Assembly: GCF_900105925.1 (NCBI RefSeq)
Contig: NZ_LT629791.1
Span: 3,445,278-3,509,277 of the forward strand
DNA: 64,000 nt
Direction of reading: 5' to 3'
From: Jiangella alkaliphila
GTDB lineage: Bacteria > Actinomycetota > Actinomycetes > Jiangellales > Jiangellaceae
Of the stretch, positions 1-64,000 are shown piece after piece. Made by a program: the position numbers and the translations under genes. Within the stretch, counting starts at the first letter, position 1, and every line of letters begins with the position of its first letter. Below the pieces are notes generated by a model, which worked only from the letters and a program-made list of their open reading frames with translations, had not been told where the DNA came from and searched no databases.

Positions 1-3000
1 GCGAGCCGATCGACCTCGCCATCCTGCCCGACTCTCGCGTCCTGCACACCGCCCGCAACGGCGACGTGCGGCTGACCGACCCGTCCACCGGCATCACCCG
101 CGTGGTCAACACGATCGACGTCTACGCGAACTCCGAGGACGGCCTGCAGACCATCGCCATCGACCCCGACTTCGCGACCAACCAGTGGGTCTACCTGCTG
201 TACGCGCCGCGGGTCATGGAGGCGCCGTACCCGCAGACGACGCCGACGGGCAGCGCGCCGAACTCGCTGCCGGGCGGCGAGACCGAGGCCTACTGGGACC
301 GCTGGAAGGGCTACAACGTCCTGTCCCGGTTCAAGTGGGACGAGGCGACCGACTCGCTGGACCTGTCCACCGAGCAGCAGATCATCAAGGTCGAGACGCA
401 GCGCGGCCAGTGCTGCCACGTCGCCGGTGACATGGCCTGGGACGAGGACGGCAACCTGTACCTGTCGACCGGCGACAACACACCGGCCAGCACGCCGGGC
501 GCCAACGGCATGGCACCCAACAACGACGCGCCGGGCATGAACCCGGGCTTCGACGCCCGCCGCGGCCCCGGCAACACCAACGACCTGCGCGGCAAGATCC
601 TGCGCATCCACGTCGAGGACGACGGGTCGTACACCATCCCGGACGGCAACCTGTTCGCGCCGGAGACGGCGCAGACCCGCCCGGAGATCTACGTCATGGG
701 CGTGCGCAACCCGTTCCGCATCGACTACGACGTCGAGACCGGCGCGCTGCTCTGGGGCGACTACGGGCCCGACGCCGGCGCGCCGAACGCGGACCGCGGC
801 CCGATGGGCTACGTCGAGTGGCAGACCACGCTGGAGCCGATCAACGGCGGCTGGCCGTACTGCCACGGCCCGAACGCGAACTACAACGAGTGGAACTACG
901 CGACGGCGACGCCTGGCGAGTGGTTCGACTGCGAGGCCGGCGCCGAGAACAACTCGCGCTGGAACACCGGCCTCGACGTCGTGCCGCCGGCCACCGCGCC
1001 GCACCTGTACTACGGCGACAACGCCAGCCACCAGCCGTGGCCGGAGCTGACCGACCTCGGCGGCGGCGGCCAGGGCCCGATGGGCGGCCCGGTGTACCGG
1101 TTCGACCCGGACAACCCGTCGCCGGCCAAGTTCCCCGAGTACTGGGACGGCCACCCGTTCTTCGCCGAGTTCTCCCAGGACTACGTGGTCGCGCTCACCC
1201 TGGACCTCGCCACCGCCGGCCCGGTCACCGACATCACCGACTTCCTGCCGAACGCGCACCTCAACCACGTCGCCCAGCCGATCTGGGACAACGTCATGGA
1301 CATGGAGTTCGGCCCGGACGGCTCGCTGTACGTGCTGGAGTACGGCGACGGCTTCTTCCGGCAGAACCCCGACGCCGGCCTGTACCGGGTCGACTACGCC
1401 GAGGGCAACAAGTCGCCGCAGGCCCGGTTCACCGCCACGCCGATCTCCAGCAGCAACGCCCCGCTGACGGTGACGTTCGACGCCTCGGCGTCGGCCGACC
1501 CCGAGGGCGCCGCGCTGACCTACGAGTGGGACTTCGAGGGCGACGGCACGTTCGACGCCACCGGCGCCACCGTCACGCACACGTACACCGAGCTCGGCCA
1601 GTACAACGCCGCGCTGCGCGTCACCGACCCGTCCGGCAAGTTCGGCGTCCGGTCGACGCAGGTCACGGTCGGCAACGTGGCCCCGACGGTCACGCTGGAC
1701 ACCCCGACCGGCGGCTTCTTCGACTGGGGCCAGGCGGTGCCGGTGACGACGTCCGTCAGCGACCCCGAGGACGGCAACACCCCGGTCTGCTCGCGGGTGA
1801 GCTGGGCGTTCGGCCTGGGTCACGACGAGCACGCGCATCCGCTCAGCTCGGGCACCGGCTGCACGTTCGGCGTCCCGACGCCGGCCGACGCGCCGGAGCA
1901 CGGCGAGACGGAGAACATCTACGGCGCGCTGGTGGTCGGCTACACCGACAACGGCCACCTGGGCGTCCCGCCGGCCCGCGGCGAGGCGTCGCTGCTGCTG
2001 AACCCGAAGACGCAGCAGGCGGAGTGGTTCGATGCGAGCAACGGCGTGCAGATCACCGAGGACCCCGACGCGAACGGCCTGCGCAAGGTGACCTCGTTCG
2101 ACGCCGGCGACTGGATCGCCTTCGACCCGGTCAACCTGGCCAACATCGACAGCGTCATCGCCCGCGCCTGGGGACGGGGCACGCTGCACCTGCGCTGGAA
2201 CGACCCGAAGGCGCCGCCGTTCGCGCAGCTCTCGTTCCGCAACCGGACCGGCTGGTTCGAGGTGGAGCAGGCGCTGGCCAACGCGCCGTCCGGCTCCGGC
2301 CGGCTGTACCTGACGTCGACCAGCGGGTTCGAGCTGGACGAGGTGCGCTTCGTCGGTGACGGCGTGGCCGACATGACCCCGCCGACGGTCAGCCACACGC
2401 TGAACCCGGCGGCGCCGAACGGCCAGAACGGCTGGTACACCGGCGACGTCACGCTGACCGTCAACGCCACCGACAACGGCACCGTCGCCAGCCGGCAGCG
2501 CTCCACCGACGGCGGCGTCACCTGGGTCAACGCCAACAACCCGCTGACCATCACGGCGCAGGGCAGCACGACGGTGCAGTACCGGGCGACCGACAACGGC
2601 GGCAACGTGTCGTCCGTCGGCTCCGTCACGGTGAAGATCGACAAGACCCCGCCGGCCGCGTCGATCACCGGTGTCGACAACGGCGGCAGCTACGCCGCGA
2701 GCGGCACGCTCGCGCCGTCGTTCGCCGGCACCGACGCGGTCTCCGGGCTCGCCTCGGTGACGGGGACGCTGGACGGCGCGCCGCTGGCGTCCGGCGCCAC
2801 GGTGCAGTTGTGGACGCTGACCGTCGGCCAGCACACGCTGGTCGCCACGGCCACCGACAACGCCGGCCGTCAGGGCACCGCGACGACGGCATTCACCGTC
2901 ACGACGTCCTTGGCCGACCTCGCCGCGATCCTCGATCACTACGACGGCGCGGGCGTCCTGACATCGGGTGGTGAGAGCCGGCTGCGGCTGCACCTCGACG

Positions 3001-3158
3001 CCGCAGTGCGGCACGCCGACGCCGGCCGGAACGAGAGCGCGGTCCGGTCGCTGGGCCAGTTCCTGTCCACAGCCAGGAGCGCCACGTTCGTCACCGACGC
3101 CGGGGCGCGCGCGGCGCTCACCCACCACACGGAGGTGGTGAGCGCCCAGCTGAGCTGA
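1..3158 (+). CDS. Secreted GSDH/PKD multidomain sugar dehydrogenase, 5' truncated by window edge
   Basis: The reading frame is open from base 3, and its first residues (EPIDLAILPD) align with residues about 57 onward of the paralogue at 3369, so the signal peptide and first strand lie outside the window. Domains in order: a glucose/sorbosone dehydrogenase (GSDH) beta-propeller to about base 1400, with the family Cys pair in QCCHVAGD and the GVRNPFR motif; a PKD domain (1411-1675, YEWDFEGDG); a linker domain with a GHDEHAHPL motif; a CBM6-like domain (2020-2360); an OmpL47/Ig-like repeat (NGWYTGDVTLTV); a second Ig-like repeat; and a helical C-terminal module (2910-3158). GSDH enzymes oxidise aldoses using PQQ; activity here is inferred. 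The C-terminal modules recur in the large fusion at 13061 but not in the neighbour at 3369. An internal ATG/GTG start is unlikely because homology extends to the window edge. Confidence 0.88.
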   Translation, partial: EPIDLAILPDSRVLHTARNGDVRLTDPSTGITRVVNTIDVYANSEDGLQTIAIDPDFATNQWVYLLYAPRVMEAPYPQTTPTGSAPNSLPGGETEAYWDRWKGYNVLSRFKWDEATDSLDLSTEQQIIKVETQRGQCCHVAGDMAWDEDGNLYLSTGDNTPASTPGANGMAPNNDAPGMNPGFDARRGPGNTNDLRGKILRIHVEDDGSYTIPDGNLFAPETAQTRPEIYVMGVRNPFRIDYDVETGALLWGDYGPDAGAPNADRGPMGYVEWQTTLEPINGGWPYCHGPNANYNEWNYATATPGEWFDCEAGAENNSRWNTGLDVVPPATAPHLYYGDNASHQPWPELTDLGGGGQGPMGGPVYRFDPDNPSPAKFPEYWDGHPFFAEFSQDYVVALTLDLATAGPVTDITDFLPNAHLNHVAQPIWDNVMDMEFGPDGSLYVLEYGDGFFRQNPDAGLYRVDYAEGNKSPQARFTATPISSSNAPLTVTFDASASADPEGAALTYEWDFEGDGTFDATGATVTHTYTELGQYNAALRVTDPSGKFGVRSTQVTVGNVAPTVTLDTPTGGFFDWGQAVPVTTSVSDPEDGNTPVCSRVSWAFGLGHDEHAHPLSSGTGCTFGVPTPADAPEHGETENIYGALVVGYTDNGHLGVPPARGEASLLLNPKTQQAEWFDASNGVQITEDPDANGLRKVTSFDAGDWIAFDPVNLANIDSVIARAWGRGTLHLRWNDPKAPPFAQLSFRNRTGWFEVEQALANAPSGSGRLYLTSTSGFELDEVRFVGDGVADMTPPTVSHTLNPAAPNGQNGWYTGDVTLTVNATDNGTVASRQRSTDGGVTWVNANNPLTITAQGSTTVQYRATDNGGNVSSVGSVTVKIDKTPPAASITGVDNGGSYAASGTLAPSFAGTDAVSGLASVTGTLDGAPLASGATVQLWTLTVGQHTLVATATDNAGRQGTATTAFTVTTSLADLAAILDHYDGAGVLTSGGESRLRLHLDAAVRHADAGRNESAVRSLGQFLSTARSATFVTDAGARAALTHHTEVVSAQLS

Positions 3159-3174
3159 CGGTTCAGCTCGCGAC

Positions 3175-3208
3175 GCCGGTGGGCCGGGCCGCAGACCGGC
3201 CCACCGGC
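3175..3208 (+). terminator. GC-rich hairpin after the first GSDH gene
   Basis: Perfect 13-bp inverted repeat (arms 3175-3187 and 3196-3208, 8-nt loop) starting 17 nt after the TGA. There is no clear U tract, which is normal for actinobacterial intrinsic-type terminators. It separates this gene from the promoter region of the next GSDH gene. Confidence 0.6.
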
Positions 3209-3286
3209 GCTTCGCCATGCCCGCTTCCCGGCCGTCGCGCGGTGCGCACTTTCGTCACGTCGCCGCCAAGATTGCACGGTTTATGG

Positions 3287-3335
3287 TGAAACTGTTTCAA
3301 ACGTCTTGACATAGAGGAAACAGGACGTTTATCTG
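3287..3335 (+). promoter_or_regulatory. Promoter with LacI-type operator before the second GSDH gene
   Basis: TTGACA (3306-3311) is followed after 18 nt by TATCTG (3330-3335), a plausible sigma-A promoter. Just upstream lies the 13-bp palindrome TGAAACTGTTTCA (3287-3299), close to the TGAAACGTTTCA half-site pair used by many LacI-family sugar repressors. A second inverted repeat, AAACGTC (3299-3305) and GACGTTT (3324-3330), brackets the -35 element. The local AT content is strikingly higher than in the flanks. The regulator is not identified in the window; LacI-type is inferred from the operator shape. Confidence 0.55.
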
Positions 3336-3368
3336 AGGCCGTCCGAACCGTTGTGATCGGAGGGCAGC

Positions 3369-5501
3369 ATGCGCAAAGCCGTAGTGATGGCGGCGGGGGC
3401 GCTCGTAGCGTCCACGCTCGTTGCGGCACCAGGGCTGGCGGCGTCCGGGGCACCAGCCCCAGCCGGTGGCCCAGAAGCGGCACCGCCGGATTCGGCGTTC
3501 CAGAAGGTCACCCTCAACGACACACCGGGGGAGCCGATGGACCTCGCGGTCCTCCCGGACGGCCGGGTGCTGCACACCACCCGGGCCGGCGAGGTGTGGC
3601 TGCACGACCCCGAGACCCGGCTCAACACGCTGGCCGCGGAGCTCGACGTCTACGAGCACGACGAGGAAGGCCTGCAGAGCATCGCCATCGATCCCGGGTT
3701 CGGCAAGACCAACCGGTGGATCTACCTCTACTACTCGCCGCCGCTGGACACCCCGCTCGACAACCCCGACACCCCGACCGTCAACGAGGGCGACGCGCTG
3801 TTCGACGGCGTGCCCGCGGACTGGGAGCCGTTCAAGGGGCACATCACGCTGGCGCGGTTCCAGCTGAAGGGCGACCGGATCGACCTGGGGACGGAGCAGC
3901 ACATCCTCGACGTCCCGGTCGACCGCGGCATCTGCTGCCACGTCGGCGGCGACATCGCCTTCGACGAGGACGGCCTCCTGTACCTAGGCACCGGCGACGA
4001 CACCAACCCGTTCGAGTCCGACGGGTTCGCGCCGATCGACGAGCGGACCACTCGCAACCCGGCCTTCGACGCCCAGCGCACGTCGGCGAACACCAACGAC
4101 CTGCGCGGCAAGATCCTGCGCATCAAGGTGGGGCGCAACGGCGGGTACACGATCCCCAGGGGCAACCTGTTCAGGGCCGGCACCGAAGGCACCAAACCGG
4201 AGATCTACGCGATGGGCCTGCGCAACCCGTTCCGCCTGGACGTGCAGCCGGAGACCGGCGACGTCTACGTCGGCGACTACTCGCCCGACGCGGGCGAGGC
4301 CGACCCCGCACGCGGACCGGCCGGCCAGGGCAAGTGGACCGTCGTCCGCGAGCCGGGCAACTACGGCTGGCCCTACTGCGCTACGGCCGAGCTGCCGTAC
4401 GTCGACTTCGACTTCGGCACCGGGGCGTCCGGCGCGGCGTTCGACTGCGCGGCGCCGGTCAACGAGTCGCCGCACAACACCGGGCGCACCGAGCTGCCGG
4501 AAGTGGTGCAGCCGGACATCTGGTACGGCTACGGCGAGTCGGCGGAGTTCCCGGAGCTGGGCACCGGCGGCATCGGCCCGATGGGCGGCCCGGCCTACGA
4601 CTACGACTCGCGCGACACCCGCGGCCGCGCGCCGATCGCCTGGCCGAAGTACTACGACGGCGTCCCGCTGCTCTACGAGTGGACCCGCGACTGGATCCAG
4701 GGCATCCACCTGGACCGCCGCGGCAACGTCGAGGAGATCGAGCAGTTCATCCCGTCCGTCGTCACGGACAACCCGATGGACCTCGAGTGGGGCCCCGACG
4801 GCGCGCTCTACGTGCTCGAGTACGGCGACGGCTACTTCGCCGAGAACCCCGACGCTCAGCTGTCGCGCATCGACTACATCGGCGTGGGCGGCAACCACAC
4901 GCCGACGCCCGTGGTCGCGGCCGACGTCACCGAGGGGCACGCGCCGATGGCGGTGCAGTTCTCCAGCGCCGGTACGGCCGACGCCGACGGCGACCGGATC
5001 CGCTACGAGTGGGACTTCGACGGCGACGGCCGCATCGACTCGCGTGAGCCGAACCCCTCGCACACCTACGAGGAGAACGGCCTGTACCACGCGACGCTGA
5101 AGGTCACCGACCTCGGCGGGCGGCACCGCGGCAAGTCGGCGTCGGCCGAGGTCGACATCATCGTCGGCAACCTCACGCCGCAGGTCTCGTTCGTCACGCC
5201 GTCCGACGGCGACACGTTCAACTTCGGCGACCAGGTGGCCTACGAGGTGCAGGTCACCGACGACCAGCCGGTGGACTGCGCCCGGGTGCGGGTGACGTAC
5301 ATCCTCGGCCACGACGAGCACGGCCACCCGCAGACGACGGCCCTGGGCTGCAGCGGCACGCTGCTGACCACACTGCCGGGCGGTCACGACCCCGGCGACA
5401 ACCTGACCGGCGTCTTCAACGTCACGTACACCGACGACCCCGGCGAGGGAGTGCCGGCGCTGACAGACAGCGCGGAGGTGGTGCTGGTTCCGGAGGGCTG
5501 A
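3369..5501 (+). CDS. Secreted PQQ-dependent-type glucose/sorbosone dehydrogenase with PKD domain
   Basis: The 710-residue protein starts with a signal peptide (MRKAVVMAAGALVASTLVAA, likely cleaved near LAA|SG at about residue 25). The start has a strong GGAGGG site (3359-3364). A GSDH beta-propeller spans about residues 38-505, with ICCHVGGD, GLRNPFR and a repeated GPDGALYVLEYGDG strand. A PKD domain follows (about 512-595, YEWDFDGDG), then a C-terminal beta domain with GHDEHGHP. Family members oxidise aldose sugars outside the membrane with bound PQQ; the substrate cannot be read here. No pqq biosynthesis genes are in the window. It stands alone between a promoter/operator and a terminator. 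It lacks the CBM6, Ig-like and helical C-terminal modules of the other two GSDH proteins. Confidence 0.9.
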   Translation: MRKAVVMAAGALVASTLVAAPGLAASGAPAPAGGPEAAPPDSAFQKVTLNDTPGEPMDLAVLPDGRVLHTTRAGEVWLHDPETRLNTLAAELDVYEHDEEGLQSIAIDPGFGKTNRWIYLYYSPPLDTPLDNPDTPTVNEGDALFDGVPADWEPFKGHITLARFQLKGDRIDLGTEQHILDVPVDRGICCHVGGDIAFDEDGLLYLGTGDDTNPFESDGFAPIDERTTRNPAFDAQRTSANTNDLRGKILRIKVGRNGGYTIPRGNLFRAGTEGTKPEIYAMGLRNPFRLDVQPETGDVYVGDYSPDAGEADPARGPAGQGKWTVVREPGNYGWPYCATAELPYVDFDFGTGASGAAFDCAAPVNESPHNTGRTELPEVVQPDIWYGYGESAEFPELGTGGIGPMGGPAYDYDSRDTRGRAPIAWPKYYDGVPLLYEWTRDWIQGIHLDRRGNVEEIEQFIPSVVTDNPMDLEWGPDGALYVLEYGDGYFAENPDAQLSRIDYIGVGGNHTPTPVVAADVTEGHAPMAVQFSSAGTADADGDRIRYEWDFDGDGRIDSREPNPSHTYEENGLYHATLKVTDLGGRHRGKSASAEVDIIVGNLTPQVSFVTPSDGDTFNFGDQVAYEVQVTDDQPVDCARVRVTYILGHDEHGHPQTTALGCSGTLLTTLPGGHDPGDNLTGVFNVTYTDDPGEGVPALTDSAEVVLVPEG

Positions 5502-5525
5502 CGCCCTGACCGTCCGGACGCACAC

Positions 5526-5566
5526 GCCGGCCGGGTTCTCGTCCACGGGGCGAGAACCCGGCCGGC
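5526..5566. terminator. Bidirectional terminator between convergent genes
   Basis: Perfect 16-bp inverted repeat, arms 5526-5541 and 5551-5566 with a 9-nt loop. It lies 24 nt after the GSDH stop and 16 nt before the stop of the convergent VOC gene, so it can serve both strands. Confidence 0.75.
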
Positions 5567-5582
5567 CCCGCGTCCCGGGGCC

Positions 5583-5966
5583 CTACTCCCAGACGCGGGC
5601 CGCGGCGGCGAACTCGGCGGGGTCGCTGTGCACCGGGATGACGCACAGCAGGTGGCCGCCCGGAACGCGCAGCGTGTGGCAGCCCTGCCAGCTGCCGGCC
5701 TCGACGGCGCCGAGGCCGGTGAGCCGCGCCACCTCGGCCGCGACGTCGTCGGTCTCGATGTCGACGTGGTAGCGGGCCGGCCCGTCCTCGAGGGCCTGGA
5801 CGGCGGTCACGAGGCCGGGGACAGCGCCGGGCAGCCCGCGGAACTGCGGCTCGCCCGGCGGGCTCTGGCTGGTCGTGCCGAGCGCGGCGGTCCAGAACGC
5901 CACGCTCCGCCCGGCCTCCTCGGCCGGCGCGTCGATGAGCAGGGTGGAGAGACGGCTGCGATGCAT
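5583..5966 (-). CDS. VOC family (glyoxalase-like) protein
   Basis: The 127-residue protein begins MHRSRLSTLLID and shows the pattern of a single VOC/glyoxalase-like domain: AFWTAALG near the N-terminus, RYHVDIETDDVAAEVARL in the middle and RVPGGHLLCVIPV near the end. VOC proteins fold into paired beta-alpha-beta-beta-beta units and often bind a metal or a small hydrophobic ligand; the function is not predictable here. The start at 5966 is favoured because a -10-like TAGCGT (5975-5980, minus strand) lies 8 nt upstream and suggests a leaderless mRNA. Longer in-frame extensions upstream have no VOC character. It is convergent with the GSDH gene. Confidence 0.8.
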   Translation of the reverse strand: MHRSRLSTLLIDAPAEEAGRSVAFWTAALGTTSQSPPGEPQFRGLPGAVPGLVTAVQALEDGPARYHVDIETDDVAAEVARLTGLGAVEAGSWQGCHTLRVPGGHLLCVIPVHSDPAEFAAAARVWE

Positions 5967-6000
5967 GCCCCGTGACGCTACCCGCCAGGCTGTCCGCACC

Positions 6001-6188
6001 GCTTTGCAATGGACGCCTCTACGCACCACCTGTCCGCGGCAGCAGGATCGGGACTTGGCTCGGCTGACCATCACCTTGGCAAGGCTGGTCATCGCGCGGA
6101 CGCCCGGAATGCCCGGTTCCGAGCGGCGACCAGCCTTACCAAGCTGCGCCCGGCCGCGAGTGGTGCGTGGAGGTGCTCATTGCAAAGC
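6001..6188. repeat. Imperfect long foldback (MITE-like or structured element)
   Basis: The outer arms 6001-6030 and 6158-6188 start with an identical 11-base block (GCTTTGCAATG against its complement) and share most of the following CACGCACCAC-type sequence. The inner arms 6077-6091 and 6128-6142 pair over 15 bases with one mismatch (TTGGCAAGGCTGGTC). The left side is about 30 nt longer than the right. No target duplication was recognised. It could be a degenerate transposable-element relic or a structured RNA. Confidence 0.45.
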
Positions 6189-6565
6189 CGCCGCACGCCA
6201 CCAGAACCGGCCGATGGCCAGGTCGCTGGCCGGCGACTCCGTCATCGCCCGCCGGCGGCGGGAGCCTTGAAACGGTTCGCCACTTTGTCCAATGAAAGTC
6301 AGAAGTTCGACATTCGTATGCGCGAAACCTGGATTCAGTGCTGTCGTTCTGCCGTCGCGGCGCCGGATGTTGCCGAACCGTGACCTCTCCGCCGCAGCCG
6401 TCGGCGGCGCCGAGCCCCGCGTCGGCGCGCAACCGACAACCCGCAGCTCAGGACGTATATCGCCTGGTATAGACCGGATCATCCGGCCGTTCCATCGGCC
6501 GCGCCAACGCCCGTCGTCGCCCGGGCGTCATCGCCTGGTCACCGGAAGAAACTCGTTCGTAACTC

Positions 6566-6615
6566 TTGACCTTGGGTGGCCGCCCTTCCTAGTTTGTTGT
6601 TCCAACCGACGAACA
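6566..6615 (+). promoter_or_regulatory. ROK operon promoter with candidate operator
   Basis: TTGACC (6566-6571), an 18-nt spacer and TAGTTT (6590-6595) form a plausible promoter about 55 nt before the ROK start. The perfect inverted repeat TGTTC-N8-GAACA (6598-6615) sits across the expected transcription start. That is where an autorepressor would act, so it is a candidate site for the ROK protein itself. Confidence 0.5.
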
Positions 6616-6651
6616 CTCGTGATGCAGGTCACGCCGGGAGAGGGGGCACCG

Positions 6652-7917
6652 ATGACGGACGCATCCGCGCCCGCGGACCAGGTGTTCCTACGCCGGCATA
6701 ACCTCGCGATGGTGCTGCGCGATCTGCGCGACCATGGGCCGCGCTCGCGGGCCCGCATCGCCGCCGACACCGGGCTCAACAAGGCCACCGTCTCCAGCCT
6801 GGTCGCCGAGCTGGCCGAGCTCGGCCTGGTCCGCGACGGCGACGTCGAGCGCGGCGGCGGCGTGGGCCGGCCCGGGCAGACGGTCGAGATCGACGGGCGC
6901 ACCTGCGGCCTGGGCGCCGAGGTCAACGTCGACTACGTCGCGGTCCTGGTGCTGGACCTGCGCGGCGACGAGGTCCGCTACGTCCGCACCCCGCTGGACG
7001 TGCCGCGGCTGGGCGTGGAGAAGACGCTGGACGAGCTGGCCGCCGCCATCGCGGCCGCCGTCGACGACGCCGCGGCGAAGGGGCACCACGTCGCGGGCAT
7101 CACCGTCGGCATCCCCGGCATGGTCGAGACCGCGCCCGGCGTGCTGCGGCACGCGCCGAACATCGGCTGGCGCGAGGTGCGCATCGCCGACGAGCTGGCC
7201 GCGCGGCTGGCCGGCCCGGGCACCATCATCAGGGTCGACAACGACGCCAACCTCAGCGCGCTGGCCGAGTACGCGATGGGCTCGTCGGCCGGCACCACCG
7301 ACCTCGTCTACGTCACCGGCGAGACCGGCGTCGGCGGCGGCGTCATCTCCGACGGCGTGCTGCTGCGCGGCACCGAGGGCTACGGCGGCGAGATCGGGCA
7401 CATGCCGATCGGCGACCCCGCGCACCGCTGCGGCTGCGGCAAGCTCGGCTGCTGGGAGGCGTCGGTCGGCCTCGCGGCGCTGCTGCGCGAGGTGGCCGAC
7501 AAGGACGACCCGGTCACCGACCCCGCGGTCGACCTCGAGGTCCGGCTGGCCGAGATCCGCCGCCGCGCCTCGCTCGGCGACGGGCGGACGCTGCGCGGCA
7601 TCGAGGCGGTCGGCACCGCGCTCGGGCTCGGCGCGGCCATCCTGGTCAACCTGTTCAACCCGCGGGTGATCGTGCTCGGCGGCTACTTCGCGGCCCTCGG
7701 TGAGTTCTTCCTGCCGGCCATGGAGACCGAGCTGGACGAGCGGGTCGTCGCGCCGGCGCGCGGCGGCTGCCGCATCGAGCTGTCCGCGCTCGGGTTCACC
7801 GCGGCCTGCCGCGGCGGCGCGCATGTCGCGCTCGAGGCCGTCTTCACCGACCCCGCGACTGTGGGCGTGGCGGCCGCGTCCTCGATTCCGACCCCACTCT
7901 CCGGAGGTGTGGCGTGA
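6652..7917 (+). CDS. ROK family transcriptional regulator
   Basis: The 421-residue protein has an N-terminal winged helix (about residues 15-75, RIAADTGLNKATVSSLVAELAELGLV) followed by a ROK sugar-kinase-like fold. The ROK zinc motif is intact (C260-G-C262-G-K-L-G-C267-W-E), preceded by GGEIGHMPI. The kinase phosphate-binding DxGGT motif is not recognisable, so it is probably a regulator rather than a kinase. ROK repressors sense sugars and usually control the adjacent transporter. The ATG at 6652 has a GAGAGGGGG site upstream. Its stop overlaps the GTG of the ABC ATPase gene, so it is the first gene of the transport operon. It most likely represses this operon and responds to the imported sugar. 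Confidence 0.9.
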   Translation: MTDASAPADQVFLRRHNLAMVLRDLRDHGPRSRARIAADTGLNKATVSSLVAELAELGLVRDGDVERGGGVGRPGQTVEIDGRTCGLGAEVNVDYVAVLVLDLRGDEVRYVRTPLDVPRLGVEKTLDELAAAIAAAVDDAAAKGHHVAGITVGIPGMVETAPGVLRHAPNIGWREVRIADELAARLAGPGTIIRVDNDANLSALAEYAMGSSAGTTDLVYVTGETGVGGGVISDGVLLRGTEGYGGEIGHMPIGDPAHRCGCGKLGCWEASVGLAALLREVADKDDPVTDPAVDLEVRLAEIRRRASLGDGRTLRGIEAVGTALGLGAAILVNLFNPRVIVLGGYFAALGEFFLPAMETELDERVVAPARGGCRIELSALGFTAACRGGAHVALEAVFTDPATVGVAAASSIPTPLSGGVA

Positions 7918-9425
7918 GCGACGCGCTGCTGCAGATGAACGGCATCGTCAAGGTCTTCCCGGGCGTGCGGGCCCTCGACGGCGTCGACCTCGAGGTGCGC
8001 GCCGGCGAGGTGCACTGCCTGCTCGGCCAGAACGGCGCCGGCAAGTCGACGCTGATCAAGGTGCTGTCCGGCGCCCACCAGCCCGACGAGGGCGTCATCC
8101 GGTGGCAGGGCGAGGAGCTGCGGCTCAGCACGCCGCTGGCGGCCATGAAGAACGGCATCGCGACCATCTACCAGGAGCTCGACCTCGTCGACGGCCTCTC
8201 CGTCGCGGAGAACATCTACCTCGGCCACGAGCTGTCCTCGGGCGGGTTCGCCCACCGCGGCGAGACCCAGAAGGAGGCCGCGCAGCTGCTGGCCCGGCTC
8301 GGCCACCCGGAGATCTCGCCGCGGCGCGAGGTCGGCACGCTGTCGGCGGCCGGCAAGCAGATCGTCAGCATGGCGCGGGCGCTGTCCCACGACGTCAAGC
8401 TGATCATCATGGACGAGCCGTCGGCGGTCCTCGACCAGGAGGAGGTCGGCCGGCTGTTCAAGGTCATCCGCGACCTGCAGGCCGAGGGCGTCGCCGTCGT
8501 CTACATCTCGCACCGGCTGGAGGAGATCCGCGAGATCGGCGACCGCGTCACCGTCCTCAAGGACGGCCGCACCGTCGCCACCGGCCTGCCGGCCCGAGAC
8601 ACCCCGACCCGCGAGCTGACCCGCCGGATGACCGGCCGCGACATCGAGTACGTGTTCCCGCAGCGCACCTCCCACAACGGCGACGGTGACGGCACGGTCG
8701 TGCTGTCGGTCCGCGAGCTCTCCGGCGGCAAGCGGTTCAGCGGCGTCGACTTCGAGGTCCGGGCCGGCGAGATCGTCGGGCTGGCCGGGCTGGTCGGCTC
8801 CGGCCGCTCGGAGATCCTCGAGACCATCTACGGCGCCCGCAAGGCGACCACCGGCACCGTCACCGTCGACGGGAAGCAGTTGCGCAACGGGCACGTTCGC
8901 GCGGCCGTCGGCGCCGGCGTCGGGCTCTGCCCGGAGGAGCGCAAGAGCCAGGGCCTGCTGCTCGACGAGGCCGTCTACCGCAACGTCAGCCTCGCCACCA
9001 TGGGCCGGTTCTCCCGTGGCGGCTTCATCAACCGCGGCGACGAGAAGCGCGCCGCCACCGAGCACGTGAAGTCGCTCGACGTGCGCCCGCCCGACGTCGA
9101 CCGCGCCGTCCGCACGCTGTCGGGCGGCAACCAGCAGAAGATCGTGCTCGCCAGGTGGCTGCTCCGGGAGTGCCGGGTGCTGCTGCTCGACGAGCCGACC
9201 CGAGGGGTCGACGTGGGGGCGCGCAGCGAGATCTACGCGCTCGTCCGCCGGCTCGCCGACGAGGGCGTGGCCGTCGTCCTGGTCAGTAGTGAGGTTCCCG
9301 AGGTACTCGGCCTGGCCGACCGGGTGCTGGTCCTGCGGGAAGGCGTCGTCGTGCACACCGGGCCGGCCGACGACATCGACGAGCACCGGGTCCTCGACCT
9401 GGTGATGGAAGGGAGCGCAGCGTGA
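7914..9425 (+). CDS. Sugar ABC transporter ATP-binding protein (two ATPase domains)
   Basis: The 503-residue protein is a duplicated ATPase of the ribose/xylose (RbsA/XylG) type. The N-terminal domain has Walker A GQNGAGKST (about residues 38-46), a signature LSAAGKQ and Walker B LIIMDEPS. The C-terminal domain has the degenerate Walker A GLVGSGRSE usual for this family, a canonical signature LSGGNQQ (about residue 402) and VLLLDEPTRGVD. It energises uptake of a monosaccharide-type substrate. The GTG start overlaps the ROK stop by 4 bases, with GGAGG just upstream, and its own end overlaps the permease start by 4 bases. The substrate is unknown; neighbouring genes favour an inositol- or hexose-like compound. 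Confidence 0.93.
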   Translation: MSDALLQMNGIVKVFPGVRALDGVDLEVRAGEVHCLLGQNGAGKSTLIKVLSGAHQPDEGVIRWQGEELRLSTPLAAMKNGIATIYQELDLVDGLSVAENIYLGHELSSGGFAHRGETQKEAAQLLARLGHPEISPRREVGTLSAAGKQIVSMARALSHDVKLIIMDEPSAVLDQEEVGRLFKVIRDLQAEGVAVVYISHRLEEIREIGDRVTVLKDGRTVATGLPARDTPTRELTRRMTGRDIEYVFPQRTSHNGDGDGTVVLSVRELSGGKRFSGVDFEVRAGEIVGLAGLVGSGRSEILETIYGARKATTGTVTVDGKQLRNGHVRAAVGAGVGLCPEERKSQGLLLDEAVYRNVSLATMGRFSRGGFINRGDEKRAATEHVKSLDVRPPDVDRAVRTLSGGNQQKIVLARWLLRECRVLLLDEPTRGVDVGARSEIYALVRRLADEGVAVVLVSSEVPEVLGLADRVLVLREGVVVHTGPADDIDEHRVLDLVMEGSAA

Positions 9426-10492
9426 GCGACCAGACTCCGGCCGCACCGCCGACCACCCCACCTGCCGACGAACACCGCCGCATCGAGGCGGCCGCCGCGG
9501 CCGAGGGCGAGACCCAGTCCGGCTTCGTCCGGTTCATGAGCAGTCCGTTCGGCCGGAACCTCGGCCTGGTGATCGCGCTGCTCGTGCTGTGCGCCGTGGG
9601 CGCCATCACCGCCGGCGACCGCTTCGTCGACGCCGACAACATGGTGACGATCCTGCGGTTCGCCTCCATCATCGGTGTCATCAGCATCGGCATGACCTTC
9701 GTGATCATCGGCGGCGGCATCGACCTGTCGGTCGGCGCCATCGTCGCGCTCTCGTCGGTCTGGGCCACCACCCTGGCCACGCAGACGATGGCCGAGGACA
9801 TCCACTGGCTCTTCATGGTCTTCGTCGCCTGCGCCGTCGGCGTCGGTTGCGGGCTGGTCAACGGCATACTCGTGGCGTACGGGCGGATGGCGCCGTTCAT
9901 CGTCACGCTGGCGATGCTCGCCGCCGCCCGCGGCCTGGCCGAGATCATCTCTGATCGGCGCAACCAGCTCGTCGACGTCCGCGGGCTGGTCGACGCCATC
10001 AACGGCGACCTCCTCGGCATCTCGGTGCTGATCTGGATCTTCGCCATCGTCAGCGCCATCGGCTGGGTGCTGCTGAACCGCACCACGTTCGGGCGCCGCA
10101 CCATCGCCGTCGGCGGCAACTCGACGGCCGCGAGGCTGGCCGGCATCTCGGTCAAGCGGCACACCGTCCTGCTGTACGTGGTGCTGGGGCTTGCCTGCGG
10201 CATCGCCGGGATCATGCTGACCGCCCGCACCGGCACCGGCACCGCTCAGCACGGTTCGCTGTACGAGCTGGACGCGATCGCCGCCGTCGTCATCGGCGGG
10301 ACGCTGCTGTCGGGCGGCCGCGGCACCATCGTCGGCACGATCATCGGCGTCCTGATCTTCACCACGCTGACGAACGTGTTCACGCTGAACAACCTCGACA
10401 GCTCGACCCAGAACGTCGCCAAGGGCGCGATCATCGTGATCGCCGTGTTCCTGCAGCAGCGGGTCGCCGTCCGGAGCACCGACTCGAGCTAG
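9422..10492 (+). CDS. Sugar ABC transporter permease (RbsC type)
   Basis: The 356-residue integral membrane protein has a hydrophilic N-terminal tail of about 45 residues, then some nine to ten hydrophobic segments starting at NLGLVIALLVLCAVGAI. The branched-chain/ribose permease motifs are present: GIDLSVGAIVALSSV after the third segment and AVGGNSTAARLAGI in the cytoplasmic loop contacting the ATPase. It forms the channel for the transporter encoded around it. The GTG start at 9422 overlaps the ATPase stop. A small GC hairpin (10496-10510) follows the stop, and a 119-nt gap then separates it from the binding-protein gene. The binding protein may therefore have its own promoter or a different level of expression. 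Confidence 0.93.
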   Translation: MSDQTPAAPPTTPPADEHRRIEAAAAAEGETQSGFVRFMSSPFGRNLGLVIALLVLCAVGAITAGDRFVDADNMVTILRFASIIGVISIGMTFVIIGGGIDLSVGAIVALSSVWATTLATQTMAEDIHWLFMVFVACAVGVGCGLVNGILVAYGRMAPFIVTLAMLAAARGLAEIISDRRNQLVDVRGLVDAINGDLLGISVLIWIFAIVSAIGWVLLNRTTFGRRTIAVGGNSTAARLAGISVKRHTVLLYVVLGLACGIAGIMLTARTGTGTAQHGSLYELDAIAAVVIGGTLLSGGRGTIVGTIIGVLIFTTLTNVFTLNNLDSSTQNVAKGAIIVIAVFLQQRVAVRSTDSS

Positions 10493-10611
10493 CCAGGGGC
10501 CGCCGGCCCCGCCTTTCACCCCCCGACCTCACCCCCGAAACACTGACCCACCCCAAGAGCGCACCTCCGGACGGACAGTCCGGGAACCGAATCAATGACG
10601 AGGAGAGACCC

Positions 10612-11685
10612 ATGTCCGTACACACGAATCGGCCGCGACGCCGGTTGCTGACCTCCATGGCCGCCGTGTTCGCGGCCGGGGCCTTCGTAGTGGGCTGCAC
10701 CAGCAACGAGCCCGAGGAGGAGGACAACGCGCCGGCGGCCGAGACCGGCGGTGACGAAGGATCCGGCGGCAACAGCAACGACGAGCCGGGCGAGACCGTC
10801 GTCATCGGGTTCTCCGGTCCGGAGGCCGACCACGGCTGGCTGGCCGCCGTCAACGACTCCGCCATCGCCGAGGCGGAGTCCTACGACGACGTCGAGCTGC
10901 GCACCGCTGAGGGCACCAACGACGCCAGCCTGCAGATCAGCCAGATCGAGACGTTCATCAACGAGGGCGTCGACGCGATCGTGCTGCTCCCGACCGACGG
11001 CGCGCAGCTCACCGAGGTGGCCACCCGGGCGATGGACGCCGGCATCCCGGTCGTCAACGTCGACCGCGAGTTCTCCACGCCGTTCGCCGCCCGCACCACG
11101 ATCCTCGGCGACAACTTCGGCATGGGCGTGTCGGCCGGCACCTATGCCTGCGGGCTCATCGAGGACAACGGCATCGCCGACCCGGTGATCGCCGAGATCG
11201 CCGGCATCGACTCGCTGCCGCTGACCCAGGACCGCTCGGACGGCTTCGCCCAGGCGCTGGAGGCCTGTGGTCAGACCGTCGACAACCGCGTGGCCGCCGA
11301 GTTCACCGTCGAGTCCGGCGAGGAGCAGGCCGCGAACCTGCTGCAGGCCGCGCCGCAGATCGACATCATCTGGAACCACGACGACGACCAGGGCGTCGGC
11401 GTCAAGCAGGCGTTCGACAACGCCGGCCGCGACGAGTTCTTCTTCATCGGTGGCGCCGGTTCGTCGAACGCGATGCAGTGGATCCAGGACGGCGAGATGG
11501 AGGCCACCATCCTCTACCCGCCGACCCAGGCCGCCGACGGCATCCGGCTCGCCCGGCTGCTGGCGCAGAACAAGGGGATGTCTGACCTGGTCCAGGTCGA
11601 GGTGCCGCGCCGGATCGTGCTGAACGCGCCGGTCGTCAACGCCGACAACGTCGAGGACTACCTGCACCTGGGCTTCGACTCCTGA
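10612..11685 (+). CDS. Sugar ABC transporter substrate-binding lipoprotein
   Basis: The 357-residue protein begins with a lipoprotein signal (arginine-rich N-terminus, then VFAAGAFVVGCTS, lipid-attached Cys at about residue 26) and a low-complexity E/D-rich linker. The rest matches periplasmic binding proteins of the RbsB/LacI-like fold: VVIGFSGPEADHGWLAAVN, QISQIETFINEGVDAIVLLPTDG and GIPVVNVDREF. It captures the sugar for the permease/ATPase pair upstream. AGGAGAG lies 5-6 nt before the ATG. It sits in the same direction between the permease and a Gfo/Idh/MocA dehydrogenase, an arrangement common in inositol and rare-sugar loci. Confidence 0.92.
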   Translation: MSVHTNRPRRRLLTSMAAVFAAGAFVVGCTSNEPEEEDNAPAAETGGDEGSGGNSNDEPGETVVIGFSGPEADHGWLAAVNDSAIAEAESYDDVELRTAEGTNDASLQISQIETFINEGVDAIVLLPTDGAQLTEVATRAMDAGIPVVNVDREFSTPFAARTTILGDNFGMGVSAGTYACGLIEDNGIADPVIAEIAGIDSLPLTQDRSDGFAQALEACGQTVDNRVAAEFTVESGEEQAANLLQAAPQIDIIWNHDDDQGVGVKQAFDNAGRDEFFFIGGAGSSNAMQWIQDGEMEATILYPPTQAADGIRLARLLAQNKGMSDLVQVEVPRRIVLNAPVVNADNVEDYLHLGFDS

Positions 11686-11697
11686 CGACAGGACGCG

Positions 11698-11731
11698 TGG
11701 TTCCGGGTTCGGGCGCCCGAACCCGGAACCA
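11698..11731 (+). terminator. Strong hairpin after the binding-protein gene
   Basis: Perfect 17-bp inverted repeat with essentially no loop (arms 11698-11714 and 11715-11731), extendable by a few pairs with one bulge. It begins 12 nt after the binding-protein stop and 38 nt before the next gene, so it may terminate or attenuate the transport transcript or protect its 3' end. Confidence 0.65.
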
Positions 11732-11769
11732 CCGCGTCACCACGGGGGCAGACAAGGAAGGCACAGCAC

Positions 11770-12975
11770 ATGACGGTTGACGACACGCCGACTCAGGACA
11801 CGTCACTGGGCATCGGGATGGTGGGCTACGCGTTCATGGGGGCGGCCCACTCCCAGGCCTGGCGCAACGCGCCGAGCTTCTTCGCAGTACCGGTCGTCCC
11901 GCGCCTGGTGGCGCTGGGCGGCCGGAACGTCGAAGCAGCAGGCGACGTCGCCAGACGCTTCGGGTGGGAGAGCGTCGAGACGGACTGGCGGCGGCTCGTC
12001 GCCCGCGACGACGTGGGGCTGGTCGACGTCTGCACGCCCGGCGACACGCACGCCGAGATCGCGATCGCGGCCCTCGAGGCCGGCAAGCACGTGCTCTGCG
12101 AGAAGCCGCTGGCCAACAGCGTGGCCGAGGCCGAGGCCATGGTGGAGGCGGCGGAGAAGGCCGCGGAGGCGGGCGTGCGCAGCATGGTCGGCTTCACCTA
12201 CCGCCGGGTGCCCGCCATCGCGCTGGCTCGGCAGCTGGTGGCCGAGGGACGCCTCGGGCAGTTGCACCACGTCCGTGCCCAGTACCTGCAGGACTGGATC
12301 GCCGACCCGGACGCGCCGCTGTCGTGGCGGCTGCAGAAGGACAAGGCCGGCTCCGGCGCGCTCGGCGACATCGGCGCGCACATCATCGACCTGACGCAGT
12401 ACATCACCGGCGAGCGCATCACCGGCGTCAGCGCCATGCTCGAGACCTTCGTGAAGGAGCGGCCGATCCCTGAGTCGTTCACCGGACTTGCCGGGAACGC
12501 GCCGGTCGCGGCACGCCTGGGCCAGGTCACCGTCGACGACACCGCGCTGTTCCTGGCCCGGTTCACCGGCGGGGCGGTGGCCACGTTCGAGGCCACCCGG
12601 TTCGCCACCGGCCGGAAGAACGCGATCCGCATCGAGATCAACGGGGCGAAGGGCAGCCTCGCGTTCGACTTCGAGGACATGAACGTCCTCAACGTCTACG
12701 ACCACACCGAGGACGCCCGGCTGGCCGGCTTCAAGCGGGTGCTGGTCACCGAGCCCAGCCACCCCTACGTGAGCGCCTGGTGGCCCGCGGGGCACGGGCT
12801 CGGCTACGAGCACGCCTTCACGCACCAGGCCGTCGACCTGCTGACGGCGATCGGCGAGGGCCGCGACCCGGAGCCGTCGTTCGCCGAGGGCCTGGCCGTG
12901 CAGCGCATCCTCGCCGCCGTCGAGGACAGCGCGGCCGCCGGCAGTGCGTGGACGGAGGTTCCCGCACCCACCTGA
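11770..12975 (+). CDS. Gfo/Idh/MocA family oxidoreductase
   Basis: The 401-residue NAD(P)-dependent dehydrogenase has an N-terminal Rossmann motif (GMVGYAFMGAAH near residue 20) and the family EKP motif at residues 111-113. A GALGDIGAHIIDL segment follows in the substrate domain. Members oxidise or reduce a sugar or inositol hydroxyl, commonly at C3 of a glycosyl unit. It lies between a sugar ABC transporter and the ThuA-GSDH-DUF1080 fusion, both of which occur in 3-keto-glycoside pathways. My inference is that it interconverts a sugar and its 3-keto form. AAGGAAGG-type ribosome binding sequence is present before the ATG. Inositol dehydrogenase or another sugar dehydrogenase role remains possible. 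Confidence 0.9.
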   Translation: MTVDDTPTQDTSLGIGMVGYAFMGAAHSQAWRNAPSFFAVPVVPRLVALGGRNVEAAGDVARRFGWESVETDWRRLVARDDVGLVDVCTPGDTHAEIAIAALEAGKHVLCEKPLANSVAEAEAMVEAAEKAAEAGVRSMVGFTYRRVPAIALARQLVAEGRLGQLHHVRAQYLQDWIADPDAPLSWRLQKDKAGSGALGDIGAHIIDLTQYITGERITGVSAMLETFVKERPIPESFTGLAGNAPVAARLGQVTVDDTALFLARFTGGAVATFEATRFATGRKNAIRIEINGAKGSLAFDFEDMNVLNVYDHTEDARLAGFKRVLVTEPSHPYVSAWWPAGHGLGYEHAFTHQAVDLLTAIGEGRDPEPSFAEGLAVQRILAAVEDSAAAGSAWTEVPAPT

Positions 12976-13060
12976 GCACACCACGCAGGGCCGAGTACCG
13001 CCGGGGGCGACCCCGGGCACGGAGCGCATCATCCGTTCCCGACAGTCGAAGGAGACTGTG

Positions 13061-16000
13061 GTGAGTCATCCCACGCACCGCGCCCGCCGATGGGCGCGAC
13101 GATTATTGGCTGCAGGTGTCGCCGTCGTGACGGCGGTGCCGCTGGCGGTCGCCGCGATGGCGCCGCCGGCGGCGGCCCACCCGGGCCATGGTGGCTACTC
13201 GATCCTGGTGTTCTCGAAGACCGCCGGGTTCCGGCACGACTCGATCCCCGCGGGCATCGCGGCGATCCAGCAGCTGGGCACCCAGCACGAGTTCGACGTG
13301 ACGGCGACGGAGGACGCCGCGGCGTTCACCGACGAGAACCTCGCCCAGTACGACGCCGTCGTCTGGCTGTCGACCACCGGTGACGTCCTCAACGCCGACC
13401 AGCAGGCCGCGTTCGAGCGGTACATCCAGGCCGGCGGCGGGTACGCGGGCATCCACTCCGCGTCCGACACCGAGTACAGCTGGCCGTGGTACGGCGAGCT
13501 TGTCGGCGCCTACTTCGCCAGCCACCCGCAGAACCAGACCGCGACGGTCAAGGTGGAAGACCCGGCGCACCCGTCGACCCAGCACCTCGACCCGCTCTGG
13601 CCGCGCTTCGACGAGTGGTACAACTACCAGACCAACCCGCGCGGCGACGTGCACGTGCTGACGTCGCTGGACGAGTCGTCGTACTCGCCGGGCACCGGCG
13701 CCATGGGCGCGGACCACCCGATCACCTGGTGCCAGGACTACGACGGCGGCCGCTCCTGGTACACCGGGCTGGGCCACACCATCGAGTCGTTCTCCGAGCC
13801 CGACTTCCTCCAGCTGGTCCTCGGCGGCATCGAGACCGCGGCGGGCGTCACGCCGGCCGACTGCTCGGCCAGCTCGCCGGACAGCTTCGAGAAGGTGACG
13901 CTCGACGACACCACCAGCAACCCGATGGAGCTGGCCGTCGCCGACGACGGGCGGGTCTTCTACATCGACCGCAACGGCGCCGTGCGGCTGGTCCGGCCGG
14001 ACGGCTCGGCCACGACCGTCGGCACGCTCAGCGTGTACACGGGCCAAGAGTTCGGCCTGATGGGCATCGCCCTGGATCCGGACTTCACCACGAACGGCTG
14101 GATCTACCTCACCTACGCCCCGACGGGGAGTGAGGCGATCGACCGGGTGTCGAGGTTCACCCTCACCGGCGAGACGCTCGACCTCGGCAGCGAGACCGTC
14201 ATCATCGAGTACCCGACGAACCGGGTCGAGTGCTGCCACGCCGGCGGCGCGCTGGAGTTCGACAACGACGGCAACCTGTACCTCACCACCGGCGACAACA
14301 CGAACCCGTTCGCGTCCAGCGGCTACGCGCCGATCGACGAGCGGCCCGGCCGCGAGCTCTGGGACGCCCAGCGCACGTCGGCCAACAGCAACAGCCTGAG
14401 CGGCAAGGTGCTGCGGATCACCCCGTCCGACGGCGGCGGCTACACGGTCCCCGCGGGCAACCTGTTCCCGCCGGGCACCGCGCAGACCCGGCCGGAGATC
14501 TTCGCGATGGGCTTCCGCAACCCGTTCCGCATCGGCCTGGACCCGGCGACGAACAAGCTCATGGTCGCCGACTACGGTCCCGACGCCGGCAGCGCCAACC
14601 CCAGTCGCGGCCCCGACGGCCGGGTCGAGTGGAACATCGTCGACCAGCCCGGCTTCTACGGGTGGCCGTACTGCGTCGGCAACAACACCCCGTACATCGA
14701 CTTCGACTTCGCCACCAACGCGTCCGGTGCGGCGTTCAACTGCGGCGCCCCGGTGAACAACTCGCCGAACAACACCGGCCTGACCCAGCTGCCGGCCGCC
14801 ATCGAGGCGGAGGTCTGGTACGGCTACCAGACCAACCCGCTGTACCCGGAGATCGGCGGCGGCGGCGCCCCGATGGCCGGCGGCGTCTACCGCTACGACG
14901 CCGACCTGGTCTCGGACCGCAAGTGGCCGGCGTACTGGGACGGCAAGGCGATCTTCGGCGAGTGGAACCAGGGCAACCTGTACTCGTTCCAGCTCGACGC
15001 CACCGGCTCGGACGTCACGGACATCAACCCGGTGTTCCCGGACTGGACGATCCTGCGGCCGCATGCGCTGGAGTGGGGTCCCGACGGCGCCCTCTACATG
15101 ATCGAGTGGGGCGGCGGGTTCGGCGGCAACAACGCCGACTCCGGCGTGTACCGCATCGACTACGTCCAGGGCACGCGTGCCCCGGTGGCCCGCATCGACG
15201 CCAGCGCGACGTCCGGCCCGGTGCCGCTCGAGGTCGCGTTCGACGGCACCGCGTCGATCGACCCCGAGGGCGGGCCGATCACCTACGCGTGGGACTTCGA
15301 CGGCGACGGCACGGTCGACTCCACCGAGCCGGAGGCGTCGCACACGTACACGACCGCCGGCGACTACACCGTCGCGCTGACCGTCACCGACGGCGACGGC
15401 CTGCAGGACGTGGCCAACGTCGAGATCGCGGCCGGCAACACCGCGCCGGAGGTCGACGTCGCGTGGCCGCCGAACGGCGGGTTCTTCGAGTTCGGCGACA
15501 CCATCCGGTACGAAGCGAGCGCCACCGACGCCGAGGACGGCCAGGCCGAGTGCCCGCGCATCGTCACCCAGCCGGCGCTCGGTCACGACGAGCACTCGCA
15601 CGAGTACGCCGAGTACTTCGGCTGCGAGGGCGTGTTCCCGCTGCCCGGCGACGAGGGCCACGTCGGCGCGAACATCTTCGGCACCGTCACGGTCACCTAC
15701 ACCGACAACGGCGCGCCGAACGTCAGCCCGCTGACCAGCCAGGAGGTGCTGATCCTGCAGCCCAAGCGGCGTGAGGCCGAGCACTTCGACCTCACCGGCC
15801 GGCTCGAGGGGTCCACCTCGGGCGGCGACCCGGGCGTGCAGCGCGAGACCACCGGCGACGTCCTGGGCGGCACCCAGAACATCGGGTTCATCGAGCCCGG
15901 CGACTGGTGGGCCTGGGACCCGATGAACCTCACCAACATCGACGACATCACGCTGCGGGCGGCCACGCCGACCGGCGCGTCGACGGTCGAGGTCCGCACC

Positions 16001-19000
16001 GGTTCGCCGGACGGCCCGACGGTGGCCACCATCACGGTGAACCCGACCGGCGGCTGGCAGACCTACGACTACTTCACCGGCGAGGTCAGTGGCGAGACGG
16101 CGGACGACAGCGGCCCGCTGTACTTCGTCAACGTGTCCGGCCAGCTCAACGTGAACTGGATCGACTTCGGCGGCCGCGGCGTCACCGAGAACCAGCGGCC
16201 CGACGTCGAGCTGACCGCGACGCCGACCAGCGGGACCGTCCCGCTCGACGTCGAGTTCGAGGCCAGCGCGACGGACCCCGAGGGCGACGACCCGCTCACC
16301 TACGCGTGGGTCTTCGGTGACGGCGGCACGGCCACCGGCCCGACGGCGGCGCACACCTACACGGAGGCGGGCAGCTACGACGCCTCCGTGACGGTGACCG
16401 ACGCGCGCGGCGCCGCGGCGACCGAGCACGTCACCATCGAGGTCGACCCGGTCATCACCGAGCCGCCGGTCTGCCTGAACGGGCGCTCCGACGGGTTCGA
16501 CGGCACGTCGCTGGACCGCGACCGCTGGACGACGGTGATCCGGGAGAACCAGGACCTCGTGGTCGAGGACGGTCACGTGGTGCTGCCGGCGACGGCGACC
16601 GACATCTACGGCACCAACAACACCGACACGCCGAACATCGTCCTGCAGGACCTGCCGGACGGGCCGTTCACCGCGACCGTGAAGCTCACCATGCAGGCCT
16701 ACCGGGCCTACCAGCAGGCCGGTTTGATCATCTACGGCGACGACGACAACTACGCCAAGATGGTGCTGGAGGGCCGGGACACCGGCACCACCAACCCGGC
16801 GGCGCGGATCTTCCAGTTCATCCGCGAGGAGAACGGCGCGCCCAACGAGGTCGGTGAGAGCAACACCGCCAACCTCGGCGCCGCCTACCCGGACACCGTC
16901 TGGGTGCGCTACATCAGCGATGGCAGCAACCTGCGCGCCGCGTACAGCGCCGACGGCGTGACCTTCACCGAGATGCCGCAGACGAAGAGCCTGGCCGGCA
17001 TCGAGGACCCGAAGATCGGCCTGGTCGCGCTGTCCGGCACCGGGCAGCCGATCACCGAGGTGCAGTTCGACTCGTTCCACATCACCCCCGACGACACCGC
17101 CACGCCGACGGAGCCGAACGACGAGTTCGCCGGCACCGTGCTGGACGGCTGCCGCTGGACGGTGCTGCGGCCGGACGCCGACGGCTACCGGGTCGCCGGC
17201 GGCAAGCTGGAGATCGACACCCCGAACGGCGACATCTACACCGGCAACACCGACCCGCTGCCGGGGAACTTCATGCTCCAGCCGGCGCCCGAGAGCGACG
17301 AGTGGACCATCGAGACCCTGGTCGACGCGTCCGCGCTGGTCGAGCAGTACCAGCAGGGCGGGATGATCGTCTACGGCGACGACGACAACTACGTCAAGTT
17401 CGACATGGTGGTCGACAACCCCGCCGGTCAGCCGGTGGCCCGCCGCATCGAGCTGCGCAGCGAGATCGGCGCCGTCATCCAGAACCCACAGCCCCAGGTC
17501 ACCGCGCTCACCCAGGGCGTGTGGCACCTGCGGCTGTCCCGGTCCGGCGACACCTACAGCGGCGCCTACAGCGCCGACGGCCAGACCTGGACCCCGCTGG
17601 GCGAGGCGGTCACCAACACCGCGCTGTCCTCCGGCGACGTGCGGGTGGGCCTGTTCGCCATCGGCACCTCGCAGTCCGAGCCGCAGACCGTGACGTACGA
17701 GCACTTCCGCGTCACCGGCGGCCAGGACGTGTGCGAGCCGACGGCGCCGGAGGAGGGCTACACCAGCCTCTTCGACGGCACCGAGGCCAGCCTCGCCGGC
17801 TGGCAGATGGCCGGCCCGGGCGGGTTCGCGCTGACCGAGGACTGCACCTTGCTGTCCGAGGGCGGCATGGGCCTGTACTGGTACTCGGCGGACGCCTACG
17901 AGGACTACAGCCTCAAGCTGGACTGGATGATGCCGGGCGACGACAACTCCGGCGTCTTCGTCGGGTTCCCGGACCCGGGCGACGACCCGTGGGTCGCCGT
18001 CAACCAGGGCCACGAGGTCCAGATCGACGCCACCGACGCCGCCGACCGCACCACCGGTGCGATCTACGCGTTCCAGGGCGCCGACCAGGCCGCTCGCGAC
18101 GCGGCGCTCAACCCGCCGGGCGAGTGGAACGAGTTCGAGATCGTGGTCCAGGGCGACCGCATTCGGGTGTACCTCAACGGTGAGTTGATCAACGACTACA
18201 CCGACACCGACCCGAACCGGATGAACCAGCCCAGCTACATCGGCATCCAGAACCACGGCGCGGCGGACCAGAACTACTTCCGCAACGTCCGCATCCAGGA
18301 GCTCGTCGACGAGACGGCGCCGACGGTCGAGGTCGCCCTCGACCCGGCCGAGCCGACCGGCCAGAACGGCTGGTACACCGGCCCGGTCTCCGTCACCGCG
18401 GTCGGCACCGACGACCAGGGCGGCGAGGTCGCGCTGGAGTACCGGACCGGCGGCGGCGACTGGGCGCCGTACACCGGTGCGGTCGTCGTGGACGCCGACG
18501 GCGAGCACGCGCTGGAGTTCCGCGGCACCGACACCGCGGGCAACGTGTCCGCGCCGGTGCCGGTGGCGATCGCGAAGGACGCCACCCCGCCGGTCACCAC
18601 GGCCACACTGGGCGGCGGCACCGGCGGCGCCGTGAACGTCACGCTCGCGGCCACCGACGCCACCTCCGGTGTCGCGGCCACCGAGTGGTCGCTCGACGGC
18701 GGCGACTGGACGGCGTACACCGGACCGGTCGCGGTCAGCGGCGACGGCGAGCACGAGCTGCTCTACCGCTCGTCCGACCAGGCCGGGAACGCCGAGGACG
18801 CCAAGGCGGTCACCGTGACCGTCGACGGGTCCGCGCCGGTCCTGTCGGTCAGCGGCGTCGCGCACGGCCAGCTCTACGGCGACAGCCAGAACCTGACCGT
18901 CGCCTGGACGGCCACCGACAACGGCCCGGTCACCGTGACCGGGACGCTGGACGGCGCGCCGATCCAGTCCGGCGCCGTGGTCGCGCTGCACGCGATCCCG

Positions 19001-19450
19001 CTCGGCCTGCACGAGCTGGTCGTCGAGGCGACCGACTCGGCCGGCAACGAGACCGTCCAGGAGCTGGTGTTCTTCTCCACCACGTCGTTCGCGGACATGG
19101 AGAGCCTGATCACCCAGTTCCAGACGGCCGGGCGCATCACGTCGCAGGTGGCCAAGGACCTGCAGAAGTCGCTGGCCACCGCCCGCCGCCAGGAGGGCAT
19201 GGGCCGCGAGGACCGGGCCGTGATCGCGCTGGAGTCCTTCAAGTCGGCGGTCAACAGCAAGGTCACCGACGCCGGTGCGCGCGGCACTCTGGTCCGCGAC
19301 GCCGACGCGATGATCATCCGGCTCGGCGGCACGCCACGGCAGGCGTCCGCCGGTGTCCGGGCCAACGGTGGCGAAGAACTCGCCGGTACGGGCCGTCTCG
19401 ACGGCGATCCGGACCGTACAGAGGGCAGGGAGTTGCCCGCCACCGACTAA
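13061..19450 (+). CDS. Secreted ThuA-GSDH-PKD-CBM6-DUF1080 fusion protein
   Basis: A 2129-residue secreted protein. I chose GTG 13061 because AAGGAG (13049-13054) lies 6 nt upstream and the next residues form a signal peptide (RRWARRLLAAGVAVV, ending PPAAA). Approximate domains: ThuA-like (44-270, VFSKTAGFRHDSI); GSDH propeller (275-703, ECCHAGGA, GFRNPFR); PKD (707-793); linker beta domain (793-903); CBM6-like (905-1040); PKD (1045-1128); two concanavalin-like domains (1144-1341, 1350-1553); DUF1080/3-keto-disaccharide hydrolase (1565-1747, SLFDGTEASLAGW, DDNSGVFVGF); three Ig/OmpL47-like repeats (1754-2000); helical C-terminal module. ThuA and DUF1080 families are linked to 3-keto-glycoside and trehalose-type catabolism. 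I infer extracellular binding and processing of a glycoside whose products feed the transporter upstream. Which domains are catalytically live cannot be told from sequence alone. Confidence 0.9.
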   Translation: MSHPTHRARRWARRLLAAGVAVVTAVPLAVAAMAPPAAAHPGHGGYSILVFSKTAGFRHDSIPAGIAAIQQLGTQHEFDVTATEDAAAFTDENLAQYDAVVWLSTTGDVLNADQQAAFERYIQAGGGYAGIHSASDTEYSWPWYGELVGAYFASHPQNQTATVKVEDPAHPSTQHLDPLWPRFDEWYNYQTNPRGDVHVLTSLDESSYSPGTGAMGADHPITWCQDYDGGRSWYTGLGHTIESFSEPDFLQLVLGGIETAAGVTPADCSASSPDSFEKVTLDDTTSNPMELAVADDGRVFYIDRNGAVRLVRPDGSATTVGTLSVYTGQEFGLMGIALDPDFTTNGWIYLTYAPTGSEAIDRVSRFTLTGETLDLGSETVIIEYPTNRVECCHAGGALEFDNDGNLYLTTGDNTNPFASSGYAPIDERPGRELWDAQRTSANSNSLSGKVLRITPSDGGGYTVPAGNLFPPGTAQTRPEIFAMGFRNPFRIGLDPATNKLMVADYGPDAGSANPSRGPDGRVEWNIVDQPGFYGWPYCVGNNTPYIDFDFATNASGAAFNCGAPVNNSPNNTGLTQLPAAIEAEVWYGYQTNPLYPEIGGGGAPMAGGVYRYDADLVSDRKWPAYWDGKAIFGEWNQGNLYSFQLDATGSDVTDINPVFPDWTILRPHALEWGPDGALYMIEWGGGFGGNNADSGVYRIDYVQGTRAPVARIDASATSGPVPLEVAFDGTASIDPEGGPITYAWDFDGDGTVDSTEPEASHTYTTAGDYTVALTVTDGDGLQDVANVEIAAGNTAPEVDVAWPPNGGFFEFGDTIRYEASATDAEDGQAECPRIVTQPALGHDEHSHEYAEYFGCEGVFPLPGDEGHVGANIFGTVTVTYTDNGAPNVSPLTSQEVLILQPKRREAEHFDLTGRLEGSTSGGDPGVQRETTGDVLGGTQNIGFIEPGDWWAWDPMNLTNIDDITLRAATPTGASTVEVRTGSPDGPTVATITVNPTGGWQTYDYFTGEVSGETADDSGPLYFVNVSGQLNVNWIDFGGRGVTENQRPDVELTATPTSGTVPLDVEFEASATDPEGDDPLTYAWVFGDGGTATGPTAAHTYTEAGSYDASVTVTDARGAAATEHVTIEVDPVITEPPVCLNGRSDGFDGTSLDRDRWTTVIRENQDLVVEDGHVVLPATATDIYGTNNTDTPNIVLQDLPDGPFTATVKLTMQAYRAYQQAGLIIYGDDDNYAKMVLEGRDTGTTNPAARIFQFIREENGAPNEVGESNTANLGAAYPDTVWVRYISDGSNLRAAYSADGVTFTEMPQTKSLAGIEDPKIGLVALSGTGQPITEVQFDSFHITPDDTATPTEPNDEFAGTVLDGCRWTVLRPDADGYRVAGGKLEIDTPNGDIYTGNTDPLPGNFMLQPAPESDEWTIETLVDASALVEQYQQGGMIVYGDDDNYVKFDMVVDNPAGQPVARRIELRSEIGAVIQNPQPQVTALTQGVWHLRLSRSGDTYSGAYSADGQTWTPLGEAVTNTALSSGDVRVGLFAIGTSQSEPQTVTYEHFRVTGGQDVCEPTAPEEGYTSLFDGTEASLAGWQMAGPGGFALTEDCTLLSEGGMGLYWYSADAYEDYSLKLDWMMPGDDNSGVFVGFPDPGDDPWVAVNQGHEVQIDATDAADRTTGAIYAFQGADQAARDAALNPPGEWNEFEIVVQGDRIRVYLNGELINDYTDTDPNRMNQPSYIGIQNHGAADQNYFRNVRIQELVDETAPTVEVALDPAEPTGQNGWYTGPVSVTAVGTDDQGGEVALEYRTGGGDWAPYTGAVVVDADGEHALEFRGTDTAGNVSAPVPVAIAKDATPPVTTATLGGGTGGAVNVTLAATDATSGVAATEWSLDGGDWTAYTGPVAVSGDGEHELLYRSSDQAGNAEDAKAVTVTVDGSAPVLSVSGVAHGQLYGDSQNLTVAWTATDNGPVTVTGTLDGAPIQSGAVVALHAIPLGLHELVVEATDSAGNETVQELVFFSTTSFADMESLITQFQTAGRITSQVAKDLQKSLATARRQEGMGREDRAVIALESFKSAVNSKVTDAGARGTLVRDADAMIIRLGGTPRQASAGVRANGGEELAGTGRLDGDPDRTEGRELPATD

Positions 19451-19485
19451 CCATCCTCCACCCCCCCTGAAGAGGAGACGTCACC

Positions 19486-19698
19486 ATGAGAGTTCTGCTG
19501 CCGTCCGGCGCGCCGCGCCGGAACGGAACCCGCGACCAGGGCACCTCGGCCCTGCCCCGGATCGCCGGGCCGGGCTCTCATGGGCGACGGGGAGCCGGCA
19601 CACGCCGGTTCCCGGCCCCGGTGCCGGAGCGACGCGCTCCGCGCCGGCACCGGGGCGCCACCACCCTCGTGGCGTCGTTCGAAGGGGTTGTCGCATGA
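19486..19698 (+). CDS. Possible 70-residue leader peptide before the Ebo-like operon
   Basis: A short frame with a very good AGAGGAG site 8 nt before its ATG, ending in a TGA that overlaps the ATG of the next gene by 3 bases. The peptide is Arg/Pro/Gly-rich and low in hydrophobic residues, and resembles no family I know. The frame runs through two hairpins (about 19592-19612 and 19615-19656). Either it is a translated leader coupling translation to the operon or controlling attenuation, or the ribosome site is accidental. The coding evidence is weak. Confidence 0.35.
   Translation: MRVLLPSGAPRRNGTRDQGTSALPRIAGPGSHGRRGAGTRRFPAPVPERRAPRRHRGATTLVASFEGVVA
19615..19656 (+). promoter_or_regulatory. 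Attenuator-like hairpin in the leader of the Ebo-like operon
   Basis: Perfect 13-bp GC inverted repeat (arms 19615-19627 and 19644-19656, 16-nt loop) preceded by a smaller hairpin (GAGCCGGC/GCCGGTTC, about 19592-19610). It ends 38 nt before the first operon ATG. It may terminate the upstream fusion-gene transcript, or act as an attenuator linked to the short leader frame that crosses it. Confidence 0.5.
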
Positions 19699-20864
19699 GC
19701 GGCGTCGGCATCTGGTTCGTCGGCGCTCGTGGCTCCGTGGCCACCACGACCACGGTCGGGCTCCTGGCCATCCGGTCCCGGCTGGCCGGCCACACCGGCA
19801 TGGTGTCCGAGCTGCCGGAGATCGCGGCGGCCGGGCTGCCGGCGCTGGACGGCGTCGTCATCGGCGGCCACGAGGTCGCCGAGGGCACGCTGGGCAAGCG
19901 GGCCGAAGAGCTGAGCGCGGGCGGGGTGTTCCCGCCCGCGCTGGCCACCGTCCTGGCCGGCGACCTCGCCGCCGCCGACGAGCGGATCCGGCCCGGCGTC
20001 GTCGCCGGGCACGGGACGCAGCGGTCGGCGGCGGACCGGGTCGAGGCCGAGCTGCGCGCGTTCCGCGACGAGCACGGGCTGGACCGCGTGGTCGTCGTCG
20101 ACGTGTCCAGCACCGAGCCGCCGGCCGCCGACATCCCGGCGCTGGCGACGCTCGCGGCGCTGGAGGCGGCGCTGGACGCGGGCGAGGCTCCACTGCCGGC
20201 CAGCTCGCTGTACGCGTATGCGGCGTTCCGGGCCGGCTGCCCGTACGTCGCGTTCACCCCCAGCCCCGGGCCGCGGGTCCCGGCGCTGGCCGAGCTGGCG
20301 CTGGACCGCGGCGTCCCGTGGGCCGGCTCCGACGCCAAGACCGGCGAGACGCTGGTCAAGACCGTGCTCGGCCCGATGTTCGCGATGCGCGCGCTGAAGG
20401 TGCGCTCGTGGTCGTCGGTCAACCTGCTCGGCGGCGGCGACGGGCAGACGCTGGCCGACCCGGACAACGCGGCCAGCAAGATCGCCACCAAGGCCAACGG
20501 CCTGGAGTCGATCCTCGGCCACCCGGTCGACGGGCCGCTGCACATCGACTACGTGCCCGACCTCGGCGACTGGAAGACCGCCTGGGACCTGGTGTCGTTC
20601 GAGGGCTTCCTCGGCACCCGCATGACCATGCAGTTCACCTGGTCCGGCTGCGACTCCTCGCTGGCCGCGCCGCTGGTGCTGGACCTCGTCCGGCTGATCG
20701 CGCGGGCGCACGAGGTGGGCGCCGCCGGGCCGGTGCCGGAGTTCGGGTTCTTCTTCAAGGACCCGGTCGCCAGCGACGTGCATGCGCTCAGCCCGCAGTG
20801 GGCGGCGCTGACCGACTGGTGCGAGCGGGCCGGCCAAGGCTCGGCGGGTCAGGGCGCGGTATGA
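19695..20864 (+). CDS. Inositol-3-phosphate synthase-like protein, first gene of Ebo-like operon
   Basis: The 389-residue protein has an N-terminal nucleotide-binding motif (GIWFVGARGSVATTT), a SDAKTGETLVKTVL segment typical of the myo-inositol-1-phosphate synthase (MIPS) active-site region, and DYVPDLGDWKTAWD downstream. MIPS enzymes cyclise glucose 6-phosphate with bound NAD. This is a divergent branch, unlike the usual actinobacterial Ino1, so a related cyclitol reaction is possible. ATG 19695 has GAAGGGG 7 nt upstream. Its TGA overlaps the next ATG (ATGA). In described ebo clusters the cyclising enzyme is a dehydroquinate-synthase-like EboD. Here a MIPS-like enzyme takes the leading position, which is inference from gene order. 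Confidence 0.8.
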   Translation: MSGVGIWFVGARGSVATTTTVGLLAIRSRLAGHTGMVSELPEIAAAGLPALDGVVIGGHEVAEGTLGKRAEELSAGGVFPPALATVLAGDLAAADERIRPGVVAGHGTQRSAADRVEAELRAFRDEHGLDRVVVVDVSSTEPPAADIPALATLAALEAALDAGEAPLPASSLYAYAAFRAGCPYVAFTPSPGPRVPALAELALDRGVPWAGSDAKTGETLVKTVLGPMFAMRALKVRSWSSVNLLGGGDGQTLADPDNAASKIATKANGLESILGHPVDGPLHIDYVPDLGDWKTAWDLVSFEGFLGTRMTMQFTWSGCDSSLAAPLVLDLVRLIARAHEVGAAGPVPEFGFFFKDPVASDVHALSPQWAALTDWCERAGQGSAGQGAV

Positions 20865-21880
20865 AGCTGCGCGACGTCGCCGAGCTGGTGCGGGCGCCCG
20901 CGGCGCTGACCGTGCCGGGCGACTCGCTGGCCGGCGCGGCCGCGGCCGGGTTCCCGTACGGCGTCCGGACCGCGGTCACGCCGCTGGCCTCGGCCTGCCT
21001 GTACTGGGCCGGCATGGCGCTGAACGACTACGCCGACCGTGACCTCGACCGTCTCGAGCGGCCGGAGCGGCCGATCCCGTCCGGCCGCGTCAAGCCGGCC
21101 GAGGCGCTGGCCGTGGCCACCGGGCTCACCGCCGCCGGCCTCGCGCTGGCGGCGGCGGCCGGTGGACGGCGGGCGCTGCGGGTCGCCGTCCCCCTCGCCG
21201 CGACGGTGTGGGCCTACGACTTCCTCGCCAAGCCGACGCCGGCCGGACCCGCGGTGATGGGGCTGGCCCGCGGCTTGGACGTGCTGCTCGGCGCCGGCGG
21301 CCGGGAACGCGCGGCGGCGTTGCCCGCGCTGGTCGTCGCCACGCACACCGTCGGCGTCACCGTGCTCAGCCGCGGCGAGGTGCACGGCGGGTCCACGGAG
21401 TCGGGTCGCTTCGCCCTTGGCGCGACGGCCGCGGCCTCGCTGGCCGCCGCCCTGCCGCGGTCGGCGTCGGCCCGCGCCGCGGACTCGCTCGCCCCGGCCG
21501 ACGCCCGGTGGCCCCGCTGGAGGGCTGCCGTCTCCCTCGACAGCAGCCCTCCATCGCGCGATGGAGAGCTGCGGTCTCCTGCGACAGCAGCCCTCCAGCG
21601 GGGCGACACCCCACTCCGGCCTGGGCTTTCGTCCGTCCGCGGGCTCGCCACGGCGGCGTTCGCCGGGGTGTATGCGGCGACCGTGGGTAAGGCCCAGTGG
21701 GGAGCGGCCCGCAGCCCGGACGCTGCGACCGTGCGGTCGGCGACCGGCGCCGGGGTGCGCGGCGTGATCCCGCTGCAGTCCGCGCTGCTGGCCAGGTCCG
21801 GGGCGGTCGTGCTGGCCGGCGCCGTCGTCGGGATCGGGCCGGCCGTCCGGGCGCTGTCCAAGGTGGTGTCACCGACATGA
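20861..21880 (+). CDS. UbiA-family prenyltransferase (EboC-like)
   Basis: The 339-residue membrane protein has the UbiA prenyl-diphosphate motif NDYADRDLD followed by RPIPSGRV, and several hydrophobic segments (LASACLYWAGMAL, LRVAVPLAATVWAYDF, ALLARSGAVVLAGAVVGI). UbiA enzymes join an isoprenoid chain to a soluble acceptor in the membrane. In ebo clusters the homologue (EboC) is thought to modify or carry the trafficked metabolite. The second motif region (WAYDFLAKPT) fits family placement. The gene overlaps both neighbours by 4 bases. Oddly, about 30 residues in the second half are encoded by a palindromic repeat (21512-21603) inserted in frame, giving a hydrophilic loop not expected in the family. 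Confidence 0.82.
   Translation: MKLRDVAELVRAPAALTVPGDSLAGAAAAGFPYGVRTAVTPLASACLYWAGMALNDYADRDLDRLERPERPIPSGRVKPAEALAVATGLTAAGLALAAAAGGRRALRVAVPLAATVWAYDFLAKPTPAGPAVMGLARGLDVLLGAGGRERAAALPALVVATHTVGVTVLSRGEVHGGSTESGRFALGATAAASLAAALPRSASARAADSLAPADARWPRWRAAVSLDSSPPSRDGELRSPATAALQRGDTPLRPGLSSVRGLATAAFAGVYAATVGKAQWGAARSPDAATVRSATGAGVRGVIPLQSALLARSGAVVLAGAVVGIGPAVRALSKVVSPT
21512..21603. repeat. Double palindromic repeat inserted in frame within the UbiA gene
   Basis: A 92-bp element whose ends are a perfect 17-bp inverted repeat (21512-21528 and 21587-21603). Its centre is a second hairpin (21543-21572, 15-bp arms with one mismatch). It also reads as two diverged direct copies of a roughly 38-bp palindromic unit, each ending in CGACAGCAGCCCTCCA. 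The unit keeps the reading frame open. It looks like a REP/BIME-type or small palindromic element invading a coding region. Confidence 0.8.
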
Positions 21881-22800
21881 GCCTCCGCTTCGGGTACGGC
21901 ACGAACGGCTTCGGCAGCCATCGCCTCGATGACGCGCTCGCCGTGATCGCCGGGCTGGGGTATGACGGCGTCGCGCTGACCGTCGACCATCCGCACATGG
22001 ACCCGTTCGCGCCGAACCTGTCCGCGCGCACCATCGCGGTCGGGCAGCGGCTGGCCGAGCTGGACCTCGCCGTCGTCATCGAGACCGGCGCGCGGTACGT
22101 GCTGGACCCGTGGCGCAAGCACGAGCCGAACCTGGTGTCCGACGCCGGCCGGGAGCGGCGGGTCGACCTGCTGTGCCGGGCGGTGCGGATCGGCGCCGAG
22201 CTGGGCGCCGAGGCGGTGTCGTTCTGGTCCGGGACGCTGCCCGGCGGCGTCAGCGCCGACGAGGGCTGGCGGCGGGTGACGTCCGGCGTGGCGTCGGTGC
22301 TCGAGGAGGCGGACAAGCGCGGCATGATCTGCGCGTTCGAGCCGGAGCCGGGGATGTTCGTCGACACCGTCGCCGGGGTTCTGGAGCTGCGCAAACGGCT
22401 CGGCGACCCGGAGGGCCTGCGGGTGACGCTGGACGTCGGGCACGTCGTCGCGAACGAGGCGGGCACTGTCGCCGACTGCGTCCACCAGGCCGGCGACCTG
22501 CTGGCGAACGTGCAGGTCGACGACATGGTCGAAGGGGTGCACGAGCACCTCGAGTTCGGCGAGGGCGAGGTCGACCTGCCGGCGGCGCTGGGCGCGCTGC
22601 TGGACGTCGGCTACGGCGGGCTGGCCGCCGTCGAGCTGCCGCGGCACGGACACGCCGCACCCGTCGTCGCGCGCCGCTCACTGGACGCTCTGCGCGCCGC
22701 CGAGGCCGAGGCACTGGCCACACGGACAGGACACGACGGGGGAGAGCGAGGGCGGGCCCGCGCAGTGCGGCAGCGCGACGGAGAGGAAGAAATGCCATGA
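21877..22800 (+). CDS. Xylose-isomerase-like TIM barrel protein (sugar phosphate isomerase/epimerase)
   Basis: The 307-residue protein has the AP-endonuclease-2/xylose-isomerase TIM barrel pattern: MSLRFGYGTNGFGSHRLDDALAVI at the start, FEPEPGM for a metal-binding Glu, VTLDVGHV for an Asp/His pair, and AAVELPRHGH near the end. Such proteins isomerise or epimerise sugars and inosose-like cyclitols with a divalent metal. The fused-looking tail (RTGHDGGERGRARAVRQRDG) is low-complexity and probably disordered. It overlaps UbiA and the EboA gene by 4 bases each, so it is co-translated in the Ebo-like operon. It may act on the product of the MIPS-like enzyme. Confidence 0.85.
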   Translation: MSLRFGYGTNGFGSHRLDDALAVIAGLGYDGVALTVDHPHMDPFAPNLSARTIAVGQRLAELDLAVVIETGARYVLDPWRKHEPNLVSDAGRERRVDLLCRAVRIGAELGAEAVSFWSGTLPGGVSADEGWRRVTSGVASVLEEADKRGMICAFEPEPGMFVDTVAGVLELRKRLGDPEGLRVTLDVGHVVANEAGTVADCVHQAGDLLANVQVDDMVEGVHEHLEFGEGEVDLPAALGALLDVGYGGLAAVELPRHGHAAPVVARRSLDALRAAEAEALATRTGHDGGERGRARAVRQRDGEEEMP

Positions 22801-23462
22801 GCGCGACGATCGAACGGACCGCCCCGCACTTGGACCAGGCCGCCCGCGAGCGGCTGGCCGAGCTGCTGGCGGAGGTCGAGAACGACCCCCGGCGCATCTC
22901 GGTGCTGTTCCCGGCGGTCGGGCGGCGGGTCACCCGCGGGCCGACCAACCCGGCCGACCCGGACGGGCTGCGCACGCCGCGGCTGGAGGACGAGGCACGG
23001 GCGGCGCTGCTGGTCACGGCCGCGGCCCGGCTCGACCGCGCCGCCCTGACCGAGGAGGTCGGCGCCCTGTATCAGTACGGCGACGCCGACGAGAAGCGGG
23101 CGGTGCTGCGGGCGCTGGCCGAGCTGGACCTCGGCGACGCCGGCCTGCCGCTGGTGGCCGACGCGCTGCGCACCAACGACGTCCGGCTGGTCGCCGCAGC
23201 GCTGGGGCCGTACGCCGCGCGGCACCTCGACGCGGCGGCCTGGCGCCAGGGCGTGCTGAAGTGCCTGTTCGTCGGCGTGCCGCTGGACGCCGTCGCGGAC
23301 CTCGACGCGCGCACCGACGAGGAGCTGGCCCGTATGGTCGCCGACTACGGCAACGAACGGGTGGCCGCCGGGCGGTCCGTGCCGAGCGACGCCTGGCGCA
23401 TCCTCGGCCGCCACCCCGAGGCGGTCGACGGCCGCTTCCCCGTCCCCTCCCAGGAGGACTGA
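22797..23462 (+). CDS. EboA domain-containing protein
   Basis: A 221-residue all-alpha protein with the repeated-helix, Leu/Ala-rich pattern of EboA: YQYGDADEKRAVLRALAELDLGDAGLPLVADALRTND, then KCLFVGVPLDAVADLDARTDEELARMVADYGNERVAAGRSVPSD near the end. No enzyme motif is visible. EboA has no known biochemical role but defines the ebo clusters studied for scytonemin-precursor export in cyanobacteria. The ATG overlaps the upstream stop by 4 bases and has a GAGAGGAAGA site. The protein is cytoplasmic by the absence of a signal. Assignment rests on remembered family pattern plus context (TatD, EboE-like and phosphatase genes next to it), which strengthens it. Confidence 0.75.
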   Translation: MSATIERTAPHLDQAARERLAELLAEVENDPRRISVLFPAVGRRVTRGPTNPADPDGLRTPRLEDEARAALLVTAAARLDRAALTEEVGALYQYGDADEKRAVLRALAELDLGDAGLPLVADALRTNDVRLVAAALGPYAARHLDAAAWRQGVLKCLFVGVPLDAVADLDARTDEELARMVADYGNERVAAGRSVPSDAWRILGRHPEAVDGRFPVPSQED

Positions 23463-23463
23463 C

Positions 23464-24339
23464 GTGCGCATCTTCGACCCCCACATCCACATGACCTCGC
23501 GCACCACCGACGACTACCAGCGCATGTACGCCGCCGGCGTCCGGGCGATCACCGAGCCGGCGTTCTGGCTCGGCCAGCCGCGCACCAACGTCGGCTCGTT
23601 CGTCGACTACTTCGACGCGCTGGTCGGCTGGGAGCGGTTCCGGGCCGCGCAGTTCGGCATCCGGCACCACTGCACGATCGCGCTGAACCCGAAGGAGGCC
23701 AACGACCCGCGCTGCCACGGCGTCCTCGAGGTGCTGCCGCGCTACCTCGCCAAGGACGGCGTCGTCGCGGTCGGCGAGCTGGGCTTCGACTCGATGACCG
23801 ACGACGAGGAGAAGGTGTTCGTCCGGCAGCTGGAGCTGGCCGGCGAGCACGACCTGCCCGTCCTCGTGCACACGCCGCACCGCGACAAGGCGGCCGGCAC
23901 CCGGCGCACGCTGGAGCTGGTCGCGGCCAGCGGGCTGCCGCCGGAGCGCGTGCTGGTCGACCACCTCAACGAGACCACCGTCGGCATGGTCGCCGACTCC
24001 GGCTGCTGGATGGGGTTCTCGATCTACCCGGACACCAAGATGGACGAGCACCGGATGGTGCGCATCCTCGCCGACCGCGGGATGGACCGGATGATCGTCA
24101 ACTCCGCCGCGGACTGGGGCCACAGCGACCCGCTGAAGACCGTCAAGACCGGCCGGGCCATGCTCGCCGAGGGGTTCAGCGCCGACGACGTCGACCGGGT
24201 GCTCTGGCAGAACCCGGTCGCGTTCTACGGGCAGAGCGGACGGCTGCTGCTGGACGAGGTCGACCTCGCCGGGACCGGCGGGCGCACCGCGACGTTCGAG
24301 GGCAACTCGATCCTGCGCGGCCAGCGACCGGAGGCGTGA
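23464..24339 (+). CDS. TatD-like metal-dependent hydrolase (EboB-like)
   Basis: The 291-residue amidohydrolase-fold protein starts with the metal site FDPHIHM and continues with VGELGFDSM (metal-bridging Glu), LVHTPHR, VLVDHLNE and a final NSAADWGHSD (catalytic Asp). These are TatD-family positions. TatD proteins are metal-dependent hydrolases. In ebo clusters the second gene (EboB) is of this type, with an unknown small-molecule substrate. The GTG start at 23464 is 1 nt after the EboA stop, with GGAGG upstream, and the end overlaps the start of the next gene. No signal peptide. Confidence 0.85.
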   Translation: MRIFDPHIHMTSRTTDDYQRMYAAGVRAITEPAFWLGQPRTNVGSFVDYFDALVGWERFRAAQFGIRHHCTIALNPKEANDPRCHGVLEVLPRYLAKDGVVAVGELGFDSMTDDEEKVFVRQLELAGEHDLPVLVHTPHRDKAAGTRRTLELVAASGLPPERVLVDHLNETTVGMVADSGCWMGFSIYPDTKMDEHRMVRILADRGMDRMIVNSAADWGHSDPLKTVKTGRAMLAEGFSADDVDRVLWQNPVAFYGQSGRLLLDEVDLAGTGGRTATFEGNSILRGQRPEA

Positions 24340-25514
24340 TGCGGTTCCGGCACCGCGACGGCACCGTCGTCCACCTCGCGTACTGCACGAACGTGCACCC
24401 GACCGAGGACGTCGAGGCGCTGCTGGACCAGGTGACGCGCTACGGCGCGGGCGCGCGGTCGCGGCTCGGCGTGTCGCGGCTGGGGCTGGGCCTGTGGCTG
24501 CCGGCCCCGGTGGTCGCGCGGCTGGCGTCCGAGGCCGGGCGGGCCGACCTCGACCGGTTGCGCGCGACGCTGGCCGCCGGCGGCCTGGAGGTGGTGACGC
24601 TCAACGCGTTCCCGTACCAGGGCTTCCACGACCCGCGGGTGAAGCTGGCCGTTTACCACCCGGACTGGCTGACGACCGAGCGGCTGGCGTACACGCTGGA
24701 CTGCGCCCGGGTGCTGGCCGCGCTGCTGCCCGACGACGCCGTCCGCGGCAGCGTCTCGAGCCTGCCGCTGGCCTGGCGCACGCCGTGGGACGACGCCCGG
24801 CGCGGGCTCGCCGCCGACCGGCTGGCGCAGCTGGCCGACGGGCTGGCCAAGGTCGAGGCCGACACCGGGCGGACGGTCCGGGTGGCGCTGGAGCCCGAGC
24901 CTGGCTGCGTCGTCGAGACCATCGACGGCGCGATCGCCCAGCTCGGCGGCGTCGACACCGACCGCATCGGGGTCTGCCTCGACGCCTGCCACCTGGCGAC
25001 GCAGTTCGAGGAGCCGATCGACGCGCTGGCCGCCCTCGCGGCCGCCGGGCTGCCCGTCGTCAAGACGCAGGCGTCGGCGGCGCTGGAGATCGCCGACCCG
25101 TCCGACCCGGCCGCCCGCAGGGCGCTGGCGGCCTACGCCGAGGACCGGTTCCTGCACCAGACCCGGGTGCGCACGCGCGGGCAGGTCATAGGCACCGACG
25201 ACCTCCCGGCGGCGCTGTCGTCGGCGGGGTTCCCGGACGACGGGACGTGGCGGGTGCACTTCCACGTGCCCGTGCACGAACAGCCGGCGCCGCCGCTGGC
25301 CGCCACCCAGCAGCACCTGACGGCGACGCTGCGCGGGCTGTTCGGCGGCGAGCGGGCGGTGACCGACCACGTGGAGGTCGAGTCGTACACCTGGTCGGTG
25401 CTGCCCGAGGGGCGCCGGCCGGATGGCCCGGACGGGCTGGTCGCCGGGCTTGCGGCGGAGCTGCGCTGGGTCGCGGACCGGATGGTGGAGATCGGTATGG
25501 AGGAGATCGCGTGA
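24339..25514 (+). CDS. EboE-type TIM barrel protein
   Basis: A 391-residue xylose-isomerase-like TIM barrel beginning with HLAYCTNVHP, a pattern I associate with EboE, followed by LGLGLWLPAPVV, TLNAFPYQGFHD, VALEPEPGC, ICVCLDACHLA-like GVCLDACHLATQFE, and RVHFHVPVHEQPAP. The conserved Glu, Asp and His residues fit a metal-binding isomerase/epimerase or hydrolase. EboE is annotated as a metabolite-traffic protein without known chemistry. I prefer ATG 24339 over the GTG at 24336 because GGAGG (24330-24334) then has a workable 4-nt spacing; the difference is one residue. The gene overlaps both neighbours. Confidence 0.78.
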   Translation: MRFRHRDGTVVHLAYCTNVHPTEDVEALLDQVTRYGAGARSRLGVSRLGLGLWLPAPVVARLASEAGRADLDRLRATLAAGGLEVVTLNAFPYQGFHDPRVKLAVYHPDWLTTERLAYTLDCARVLAALLPDDAVRGSVSSLPLAWRTPWDDARRGLAADRLAQLADGLAKVEADTGRTVRVALEPEPGCVVETIDGAIAQLGGVDTDRIGVCLDACHLATQFEEPIDALAALAAAGLPVVKTQASAALEIADPSDPAARRALAAYAEDRFLHQTRVRTRGQVIGTDDLPAALSSAGFPDDGTWRVHFHVPVHEQPAPPLAATQQHLTATLRGLFGGERAVTDHVEVESYTWSVLPEGRRPDGPDGLVAGLAAELRWVADRMVEIGMEEIA

Positions 25515-26890
25515 ACAAGCTGCTCGTGCTCGACGTCGTCGGCCTGACGCCGCGGCTGCTGGAGCACACCCCGAACCTGCGGGCGATCGCCGGCGAGGGC
25601 TGGCAGGCGGCGCTGGGGACGGTGCTGCCTGCCGTGACCTGCTCGGTCCAGTCGACGTTCCTCACCGGCGCGATGCCCCGCGACCACGGCGTCGTCGGTA
25701 ACGGCTGGTACTTCCGCGACCTCGGCGAGATCTTCCTGTGGCGCCAGCACAACCGGCTGGTCCAGGGCGAGAAGGTGTGGGACATCGCCCGGCAGGCCAA
25801 GTCCGACTACACCGTCGCGAACGTGTGCTGGTGGTACGCCATGGGCGCCGACACCGACTGGACGGTGACGCCGCGTCCGATCTACCACGCCGACGGCCGC
25901 AAGTCGCCGGACTGCTACACCCGCCCGCCGGCGCTGCACGACGAGCTGACCCGGTCGCTGGGGGAGTTCCCGCTGTTCCAGTACTGGGGCCCGACCGCGT
26001 CGATCAAGTCCAGCGACTGGATCGTGCAGGCCACCCGGCGGCTGATGCCGCAGGCCGACCTCACGCTGGCCTACGTCCCGCACCTCGACTACGACCTGCA
26101 GCGGTTCGGCCCGCACAGCCCGCAGGCCGTGGCCGCCGCCCGCGACATCGACCGGGTGCTGGCGCCGCTGCTGACCGAGGCCCGCGACCAGGGCGTCACC
26201 GTCGTCGCGCTCAGCGAGTACGGCATCGGCCCGGCCAGCCGCCCGGTGCACGTCAACCGGGCGCTGCGGCAAGCCGGACTGCTCGACGTCTACACCCAGG
26301 CCGGCATGGAGTACCTCGACCCGTGGGCGTCGCGGGCCTTCGCCGTGGCCGACCACCAGGTGGCGCACGTCTACGTCAAGGACCCGGCCGACCTCGAGGC
26401 CGTCCGCGAGCTGTGCCAGGCGCTGCCCGGCGTCGACCTCGTCCTGGACAAGCAGGCGCAGCGCGAGTTCGGGCTGGACCACGAGCGCTCCGGCGAGCTG
26501 GTGCTGGTGGCCGACATCGCCGCGTGGTTCACGTACTACTACTGGCTGCACGACGACCGCGCGCCCGACTTCGCCCGCGGCGTCGAGATCCACCGCAAGC
26601 CCGGCTACGACCCCGCCGAGCTGTTCCTCGACCCCGCCGACCCGCGGGTGAAGCTGCGCGCGGGGGCCAACCTGGCGAAGAAGAAGCTCGGCCTGCGCTA
26701 CACGATGAACGTCGTGCCGCTGGACGGCCAGTGGGTACGGGGCACGCACGGCCGGCTGCCCGACGACCCCGCCGACGGCCCGGTGCTGCTGTGCAGCGAC
26801 CCGTCGACCGCCCGCGACCAGCTGGCCGCGACCGACGTCCGCGACCTCATGCTCGAGCTGGCCGGGCTCAGCACCCCAGTACGGAAGTGA
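25511..26890 (+). CDS. Alkaline phosphatase superfamily / nucleotide pyrophosphatase-like protein (EboF-like)
   Basis: The 459-residue protein starts with a metal-binding LDVVGL strand and has VTCSVQSTFLTG carrying the likely Thr/Ser nucleophile, then PRDHGVVGNGWYF. YVPHLDYDLQRFGPHS and VVALSEYGIG follow, with later H residues (VADHQVAHVY), the layout of type I phosphodiesterase/nucleotide pyrophosphatase proteins. It lacks a signal peptide, so it should act in the cytoplasm, releasing phosphate or a nucleotide from an intermediate. GTG 25511 overlaps the EboE stop (GTGA). It closes the overlapping part of the operon and matches the position of EboF in known clusters. Confidence 0.82.
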   Translation: MNKLLVLDVVGLTPRLLEHTPNLRAIAGEGWQAALGTVLPAVTCSVQSTFLTGAMPRDHGVVGNGWYFRDLGEIFLWRQHNRLVQGEKVWDIARQAKSDYTVANVCWWYAMGADTDWTVTPRPIYHADGRKSPDCYTRPPALHDELTRSLGEFPLFQYWGPTASIKSSDWIVQATRRLMPQADLTLAYVPHLDYDLQRFGPHSPQAVAAARDIDRVLAPLLTEARDQGVTVVALSEYGIGPASRPVHVNRALRQAGLLDVYTQAGMEYLDPWASRAFAVADHQVAHVYVKDPADLEAVRELCQALPGVDLVLDKQAQREFGLDHERSGELVLVADIAAWFTYYYWLHDDRAPDFARGVEIHRKPGYDPAELFLDPADPRVKLRAGANLAKKKLGLRYTMNVVPLDGQWVRGTHGRLPDDPADGPVLLCSDPSTARDQLAATDVRDLMLELAGLSTPVRK

Positions 26891-26929
26891 CCCCGAGCGC
26901 ACCCGCGCCGACGCACGTAAGGAGACACC

Positions 26930-27937
26930 ATGGCACGACCGATCACCCTCTTCACCGGGCAGTGGGCCGACCTGCCGTTCGAAGAGGTCGCCCGGCTGGC
27001 CGGCGAATGGGGCTACGACGGCCTCGAGATCGCCTGCTGGGGCGATCACCTGGACGTCTGGCGCGCGGCCGAGGACGACGCGTACGTGAAGTCGCGGCAC
27101 GACATCCTGGAGAAGAACGGCCTGAAGGTCTGGACGATCTCCAACCATCTCAAGGGCCAGGCGGTCTGCGACGACCCGATCGACCAGCGGCACCGCGCGC
27201 TCCTGCCGGACCGCATCTGGGGCGACGGCGACCCCGAAGGCGTCCGTCAGCGCGCGGCCGAGGAGATGAAGGTGACGGCGCGCGCGGCCGCCCGGCTCGG
27301 CGTGGACACCGTCGTGGGCTTCACCGGCTCGGCGATCTGGAAGTACGTCGCGATGTTCCCGCCGGTGTCCGAGGACATGATCGAGGCCGGGTACCGCGAC
27401 TTCGCCGACCGGTGGAACCCGATCCTCGACGTGTACGACGAGGTCGGCGTGCGGTTCGCGCACGAGGTGCACCCCTCGGAGATCGCCTACGACTACTGGA
27501 CGACGGTGAAGACGCTCGAGGCGATCGGGCACCGCGAGGCGTTCGGTCTCAACTGGGACCCCAGCCACATGGTGTGGCAGGACCTCGACCCGGTCGCGTT
27601 CCTGTGGGACTTCCGCGACCGGATCTACCACGTCGACTGCAAGGACACGAAGAAGCAGCTCGGCAACGGCCGCAACGGCCGGCTCAGCTCGCACCTGCCG
27701 TGGGCCGACCCGCGGCGCGGCTGGGACTTCGTCTCCACCGGCCACGGCGACGTGCCGTGGGAGCAGTCCTTCCGGATGCTCAACGCGATCGGCTACGACG
27801 GCCCCATCTCCGTCGAGTGGGAGGACGCCGGTATGGACCGGCTGCGCGGCGCCGCCGAGGCCCTCGAGTTCGTGAAGTCGCACCTGTTCGACCCGCCGGC
27901 GGCGGCGTTCGACGCCGCGCTCAGCGGCGGCAACTGA
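26930..27937 (+). CDS. Sugar phosphate isomerase/epimerase (xylose-isomerase-like TIM barrel)
   Basis: The 335-residue cytoplasmic TIM-barrel protein has [21 protein letters not shown] at its N-terminus, [13 protein letters not shown], the metal-ligand run [30 protein letters not shown] and [12 protein letters not shown]. These are the Glu, Asp, His and Glu ligands of the family. Close relatives are annotated as sugar phosphate isomerases near Gfo/Idh/MocA and ThuA genes, consistent with 3-keto-sugar or inosose metabolism. AAGGAG lies before the ATG, 39 nt downstream of the EboF-like gene. It is probably in the same transcript but not translationally coupled. Confidence 0.88.
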
Positions 27938-27971
27938 CCTCCGCATTACGCCCCCTGAAAGGAGCACGACG

Positions 27972-28931
27972 ATGTGTTACGGATACGACGGCGACCGGGC
28001 TCTCGACGAGTCGCTGGGCCGGCGCGGACTGGGCCGGCGGACCTTCCTGCTCGGAGCGGCCGCGACCGCCGGTGGCGTGCTGGCCGGCGGCCTGGCCGGC
28101 GCGGCGCCCGCCGCGGCACACACCCGCCCGACCGGCGGCCGGATCGTCCCCCGCGGCGCGATCAGCATCCAGCTGTGGACGGTGCGTGACGCTCTGGCGC
28201 CCGGCGCCCTGTTCGACTCGACGCTGCGGTCGATCGCCGGCTACGGCTACACGAAGGTCGAGCAGGCGCTCGGGTACTTCGGCCGGACGGCCGCCCAACT
28301 GCGCGACTTCTACGACGAGATCGGCATCTCCTGCACCTCCAGCCACGACGGCATCAGCGCCGACCGTGCGTCGCTGGAGCAGAAGCTGGAGAACGCCGCC
28401 ACGCTGGGGCAGCGGTTCATCGTCGTCCCGTTCCTGCAGTCGGACAACCTGTCTGACTGGCAGCTGTGGGCCGAGCAGATGAACGAGGAGGCGCAGCTGG
28501 CGCGACGGTACGGGCTGCGCTACGGCTACCACAACCACGCGCACGAGTTCACCACCGACCTCGGCGGCGGCGTGACCCCGTGGGAGGTGCTGACGTCGGA
28601 GCTGGACCGCAAGCTGGTCCACCTCGAGGTCGACCTCTACTGGGCCGTGACCGGCGGCATCAACAGCGGCGTCCCGGTGAACCGGTCGGAGCAGTTCGCC
28701 ATCGACGTCATCGACGACGCGCGGCAGCAGACGCTGCAGTACCACGTCAAGGACCGGCACCTCAACGGCGGCGACATGGCCGACCTCGGCACCGGGCACA
28801 TCGACTTCCGCAAGATCTTCCGCGCGCACCGCGTGCTGGAGTACATCGTCGAGAACGACACCCCGGACGTCACCCCGCTGCAGACGGCGCGGGTGGGCTA
28901 CAAGTACCTGAGCGAGCTGCGCAAGCACTGA
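27972..28931 (+). CDS. Tat-exported sugar phosphate isomerase/epimerase-like protein
   Basis: The 319-residue protein has a twin-arginine signal (GRRTFLLGAAATAGGVLAGG, cleavage near AAAHT) followed by a TIM barrel of the xylose-isomerase-like type: AISIQLWTVRDALAPG, YTKVEQALGYFG, TSSHDGI, GYHNHAHEF, EVDLYWAVTGG and HVKDRHL. Similar exported proteins are found with Gfo/Idh/MocA and ThuA genes and may be 3-keto-glycoside lyases or epimerases acting outside the membrane. GAAAGGAG precedes the ATG. It follows the previous isomerase by 34 nt and ends the run of same-strand genes. Export after folding via Tat suggests it carries a bound metal cofactor. Confidence 0.85.
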   Translation: MCYGYDGDRALDESLGRRGLGRRTFLLGAAATAGGVLAGGLAGAAPAAAHTRPTGGRIVPRGAISIQLWTVRDALAPGALFDSTLRSIAGYGYTKVEQALGYFGRTAAQLRDFYDEIGISCTSSHDGISADRASLEQKLENAATLGQRFIVVPFLQSDNLSDWQLWAEQMNEEAQLARRYGLRYGYHNHAHEFTTDLGGGVTPWEVLTSELDRKLVHLEVDLYWAVTGGINSGVPVNRSEQFAIDVIDDARQQTLQYHVKDRHLNGGDMADLGTGHIDFRKIFRAHRVLEYIVENDTPDVTPLQTARVGYKYLSELRKH

Positions 28932-28948
28932 AACGCGCCGGTTTCCGG

Positions 28949-28986
28949 CAGGGGCGGCGGCACGCTGACGCGGGCCGCCGCCCCTG
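28949..28986 (+). terminator. Terminator hairpin closing the Ebo/isomerase run
   Basis: Perfect 12-bp GC-rich inverted repeat (arms 28949-28960 and 28975-28986, 14-nt loop) 17 nt after the Tat-exported isomerase stop. It precedes the sigma-factor gene by about 80 nt. Confidence 0.65.
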
Positions 28987-29069
28987 GTGCGTCCGGAGGC
29001 CAATGATCTTCGATTCGGCCGGAAGGGTAGATCCGGGGCACCTGGTCGGGGCACACTTGGTGGACCGAG

Positions 29070-30155
29070 GTGGTGCCGGTGATCCGATCTAGGGCGGAGG
29101 GTCGCGCGCTGCCGTCCCAGCGTGGGCGGCCGGACGGTGACTTTTCCGAGGTCAGCAGGCCGGGCGACGCCATGCCCGGGGCTGTCGTCGACGACGACGA
29201 GCCGCCCGCCGCGCCGGCGCCGCGGGTCGCCGACCTCGGGTCCGGCAACGGGAACGGCACCGACCTCACCCGCCGCTACCTGCGCGAGATCGGCCGCATC
29301 CCGCTCCTCAGCGGCGCCGACGAGGTCCGGCTGGCGCGCGCCATCGAGGCCGGGCTGCTGGCCGGCGAGCGGCTGGCCGCCGGCGACGCCGGGCCCGACG
29401 AGGACGCGTACGTCGAGCTGGTCCGGCTCGGCCAGCGCGCCAAGGCCAGCCTCATCGAGGCCAACCTGCGCCTCGTCGTCTCCATCGCCCGCCGCTACAC
29501 CCGCCGCGGGCTGCCGCTGCTGGACCTCATCCAGGAGGGCAACGTCGGCCTCATCCGCGCCGTCGAGCGGTTCGACCACGCGCGCGGGTTCAAGTTCTCC
29601 ACGTACGCCACCTGGTGGATCCGCCAGGCCATCAGCCGCGCGCTGGCCGAGCAGGGCCGCACCATCCGGCTGCCGGTGCACGTCGTCGACGAGCTCAACC
29701 GCGTCCTGCGGGTGCTGCGGACGCTGGCCCAGAAGGAGGCCCGCGACCCGTCGGTCGAGGAGCTGGCCGCCGCCACGTCGCTGACCGCCGACCGCGTCGC
29801 CGAGCTGCTCTCGTACGCCGATGAGCCGGTCAGCCTGCAGCTGCCGGTCGGCGAGTCGTCGGAGAACATGTTCGGCGACTTCGTCGAGGACACCGACGAG
29901 CTGAGTCCCGAGGAGCTGGTCGCCCAGCTGCTGCTGCGCGACCAGGTCGAGCAGGTGCTCGACGGCCTCAGCGAGCGCGAGCGGGCGGTCGTCCGGCTCC
30001 GCTACGGCCTGCACGACGGCCGCACCCGGACGCTGGAGGAGGTCGGCCGCGAGTTCGGCGTCACCCGCGAACGGGTCCGGCAGATCGAGCACCGCACGCT
30101 GACCAAGCTGCGGCGCAACGAGTGGGCCAGCGAGCTGCGCGACTACCTCGGCTGA
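29070..30155 (+). CDS. RNA polymerase sigma-70 factor, RpoD/HrdB-like group 2
   Basis: The 361-residue sigma factor has region 1.2 ([15 protein letters not shown]), region 2 with the core-binding and -10-recognition helices ([20 protein letters not shown], then [15 protein letters not shown]), region 3, and region 4 with [20 protein letters not shown]. It lacks the long acidic N-terminus of the primary HrdB, so it is probably an alternative HrdA/C/D-like factor. The start is uncertain: GTG 29070 is the longest; GTG 29073, GTG 29079 and ATG 29172 are possible, and conservation only begins near residue 65. No anti-sigma gene is adjacent. Its link to the upstream operon is only proximity. Confidence 0.9.
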
Positions 30156-30164
30156 GCGGGTCGC

Positions 30165-30170
30165 TAGGCT
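30165..30170 (+). promoter_or_regulatory. Leaderless -10 element TAGGCT
   Basis: TAGGCT ends 6 nt before the GTG of the next gene, and there is no ribosome binding site between. This is the spacing of actinobacterial leaderless promoters and supports GTG 30177 as the start. Confidence 0.5.
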
Positions 30171-30176
30171 GATGCC

Positions 30177-30653
30177 GTGAAGCTGCGGCGGCAACGACCG
30201 GCCCCGATCGACGGCCTCGAGCCCGGTGAGCGGGTGCTCGCCACCGGCGGCGGACCCGACGGCGAGGTGGCCGCCACCACGCACCGCCTGCTCCTGCGCG
30301 ACACGTCGGTCGAGTGGGCTCGCGTCGAGACCGCCGCCTGGGACGGCGACGCCGAGCTGCTGGTCGTCACCGAGGTCCCGGACGGGCGCGGCCAGCGCCG
30401 CCGGCACCGGGTGGCGCTCGAGTCGCCCCGCCGCCTGGTGGACGTCGTCCGCGAGCAGGTCACCCAGAGCGTCGTCATCAGCCGCCACGTCCCCGTCGAC
30501 GGCCGCCGCGGCGTGCGCGTCACCGGCCGCCGCACCCCGGCCGACCTGATCACCTGGACCGCGGCGGTCGACTCCGGCCTCGACCTGCGCGACCCCGCCA
30601 CCAAAGCCCGCGTCGACGCGGCCGTCGCGCTGGTCCGCAACGAGGTGGAGTGA
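30177..30653 (+). CDS. Conserved hypothetical protein, 158 residues
   Basis: A small cytoplasmic protein with no signal or membrane segment. The first 75 residues have alternating beta strands (VLATGGGPDGEVAATTHRLLLRD, VEWARVETAAWDGD) reminiscent of a PH-like or GRAM-like domain. A helical C-terminal half follows, ending LRDPATKARVDAAVALVRNEVE. I do not recognise a precise family or function. The start is supported by a leaderless -10 hexamer. It follows the sigma factor by 21 nt and is convergent with the toxin-antitoxin pair. Confidence 0.75.
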   Translation: MKLRRQRPAPIDGLEPGERVLATGGGPDGEVAATTHRLLLRDTSVEWARVETAAWDGDAELLVVTEVPDGRGQRRRHRVALESPRRLVDVVREQVTQSVVISRHVPVDGRRGVRVTGRRTPADLITWTAAVDSGLDLRDPATKARVDAAVALVRNEVE

Positions 30654-30662
30654 GCCGGCCGC

Positions 30663-31197
30663 TCAGCCGCCCTGCTGGCCGTCCGGGGTGCGAAGCTGCG
30701 CCACCGACCGGATGAGGCCGGCCCGCTCCAGCTGTTTCATGACGTCCTGGATGGTCTCCGGTGGAGCCGTCCGGGAGTCGGCGATCTGCTGCAGGCAGGC
30801 CCATACCTCTCGGTCGTCGATGCCGAGCTGGTCCAGGATGAACTCGTCGGGCGTCTTGACCTCGAGGTTGAGCCGCCGGAGCTGGTCGGCCGGGAAGTCG
30901 CGCAGATTGCTCGTCACGATGACCTGAGCGCCGGACCGCATGGCGGCGGCGATCACGTGCCGGTCGTCGTTGTCTGGCAGCACCAACCCGTCGGCGAGCC
31001 CGTCGTAGCCGGCGCAGCCGTCCGGTCTGCTCCGCCGTGGTGTCAGGACGGCGCTTCATGAGCGCCGCCTCCAATTCGTCGAGGATCCGGTCGGTCCACT
31101 TCGCCTGGACCAGGCCGGAGATCGCGACTCGGATGAGCAGGTCACGCAGGGTATTCGGATAGAGGACGCAAGCGTCGTAGACGACGACGAAGGACAT
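30663..31197 (-). pseudogene. PIN-domain toxin, frameshifted
   Basis: The first part (from ATG 31197) reads MSFVVVYDACVLYPNTLRDL with the PIN Asp and a DRILDELEAALMKRRPD segment, then leaves the PIN pattern after TAEQTGRL near 31025. The rest of the domain continues in another frame: GYDGLADGLVLPDNDDRHVIAAA, TSNLRDFP and a C-terminal helix, ending at 30663. About 16-20 residues usual in this region are also missing, so the lesion looks like a small out-of-frame deletion rather than a single-base error. PIN toxins are Mg-dependent RNases. The ATG is 6 nt after the antitoxin stop. The toxin should be inactive. Confidence 0.75.
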
Positions 31198-31203
31198 CGG
31201 GCA

Positions 31204-31659
31204 TCACGTGCCGAGTTCTTGGCCGAGGGCGGCGAGGTCGTCGGCCGCGGCCCGCTGCCGGGCGATCGAGGCGCGCTGGTAGTTCAGGAGGTCCTCCAGC
31301 CGGACCCGCCGATGCCGGCCGACCTTCTCGAATGCGATGTCACCGCGCTCCAGCAACCCGATGAAGTACGGACGCGAGACGTTCAGCAGGTCGGCGGCCT
31401 GCTGGGTGGTGAGCATGGTGTGCATCGGCATGACCGACACGCCCTTGCCCTCGGCCATGTAGGCCAGCATGCTCGCGAACAGCTGAACCGCGGCGCGCGG
31501 CACCACCAGGACCTCGTCGGACCGGCCGGCCTCGGTGTGGAGCTCGATCTGCGCTTCGTCGTGCCGTCCGAGGTAGCTGGCGATGCGGCCGAGCGCCCGG
31601 TCGGCGACGTCCTGTTCGACCTCACCGGGCGCCACCGACGTGGCGAAGCGATGAGCCAT
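31204..31659 (-). CDS. Antitoxin with excisionase-type helix-turn-helix
   Basis: The 151-residue protein starts MAHRFATSV with GGAGG five nt upstream. I rejected the longer frame to 31725 because its extra residues are encoded by the operator-like repeats. The central part, TMLTTQQAADLLNVSRPYFIGLLERGDIAFEKVGRHRRVRLEDLLNY, is an excisionase/MerR-like DNA-binding helix-turn-helix. This class commonly pairs with PIN toxins, binds its own promoter, and neutralises the toxin. It precedes the broken PIN gene in an operon. The antitoxin is intact although the toxin is not. Confidence 0.82.
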   Translation of the reverse strand: MAHRFATSVAPGEVEQDVADRALGRIASYLGRHDEAQIELHTEAGRSDEVLVVPRAAVQLFASMLAYMAEGKGVSVMPMHTMLTTQQAADLLNVSRPYFIGLLERGDIAFEKVGRHRRVRLEDLLNYQRASIARQRAAADDLAALGQELGT

Positions 31660-31672
31660 GACGTCCTCCAGT

Positions 31673-31708
31673 CGAAGTAAGCGAAATATTCGAAATAATC
31701 GCAACTCG
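31673..31708 (-). promoter_or_regulatory. Four 9-bp tandem repeats before the antitoxin gene, likely operator
   Basis: CGAAGTAAG, CGAAATATT, CGAAATAAT and CGCAACTCG follow head to tail at 31673, 31682, 31691 and 31700 (plus-strand reading). The AT-rich patch is unusual for this genome and lies 14-49 nt upstream of the antitoxin ATG. That is the place for promoter and autoregulatory binding by the excisionase-like antitoxin. Confidence 0.55.
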
Positions 31709-31809
31709 AGTCTAGCGCGTCCCACGCCTGCTGGCCAGTGCCTCGCGTGTGCTGGTCAGCAGAGGATGAGCCGGCCGGACCACCTGCGGCGCGGTCCGGC
31801 CGGCTCGGT

Positions 31810-36663
<4,854 letters not shown>

Positions 36664-36687
36664 CGTCACTCCTCGTGTCGGTGCAGC

Positions 36688-36813
36688 TCAGAGCGGCTCG
36701 TAGCCGTCCGGGCGGTCGGCTGGTCTGGTGGGCGAGGTCGTTCCCGGCTCGGACCCAGGGGCCTCATCGGGGTCGGCGTCCGGCCCTCGTTCCGGCGGGT
36801 CGGGGGAGGTCAT
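36688..36813 (-). CDS. Possible 41-residue Pro/Asp-rich small protein
   Basis: A short frame, MTSPDPPERGPDADPDEAP with a C-terminus DRPDGYEPL, ends 24 nt before the protease start on the same strand. A GGAG site lies 9 nt before its ATG. Its composition (Pro, Asp, Glu, Thr) is that of a disordered peptide. No family is known to me. It may be a leader for the protease gene or an accidental frame. Confidence 0.3.
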   Translation of the reverse strand: MTSPDPPERGPDADPDEAPGSEPGTTSPTRPADRPDGYEPL

Positions 36814-36894
36814 GCCGTGCTTCTCCGGTCGTTCGACAGGGAGTAGTGAGGTGAGTCTCGACCGGTACGCCCGGTTTGTAACGGGGCGATCGAC

Positions 36895-39813
36895 CTAATC
36901 TTTATCGCCGGGCAGCAGGCCGGCCTCGATCGCCTTGACCGCGAGCGCGGTGCGAGAGGTCACGCCCAGCTTGCGCATGGCGGAGTTGAGCTGCGCGGCC
37001 ACCGTCTTCGGCGAGCGCGACAGCGCGTCGGCGATCTCGCGGTTGGTCCGGCCGGTGGCGACCAGCCGCGCCACCTCGAGCTCGCGCGGCGACAGCTGGT
37101 CGCCGTAGCCGCGCCGCCCGCGCCGCCAGGTCCGCCGCACCTCCACGCCGAGCTCGCGCAGGCCGGTGCCGACCCGGGCGGCGTCGGTGCGGGCGCCGAG
37201 CTCGGCGAGCGTGTGGAAGACGTCGGACAGCAGCGCGGCGCCAGCGTCGGCCCGGCCCGCGTCCAGCAGGCTGCGGGCCTGCCGTTCGAGCGTCAGCGCG
37301 GCGTCGTAGGGACGCGGCAGCGCCTGCCAGGCCGCGGCCGCCTCGGCGTAGCCGGCGGCGGCGCCGTCCGGTTCACCGCCTGCGGCGAGCAGCGCGGCCC
37401 GGCAGGTCAGCAGCGCCGCGCGCGGCGCCGGCGCGTCGACGTCGCCCAAGCCCTGCTCGAAGGCCGCCAGCAGGTCGGCCGCCCCCGCCGCGCGGCCGGC
37501 CGCGAGCAGCACGTCCAGGCGGACCCGGGCCAGGTCGCTGGCCCACACCCACATCTGCTTGGTGGCGATCGTCCGCATCGGCTCGTCCGTGACCTCGGCG
37601 GCGCCGTCGACGTCGCCGGCGGCCAGTCGCAGGGTGGCGAGCGCGGCCGCCGGCGTGACCGGCAGCGCGGCGATGCTGTCCACCGGCGCGTCGGTGAGCA
37701 GATCGCGGAACCGCTGCTCCGCCCGGCGGCTCGATCCGCCGGCGGCATGCAGCAGCCCGTCCACCAGGAACGGCTCGAGACTGCCGGACGTCTCCAGGTC
37801 GCTGGCGGCGATCAGCGCCGCCACGCGGTCCGCCAGGCCGGTCCACCGTCCGGTGTACCAGTCCAGCTGCGCCCGCATCGCCTGCGCGCTCGCGTGCAGC
37901 CGGACGTAGCCGGTCAGCCTGGCCAGTTCGGTCGCCGCGGCCAGCCGCGCCTCGGCGTAGGCGTAGCGCCCCCAGCCCGTCGCGACGTAGGCGATGTTGG
38001 ACAGGCCGCGGGCCAGCTGCCGCCGCTCCTCGGCGTCGGTCACGGCGTTCGGCAGCTCGGCCGCGACCGCCCACCCGTCCTCCTGCCCGAGGGCCAGCAG
38101 CGCCGCGGCGCGGTCGGCGGTCAGCGCCAGCCGGTCGACCGGGGTGCCGATGCCGGGCGCCACGCGCGCCGCCTGTTCCAGCCAGCGCAGATGGACGGCG
38201 GCCGGCCACGGACCCTGCAGCGGGTAGCCCAGGTACGTCATCGCGCGGGCCGCCTCCACCGGGTCGTGGGCGAGGTCGGGGACCGCCCGGGACAGCTCGG
38301 CGTGCGCCTGCTCGAACTCGCGGGCCTGCAGCAGCAGGCGGCCGAGCGGGTTGCGGATCTCGGCCTGCGACCGCGGCGCGAGGTCACCGCGGTCCAGGAC
38401 GTCGCGCAGCGTCCGGATCACCTCGTGGTGCAGGTCGTCCACCGGCTCGCGGCGCGCGGTTGCCGCCGTCGCCAGCTTGATCGCCAGGGGTACCGCGGCG
38501 GGCGTGCCGAGCGGCGCCGTCGCCAGCAGCCGGACGATCAGGGTCACGGCGGTCGTGTGGTCGCCCGAGGCGCCGGCGTGGTCGGCCGCCAGCTCGGCGT
38601 ACGTGCACCACTTCCCGAACTCCTGGGCCGCCTGGAAGTGCCGGCTCAGCTGCACGACCGGCCACGGCTGCTGACGTTCCAGCGCCTCGCCCGCGCGGTG
38701 GTGCAGCCGGCGCTGCTCGACCCCCGTCATCGCGTCGTAGACCGCCCGGCCGACCAGGACGTGGCGGAACGCCAGGCCGCCGCGGTCGTCGTCGGCCAGC
38801 AGCCCGCTGCGCACCGCCTCGGCCAGCGCGGCCCGCGCGTCGGCCGGAGCGAGCCCGGCCACCTCGGCGATCAGCCGCTCCTCGGCCGGCCCCGCCAGCA
38901 CGGCGGCCGCCTCGACCGCGCGCCGGGCCGCCGGTCCGAGCCGCTGCGCCCGCTCCAGCACCGAGTCGCGGACGGTCGGCGGCACGGCCAGCTCGTCCAG
39001 ACTGCGCCTGATCCACTCGCCGTCGTGACGGACCACGTCGTCGCGCTGGCGCAGCAGCCGCACCGACTCCTCGACCGCGAGCGGGACGCCGTCGGTGCGG
39101 TCGTGCAGGAAGGCGGCGAACTCGTCGGAGACCTGCTCGCCGCCCAGCATCGACGAGACCAGCCCGGCCGTCGCCGTCACGTCGAGCGGCGGCAGGGTGA
39201 GCCGGACCTGGGTCCAACCGGCGGGCAGCCGCGACGACAGCCGCAGCAGCAGCGAGCCGGCGGCGACGTCCTCGGGCCGATAGCTCAGCACCAGGCTGAG
39301 CGCCGGCCGGCGCCGCGCGACCAGGAAGAGCAGGAACTCCAGCGTCGCGCGGTCGGCCCAGTGCACGTCCTCGACGACGAGCACGCGCACCCGCAGGTGG
39401 CCGATCAGCTCGGCCAGCGCGCTGAAGCTGCGATGCAGGGCCGCCTTCGGATCGTCCAGCGGCTCCGGCGCGGGCGGCAGGTCGGCGCTCCACTCCGGGA
39501 ACAGCGGCCGCAACGCTCCGACCAGGGAGCTCACCCGCATCCCGGACAGGCCGGCGCCGGCGCGGCTCTGCCGGACGGCGTCGACGATCGGCCCGAGCGT
39601 GAGCGACTCCTGGAACGGGGGACAGGTCGCGACCAGCGCGCCTAGCGGGCCGGCGGCGACGTGTTCGTGGATGAGCCGGCTCTTGCCGATGCCGGCCTCG
39701 CCCTCGAGCAGCACCATGGCCGGCGGCTGCGCCAAGGCGCCGGCGAGAACGGCGGTCTCGCGACCCCGGCCCACGAACGCGGGCGCCGCGACCTCGGCCG
39801 ACGGGTCGGACAC
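36895..39813 (-). CDS. LuxR family regulator with N-terminal AAA ATPase (LAL type)
   Basis: The 972-residue protein has an N-terminal ATPase with Walker A LLEGEAGIGKSRLIHEH (about residue 37) and Walker B VRVLVVEDVHWADRATLEF. A long helical, TPR-like middle follows, rich in ALLALGQE/ARAALA repeats. The C-terminal LuxR helix-turn-helix is LSPRELEVARLVATGRTNREIADALSR. Large ATP-binding LuxR regulators (MalT-like) are activators of catabolic or secondary-metabolite genes and sense a ligand through the TPR region. GTG 39813 is the start by homology to the MSDPSAEVAAPAFVGR N-terminus. It faces the protease in the same direction with a 225-nt gap holding a TACAAA -10-like element. It could control the protease, but nothing in the sequence proves that. 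Confidence 0.9.
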   Translation of the reverse strand: MSDPSAEVAAPAFVGRGRETAVLAGALAQPPAMVLLEGEAGIGKSRLIHEHVAAGPLGALVATCPPFQESLTLGPIVDAVRQSRAGAGLSGMRVSSLVGALRPLFPEWSADLPPAPEPLDDPKAALHRSFSALAELIGHLRVRVLVVEDVHWADRATLEFLLFLVARRRPALSLVLSYRPEDVAAGSLLLRLSSRLPAGWTQVRLTLPPLDVTATAGLVSSMLGGEQVSDEFAAFLHDRTDGVPLAVEESVRLLRQRDDVVRHDGEWIRRSLDELAVPPTVRDSVLERAQRLGPAARRAVEAAAVLAGPAEERLIAEVAGLAPADARAALAEAVRSGLLADDDRGGLAFRHVLVGRAVYDAMTGVEQRRLHHRAGEALERQQPWPVVQLSRHFQAAQEFGKWCTYAELAADHAGASGDHTTAVTLIVRLLATAPLGTPAAVPLAIKLATAATARREPVDDLHHEVIRTLRDVLDRGDLAPRSQAEIRNPLGRLLLQAREFEQAHAELSRAVPDLAHDPVEAARAMTYLGYPLQGPWPAAVHLRWLEQAARVAPGIGTPVDRLALTADRAAALLALGQEDGWAVAAELPNAVTDAEERRQLARGLSNIAYVATGWGRYAYAEARLAAATELARLTGYVRLHASAQAMRAQLDWYTGRWTGLADRVAALIAASDLETSGSLEPFLVDGLLHAAGGSSRRAEQRFRDLLTDAPVDSIAALPVTPAAALATLRLAAGDVDGAAEVTDEPMRTIATKQMWVWASDLARVRLDVLLAAGRAAGAADLLAAFEQGLGDVDAPAPRAALLTCRAALLAAGGEPDGAAAGYAEAAAAWQALPRPYDAALTLERQARSLLDAGRADAGAALLSDVFHTLAELGARTDAARVGTGLRELGVEVRRTWRRGRRGYGDQLSPRELEVARLVATGRTNREIADALSRSPKTVAAQLNSAMRKLGVTSRTALAVKAIEAGLLPGDKD

Positions 39814-39916
39814 AGCAGGCTCGCTTCCGCTGTCGCGAACACCGGACGAGCCGTCGCGTCACCCGCGGCCGGCGCGCCTGCCCGGTCGCACCCTAGCGGG
39901 CGGAGGGGGCGCCTTA

Positions 39917-40360
39917 CTAGGGTGCGTGCGCCGCGGCGGCGGCGCGGGCGAGGCCGTCGGCGCACCGCTGGAGCACCATCGTCAGCGCGCGGCGGTAGAT
40001 GCCGCCCATGCCGGGGACCTTGGCCCGGAACGACGAGTGCCAGCGGATGGTGGTGCCGTCCGGACCCTCGGTGAGGTCGACGTCGGCGCGGTAGCCCTTG
40101 ATCGCCAGGCCGGACACCAGCACGTAGCTCAGCCGCCGTTCCGGCACCAGCTCGACGATGCGCTCGCGGCTGGTGATGCGCCCGGTGCGGAAGACGCGCA
40201 TCGCGCCGAGGCTCTCGCCGCCGTCCTCGCCCGGGGACTCCAGCTCGAACGAGCCGATCGGGGACCAGTCCGGCCAGCTCGCGCCGTCGCGCAGCAGTGC
40301 GTAGACGGCGCCGGCCGGCGCCGTCGTGGTGGCAGTCACGTCGATACGTTGAACACCCAT
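39917..40360 (-). CDS. SRPBCC family protein
   Basis: The 147-residue protein matches the START/SRPBCC polyketide-cyclase-like fold: VTATTTAPAGAVYALLRDGASWPDWSPIGS at the start, a MRVFRTGRITSRERIVEL strand pair, and GTTIRWHSSFRAKVPGMG before a C-terminal helix. Such proteins bind hydrophobic ligands in a deep cavity. The function is unknown. It is divergent from the TetR gene. Its ATG lies within a shared palindrome with a TACCAT -10 hexamer (40368-40373, minus strand) 7 nt upstream, so its mRNA is probably leaderless and repressed by the TetR protein. Confidence 0.85.
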   Translation of the reverse strand: MGVQRIDVTATTTAPAGAVYALLRDGASWPDWSPIGSFELESPGEDGGESLGAMRVFRTGRITSRERIVELVPERRLSYVLVSGLAIKGYRADVDLTEGPDGTTIRWHSSFRAKVPGMGGIYRRALTMVLQRCADGLARAAAAAHAP

Positions 40361-40383
40361 GTACCAAATGGTACAGGTACGAT
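40360..40383. promoter_or_regulatory. Shared TetR operator and two leaderless promoters
   Basis: TGTACC-AAAT-GGTACA (40360-40375) is a perfect palindrome. It contains the minus-strand -10 TACCAT (40368-40373, 7 nt before the SRPBCC ATG at 40360) and adjoins the plus-strand -10 TACGAT (40378-40383, 6 nt before the TetR ATG). Binding here would block both genes, which is classic autoregulation by a divergent TetR repressor. Confidence 0.68.
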
Positions 40384-40389
40384 CTGGGC

Positions 40390-40971
40390 ATGACGGAGGC
40401 GGGTGCCGGGGTCGGCGCAGGGAAGGAGCGGCTGCTGCGGGCGGCGGTCGACTACGTCGCGGCGAACGGGGTGGGGGAGCGCAGCCTGCGGCAGATCGCG
40501 GCGGCGCTGGGCACCAGCCACCGCATGCTCATCTACCACTTCGGCTCCAAGGAGGGCCTGTTCGTCGAGGTCGTGCGGACGATGGAGAGCCGGCAGCGGG
40601 AACTGCTGGCCGAGCTGTCCGCCGCGGACGACCCGATCGAGGCGGGCCGGCGGTTCTGGGCCCGCCTCGCCGACCCCGCGCTGTGGCCGCACGAGCGGCT
40701 GTTCTTCGAGCTCTACGGCCGCGCGCTGCAGGGCGACCCGGCCGCGCTGCCGCTGCTCGACGGCATCGTCGACACCTGGGTGACGGCGCTGGCCGGACCC
40801 CTGGAGCGGGCCGGCGTCGCCCCGGACGTCGCCCGGACGCAGGCCCGGCTCGGCGTGGCGGTCGGCCGCGGCCTGCTGCTGGACCTGCTGGCCACCGGCG
40901 ACCGCGACGCCGTCGACGCCGCGATGGAGCACTTCACCCGGCTGTACGCCGCCGCCCTGCCACCCCGCTGA
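40390..40971 (+). CDS. TetR family transcriptional regulator
   Basis: The 193-residue repressor has an N-terminal TetR helix-turn-helix (ERLLRAAVDYVAANGVGERSLRQIAAALGTSHRMLIYHFGSKEGLF, residues about 12-57) followed by a variable helical ligand domain. It is divergent from the SRPBCC gene with an operator palindrome between the two starts. The likely role is to repress itself and the SRPBCC gene until a small, probably hydrophobic ligand binds. The mRNA appears leaderless (TACGAT, 6 nt upstream of ATG). The gene ends in a long perfect hairpin shared with the convergent sortase gene. Confidence 0.88.
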   Translation: MTEAGAGVGAGKERLLRAAVDYVAANGVGERSLRQIAAALGTSHRMLIYHFGSKEGLFVEVVRTMESRQRELLAELSAADDPIEAGRRFWARLADPALWPHERLFFELYGRALQGDPAALPLLDGIVDTWVTALAGPLERAGVAPDVARTQARLGVAVGRGLLLDLLATGDRDAVDAAMEHFTRLYAAALPPR

Positions 40972-41000
40972 CGACCCGCCCCCGCGCCCCGCCCCGCTGC

Positions 41001-41083
41001 CGCCCACCGAAGTTGATCATGGAGAAGGTCGGCTCCAGATCGCCGCCAGAGCCGACCTTCTCCATGATCAACTTCGGTGGGCG
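41001..41083. terminator. 35-bp perfect inverted repeat between convergent genes
   Basis: Arms 41001-41035 and 41049-41083 are perfect complements with a 13-nt loop. It lies 30 nt after the TetR stop and 10 nt before the sortase stop, so it is a bidirectional terminator by position. The arm core TTGATCATGGAGAAGG recurs at 52007-52022 in another intergenic region, so it belongs to a dispersed repeat family rather than an ordinary terminator. Confidence 0.8.
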
Positions 41084-41092
41084 GTGGATGGC

Positions 41093-41809
41093 TCATGCCG
41101 GCTCGGCGAACACCACCACGTTGTCGCGATAGCGGCCCAGCCCGCGGTCGTACTCGCCGCCGCAGGTGATCAAGCGCAGCAGCGGCCGGTCCTCGGCGCC
41201 GCCGTAGACGGCATCGGTCGGGAAATCGTCCTGCGAGTACTGCCCGACCTCGACCACGACGAAGGCGGACGTGCCGCCGTCGGCCTGGGTGACGACGATC
41301 TCGTCGCCCGGCGCGACGTCGCCGAGCCGGTAGAACACGTCCGGCCCGTCGCGGCTGTCCAGGTGGCCGGCGATCACGGCGGCGCCGTTCTCGCCCGGCT
41401 CGGGCCCCTCCTGCCACCAGCCGGCGTCGCCGTACGGGGGCGGGACGAGGACGTTGCCGGGGTCGACGGCGATCGGCACGACGTTCGTGTCGATGCCGAC
41501 CGCCGGTACCGCGACCGCCACAGGGTCGGCCAGCTCCGGATCGGGCGCCGGCGTGGGTGTGGGTGTCGGTGTGGGGGACGGCGTCGGCATGCTGCTCGGT
41601 GCCGATGCGGTCGTCTCCGGTGCGCCGGCCGCCATGGCGGCCGGCGGCGCGGTGGTGCCGGCGCCGGACGGGTCGCCGTCGCCGCCGCATGCGGCCGCCA
41701 GCAGGGCGGACAGCGCCGCGATGGCCGCCGCCCGCCCGGGCCGGCGGCCACCGCGTGTACGGCGAGCGACCGGTGTCCCGGTCAGCTCTCGGTCCGGAAC
41801 CGGCGCCAC
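41093..41809 (-). CDS. Class F sortase
   Basis: The protein has a membrane/lipoprotein-like N-terminus (RAAAIAALSALLAAACGGDG), a Thr/Pro linker (PTPSPTPTPT), and a sortase domain with the catalytic residues H149 (AGHLDS), C216 (LITCGGEYD) and R228 or R226 (GRYRDN), counted from GTG 41809. Class F sortases are actinobacterial transpeptidases that join cell-wall proteins to peptidoglycan. The start is uncertain: GTG 41809 and GTG 41866 both overlap the upstream gene, by 28 and 85 bases; no better start lies downstream before the signal. The adjacent D/G-rich protein with a C-terminal sorting-like tail is the obvious candidate substrate. Confidence 0.85.
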   Translation of the reverse strand: MAPVPDRELTGTPVARRTRGGRRPGRAAAIAALSALLAAACGGDGDPSGAGTTAPPAAMAAGAPETTASAPSSMPTPSPTPTPTPTPAPDPELADPVAVAVPAVGIDTNVVPIAVDPGNVLVPPPYGDAGWWQEGPEPGENGAAVIAGHLDSRDGPDVFYRLGDVAPGDEIVVTQADGGTSAFVVVEVGQYSQDDFPTDAVYGGAEDRPLLRLITCGGEYDRGLGRYRDNVVVFAEPA

Positions 41810-42531
41810 AGCAGGCCCGCGCCACCGACTGTGGCCAGCCCGACCAGCGCGCCCGGCGCCAGCCACCCGGTGTTGTCGGCGGCCGTGCCGCCGGCGCCGG
41901 TGTCGACGCCACCGGCGGGCGCCTGGCCGCCGTCGTCATCCCCACCGTCGTCGTCGCCGGAGCCGTCGTCGTCCCCGCCGTCGTCGTCGCTGGTGGTCAC
42001 GCCGGTGTTGACGCCGCCGCTGGGCGCCTGGCCGCCGTCGTCGTCGCCGGAGCCGTCGTCATCGCCGTCGTCGTCGCTGGTGGTCACGCCGGTGTTGACG
42101 CCGCCGCTCGGGGCCTGGCCGTCGTCACCGTCGTCGTCGCCACCGGCGCCGTCGTCGTCACCGCCGCCACCCGAACCGCCGCCCGAACCACCGCCGGAGC
42201 CGCCGGCGCCGCCGTCGTCGTCGCCCGCACCGTCGTCGCCGGCGCCGTCGTCGCCGCCACCGGAGCCACCGGCCCCGCCGTCGTCGTCGCCGCCGTCGTC
42301 ATCGCCGGAACCGCCGTCGTCGTCACCGCCGCCGTCGTCATCGCCGGAACCGCCGTCATCGTCACCACCGTCGTCACCACCGTCGTCACCACCGTCGTCA
42401 CCGCCGTCGTCGTCGGCGAAGACGACGGAGTCGACCGCCGCCGTCGCGGGGGTGGCGAGCGCGACGCCGGCACCGGTCAGTCCGGCGGCCGCGGCGAGCG
42501 CCGCGGCGAGGCTGATCTTGCTGGAACGCAT
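41782..42531 (-). CDS. D/G-rich cell-surface protein with C-terminal membrane anchor
   Basis: The 249-residue protein starts MRSSKISLAAALAAAAGL (signal peptide, cleaved near ATPATAA|VDS), with GGGAG before ATG 42531. The mature part is almost entirely Asp, Gly and Ser. The C-terminus has a hydrophobic segment (WLAPGALVGLATVGGAGLLW) and a basic tail RRFR, as in sortase substrates. No classic LPXTG is present; instead APSGGVNTG occurs twice and APAGGVDTG once before the membrane segment. It overlaps the class F sortase gene and is likely processed by it. The acidic repeats could bind Ca2+ or form a flexible stalk. I do not recognise a family. Confidence 0.78.
   Translation of the reverse strand: MRSSKISLAAALAAAAGLTGAGVALATPATAAVDSVVFADDDGGDDGGDDGGDDGGDDDGGSGDDDGGGDDDGGSGDDDGGDDDGGAGGSGGGDDGAGDDGAGDDDGGAGGSGGGSGGGSGGGGDDDGAGGDDDGDDGQAPSGGVNTGVTTSDDDGDDDGSGDDDGGQAPSGGVNTGVTTSDDDGGDDDGSGDDDGGDDDGGQAPAGGVDTGAGGTAADNTGWLAPGALVGLATVGGAGLLWRRFRTES
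41935..42420 (-). repeat. Low-complexity GGC/GAC coding repeats
   Basis: About 480 bp of imperfect tandem codons for Asp-Gly and Gly-Ser, with the longer unit QAPSGGVNTGVTTSDDDG repeated at about 42120 and 42032 and a variant at 41928. Such DNA is prone to slippage, so length variation between strains is likely. Confidence 0.75.
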
Positions 42532-42679
42532 GGCTGGACTCCCTCGTATCGGGTGGACTTGCAGACCCAATCTGTCCTGGCCAGCGGCCATATTCCAGCT
42601 CGAACGGCGTTGTTGAGAGCGTTCTCATCGAGACCTCATCGCCGGGCCGTCATCTCTCATCAACCGGGCCGAAACGGGC

Positions 42680-42718
42680 CGTCCCCGCCGTCCGGCTACG
42701 CGCCGGACGACGGGGACG
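42680..42718 (-). terminator. Terminator after the large metallophosphoesterase gene
   Basis: 16-bp inverted repeat with one mismatch (42680-42695 and 42703-42718, 7-nt loop), 16 nt beyond the stop codon of the minus-strand gene ending at 42734. Confidence 0.6.
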
Positions 42719-42733
42719 GGAGAGGGTGGAGCG

Positions 42734-45700
42734 TCAGTCAGCGGCCAGCTGGTCGAGCACCGCGAACGGGTTCGACGCGCCCCCGTTGGCGGCCGCGACG
42801 ACCCGCCGGTCCAGCGTGTAGCTGCCGCCGGCCGGGATCTCGACCTGGAACCGGCTCATCACCCAGTTCCCGTTGCCGTACGCGGAGAACGCGTCGTCGC
42901 CCGCGTAGATGACCCCGTACGTCTGCGGGTCGTTGCCGGCGGCCCCGATCCACCGCCCGGCCGGTGCGTACTCGGCCGGGCTCTCGTACGGGGTCGTGAT
43001 GGCGCCGTGGCCGGGGACGCCGATCCGCTGCCCGGCGCCGTCCCAGTCCATGGCGTCGCCGACCCAGACGTCCAGATCGTCGCCGCCGGTGTTCGTGAAC
43101 ACGCTCGAGGCCTGCACCCACTCCTCGCCGGGGCGGATCGTGTAGGTGGTCTCGACGGTCACGCCGGGGTGCGCCGACGACGTGCCGGTGGTGCGCACGA
43201 TCGCCTCGTCGCCCGTCGCCTGCACGATCTCGACGCCGGTGTTCCGGACCGTGGTCTGCTGCCACGCCTCGGTGCCGGTCGGCTGGTCGTCGACGATGTA
43301 CGGCAGGTTCAGCCAGTCCAGCTGGTCGGCCCGGCCGCGGACGGCGAGGTCGATCGGCTTGCCGACGGTCGAGTTCGGCAGCTGGCCGTCGTTGAACACC
43401 TTGGAGATGGTGATGGCGAGCTTGCTGTTCTCCATGACGACGTCCTGCGGGCCGCCCTCGACGGTGCCGCCGGAGATCTGCCGGCCGGTGCTGGCCAGCA
43501 CGCTCACCGGCGCCAGCGTGACGTCCGCCGTCGCCGTTCCGCCGGCCACGACCGACGCCGGCACGGTCGCCGTCGCGTAGCCGAGCGTCGCCACGCGCAT
43601 GGAGTACTCGCCCGGGTCCAGCGCCATCAGGTAGCTCCCGTCGGCGGCGGTGCGCGCCGAGCCGACGACCGCGCCGGCCGCGTCCAGCGCCTCCACCAGC
43701 ACGCCCGCCGCCGGGGCGCCGGTGTCGGACTGCGTCACCGTGCCGCCGACGCGGGACCGGTCGGCCACCTCGTCGTCGAGCAGGTCGAGCTGGTCGGCCC
43801 ACGCGGCGACGTTCGACGAGACGTGCCCGGCACCGGGGTAGTCGGTGATGTGGTACCAGCTGATCGTCCGGGTGTCGCCGGCGTCGACGCTCGCGTCGAA
43901 CCAGGTGCCGGTGACGTAGCCGAAGCCGCTGATCGCGGTCGGCTCGTCCTCCAGCCAGGCCAGGCCGTGCGCCGGGACCTGCCGGACCGTCGTGGAGCCG
44001 ACGTACACGAAGTTGTCGGTCCAGCCGGATGTGACGTACCCGGGGTCGTTGCGGCCGATGCCCGGCACGTACGCGACGTCCTGCGCGCTGTCGGGGTCGA
44101 GCAGGTACTGGAAGTACCCGTCGAAGTCCGACGTGCCGGTGTTCTCGATCTCCAGGGTGATCTTGACGACCGGCGCGTCGCCGAGCGCCCGGTAGCGCAG
44201 GGTCGTCTGCAGGTTGCTGTCGACCTTCGCCGACCCGGACGCCACGACGGACGAGCCCTCGGTGCCGATGTCGGTGAGGTTCAGCCAGTCGTTCGGGCGG
44301 TTCCAGTCGGGCGTGCCCGGGCCGCCGGCCGTCCGCGACAGCATCAGCTCACTCCAGTCCAGCGTCTCCTGCGCGGTGCCGTCGAGCAGGAACAGGTCGC
44401 CGAGGCTGCCGGCGGCCAGCGTGCCGGGCTGGTTGTTGGCTGACGCCCGCGACGAGATCGTCGCCTGGATCCGGTCGTTCATCGTGAAGTGGTAGGTCTC
44501 ACCGGCGGTCGCGTCGGTGCGCGGGCTGCCCGAGCCGTAGTCGGGCACGACGGTGGACGCGCCGGCCGTCGGCCCGGTCACCTCGACCAGCTCGAGGTTC
44601 GCCGTCTGCGTGCCGGTCGTGCCGACCGTCACCGCCGCCGACGAGCCGTCCGTGGGCAGGAAGGCCCGCTTCGTCGTCGACACCGTGTACGCGCCGGGCG
44701 CCAGGCCGAGGACGTACCGGCCCTGCACGTCGGTGGTCGTCGACAGCGACGTGCCGCCGCTGGTGGCGACCACGCGGGCGCCGGCGATCGGCGCGCCGGT
44801 CGCCTCGTCGGTCACCGTCCCGGCGACCCGGGCCCAGCGGGCCGCCGCCTCGCCGCCGGGGGTGAACGCGTAGAGGTTGCCGTCCCACGCGCCGGCGACG
44901 ACGGTGTTGCCGCTGACCGCCGGGCCGGAGCCGACCCAGGTGCCGATCTCGTACTGCCACAGCGGCTGCCCGGTCACGCTGTCCAGCGCGTAGAAGAAGC
45001 CGTTGTTGGCGCCGACGAACAGCGTCTCGCCGCTGAGCACGGGCGAGGACAGCACGCCGCCGGTGTAGGTGCCGCCGGGCAGCAGCCGGTCCCACAGCAC
45101 CGCGCCGGTGCGCACGTCCAGCGCCGTCACCGCGCCGCTCGGGAAGCCCATGTAGACGACCTCACCGGCGACGACCGGCGCCGACGGCGTGGCGCCGCTG
45201 GACACCCGCGACGAGTGCGGGCTGCGGTAGGTCCACAGGTCACGGCCGGTCGCGGCGTCGCGGGCGATGATGCCGTTGTTCGAGCCGATGAACACCCGGC
45301 CGTCCGCGGCGGCGGGGATGCCGTCCTGCCAGCCGCCGAGCACGGCCGACGACTGCCACTGGCGGACGCCGGTCTGCGCGTCGAAGGCGAGCACCTGGTC
45401 GGCGGTCTGGCTGCCGACGAAGACCTGCCCGTCTGCGATGGCGGGCGTGCCGTCGCTCATCGTCGCGCCGGCCATCGGCGAGGCCCAGAGCTCGCTGCCG
45501 TCGGCCGGGTCGAGCGCCGTCAGCAGGCCCTGGCTGGCCGGGCCGAAGCGGGTCTGGTACGCCCAGTAGACCTTGCCGTCGGCGACGGCGGGGGAGTAGT
45601 AGCCGTAGGCGCGCTGGTTGTTCGGGTCCGGCGCGTCCTCGGTGTCGCGCTGCCACACCAGCTCGCCGGTGGCGCGGTCGACGGCGAACAGCTGCGCGCG

Positions 45701-47506
45701 CAGTGTGCCGACGAAGACGGTGTCGCCGAGGATCGCCGGCGTGCCGACGACCGACGACGGGACCTCGTACTCCCACAGCTGCTCGCCGGTGGCCAGGTCG
45801 ACGGCGTGCAGCGCGGCGTTGCCGTCGCCGTTCTCGTCGCGGGTGCCCGCGTAGACGACACCGTCAGCGACGACCGGCGAGCCGGTGAGGAACGTGCCCG
45901 GCGTGCGGTAGCTCCAGGCCAGCTCCAGCCCCGGGTCGACGACGTCGGCCGCGACGCCGGAGTGGGCGGAGTCGCCGTGGTGCTGGGTCCAGTCGGCGCC
46001 GGCCACCGGCGCGACCAGCGGCTCGGTCGTCATGGTGAAGTCGGCCGACTCGGTCCAGCGCTCGCCGCCCTCGCTGACCGCCTCGACCTCGATGGTGTGC
46101 GCGCCGGGCGCCGGCGCCCGTCCGACGAACTCCGAGTGCCAGGTCAGCTCGCCGGTCGGCTTCAGGCTGCGCCACGAGCCGTTGTCGATGCGGTACCGGA
46201 CCCGGACCACCTCGTCGGCGGTGTCGTACGCGTTGACCTGGATGTCCGGGAAGCCGGTGCGGTTGCCGTCGGCCCCGACCTCGCTGCCGGGAGCCGGGCT
46301 GGTGATCGTCAGCGCTTGGTCGACGCCGAACATCCGGAACGGGTTCTCGAAGGTGTCGCCGCGCAGGTGGATGAAGCGGAACCCGCGGGGCGCGTTGTCG
46401 ATGGTGTACGACATCGAGACGGTCTGGATGTGCTTGGCCGACGGCGCGAACTCGCTGTTCGGCTCGGCGTCGTTGGAGTGCTCGTGGCCGACCAGCATCA
46501 GCTCGGCGTTGTACTGGTCGAACAGGTCGCCGTACTGGTCGTACTGCGACGGCGAGCCGAACGGCACGTTCATCGGCTGGTGCGCGAGGACGATCAGTTC
46601 CTTGTCGCCGACGTTGGCCTCGAGGTCGCGGCGGATCCAGCTGAGCTGCTCGTCGAACGGCGCCTGGCCATTGTTCTCCAGCACCAGGAAGTGCCGGTTG
46701 CCGTAGTCGAAGGAGTACCACTCGGGGCCGACGTGCCGGCGGTAGTTGTCGATGCGCGCGGCGTACCCGGTGCCGCCGCCGGAGAAGTACTCGTGGTTGC
46801 CGACCGCGGACCAGACCGGGACGTCCGAGCCGGCCGTGGCCGCCTTGTAGTTGGTGAACTCCGCGTCCGTGGCGTTGTTCGTGAGGTCGCCGCTGACGGC
46901 GATGAACGGGATGTCGTTCGAGGTGGAGTTGATCTCGTGGATCTGCTCCGGCAGCTGCGGGTTGACGTGCGGGTCGGCGATGTTCGCGAACGAGAACGTC
47001 GAGCCGTCGCTGCCCGGGTCGCGGGTCAGCGCGAAGTCCGCCGTCCGCGTCTGCCCGGCCGGCACGGGACCGAAGTTCTAGTAGAACCGCGGCGTCATGA
47101 ACTCGTCGGTGCCCAGCACGTAGCCCGACGGCTGGCTGATGAAGACCATGTCGCTGAGCCGGCGGTCGACGTCCAGCTCCAGCTCGTAGCGGCCCTGCGC
47201 GTCGGTCTCGATCAGTGCGACGCCGTCGGACACGCTGACGCCCGCGACGCCGGGCTCGCCCGCGTCCTGCCGGCCGTTGGCGTTCTTGTCGTCGAACACG
47301 ACGCCGCTGACCTGCGCGGCCGACGCGGCGATCGTCTCCGCGACCACGGTGGCGACGGGGCCGATGAGGGCCAGTGCGGCCAGCAGGGCCAGCGACGCGT
47401 AGACGGCGCGGCGGTAGCGGCCGAGCGCCTCCGGGGCGAGGCGTGCGCTCGTGACCGCATCGGGCGACCGAGCGCGCCAGCGGGCAATGACACTGATCGT
47501 TCTCAC
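42734..47506 (-). pseudogene. Giant secreted metallophosphoesterase/PQQ-propeller protein interrupted by an in-frame TAG
   Basis: From GTG 47506 (GGAG 5 nt upstream) the frame encodes a membrane or signal segment (ASLALLAALALIGPVATVVA), a SdrD-B-like domain (GVVFDDKNANGRQDAGEPG) and part of the metallophosphatase N-domain. It then meets TAG at 47078-47080 (codon 143, FY-stop-NFGPV). The same frame continues for over 1440 codons: metallophosphatase with ADPHVNPQL, SGDLTNNAT, GNHEYF, LAHQP and GHEHSND; PQQ-type beta-propeller blades; carboxypeptidase-regulatory-like repeats; and a C-terminal beta region. Homology is continuous across the stop, so one base change (TAC to TAG) explains it. Readthrough, re-initiation at GTG 47065, or sequencing error are alternatives. 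Intact, it would be a secreted phosphoesterase. Confidence 0.8.
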
Positions 47507-47532
47507 AACGGCTCCATTCACTGAGGTGGGGG

Positions 47533-48663
47533 TCACAGCAACCGGTGCACGAACCAGGCCAGCCCGGCGACGACCGTCGCGGCGGCCGCGACGACGTGGG
47601 CCAGCGAGAACCACGCGTACCGCCGGGCGACAGCGGTCAGCGCGAACAGCCCGGCGGCCAGCGCGGCCGTTCCGAGCTCGATGCCGAGGTTGAAGCCGGC
47701 GTAGGACGTCACCAGGTCCCAGCCGAGGTCGTCGGCGAAGCGGAGCTCCCCGGCGAAGGCGAACCCGTGCAGCAGGCCGGCGCCGGCGACCACCGGCAGC
47801 CGCCAGCGCGACCGCGGGCCGACGACGTTCGTCGCGGCGACGTAGACGACGGACAGCGCGACCAGCGCGCCGACCACCTGGTCGGGCAGGCTCACCCAGC
47901 CGGCGACGGCGACGAGCAGCCCGGCGCTGCTGGTGACGGCGAACGCGGCGACCGAGCGGGCCAGCTGTGCGAGGCCGGTCGCGCCGATCGCCAGCGCGGC
48001 GACGAACAGCGCGTGGTCCAGGCCGGTCAGCGCCCGGTCCGCACCCAGACCGGCGGACCGCACCGCGGAGTCGCCGAAGGACTGCTCGCCGGTGCTGAAC
48101 CGCGGGTTGCCACGCTCGAGCACGACCCGGCCGCGCTCGCCGCCGAGGTCGTAGTCGACGGCGGTGGTGTGGTCGTCGACGACGGCGTCCGAGCCGGCGC
48201 CGGAGAAGACCGAGTAGTCGACGACGTACCGGCCCGACGTCGCGCCGTGGCAGTCGTAGCTCAGGTCCAGGACGGCGTACGGGACGTCCTCGGCGTTCGC
48301 GTCGGTGGCCGGCTGCTGACGGACGTCGGACCCGTCCAGCGTCAGCGCGCACTGGACCTCGTCGATGAAGACGAGGACGCGCTCGGTGAGGTAGTCCTCG
48401 ATGAGGTCGTGGTGCTCGTCCAGCGCGGCCCGGCGGCTGCCGTCGTCGGGCGCCTCGATCGCGGCCGTGCCCATGCCGATGGCGCGGGCGAGGATCTCGT
48501 ACTCCAGGCCGAGCTCGTAGTCGACGCGGTCGCCGTCGGAGCGCAGCTGCGACCAGCCGTCGCTGGTGCGCACGTGTGCCAGGGCGGGCGCGGCGGCCGG
48601 CAGCAGCACGAGGACGGCCGCGATCCCGGCCAGAGCCGCGCGAACCACCCGCCTCGTCGACAT
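47533..48663 (-). CDS. HupE/UreJ family membrane protein
   Basis: The 376-residue protein has a signal peptide (MSTRRVVRAALAGIAAVLVL), an extracellular beta-rich domain, and a C-terminal membrane domain with the HupE/UreJ motifs LTGLDHALFVAALAIG and AGLLHGFAFAGEL, followed by more membrane helices. HupE/UreJ proteins are thought to transport Ni, Co or similar metals; the His/Asp residues in GLDH and LLHGF are the likely metal ligands. ATG 48663 with GGAAGG 5 nt upstream is preferred over GTG 48669. It lies 26 nt downstream of the phosphoesterase start region on the same strand and divergent from the next gene. A link to metal supply for the phosphoesterase is speculative. Confidence 0.83.
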   Translation of the reverse strand: MSTRRVVRAALAGIAAVLVLLPAAAPALAHVRTSDGWSQLRSDGDRVDYELGLEYEILARAIGMGTAAIEAPDDGSRRAALDEHHDLIEDYLTERVLVFIDEVQCALTLDGSDVRQQPATDANAEDVPYAVLDLSYDCHGATSGRYVVDYSVFSGAGSDAVVDDHTTAVDYDLGGERGRVVLERGNPRFSTGEQSFGDSAVRSAGLGADRALTGLDHALFVAALAIGATGLAQLARSVAAFAVTSSAGLLVAVAGWVSLPDQVVGALVALSVVYVAATNVVGPRSRWRLPVVAGAGLLHGFAFAGELRFADDLGWDLVTSYAGFNLGIELGTAALAAGLFALTAVARRYAWFSLAHVVAAAATVVAGLAWFVHRLL

Positions 48664-48840
48664 GCGCACCTTCCGGTCACCGGATCCGGCGATCCGCCTG
48701 GATCACCCTGTTTCGCCCGGGTTCCCGGCGGCAATGGTCGTCGCCGGTTGTTCGCCCAGGGTTTGCACCTGCTACGACACGGCGTCGACTGCCCGGCTCC
48801 AGGTGTGCGACCAGGTCGCAGGAAGAGCAAGATTGGGCCC

Positions 48841-49194
48841 ATGGGGCTGGCGCGGACGGTGCGGGTGGCGGCGGTCGCGGCGGTGCTGAGCGGCCTGCCG
48901 TCGACGGCGTGCGCGGTGGCCGCCGGCGGGGACGTGCTGGCGGCCACCCGGGCGGCCGGCACGCTGCTGCCGGGCCGGCGGTCGCGCCCATCGGTGGCCG
49001 GTGGGGTGGCGGGCGGGCTGGCCGCGGGCGCCGCCATCGCGGCGCTCGACCTCGAGCTGGTCGGCCGGCGCTACCCGGCGATCCGGGCGCTGCCGCGCGG
49101 GCCGCAGTGGCTGGACCACCTGGCCTTCGGCGCCGTCGTCGGCGCGTTCAGCGGGCGTTCAGGTGCGGCGCAGCACGGTCGGGACCGGAGGTGA
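48841..49194 (+). CDS. Small hypothetical membrane protein
   Basis: A 117-residue protein with up to three hydrophobic stretches (VRVAAVAAVLSGLPSTACAVAAG, SVAGGVAGGLAAGAAIAAL and HLAFGAVVGAF). No family is recognised. There is no clear ribosome binding site, but CAAGAT (48828-48833) ends 7 nt before the ATG, so the mRNA may be leaderless. It ends 4 nt before the response regulator start and may be co-transcribed with the two-component system. Confidence 0.6.
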   Translation: MGLARTVRVAAVAAVLSGLPSTACAVAAGGDVLAATRAAGTLLPGRRSRPSVAGGVAGGLAAGAAIAALDLELVGRRYPAIRALPRGPQWLDHLAFGAVVGAFSGRSGAAQHGRDRR

Positions 49195-49198
49195 CGCG

Positions 49199-49876
49199 AT
49201 GCGCGTCCTGGTGGTCGAGGACGAACGGCGGCTGGCCGACGGAATCCGCGCCGGCCTCGAGGCCGAGGGCTTCGCCGTCGACGTCGCCCATACCGGCACC
49301 GACGGGCTCTGGTCCGCCGCCGAGCATCCGTACGACGCGATCGTGCTCGACCTGCTGCTGCCCGGCCTCAACGGCTACCAGGTCTGCGCGCGGCTGCGCG
49401 AGCGCGGCGTGTGGACGCCGATCCTCGTGCTCACTGCCAAGGACGGCGAGTGGGATGAGGTCGAAGCCTTGGACACCGGCGCCGACGACTACCTCACCAA
49501 GCCGTTCTCGCACCACGTGCTGGTCGCCCGGCTGCGTGCGCTGCTCCGTCGCGACCTGCGGGAACGGCCGGTCGTCCTGGAGGCGGGCGACCTGCGGGCC
49601 GATCCCGGATCCCGGCGGGCCTGGCGCGGCGACCGCGAGGTGGAGCTGACCGCGCGCGAGTTCTCCGTGCTGGAGTTCCTGCTCCGGCGTCGCGGCGAGG
49701 TGCTGTCGAAGTCGGAGATCCTGCGACACGTCTGGGACGAGGCGTTCGACGGCGACCCCAACATCGTCGAGGTCTACGTCGGCCACCTGCGCGCGAAGCT
49801 GGACCGTCCGTTCGGGTGTCAGAGCATTGAGACCGTGCGCGGCGCGGGCTACCGGATGGCCGCCGATGGCGGCTGA
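49199..49876 (+). CDS. OmpR-family DNA-binding response regulator
   Basis: The 225-residue protein has a receiver domain with the acidic pair ED near residue 8, phospho-acceptor D51 (VLDLLLPG), T/K switch residues (LTAKDGEWDE, TKPFSH) and a C-terminal winged helix (LTAREFSVLEFLLRR, VEVYVGHLRAKLDRP, TVRGAGYRM). GGAGG lies 7 nt before ATG 49199. Its stop overlaps the histidine kinase start by about 11 bases. Together they form a standard sensor-regulator pair. The target genes are unknown. Confidence 0.93.
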   Translation: MRVLVVEDERRLADGIRAGLEAEGFAVDVAHTGTDGLWSAAEHPYDAIVLDLLLPGLNGYQVCARLRERGVWTPILVLTAKDGEWDEVEALDTGADDYLTKPFSHHVLVARLRALLRRDLRERPVVLEAGDLRADPGSRRAWRGDREVELTAREFSVLEFLLRRRGEVLSKSEILRHVWDEAFDGDPNIVEVYVGHLRAKLDRPFGCQSIETVRGAGYRMAADGG

Positions 49877-51179
49877 GCGCGGGCGGCGGGGCTCGGTGCG
49901 GCTGCGCACGACGGCCGGGGCGGTGGTGATCGCCGGGCTGGCGCTGCTGCTGGGCAGCGTGGCGCTGGTCGTCGTCATGCGCTCGACGCTGCTCGAGCAG
50001 GTGGCCGACGCCGCGCAGGCGCGGGCCGCGGCCGTCGACCCAACGGACCCGCACCCGGTGGCCGACGACGACGGGTTCGTGCAGGTGCTCGACGCCCGCG
50101 GCCGGGTCGTCGCGGCGACGCCGAACGTGGCCGGCGCCGACGCCGTCGAGGTGCGGCCCGGCGACACCGCGCGGGTCGACGTCGTCCCCGGCGAGGACAT
50201 GCTGGCCGTCGCGGTGCGTGCGGGCGACCGGACCGTCGTCGCCGGCCAGTCGGCCGACGACGTCGCCGAGGCGACCGGGGTGGTGGCCCGGCTGCTCGGC
50301 TTCGGCCTGCCGGCGCTGCTCGCCGTCGTGGCGGTGACGACGTGGTGGACGACGGGCCGGGCGCTCGCGCCGGTCGAGGCGGTCCGGGCGGAGGTCGACG
50401 AGATCTCGGCCGCCGAGCTGCACCGCCGGGTGCCCGGCGGCCGCTGCGACGACGAGATCGCCCGGCTGGCCCGCACCATGAACCGGATGCTGGACCGGCT
50501 GGAGGAGGCACAGACCCGGCAGCGCCAGTTCGTCTCCGACGCCTCGCACGAGCTGCGCTCCCCGGTCGCGTCGATCCGCCAGCACGCCGAGGTCGCGCTG
50601 GCGCACCCCGGCCGCACCACCGTCCCGGCGCTGGCCGCCACCGTCCTCGCCGAGGACCTGCGGGTGCAGCGGCTGGTCGAGGACCTCCTCGTGCTCGCCC
50701 GCGCCGACGAGCACCTGCTGCGGCTCGCCGCGCACCCCGTCGACCTGGACGACCTCGTGCTGGAGGAGGCGGCGCGGCTGCGGGCGGCCGGCGGCGTCGA
50801 CGTCGACACGACCGGCGTCGCCGCGGCCCGGGTGAGCGGCGACGCGGCGGCGCTGCGCCGGGTGCTGCGCAACCTCGGCGACAACGCCGCCCGGCACGCG
50901 TCAGGCGTCGTCGCACTGTCGGTGGCCGCGCGCGACGGCGCGGTCGTCCTGGCCGTCGAGGACGACGGGCCCGGCATCGCGGCGGGCGACCGCGAGCGGG
51001 TCCTGCGCCGCTTCGTCCGCCTCGACGAGGCCCGCGACCGCGACGCCGGCGGCGCCGGTCTCGGCCTGGCCATCGTCGACGAGCTGGTCCGCGCCCACGG
51101 TGGCGAGGTCGAGGTGGGCGAGGGCACGGGCGGCGGGGCCCGGATCGTCGTCCGCCTCCCCGCCGATCACGAAGCGTGA
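49866..51179 (+). CDS. Sensor histidine kinase (EnvZ-like)
   Basis: The 437-residue kinase has two membrane segments (GAVVIAGLALLLGSVALVVV near residue 20; VARLLGFGLPALLAVVAV near residue 145) flanking a roughly 100-residue sensor domain. It continues with a HAMP linker (EISAAELHRRVPGG), the phosphorylated H228 in SDASHELRSP, and an ATPase domain with NLGDNAARHA, DDGPGI and GAGLGLAIVDELV. ATG 49866 overlaps the response regulator stop. The cytoplasmic core is complete. The stimulus is unknown. Confidence 0.93.
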   Translation: MAAERGRRGSVRLRTTAGAVVIAGLALLLGSVALVVVMRSTLLEQVADAAQARAAAVDPTDPHPVADDDGFVQVLDARGRVVAATPNVAGADAVEVRPGDTARVDVVPGEDMLAVAVRAGDRTVVAGQSADDVAEATGVVARLLGFGLPALLAVVAVTTWWTTGRALAPVEAVRAEVDEISAAELHRRVPGGRCDDEIARLARTMNRMLDRLEEAQTRQRQFVSDASHELRSPVASIRQHAEVALAHPGRTTVPALAATVLAEDLRVQRLVEDLLVLARADEHLLRLAAHPVDLDDLVLEEAARLRAAGGVDVDTTGVAAARVSGDAAALRRVLRNLGDNAARHASGVVALSVAARDGAVVLAVEDDGPGIAAGDRERVLRRFVRLDEARDRDAGGAGLGLAIVDELVRAHGGEVEVGEGTGGGARIVVRLPADHEA

Positions 51180-51613
51180 ACGAGGCGGCGAACCCGCATC
51201 CGGGGGCGACCTCGCCCGGCGGGGCCGCTGCCAGCCGGTCCGGCGACGGTTGGGGCCGAACGCCCGCTGGGCCAGTTCCTCACTCGCGCGAGGTGCACCT
51301 CACTCGCCGCAGCGCCGGATGATGCCCGGATTGCCGCCGCACGCGGGTCTTCCGGCGGGTGAGGTGCATCCACTGCGGGTGAGAAGTTCGCGTAGCTTCG
51401 CTTGGTCTCCGAAACTCCGACACTCGAGCCGAGTTTCTGAGCGGGCAAAGCGTGGCTGATGCCTGCTGCACATGTGCAGATGCAGTGTCTGACCAGCCAC
51501 GTTCGGTGACACACGCCGGCTCGGGTGAGTCCGAACGAGGTTCTTCTGCTGCTTCCGTGCTCTGCTCGCGTAGCTGGCGTCCGCCTGCCCGGTGCAACGA
51601 TGTGGGATCGCTG

Positions 51614-51691
51614 CGTGATCGATGTGAGAACACTGTCGTGTCCGCCACAGTGATGCCGCATCGTTTCCGCAGCGATCTCACATCGATCACG
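51614..51691. repeat. 16-bp perfect inverted repeat with 46-nt spacer
   Basis: CGTGATCGATGTGAGA (51614-51629) is complementary to 51676-51691. Pairing continues partially inwards (ACACTG against CAGCGA). It may be a degenerate foldback element. Confidence 0.6.
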
Positions 51692-51727
51692 ACCGCGACG
51701 ACAGTGCGCCCACCCCGGCGCGCCACT

Positions 51728-51764
51728 GGGTGAGATCACCGGGTGAGATCACCGGGGTGAGATC
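51728..51764. repeat. Three tandem copies of GGGTGAGATC
   Basis: GGGTGAGATCACC is repeated exactly at 51728-51740 and 51741-51753, and its first ten bases a third time at 51755-51764. The same GTGAGATC motif occurs elsewhere in this intergenic region in both orientations. Confidence 0.65.
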
Positions 51765-52071
51765 GCTGTGCTTGCCGGGCGGCGTCGCTGTCGCCGGAGC
51801 AACAGTGATCCACGCCACCCGACGCAGCGAACTCACACAGTGCGGTGAGGATCCCGGAAAGGGATGCGCCGGCCACGGTTCCGCCCCGTCTGCGCACCTC
51901 ACACCACCGGCTCGGCGGTCCGAGGCCAACCTCGCTGGATGAATGAGTCCGGTTGAGATCCTGTGATCATCAACCGTTGGCGCCACCATGACGTCGGCAG
52001 CAGCCGTTGATCATGGAGAAGGCGGGCTCCGGAGCGCCGGGAACCCGCGGCCGTGACGCGGACCCCGCACC

Positions 52072-52146
52072 GGTGAGAACCATGATCAAGGGTGAGTTGT
52101 GGTCGCCGGAAGCAGCAACAACCCGCCCCCGATCATGGTTCTCACC
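52072..52146. repeat. Hairpin before the sialidase-like gene end
   Basis: A perfect 16-bp inverted repeat (52072-52087 and 52131-52146, GGTGAGAACCATGATC type) with a 43-nt spacer, 25 nt beyond the stop of the minus-strand sialidase-like gene. It probably terminates that gene. It is built from the same GATCATGG vocabulary as the inverted repeat at 41001-41083. Confidence 0.6.
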
Positions 52147-52170
52147 TCCCTCGCTCGATCACGCGAGGGG

Positions 52171-53982
52171 TCATGAGCCGTAGAGCTCCACCTCGTTGAG
52201 GAAGGCCCTCGTTGTATCGACGAGGGGGTTCGGGTCGCTGATCCGGATGTATTGCGCCGTCACCGGGGCCGCGAACGGACGCAGATAGCCGTCGCGGGCG
52301 CCGCGAGCCGGTGAGGTGAAGGTGACGCCGTCCGTCGAGACCTGGATGCGGGCATCGGTGCTGCCCTGCAGGTGCATATGCAGGCCGACGCCGGTGAGCT
52401 GATAGGTGCGCGGCAGCCGCAGGGTCACGCTGCGGCCGGCCGTGACCAGACTGGTGTCGGAGCGGATGTCGCCGTCGAAGGCGAACGATGCGTACGACTG
52501 CCGGCACCCGTTGATATTGCCGCCGCACACGCCGTACCTGCTGAAGGACGTCTCCACCACTGTGAGCTGGTCGTTGCGGAACATCGTCGGCAGGTCGAGG
52601 CGCCCGGGCCGGCCGTTGTTCACCGTCACGACGCTCTTCCACAGGCCGTGCTGGGTGCCGTGCGCGTAGCCGCCGGCCCGCTGCGGGCACATCCAGCCGG
52701 CGCCCCACGGGCACGGGCAGCCCCAGCCGGATCCGCAGTTGTCGCCGATGACGAACGCCTGAGTGCCGGAGATCGCCTCGACGCCCATCGTGCCGCTGGA
52801 CCCCAGGTGCCGCATCGGCCGGTAGAGGCAGCAGCCGGAGGAGTCCGCGTCGAACCGGTACCAGCCGGCGAACTCGCCGCTGGTCTCGCCGCCGGTGGTC
52901 GGGTAGTTGCTCCACGGCCGGTAGGGCCCGTCCCACGTGAGGCCGCGGCCGTCGTAGGAGAGCCGCAGCTGGTTGTCGGTGCGCCCGGACGCGAGCACGA
53001 GCGCGCCGTTGCCCAGCAGCTCGACGGACGGTGAGTTGCCGCCGTCGCTGGACAGGCGTACCGGCGCGTCCCAGTTCGCCCCTGTCTGCTCGTCCGAGCG
53101 CATCGTGTAGAGGGCGACGTTCGACGGGATGTTCCGGCTCCTGAGGGCCTCGTCCCTGCGTAGAACCGCGATCAGGCCGCCGTCGCTGGTCGGCGCGATG
53201 CTCGGCTCGGAGAAGCCCTGCGATGCCTCCAGCGTCAACTCGCTGACCAGGCTCCAGTTCTGGCCACCGTCGGTGCTCTTCACGACGCCCGTGAACCAGG
53301 CCCAGCTGTGCGCCGCGCCGTAGCGGCCGTACATGGTGCTCAGCAGGGTCTGGCCGTCGCTCATCAGGATCGGGCCCTGATGGAACCTGGCCCAGGCGAT
53401 CGTCTTGCCGGCGAAGTACACCTTCGCGTCCGGGGCGTCCACCCATTCGCTGCCCGCGAGCATGCGCCGGTTGAACACCTCGCGGCACCATTGGATGTCG
53501 CAGATCGGATTGCCGTCCGCGTCCTTGCCCCTGGTGACGGAGAGATCCTCGAAGTCGATCGCGTAGACGGCGCCGCTCGCGATGGACATCCGGTAGAAGT
53601 TCATCGGCTGCAACCGGCCGTCCCCGGAGTCGAACGGGTCCCAGACGCCGCCGCCGTCGGTCGATTCGCGCAGGATCACCGACCCGGCGCCGACCGCGTC
53701 GCGGTTGGCGTTGTAGCCCGCGATCATGCGCGGGTTGCGCATCCCCTCGCCGTTGGTCGACGAGCCGTTGAACAGTCCGGGGAAGCCGAGGAAGTGCGTG
53801 TCCGAGACGGTGAACATGGTCCCGGCCGGGACGGTGACACTGCCGGCGAGCGCCTGCGCTTCGGCCGGTTCCTCCGTCGCCGTGACCGGTGGGTTCGACG
53901 TCGCCGCCAGCCCGGCCGCGACCGCCATCGCCAGGGCACCGCGAGCGAGTGCCTGCGGGACGTGTCGTGCTTGCCCAACCAT
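52171..53982 (-). CDS. Secreted sialidase-like (BNR/Asp-box) protein
   Basis: The 603-residue protein has a signal peptide (ARGALAMAVAAGLAATS) and a six-bladed-propeller pattern with Asp-box repeats STDGGGVWDP and STDGGQNW, plus PSIAPTSDGGLIAVLRRDE and SPSVELLGNGALVLASGRTD blades. A Cys-rich insert (GWGCPCPWGAGWMCPQ) and a C-terminal discoidin-like beta domain (LRLPRTYQLTGVGLHMHLQG) follow. Such proteins are exo-sialidases or related glycosidases. The Arg-triad is not obvious, so another substrate is possible. AGGAGG lies 6 nt before ATG 53982. It is divergent from the PepSY gene. Confidence 0.75.
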   Translation of the reverse strand: MVGQARHVPQALARGALAMAVAAGLAATSNPPVTATEEPAEAQALAGSVTVPAGTMFTVSDTHFLGFPGLFNGSSTNGEGMRNPRMIAGYNANRDAVGAGSVILRESTDGGGVWDPFDSGDGRLQPMNFYRMSIASGAVYAIDFEDLSVTRGKDADGNPICDIQWCREVFNRRMLAGSEWVDAPDAKVYFAGKTIAWARFHQGPILMSDGQTLLSTMYGRYGAAHSWAWFTGVVKSTDGGQNWSLVSELTLEASQGFSEPSIAPTSDGGLIAVLRRDEALRSRNIPSNVALYTMRSDEQTGANWDAPVRLSSDGGNSPSVELLGNGALVLASGRTDNQLRLSYDGRGLTWDGPYRPWSNYPTTGGETSGEFAGWYRFDADSSGCCLYRPMRHLGSSGTMGVEAISGTQAFVIGDNCGSGWGCPCPWGAGWMCPQRAGGYAHGTQHGLWKSVVTVNNGRPGRLDLPTMFRNDQLTVVETSFSRYGVCGGNINGCRQSYASFAFDGDIRSDTSLVTAGRSVTLRLPRTYQLTGVGLHMHLQGSTDARIQVSTDGVTFTSPARGARDGYLRPFAAPVTAQYIRISDPNPLVDTTRAFLNEVELYGS

Positions 53983-54241
53983 GTCGGTCCTCCTGAGACG
54001 TCGTCCGCTCGGATGCGAGCGGGAATCGCGGAGAGGCCCGGGCGCACGGGCGGCCGGGTGGATGTCGACATGCGGACGGGTTGGTGTGAACCATCTGGCG
54101 CCGGGCGTTCCACGTCAACGAGGCCCGGCACTGCGTGCAACGACGTCCGCGCTCGGTGCAGCCAAGACGTTCAGCGCTGGTTCAGCGACCCGGGCGCAGG
54201 CTCGTTCCATTCGAGTCGAACGCATGAGAGGACGAAGGATC

Positions 54242-54568
54242 ATGAAGCACACGAAGGCATGGATCGGCGCCGGCGCGGCGGCGGTGGCCGCGGCAGGCGC
54301 CGTCGCCACCATGGGCGCGGCGTCCGCGGACCACGACAACGAGGCGCCCATCACCGGCGACGCCCTGGAACAGGCCAGCTCGGCCGCTCTCGAACACACC
54401 GGCGGCGGCACCGTCACCGGCACCGAGGTCGGCGACGAGGAGGGCTTCTACGAGGTCGAGGTCACCCTCGACGACGGCACGCAGGTCGACGTCCACCTCG
54501 ACAAGGACTTCACCGTGCTCGGCGACGAGTCCGACGGCGCCGGCGACGACGAGGAGAGCGGCGACTGA
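54242..54568 (+). CDS. Secreted PepSY domain protein
   Basis: The 108-residue protein has a signal peptide (AWIGAGAAAVAAAGAVATMG, cleavage near ASA|DHD) and one PepSY domain: ALEQASSAALEHTGGGTVTGTEVGDEEGFYEVEVTLDDGTQVDVHLDKDF. An acidic tail follows. PepSY domains are linked to inhibition of peptidases in the envelope. Only 2 nt separate it from the following lipoprotein gene, so the two are co-transcribed. AAGGA precedes ATG 54242. Confidence 0.88.
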   Translation: MKHTKAWIGAGAAAVAAAGAVATMGAASADHDNEAPITGDALEQASSAALEHTGGGTVTGTEVGDEEGFYEVEVTLDDGTQVDVHLDKDFTVLGDESDGAGDDEESGD

Positions 54569-54570
54569 CC

Positions 54571-55719
54571 ATGCGCCGGCCACCAGGGATCGTGGTCGTC
54601 CTGGCCGGACTCCTCCTGGCCGGTTGCGGCGAGGACGGCGACGACGGCGGCAGCACGACCACGCGCCGGGTCGACACCGCGACGCCGTCGTTCACCGAGC
54701 CGACGGTCGTCACGAACCCGCTGTTCCCGGTGCCGGCGGGCGGCCAGACGCTCCAGCTCGGCGAGGAGGAGGGCGAGCCGCTGCGCGTCGAGGTCACGAC
54801 CCTGCCGGAGACCCGCACGATCACCTGGGACGGCCGGAGCATCGACGCCGTCGTGGCGCAGTACGTCGCGTACCGGTCCGGGCGCATCGTCGAGGTCGCC
54901 CTCGACTACTACGCCCAGGACGACGACGGCGGCGTCTGGTACCTCGGCGAGGACGTCGACAACTACGAGGACGGCGTGATCGCCGACCACGAGGGCAGCT
55001 GGCTGGCCGGCCGTGACGGGCCGGGCGGGCTGATCATGCCCGCGGACCCGCGGGAGGGCGACGTCTTTCGGCCGGAGAACATCCCGGACCTGGTGTTCGA
55101 GGAGGTCACGATCCAGGACGCCGCGGTCACGGCGGACGGCCCGCGCGGGCCGGTCGACGGCGCCGTCGCCACCGAGGAGCACCTCATGGACGGCACCGTC
55201 GAGCACAAGGTCTTCGCGCCCGGCTACGGCGAGTTCCGGGCAGAGGCCCCCGACGAGCTGGTCGAGGTCGCGCTCGCCGTCCCGGCCGACGCGAGCCCCG
55301 GCGAGACGCCCGCCGTCCTGACCGAGCTGGCCGACGGCGCCGCGCGGGTCTTCGAGGCCGCGGGCACCGGCGACGCGGCCGGCGACCAGGTCGACGCGAT
55401 GACGGCCGCCTGGCGGGACCGGCCGGACCAGACCGCACCGGCCACCCTCGCCGCCGCGCTGGAGGACGCGCTCGGCCGGCTGGCGGACGCGGCGGCCGCC
55501 GGCGACCCCGACGCCGTCAGGCAGGCCGCCGTCGACACCTCTACGGCCGTCCTCGACCTCACCCTCGCCTACCGGCCGCCGGCCGAGGTGGACGCGGCCC
55601 GGCTGGAGGTCGTCGCGCGGCAGCTCGAGCTCGACACGGCGACCGGCGACCTGGCCGGGCAACGGTCCGACGCGGCGATCGCCGTGACGATCCGCGACCG
55701 CCTCCCCGCCACGCGCTGA
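54571..55719 (+). CDS. Hypothetical lipoprotein
   Basis: The 382-residue protein has a lipoprotein signal with lipobox LLLAGCGED (Cys at about residue 19), then a Ser/Thr/Asp linker. A beta-rich central part contains WDGRSIDAVVAQYVAYRSGRIVEVALDYYAQDDDGGVWYLGEDV, and the C-terminal half is helical and Ala/Asp-rich. The central part resembles actinobacterial extracellular proteins of unknown function found next to PepSY genes. I do not assign a function. It starts 2 nt after the PepSY stop and probably acts with it at the outer face of the membrane. Confidence 0.75.
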   Translation: MRRPPGIVVVLAGLLLAGCGEDGDDGGSTTTRRVDTATPSFTEPTVVTNPLFPVPAGGQTLQLGEEEGEPLRVEVTTLPETRTITWDGRSIDAVVAQYVAYRSGRIVEVALDYYAQDDDGGVWYLGEDVDNYEDGVIADHEGSWLAGRDGPGGLIMPADPREGDVFRPENIPDLVFEEVTIQDAAVTADGPRGPVDGAVATEEHLMDGTVEHKVFAPGYGEFRAEAPDELVEVALAVPADASPGETPAVLTELADGAARVFEAAGTGDAAGDQVDAMTAAWRDRPDQTAPATLAAALEDALGRLADAAAAGDPDAVRQAAVDTSTAVLDLTLAYRPPAEVDAARLEVVARQLELDTATGDLAGQRSDAAIAVTIRDRLPATR

Positions 55720-55753
55720 GCGAACGGGCGTCGCCGCGGGGGAGCGGCGGGAC

Positions 55754-55759
55754 TACGCT
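55754..55759 (+). promoter_or_regulatory. Leaderless -10 element TACGCT before ltrA-like gene
   Basis: TACGCT ends 7 nt upstream of ATG 55767, with no ribosome binding site between. The spacing matches other leaderless starts in this window. Confidence 0.45.
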
Positions 55760-55766
55760 CCGCCTC

Positions 55767-56972
55767 ATGTCCGACGCGACACGTGAGGGCGGCGAGCCGC
55801 TCATCCCGCAGATCCGGATCATGCGACGTTCCGGTCCCGAGCAGCGGGCGACGTTCTTCGAGCTGTTCTTCGACCTCGTCTACGTCTTCGCCGTCACGCA
55901 GCTCTCGCACCACCTGCTGGCCACCCACCTGACCTGGACGGGCGCCGCCGAGACGGCGTTCATGCTGGTGGCGGTCTACTGGGCGTGGAACTACACGACC
56001 TGGATGGCGAACTGGTTCGACCCCGAGACGGTGCCGGTGCGCCTGGTGCTGACGTTCGTCATGCTGGCCAGCCTGCTGATGGCGGTGGCCATCCCGGACG
56101 GCTTCGGCGACCTCGCGCTGCTGTTCGCCTGCACCTACTCGGGGCTGCAGATCGGCCGCAACGTGTTCGTCGTCCTCGCGACGCCGCCGGGACAGTTCCA
56201 CCAGAACTTCCGCCAGATCCTGGCCTGGTCGGTCCTCTCGGCGCCGCTCTGGGTGGCCGGCGGCCTGGCCGAGGACGCCCGCTGGCCGCTGTGGCTGGCC
56301 GCGCTGGCGCTCGACCTCGCCGGCCCGCTGGCCCGGTACTGGCTGCCGGGTGCCGGCAGCACGCCGATGAGCCAGTGGGCGATCGACGGGCACCACTTCG
56401 CCGAGCGCTTCCAGCTGTTCGTCATCATCGCGCTGGGCGAGAGCATCGTGCTGACCGGCGTGACGGCGTCCAACGGCGAGATGAGCTTCGAGACCGGGGT
56501 GGCGCTGGGGCTGACGTTCCTCGGCTCGGTGGCGCTGTGGTGGCTCTACTTCTCCGGGGCGTCGCCGGTGATCGCCCGCCGCATCGGAGCCAGCAGCAGC
56601 GAGGACGTGGGCGCCCTCGGCCGCGACATCTACACCTACCTGCACGTGCCGATCATCGCCGGCATCGTGCTGATGGCGGTCGGCGACGAGCTGGTTATCG
56701 CGCACCCTGACTACGACATGGAGACCGTCGGTGCCCTGGCCGTCCTCGGCGGACCGGCGCTGTTCCTCGCCGGCCTGGCCGCCTGCGGCATCCGGGTCCA
56801 GCATCCGGTCGGCTGGCCGGCGGTCGTCGCGGTGGTGGTGCTGCTGGCCGCCGTCCCGGTCATGGCCGAGCAGAGCGGCCTGGTGACGGCGGCGTTCGCC
56901 CTCGTGGTGCTGGGCACGCTGGCGGTCGTCGAGCACCGCAAGACGGCACGCGCGACCGCCGGCGCACCCTGA
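55767..56972 (+). CDS. Low temperature requirement protein A (LtrA) family membrane protein
   Basis: The 401-residue protein has about ten to twelve hydrophobic segments and the LtrA start pattern EQRATFFELFFDLVYVFAVTQLSHHL, then WMANWFDPETVPVRLVL, HHFAERFQLFVIIALGESI and YTYLHVPIIAGIVLMAVG. LtrA was first described in Listeria as needed for growth in the cold; its biochemical role is unknown. It is probably a membrane transporter. The stop codon ends one base before the target duplication of the insertion sequence, so the gene is intact. Confidence 0.9.
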   Translation: MSDATREGGEPLIPQIRIMRRSGPEQRATFFELFFDLVYVFAVTQLSHHLLATHLTWTGAAETAFMLVAVYWAWNYTTWMANWFDPETVPVRLVLTFVMLASLLMAVAIPDGFGDLALLFACTYSGLQIGRNVFVVLATPPGQFHQNFRQILAWSVLSAPLWVAGGLAEDARWPLWLAALALDLAGPLARYWLPGAGSTPMSQWAIDGHHFAERFQLFVIIALGESIVLTGVTASNGEMSFETGVALGLTFLGSVALWWLYFSGASPVIARRIGASSSEDVGALGRDIYTYLHVPIIAGIVLMAVGDELVIAHPDYDMETVGALAVLGGPALFLAGLAACGIRVQHPVGWPAVVAVVVLLAAVPVMAEQSGLVTAAFALVVLGTLAVVEHRKTARATAGAP

Positions 56973-56982
56973 CGTCAGGACC
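56973..56982. repeat. Left copy of the 10-bp target duplication CGTCAGGACC
   Basis: Identical to 58518-58527 on the other side of the insertion sequence. It lies directly after the LtrA stop codon. Its partner contains the stop codon (minus strand) of the metallophosphoesterase gene. Confidence 0.9.
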
Positions 56983-56990
56983 CAATGCCG

Positions 56991-58401
56991 TTAAGTTAGG
57001 GCGGTTTTGCTGGCCCGGCGAACTTTGATCTTGTGGGTGGCGTGGCTGGGTGGGCGGGTCTGGTCTCGTCGTTTGGCTTTGAAGGTGTTCCGGGGTGGTT
57101 TCTTGACGCGCTGCGTGACGCGGGCTCGTCGTGGCGGGTTGAGGTCGCTGCTGATGGCGGCGATGGCCAGGACGCGCGTGTTCTGGTCGAGTCGGCCGGC
57201 GGTGATGGTGTCTCGGGTGACGCGGATGGTGATGGTGAAGGAGATCCGGCGCGGGTCCACGCCGACGGTGTCCGCGGCGTCGGTTCTCAGGGTGCAGAGG
57301 GCTTGGTAGGTGACGAGCAGGGCGTAGATCTCCTGATCGACGAGGTCGGGTGACTTCGAGCGCAGGATGAACCCGGCGCCACGCAGTCGGGTCTTGAGTT
57401 CCTGGTAGCTGTTCTCCGATTCCCACCGCTGGTGGTAGGCCTCGGCGACGGCTCGGGCGGGCGCCTCGGCCGGGTCGAGCAGGGTGGTGACGAGCCTGAT
57501 ATCGCTGATGGTGACGGTATCGCCGACGTGGGTGGTGACTCGGTAGTCGACGATACGCACCGGGTGCCCGGGCATCGGAGGCTCCGGCCAGCCCCGCCGG
57601 GCGGCGGTGCGCCAGCGCTTCTTGTAGCGTTGCGCGGTGATCACTGACAGGTAGGAGCCGTCGTCGAGGATCTTCATGGCGGGGAAGTCGGCGTTGCCCT
57701 TGATCCGCCAGATCAGGTCCGCGCCGGTGCTGGTGGCGATCTGGGCGAACAACCGGTGACCGAAGTTGCGGTCGGCGAGCACCAGCATCCCCGGACGCAT
57801 CGCACCGATCAGCCGCTGGGTCAGTTCCTGCTCGCTGTGCCGGCACGCGTCGAACACCGCGTCGATGATCGCGTGGGTGGCGCATTCGATCAGCGCGACC
57901 AGCCGCACCTGTGCGAACCCCGAGGGCGTGCCGATGTGGCCGAACGCGGCCACGTTGGCCGCGGTGTCGGCCAGGTCCAGGGCGGTGCCGTCGAAGGCGA
58001 CCAGCCGCCGCCCGAACAGCCACGCTCCCGCCGCGTCGGGCGCCGCGCGTGGGCCTCGGACCCGGTCGAACAGCAGCCGCAGCGGCGTGACGCCCAGGCG
58101 TTTGCGGGCCTGGCACAGCGCCGACGCGCTCGGCACGACCAGCCCCCCGCAGGTACCCGAACGTGCTGGTCAGCCAGCACATCACCATGCGGTATCCCGG
58201 CGGGGAATGCGAGTCGGCGCCGCAGAACACGCATAACCCGAGCACGAAGACCATCACCGTCCGGGCCGGCAACAGCCGCCGCCGCTGCTCGCGCACACCG
58301 GCCTGCTCGATCACCTCGTCCAGCAGCTCCGGACAAAGATCACTTTCCAGTGCGCCCAGACTCACCTCGCCCGATCGCCACGTGGCAGACTCAGAACTCA
58401 C
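56991..58401 (-). pseudogene. IS4-family transposase, broken by one extra G
   Basis: GTG 58401 with GGAGGG upstream starts VSSESATWRSGEVSLGALES, and an IS4-type N-terminal domain (ELLDEVIEQAGVREQRRRLLPARTVMVF, GYRMVMCWLTSTFGYLRG). At a run of six C (58143-58148; G on the coding strand) the frame is lost. With five G it would read GYLRG-LVVPSASALCQ and join the second part exactly: FDGTALDLAD (first D), VLADRNFGH (second D) and the IS4 signature YHQRWESENSYQELK (Y-2-R-3-E-6-K). The stop lies inside the left inverted repeat. The whole span is 470 codons plus one base. Confidence 0.85.
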
Positions 58402-58457
58402 AGGGCCCTCCGGCAGACGATGATCTTCGACAATCACCGTTCTAACGGAGGGCCCTG
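58401..58457 (-). promoter_or_regulatory. Leader hairpin that can hide the transposase ribosome binding site
   Basis: A perfect 12-bp inverted repeat, CAGGGCCCTCCG (58401-58412) and its complement (58446-58457), with a 33-nt loop. On the coding strand the downstream arm contains the GGAGG used by GTG 58401. Transcripts entering from outside would carry both arms and fold, hiding the site; fold-back inhibition of this kind is known for IS10 and IS50. Confidence 0.7.
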
Positions 58458-58517
58458 CCCACGAACCCCACCGACACGCCGCTGACCAGCACAAACCGCC
58501 CTAACTTAACGGCATTG

Positions 58518-58527
58518 CGTCAGGACC
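58518..58527. repeat. Right copy of the 10-bp target duplication CGTCAGGACC
   Basis: Matches 56973-56982. The minus-strand TGA of the metallophosphoesterase gene (58520-58522) lies inside it. Without the insertion, the convergent stop codons would be two bases apart. Confidence 0.9.
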
Positions 58528-59539
58528 GGTCGAACTCGACCCCGGTCACCGTGAACTGGTTCCGCGCATCGGTCTTGTACGCGGGGCACAGACTGGTCTG
58601 CTCGCAGTACGGCGAGTAGGTCCGGACGTCGATGGTGCCGGCCACCGGGTCGAACCGCATGGTGCGCAGGTAGCTGTTCTCCGTCACGTTCGGAATGCTG
58701 TAGGTCTGGTAGTCGGCCAGGAACGCGTACACGGTGTTGCCGTGGTCGCCCTGGGCGACCTGCCGGCCGGCGTACGTGTAGTGGCCCGAGAGCACGAACT
58801 GGACGTTGGCGTGCCGGCGGGCGAACTCGGTCCAGATCCGCTCGCCGATCGCGGACCGGTCGTCGCGGCGCAGGTACTCGTGCGCGTTGACGATCACCTG
58901 GCGGTCCGGGTGCGCGGCGACGACCTCGTTGGCCCAGGCCAGCTCGTCGTCGGTCGGGTTGTACTTGAGGTTCAGCACGAGCCAGCCGACGCCGCCCGCG
59001 GAGAACTGGAACCAGCTGTTGTCCATCGACCCGGCCGGGTAGCTGCCGCCGAACCCGGGCAGCCGCCGGAACAGCTGCTCCGGGAAGTAGGCGTTGAGCA
59101 TCTCGGTGCTGCGGTCGACGGCGATGTGCTCGTTCGGGTTGCAGGTGGCCGGCGGGTCGCATGCCCAGGCGTCGAAGTCGTGGTTGCCCACCGAGAAGCT
59201 GTAGGGCACGCGGCGGTTCAGCTCGAACATCGCCGACTGCGCCCGCTCCCAGTCCGACACCCGCGACGGCCACTCGACGAGGTCGCCGACGTGCGCGACG
59301 AACGGGATGTTCAGCTCCCGCCGGTGCTCGACGATCCATTCGGTCTGGGCCGTGAACATCTCCGGCCGGTTCTGCACGGCCAGCTGGGTGTCCGGGATGA
59401 CGACCAGCGTGAACGGTGCGTCGGTGTCGGTCCGGGTGAGCTCATCGGGCCCGCCGGCGGCGGGCAGCGAGACGGTGGTCGCCAGGACGGCGGTCGCGGC
59501 GACGGCGGCGGCCAGGCGGCCGGCGGGTCTGCGCGGCAT
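58520..59539 (-). CDS. Secreted metallophosphoesterase
   Basis: The 339-residue protein starts at ATG 59539 (GGAGA 5-6 nt upstream) with a signal peptide (GRLAAAVAATAVLATTV). A calcineurin-like phosphatase follows, with LVVIPDTQL (D-x-Q in place of the usual D-x-H), AHVGDLVEW, SVGNHDF, VIVNAHEYLRRD and VLSGHYTYAG. These supply the two-metal site. The substrate is likely an extracellular phosphate ester. The longer frame to 59638 has no signal character before the ATG. Its stop codon lies in the target duplication of the adjacent insertion sequence, and the coding sequence is unaltered. Confidence 0.85.
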   Translation of the reverse strand: MPRRPAGRLAAAVAATAVLATTVSLPAAGGPDELTRTDTDAPFTLVVIPDTQLAVQNRPEMFTAQTEWIVEHRRELNIPFVAHVGDLVEWPSRVSDWERAQSAMFELNRRVPYSFSVGNHDFDAWACDPPATCNPNEHIAVDRSTEMLNAYFPEQLFRRLPGFGGSYPAGSMDNSWFQFSAGGVGWLVLNLKYNPTDDELAWANEVVAAHPDRQVIVNAHEYLRRDDRSAIGERIWTEFARRHANVQFVLSGHYTYAGRQVAQGDHGNTVYAFLADYQTYSIPNVTENSYLRTMRFDPVAGTIDVRTYSPYCEQTSLCPAYKTDARNQFTVTGVEFDRS

Positions 59540-59743
59540 GGGTGTCTCCTCGAGGTCGGGCGGCTGCGGATCCCACGCACGGTCCCAGCCGAAATCGGCC
59601 TGGGCCGGAACGCCGCGTGAATCGCGGTGGGCATCCAAACGTCGTACGGACGCCGTGCCGGCGTCGTCCGCGGTTCACCGGCCGGTCGGACGGCGCGGCG
59701 AATACTCGACCGACCCCCCTGAGCTCCGTCGAGAGGATCAGAC

Positions 59744-60949
59744 ATGGACGTGCGGACGCTGCGCCGGACGGTCTCAGCTGCCGGCGCGATCGCGCTGCTC
59801 ACCGGGCTGGCCGCGACACAGGCCGGCGCCGAGGTCGAGGAGGACCCGCGGATCGAGCAGTACCGCCAGGCCCTCGCGCAGCTCCGGCCGCTGACCGACC
59901 CGCCCGCGTGCGACCAGCTGCCCGAGCCGGACCGCTGGGCCGACGCCGGCACCCCGGACCAGGGCTCGGCCGACGCCGTCATCTCCGCCCACCGTGGCGC
60001 GCTGACGCTGGCGCCGGAGAACACGCTCGACTCCTACGCCTACGCGTTCGCCTACGGCGTCGACCTGGTCGAGGTCGACGTCCAGCAGACGAAGGACGGC
60101 CGGTTCGTGGCGCTGCACGACTCCACCGTCGACCGCACCACCGACGGCAACGGCAATATCGCCGACCTCACGTTCGACGAGGTCCGCGCGCTCAACGCGG
60201 CCGACTACGCGCCGTGGAAGGGCGGCGCGTACGACCCCGCGCAGGTCGCGTCGCTGGAGGAGGTGCTGGCGCTCGCGCAGCAGGCCGGCAAGGGCGTCGA
60301 GCTGGACATCAAGGGCTCGGTGACCGAGGAGGGCGAGCTGGCCGAGCTGGTCGGCGAGTACGGCCTGGTCGAGGAGTCGATCTTCAACTCGGCCGACCCG
60401 CGGGTGTTCATCGCCGAGCCGGCCGCCCGGCTCATCTACAACCGCGACCAGTGGGAGCCGAACTTCCTCGTCTACGAGATCGCCGAGATCTTCAAGGTGT
60501 TCGGCTCGCGGCTGGACGAGTACACGCCGGAGTCGATCGCGGCCGCCCACGACGCCTGCGCGATCGTCATGCCGCACGCCTACGACGCCGGCCCGGAGCA
60601 GGAGGTCGCACAGTTCCTGCAGGCCCGCGCGATGGGCGCCGACGGTGTGCAGACCAACCAGCCGGAGCTGATCGTCGCCGCCGCGGGGGAGGCGGTCGGC
60701 TCCGCCATCGAGACGGTCCGCGGCGAGCACGGCCGCATCGACGAGATCTGCCTGGTCAACGCCGGCAACGGGTTCGGCTTCCCGGGCAAGCCGGTGACGT
60801 TCGAGCGCGGTGGCAGGTCCGCCGAGGTGACGACCGGCCGCGGCGGCTGCGTCGCGCCGCCGGAGGGCCACTGGCTGGGCGCTCGCGTGACGTTCGCCGG
60901 CGACGGCGCCGTGCACGCGTCCGCCGCGCGCCTCGTGCCCACCCCCTGA
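59744..60949 (+). CDS. Secreted glycerophosphodiester phosphodiesterase
   Basis: The 401-residue protein has a signal peptide (RTVSAAGAIALLTGLAATQAG) and a GDPD domain: the catalytic H83-R-G (ISAHRGA), PENTLDSYAYAFAYGVDLVEVDVQQTKDG and the second catalytic His in VALHDSTVDRTTDG. It hydrolyses glycerophosphodiesters to glycerol 3-phosphate and an alcohol outside the cell. A small C-terminal extension (GGRSAEVTTGRGGCVAPPEG) follows. GAGAGGA precedes ATG 59744. It is divergent from the secreted metallophosphoesterase, so both might belong to phosphate scavenging, although no PHO box was identified. Confidence 0.92.
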   Translation: MDVRTLRRTVSAAGAIALLTGLAATQAGAEVEEDPRIEQYRQALAQLRPLTDPPACDQLPEPDRWADAGTPDQGSADAVISAHRGALTLAPENTLDSYAYAFAYGVDLVEVDVQQTKDGRFVALHDSTVDRTTDGNGNIADLTFDEVRALNAADYAPWKGGAYDPAQVASLEEVLALAQQAGKGVELDIKGSVTEEGELAELVGEYGLVEESIFNSADPRVFIAEPAARLIYNRDQWEPNFLVYEIAEIFKVFGSRLDEYTPESIAAAHDACAIVMPHAYDAGPEQEVAQFLQARAMGADGVQTNQPELIVAAAGEAVGSAIETVRGEHGRIDEICLVNAGNGFGFPGKPVTFERGGRSAEVTTGRGGCVAPPEGHWLGARVTFAGDGAVHASAARLVPTP

Positions 60950-60969
60950 CCGCCGCCCGCCCGCTCACC

Positions 60970-61006
60970 CCGCCGGGACTCCACGTCGATCGTGGAGTCC
61001 CGGCGG
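60970..61006 (+). terminator. Strong terminator after the glycerophosphodiesterase gene
   Basis: A perfect 16-bp inverted repeat (60970-60985 and 60991-61006) with a 5-nt loop, followed by TATTTG. It begins 21 nt after the stop codon. Confidence 0.8.
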
Positions 61007-61172
61007 TATTTGCGCCCGATGGACCGTTGACGCCCCTTGTGACGTTTCTGTAACATCTGAGCAACTCAACGAAAGATCTCGGCAGAACGTCATCCGAAGT
61101 CATCGAAGAGTCCGAAATTTTGACAGATCGCGCCGCTCTACTCCTTGTCCCATCCAGAGAGAGGCATCTGTC

Positions 61173-64000
61173 ATGTCGCCGTCCCGTTCACCGTCGTCCC
61201 GTCTCTCGCGCACCGGAAGGCGGCTGCTGGCCAGGGTCGCCGCGGTCGCCGTGCTGGCCGCCGCCGTCCTCCCGGTCCAGGCCGCCGTCGACGCGCCCAC
61301 CGCCGCCGCGGACCACGTCAATCTCGCGGCGGGCCGGCCGATGAGCGCCAGCGGGCACACCCAGACCTACGTCGCGGGCAACGCCGGCGACGGCAACCAG
61401 GGCACCTACTGGGAGAGCCCCAACAACGCGTTCCCCCAGTGGCTGCAGGTCGACCTGGGCGCCGCGCTCGCCGTCCAGCGGCTGGTGGTGAAGCTGCCGA
61501 CGGCCGGCTGGGGCGCGCGCACCCAGACCATCGAGGTCCAGGGCAGCACCGACGGGTCGTCGTTCTCGACCATCGTCGCGCCGGCGCCGGTCTCCTTCGC
61601 ACCCGCGGCCGCGAACACGGCGACCATCACGTTCGCCCCCGCGACGACGCGGTACGTGCGGCTGCGGTTCACGGCGAACACCGGCTGGCCGGCCGGGCAG
61701 GTCTCCGAGCTGGAGGTCTACGGACCCGCCCACGGCGACACGCAGGCGCCGACCGCCCCGTCCGGCCTGGCCTTCACCCAGCCGACGACGGGAGAGATCC
61801 GGCTCACCTGGGCCGCCGCCACCGACAACGTCGGCGTCACCGCGTACGACGTCTACGCCAACGGCGAGCTGCTCACCAGCGTCGGCGGCACCGTGCTCGC
61901 CTACACCGACGTCCGGCCGCCGGACCAGACGGTCACCTACCACGTCCGCGCGCGGGACGCCGCCGGCAACCAGTCGCCGAACAGCAACAGCGTCACGCGG
62001 ACCGGGCAGGGCGGCGACACTCAGGCGCCGAGCGCGCCGACCGGTCTGGCCTTCACCCAGCCGACGTCCGGGCAGATCAGGCTGACCTGGAGCGCGTCGA
62101 CCGACAACGTCGGCGTCACCGGCTACGAGGTGCACGCCAACGGCGCGCTGCTCACCACCGTCAGTGGTTCCACGCTCGCCTACACCGACACCCGGCCGGC
62201 GACGCAGACCGTCACGTACCAGGTCCGGGCGCGCGACGCCGCTGGCAACGTGTCGGCGCCGAGCAACTCCGTCACCAGGACCGGCAGCGGCGCGGGCAGC
62301 AACCTCGCCGTGGGCAAGCCGATCGAGGCGTCCTCGACGGTGCACGTCTTCGCCGCCGCGAACGCCAACGACAACGACGTCACGACCTACTGGGAGGGCG
62401 CGCCCGGCGCGTACCCGAGCACGCTGACCGTCCGGCTCGGCTCGAACGCCGTCGTCGACCAGCTGGTCGTGCGGCTCAACCCGGACCCGGTCTGGGGCCC
62501 GCGCACCCAGACGCTCTCGGTGCTGGGCCGCGAGCAGAGCGCCAGCACGTTCACCACGTTGCGCGCGTCGGCCGCCTACGCGTTCTCGTCCTCGACCGGC
62601 AACACCGTCACGATCCCGGTCGGCGCCACCGTCGCCGACGTCAGGCTGCAGTTCACCGCGAACACCGGCGCGCCCAACGGGCAGGTGGCCGAGCTCCAGG
62701 TCATCGGGACGCCGGCGCCGAACCCCGACCTCGTCGTGACCGACCTCGCCTGGACCCCGGCTTCGCCGGTCGAGACCGACGCCATCACGGTGTCGGCGAC
62801 GGTGCGCAACGCCGGCAGCCTGGCGGCGCCGGCCACCTCGGCCGACCTGTTCCTCGGCGACACGGCGGTCGGCACGGTCGCCGTCGGCGCGCTCGCCGCC
62901 GGGGCGAGCACGACCGTCTCCACGTCGATCGGGACGCGCGACGCCGGCAGCTACCAGGTGCGGGCGGAGGTCGACCCGGACGGCACGATCATCGAGCAGG
63001 ACGACGCGAACAACGCCTACACCGACCCGTCGCCGCTGGTCGTGGCCGCGGTGGCGACGTCGGACCTGGTGCCGGTGGTGTCTTGGACGCCGGACAACCC
63101 GGCGGCCGGCAGCACCGTCTCGTTCTCGGCCGTCATCCGCAACCAGGGCACCGTCGCCTCGGCCGGCGGCGCCCACGGCCTCACCCTGACCGTCCGCAAC
63201 GCCGAGACCGGCGCCGTCGTGCGCACCCTGACCGGCTCGCACACCGGCGTCATCGCGGCCGGCGGCACCACCGCACCGGTCGCGTTGGGCACGTGGCCGG
63301 CGGCCAACGGCCGGTACACCGTCACCGTCCAGGCGGCCGTCGACGGCAACGAGCTGCCGGTCAAACAGGGCAACAACACCGTCTCCGAGTCGTTGTTCGT
63401 CGGCCGCGGCGCGAACCTGCCGTTCTCGATCCTCGAGGCCGAGGACGGGCGAACGGGCGGCGGCGCCCAGGTGCTCGGGCCGAACCGCACCATCGGCGAC
63501 ATCGCCGGCGAGGCGTCGGGCCGGCGCGCCGTCCGGCTGAACAGCGCCGGCAGCTACGTCGAGTTCACCACGGCCGCCAGTACCAACACGCTGGTCACCC
63601 GGTTCTCCATCCCCGACGCGCCCGGCGGCGGAGGCACCACCGCGACGCTGAACGTCTACGTCAACGGCCAGTTGCTCACGCCGATCACGCTCACCTCTCG
63701 GTACGCGTGGCTGTACGGCAACGAGGCCTCGCCGGGCAACTCGCCCGGCGCCGGCGGCCCCCGTCACATCTACGACGAGGCCAACATCCTGCTCGGCACG
63801 ACGGTGCCCGCGGGCAGCACGATCCGGTTGCAGAAGGACGCCGCCAACACCGCCGCCTACTACGCGATCGACTTCATCAGCCTGGAGCAGGCGACGCCGA
63901 TCGCCAACCCGGACCCGGCCCGGTACGTCCAGCCGAACGGGTTCACCCACCAGGACGTGCAGAGCGCGCTGGACCGGTTCCGGATGGACACCACCGGCCA
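61173..64000 (+). CDS. Secreted discoidin/FN3/CARDB protein, probably GH87-type alpha-1,3-glucanase, 3' truncated by window edge
   Basis: Open from ATG 61173 to the last base. The N-terminus is a signal peptide (RRLLARVAAVAVLAAAVLPV). Domains in order: F5/8-type C (about residues 50-190); two tandem FN3 domains of 93 residues; a second F5/8-type C (about 378-515); two CARDB domains (about 518-750); a CBM35-like domain (LEAEDGRTGGG, about 755-910). It then begins DPARYVQPNGFTHQDVQSALD at the right end, which I recognise as the start of the mycodextranase/alpha-1,3-glucanase (GH87) beta-helix module. That catalytic assignment rests on only a few residues. The enzyme would attack fungal-wall or biofilm alpha-1,3-glucan. 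The upstream 150 bases are AT-richer and contain TTGACA at 61120, without a convincing -10. Confidence 0.8.
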   Translation, partial: MSPSRSPSSRLSRTGRRLLARVAAVAVLAAAVLPVQAAVDAPTAAADHVNLAAGRPMSASGHTQTYVAGNAGDGNQGTYWESPNNAFPQWLQVDLGAALAVQRLVVKLPTAGWGARTQTIEVQGSTDGSSFSTIVAPAPVSFAPAAANTATITFAPATTRYVRLRFTANTGWPAGQVSELEVYGPAHGDTQAPTAPSGLAFTQPTTGEIRLTWAAATDNVGVTAYDVYANGELLTSVGGTVLAYTDVRPPDQTVTYHVRARDAAGNQSPNSNSVTRTGQGGDTQAPSAPTGLAFTQPTSGQIRLTWSASTDNVGVTGYEVHANGALLTTVSGSTLAYTDTRPATQTVTYQVRARDAAGNVSAPSNSVTRTGSGAGSNLAVGKPIEASSTVHVFAAANANDNDVTTYWEGAPGAYPSTLTVRLGSNAVVDQLVVRLNPDPVWGPRTQTLSVLGREQSASTFTTLRASAAYAFSSSTGNTVTIPVGATVADVRLQFTANTGAPNGQVAELQVIGTPAPNPDLVVTDLAWTPASPVETDAITVSATVRNAGSLAAPATSADLFLGDTAVGTVAVGALAAGASTTVSTSIGTRDAGSYQVRAEVDPDGTIIEQDDANNAYTDPSPLVVAAVATSDLVPVVSWTPDNPAAGSTVSFSAVIRNQGTVASAGGAHGLTLTVRNAETGAVVRTLTGSHTGVIAAGGTTAPVALGTWPAANGRYTVTVQAAVDGNELPVKQGNNTVSESLFVGRGANLPFSILEAEDGRTGGGAQVLGPNRTIGDIAGEASGRRAVRLNSAGSYVEFTTAASTNTLVTRFSIPDAPGGGGTTATLNVYVNGQLLTPITLTSRYAWLYGNEASPGNSPGAGGPRHIYDEANILLGTTVPAGSTIRLQKDAANTAAYYAIDFISLEQATPIANPDPARYVQPNGFTHQDVQSALDRFRMDTTG
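61737..62294 (+). repeat. Tandem FN3 coding repeat, 279-bp unit
   Basis: Two adjacent 93-codon units (61737-62015 and 62016-62294) encode nearly identical FN3 domains, both starting DTQAP. The high similarity at the nucleotide level suggests recent duplication or gene conversion. Confidence 0.75.

Follow-up and report, generated by a model that had tools for sequence, protein, structure and literature searches.

An ebo-type operon of Jiangella alkaliphila with a MIPS-like cyclase and an additional TIM barrel in the place of EboD

In Jiangella alkaliphila, seven genes lie head to tail on the forward strand between positions 19,695 and 26,890 of the analysed window (the whole 64-kb stretch of DNA), in the order MIPS, UbiA/EboC, TIMx, EboA, EboB/TatD, EboE and EboF (Table 1). 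Five of the six junctions are 4-base overlaps and the sixth, between EboA and TatD, is a 1-base gap, in agreement with the tight packing noted in a preliminary description of this DNA; the overlaps suggest that the seven genes form a single transcript. A scan of positions 19,300 to 27,100 for promoters and terminators found none. The preliminary description had recognized an ebo-type operon here, with the right genes and coordinates: the proteins EboA and EboE and the SCO3242-type prenyltransferase all score above the cut-offs of curated models, and EboB (TatD-like) and EboF (PF01663) are present. EboD is absent, its profile finding no match in the whole window, and MIPS and TIMx are there instead.

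Table 1. Genes and other features of the operon and its surroundings (window positions)
Feature	Position	Strand	Basis
MIPS-like cyclase (Ino1, Archaeoglobus type)	19695..20864	+	PF07994 153 bits, PF01658 111 bits, both above cut-off
UbiA-superfamily prenyltransferase, EboC equivalent (SCO3242 family)	20861..21880	+	NF045897 378 bits, cut-off 260
Imperfect palindromic repeat in UbiA gene, in frame	21505..21620	.	genome matches
TIMx, PF01261 TIM barrel, ketose-3-epimerase-like	21877..22800	+	PF01261 119 bits
EboA	22797..23462	+	NF035938 169 bits, cut-off 50
EboB, TatD-like metal hydrolase	23464..24339	+	PF01026 53 bits, cut-off 27
EboE, TIM barrel	24336..25514	+	NF035939 406 bits, cut-off 250
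EboF, type I phosphodiesterase/phosphatase family	25511..26890	+	PF01663 216 bits
TIM8, PF01261, IolE-like; neighbour, not core	26930..27937	+	TIGR04379 42 bits, below cut-off 290
TIM9, neighbour with PF01261 domain; Tat-like leader judged by eye	27972..28931	+	PF01261 49.5 bits
Gfo/Idh/MocA oxidoreductase; neighbour	11770..12975	+	PF01408
Large protein with ThuA, GSDH, PF06439 3-keto-disaccharide hydrolase, PKD and CBM domains; neighbour	12944..19450	+	Pfam

The protein encoded from position 22,797, whose identity as EboA the preliminary description had made a condition of its reading, is matched by the curated EboA model NF035938, and a misnaming was rejected; its predicted structure (AlphaFold2, pLDDT 95.2) is all-helical and retrieved no match from the PDB at E<=0.001. 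EboF is 53% identical to the EboF of Gemmatirosa and aligns end to end with EboF from EboD-type loci. The AlphaFold2 model of TIMx (pLDDT 92.9) finds its best PDB fold in UlaE, L-xylulose-5-phosphate 3-epimerase (E 5.5e-16), and the predicted fold is that of ketose 3-epimerases. The prenyltransferase scores 135.5 bits against the curated EboC model NF035940, below the cut-off of 250, and is captured by NF045897, 'SCO3242 family prenyltransferase', an NCBIfam model named after SCO3242 of Streptomyces coelicolor. It contains the NDxxDxxxD motif, and the second DxxxD motif, a feature of UbiA enzymes, could not be made out by eye in any of the 12 aligned EboC sequences. The best solved relative of the EboC profile is digeranylgeranylglyceryl phosphate synthase (6m31), an enzyme whose prenyl acceptor is a hydroxyl group on a phosphorylated polyol. 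The palindromic repeat, matched 22 times in the same genome when both strands are counted, at some 10 places, sits in the stretch that brings the protein to 339 aa, versus 287 positions in the model.

The best solved relative of MIPS is Ino1 of A. fulgidus (1u1i), matched over the whole length with E 5e-70. N243, K262, K266 and K294 align with N255, K274, K278 and K306 of 1u1i, and K355 with a fifth lysine, presumably K367; N255, K274, K278, K306 and K367 are the catalytic residues of the A. fulgidus enzyme. Both Pfam domains and the catalytic Asn and Lys residues thus place the operon protein, as predicted from sequence, in the myo-inositol-1-phosphate synthase family, although A. fulgidus Ino1 is a stand-alone inositol phosphate synthase and the Jiangella MIPS lies within an ebo operon. 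The PDB also holds a relative, 6k96, that synthesizes a five-membered cyclitol phosphate, and the substrate of MIPS therefore cannot be read from homology alone.

Being full-length and carrying all catalytic residues, MIPS might serve general metabolism by making myo-inositol phosphate for phosphatidylinositol and mycothiol, and be located in the operon by chance or co-regulation, a role with which the grouping of non-ebo Halomarina MIPS with haloarchaeal ebo-linked MIPS would agree. However, a second MIPS encoded far away in the same genome scores 694 bits against the mycothiol Ino1 model TIGR03450 (cut-off 638), compared with 34.7 bits for the operon MIPS; furthermore, both the linkage of MIPS to the operon and its exclusion of EboD hold over phyla. 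We consider this role very improbable. Identification of the operon MIPS as the housekeeping Ino1 was rejected, the mycothiol Ino1 being the separate, distant gene.

In 16 of the 19 fetched Actinomycetota loci all seven genes are found again in identical order, and the gene set is therefore not a chance one. This gene-order comparison had been proposed in the preliminary description, together with the reservation that the first gene might be an ordinary Ino1 unlinked to the rest in relatives; MIPS is instead tightly linked in them. A Gemmatirosa-led EboF query provided the genome sample, which was limited to 80, and exclusion was counted over the 92 loci with at least three of EboB, EboC, EboE and EboF. 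EboD was found in 60 of these loci, MIPS in 22, both in none and neither in 10, including four (L041, L076, L082 and L118) with no cyclase despite room on the contig; the two cyclases also did not co-occur in any of all 114 loci scanned. TIMx is present in all 22 MIPS loci, in none of the 60 EboD loci and in 4 of the 10 loci with neither cyclase. The mutual exclusion over 92 loci bears out the earlier claim that a MIPS-like protein and an extra TIM barrel replace EboD. Among 48 plasmid records with EboE, MIPS lies 4.4-5.2 kb away in 29, EboD is close in 15, and 4 have neither; no record among the matches listed carried both. The catalytic residues are intact in the MIPS of all 22 MIPS loci.

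The trees indicate that the cyclase was exchanged more than once, because Gemmatirosa (L055), which carries MIPS and TIMx, groups in the EboC and EboE trees with an EboD-bearing contig of a Gemmatimonadetes MAG (L066), and in the EboF tree with L066 and one Myxococcales EboD locus. For EboF, the AU test rejected one clade for all 22 MIPS loci. Since the haloarchaeal branch of that tree is very long, we prefer the EboE test without haloarchaea, in which a single clade of bacterial MIPS loci (with L041) was rejected with p-AU 2.8e-6, the hypothesis having been picked after the trees were seen. The independent exchange pairs number 2-3, too few for a sign test. The possibility that EboC tracks the cyclase type was rejected, the EboC of EboD-bearing L066 being sister to that of MIPS-bearing L055. 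In addition, some haloarchaeal plasmids bear an ebo-like MIPS cluster; the similarity of haloarchaeal TIM barrels to TIMx is at superfamily level only (119-147 bits), and two haloarchaeal non-ebo MIPS (L062 and L179) group with the haloarchaeal ebo-linked MIPS.

Given the mutual exclusion of MIPS and EboD, the co-occurrence of TIMx and the repeated exchange, MIPS and TIMx probably supply the cyclitol that EboD otherwise makes. Against the PDB, the EboD profile scores best with DHQS (209 bits), followed by 4p53 'Cyclase', which we take to be EEVS (178 bits), and 2-deoxy-scyllo-inosose synthase (143 bits). The namers of ebo argued that EboD is a cyclitol-forming sugar phosphate cyclase (excerpt of PMC5133447), so that both variants point to cyclitols. 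The earlier proposal of a prenylated cyclitol rather than a shikimate-type product stands insofar as a product of the cyclitol type is the likelier of the two, but its contrast is misplaced, EboD having already been proposed as a cyclitol synthase in that excerpt.

We thus lean, with somewhat better than even confidence, towards an ebo operon in which MIPS and TIMx have replaced the unrelated EboD in the cyclitol-supplying step and the product is a prenylated cyclitol. This reading draws on the gene content, the linkage, the mutual exclusion in the sample, the repeated exchange and the intact catalytic residues, all of which the sequences show; further points in its favour are the MIPS-TIMx pairs outside ebo clusters, the TIMx fold and the polyol-prenylating relative of the EboC profile. 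The individual reactions, the sequence in which they occur and the final compound are inferred as follows. MIPS would act on glucose 6-phosphate, or on a sugar phosphate that TIMx has epimerised, to give an inositol phosphate or an inosose, with TIMx setting the stereochemistry of a keto intermediate. The membrane enzyme EboC would join a prenyl chain to the cyclitol, which EboB, EboE and EboF would trim or dephosphorylate, and EboA may help to assemble the complex. The product, plausibly a prenylated inositol, could be a carrier by which a metabolite leaves the cytoplasm, or could itself be a metabolite that is secreted. We counted against the cyclitol reading the few exchanges, the 10 of 92 loci without either cyclase, the superfamily-level haloarchaeal TIM match, the grouping of L062 and L179 and the Gemmatirosa-led sample.

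The recurrence of the swap in distant microbes hints at an inositol-like ring as the core of the ebo product. In a more specific form, which we hold to be rather unlikely, the product would be an O-prenylated inositol-type (C6) cyclitol lipid, and EboD and MIPS with TIMx would be non-homologous, interchangeable routes to the same acceptor; EboD would therefore make a ring resembling inosose, with glucose 6-phosphate as a possible substrate, and not a C7 valiolone, and the haloarchaeal pathway would be pared down, without EboA and EboE.

Ubi-297, an EboC homologue of Flavobacteria, farnesylates aromatic quinolines in vitro (excerpt of PMC9235831), which counts against a cyclitol acceptor for EboC. 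Its preference for 8-hydroxyquinoline-2-carboxylic acid and quinaldic acid (same excerpt) would suit an EboC that prenylates an aromatic acceptor, the cyclase product being a second, separate building block. However, judging from the excerpt, these substrates appear to be test acceptors rather than a known natural acceptor, and the operon has no other evident enzyme that could join the two parts, an argument of PMC5133447 in its excerpted part. We judge an aromatic acceptor unlikely.

With seeds from the window and L055, a TIM8 relative scores over 200 bits in 8 of the 22 MIPS loci, and none of the 60 EboD loci has one over 100 bits; TIM9 relatives adjoin the operon in several loci. A Gfo/Idh/MocA relative occurs near 8 of the 21 MIPS loci examined and near none of the 60 EboD loci; for the large protein, the corresponding counts are 7 and 1 for the ThuA part and 11 and 9 for the GSDH part. 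The ebo proteins might mainly form an export or trafficking system, with the prenylated cyclitol serving purely as lipid carrier for a cargo made by neighbouring genes. The 'metabolite traffic' in the NCBI names fits this role, as does the conclusion that in Nostoc the ebo products bring the monomer of scytonemin into the periplasm (excerpt of PMC6282210); on a Streptomyces plasmid, the operon is flanked by a ScyD/ScyE-family gene before it and a multicopper oxidase gene nearby after it. Constant cargo genes are lacking, however: of the window neighbours tested, the GSDH part is the commonest, near 11 of the 21 MIPS loci, with the rest near 4 to 8. An export role, possible but less than an even prospect, is compatible with the cyclitol reading and departs from it in the purpose given to the product.

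For the widespread ebo operon, two unrelated, mutually replacing cyclitol-forming enzymes, one of a family whose reaction is well understood, provide a handle on the acceptor of EboC and make the guess between a cyclitol and an aromatic acceptor directly testable. The finding also ties a little-studied Streptomyces operon and haloarchaeal plasmid clusters to cyanobacterial sunscreen-export genes.

Among the matches listed in our literature search, no paper dealt with an inositol phosphate synthase in connection with ebo genes. SCO3242/SCO3243 of S. coelicolor, listed with the CDA cluster, likewise combine an SCO3242-family prenyltransferase with a myo-inositol phosphate synthase, as SCO3243 is listed in PMC3610822, the excerpt of which gives neither its function nor an ebo link. 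Judging from the family names and that listing, this is probably the same operon type, and the Jiangella gene set is thus not unique. MIPS and TIMx are also paired in three YcaO clusters of Roseomonas, Methylobacterium and Hymenobacter plasmids (L177, L176 and L065), which share a MIPS of the same broad branch and TIMx (45-48% identical) but are without ebo genes and have YcaO, Gfo/Idh, and methyltransferase in two. The BE-40644 pathway, in which EEVS makes a cyclitol that a UbiA enzyme then farnesylates (excerpt of PMC5133447), resembles the proposed sequence of cyclitol formation and prenylation but uses another cyclase family and other enzymes. The closest counterpart in gene content is eboABCDEF of cyanobacteria, Bacteroidota and eustigmatophyte plastids, which likewise unites EboA, an EboB-like protein, an EboC-like UbiA protein, EboE and EboF in one operon, whereas the Jiangella operon is without EboD, has MIPS and TIMx in addition, follows the order MIPS-C-TIMx-A-B-E-F and encodes an EboC that falls under the curated cut-off.

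The seven genes of the operon, all on the + strand, overlap by 4 bases at each junction, except that EboA and the TatD-like gene lie 1 base apart. According to NCBIfam and Pfam, they encode, in order, an inositol-phosphate-synthase-like protein (MIPS), a prenyltransferase of the SCO3242 family (EboC), a PF01261 TIM barrel (TIMx), EboA, a TatD-like protein (EboB), EboE and a PF01663 hydrolase (EboF); the ebo-type operon recognized in the preliminary description was borne out, more strongly than had been claimed. Two PF01261 proteins are encoded downstream, and a ROK-family regulator, an ABC transporter with a sugar-type binding protein, a Gfo/Idh oxidoreductase and a large ThuA/GSDH/PF06439 protein upstream. 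No sigma-70 promoter or intrinsic terminator patterns were found in window 19300-27100. The UbiA gene (EboC) contains an in-frame palindromic repeat with relatives at about ten sites in the genome.

Coordinates of the operon and of related features in the comparison loci
Sequence	Feature	Position
Window	Ebo-type operon	19695-26890
Window	PF01261 protein (TIM8)	26930-27937
Window	PF01261 protein	27972-28931
Window	Palindromic repeat in UbiA gene	21505-21620
Genome	Operon MIPS	3465620
Genome	Second MIPS	1195427
L050, actinobacterial	Ebo operon, decayed in appearance	9081-14037
L053, Streptomyces plasmid	ScyD/ScyE-family gene	2966-4165
L053	Multicopper oxidase gene	13128-14606
L065, Hymenobacter	YcaO cluster	7797-14423
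L176, Methylobacterium	YcaO cluster	5851-12822
L177, Roseomonas	YcaO cluster	5638-12813
L118, gammaproteobacterial	Ebo genes	5183-11353
L143, gammaproteobacterial	Ebo genes	264-7171

Judging from its sequence, the first gene of the operon is a MIPS. The closest solved relative of its product is Archaeoglobus fulgidus Ino1 (E 5e-70), and equivalents of N255, K274, K278, K306 and K367, which we take to be the catalytic residues of that enzyme, are all kept in the window protein, as they are in 22/22 ebo-linked and 17/17 other MIPS of the comparison set. With the mycothiol Ino1 model (cut-off 638), the operon MIPS scores 34.7 bits and the only other MIPS of the genome 694 bits. In a tree of 39 MIPS with >250 aligned residues, which leaves out 22 of 30 Actinomycetota loci, the genome's second MIPS and comparison locus L181, the ebo-linked MIPS of actinomycetes (n=18) form a single clade (support 98/97), and the 8 of those 30 Actinomycetota loci that are in the tree share a long branch of their own with a gene from Halorussus.

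Loci with the sugar phosphate cyclase EboD, and others, were drawn from plasmid records and from one scan of genome contigs with an EboF alignment headed by the Gemmatirosa protein; the 80 contig-scan loci are not a random sample, because the best 80 of at least 590 matches were used. A subset of the loci served to build profiles, with which the window and L033-L145 were scanned (114 loci in total), and the 92 loci with at least three of EboB, EboC, EboE and EboF, each >40 bits, were retained; L052, L062, L065 and 19 contig-scan loci had too few ebo genes. EboD was found in 60 of the 92 and MIPS in 22, both in none and neither in 10; the two did not occur together in any of the 114 loci scanned by profile. 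TIMx (>100 bits) accompanied MIPS in 22/22 loci, EboD in 0/60, and was present in 4/10 loci without either cyclase. In five of these ten (L069, L081, L124, L127, L143), the ebo genes lie about 300 bases or less from a contig end; a sixth, L050, looks decayed; in L041, L076, L082 and L118 no cyclase was found despite room on the contig. The gammaproteobacterial loci L118 and L143, the latter cut upstream, share the gene order TIM barrel-EboC-EboA-EboB-EboE-EboF, with no cyclase in reach. A contig whose title, Rickettsia typhi MAG, looks doubtful (L123) carries EboB and EboF relatives.

Plasmid records with EboE numbered 48. Among the matches listed, 28 of the 32 from actinomycetes carried MIPS and 4 did not, and 15 of the 16 others carried an EboD sharing 42% identity or more with the one in the Gemmatimonadetes locus L066; these counts take in 60 of 100 records for EboD and all but 22 and 4 records for the two MIPS searches, and a weak second cyclase is possible in a record outside them. 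The remaining plasmid, from Gemmatirosa kalamazoonensis, carries MIPS. MIPS and EboE start 4.4-5.2 kb apart in all 29 MIPS plasmids. Among the Streptomyces records, many nearly duplicate one another.

Of 396 sampled Actinomycetota genomes, 17 exceeded the cut-off for the SCO3242 family, one genome with two matches, and 18 exceeded that for EboE. The order MIPS-EboC-TIMx-EboA-EboB-EboE-EboF is kept in 16 of the 19 stretches compared with the window (L033-L051). L041, a second copy within one genome, lacks MIPS; L050 lacks MIPS and TIMx, with a stop inside EboC and split EboC and EboE profile matches; and L051 is an EboD-type operon. The L050 operon looks decayed, its EboC and EboE being split or shortened, possibly through sequencing errors. 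In L049, a single open frame spans TIMx and EboA, which agrees with a mention in PMC5133447, as data not shown, of EboA/xylose-isomerase hybrids in actinobacteria.

The exchange of EboD and MIPS took place more than once. The Gemmatirosa plasmid locus L055 carries EboB, EboC, EboE, EboF, MIPS and a TIMx 50% identical to that of the window, with no EboD within the 21-kb stretch. Its sister in the EboC (SH-aLRT 99) and EboE (97) trees is the EboD locus L066, a 4.6-kb contig from a metagenome assembly, and in the EboF tree the two group with one Myxococcales EboD locus (96). The MIPS label requires 4 changes (gains or losses) in the EboC and EboB trees and 3 in the EboF and EboE trees. A single clade of all bacterial MIPS loci plus L041 was rejected for EboE (p-AU 2.8e-6), and one of all 22 MIPS loci for EboF (AU test), where the haloarchaeal branch is long; both groups were picked after the trees had been seen, so that the tests are not strictly valid. 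As the independent contrasts number only 2 to 3, the exclusion rests on few events.

Three of the six haloarchaeal plasmid MIPS stretches compared (L061 Halobaculum, L063 Halocatena and L064 Natronococcus) carry MIPS together with genes for an EboB-like protein, a UbiA protein, two TIM barrels and a relative of EboF. EboA, EboD and EboE had no profile match in them, and the Halobaculum EboC scored below cut-off with both the EboC (178 bits) and SCO3242 (170 bits) models; we class these clusters as ebo-like rather than ebo. In the remaining three stretches, two from Halomarina (L062, L179) and one from Halorussus (L180), no ebo genes were found.

The EPEP and DxGH motifs are invariant in TIMx. 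Its predicted structure (pLDDT 92.9) is closest in fold to the L-xylulose-5-phosphate 3-epimerase UlaE (E 5.5e-16, TM 0.76), with ribulose, tagatose and allulose 3-epimerases next in rank, and TIMx may epimerise a keto intermediate, either ahead of ring closure or once the ring has formed. Since relatives of TIMx (45-48% identical) accompany MIPS in three clusters without ebo genes, alongside YcaO and Gfo/Idh (L065, L176, L177), the two appear to make up a portable pair. These uncharacterised plasmid clusters include a methyltransferase in Methylobacterium and Roseomonas; no paper turned up in a literature search that combined YcaO and inositol-3-phosphate synthase.

With the window excluded, relatives of its neighbours were found near MIPS versus EboD loci as follows: Gfo/Idh, 8/21 versus 0/60; binding protein, 7/21 versus 0/60; ThuA part, 7/21 versus 1/60; PF06439 part, 6/21 versus 0/60; and, less tellingly, GSDH part, 11/21 versus 9/60. 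TIM8 is present in 8/22 MIPS loci, window included. We read these neighbours as a keto-sugar oxidation locus adjoining the operon. On the Streptomyces plasmid L053, the MIPS-type operon is preceded by a ScyD/ScyE-family gene and followed by a multicopper oxidase gene, which recalls the scytonemin setting.

The first Asp-rich motif is kept in 12/12 aligned EboC, and a second was not seen by eye in any of the 12. By profile, the closest solved relative of EboC is digeranylgeranylglyceryl phosphate synthase (6m31), whose acceptor is a phosphorylated polyol. The available text of PMC9235831, which also describes an ebo cluster of the actinomycete Saccharomonospora, reports in vitro farnesylation of quinolines by a Flavobacteria EboC homologue, which counts against the polyol-type acceptor suggested by 6m31. 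Given the exchange of EboD for MIPS and TIMx, a cyclitol is the best-supported guess for the acceptor, and the same exchange renders this idea testable.

A search that covered few subscription papers found none linking ebo genes with MIPS; the word 'inositol' is absent from PMC5133447 (word search) and from the available part of PMC6282210, which concludes that the scytonemin monomer is brought to the periplasm by the ebo products. Among the entries listed in PMC3610822 are a putative transferase, SCO3242, and a myo-inositol phosphate synthase, SCO3243. The contrast drawn in the preliminary description between a prenylated cyclitol and a shikimate-type product does not hold, since PMC5133447 named the ebo operon and already proposed an isoprenoid-cyclitol product. 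The ebo operon is already known, and the variant with MIPS and TIMx in place of EboD is new.
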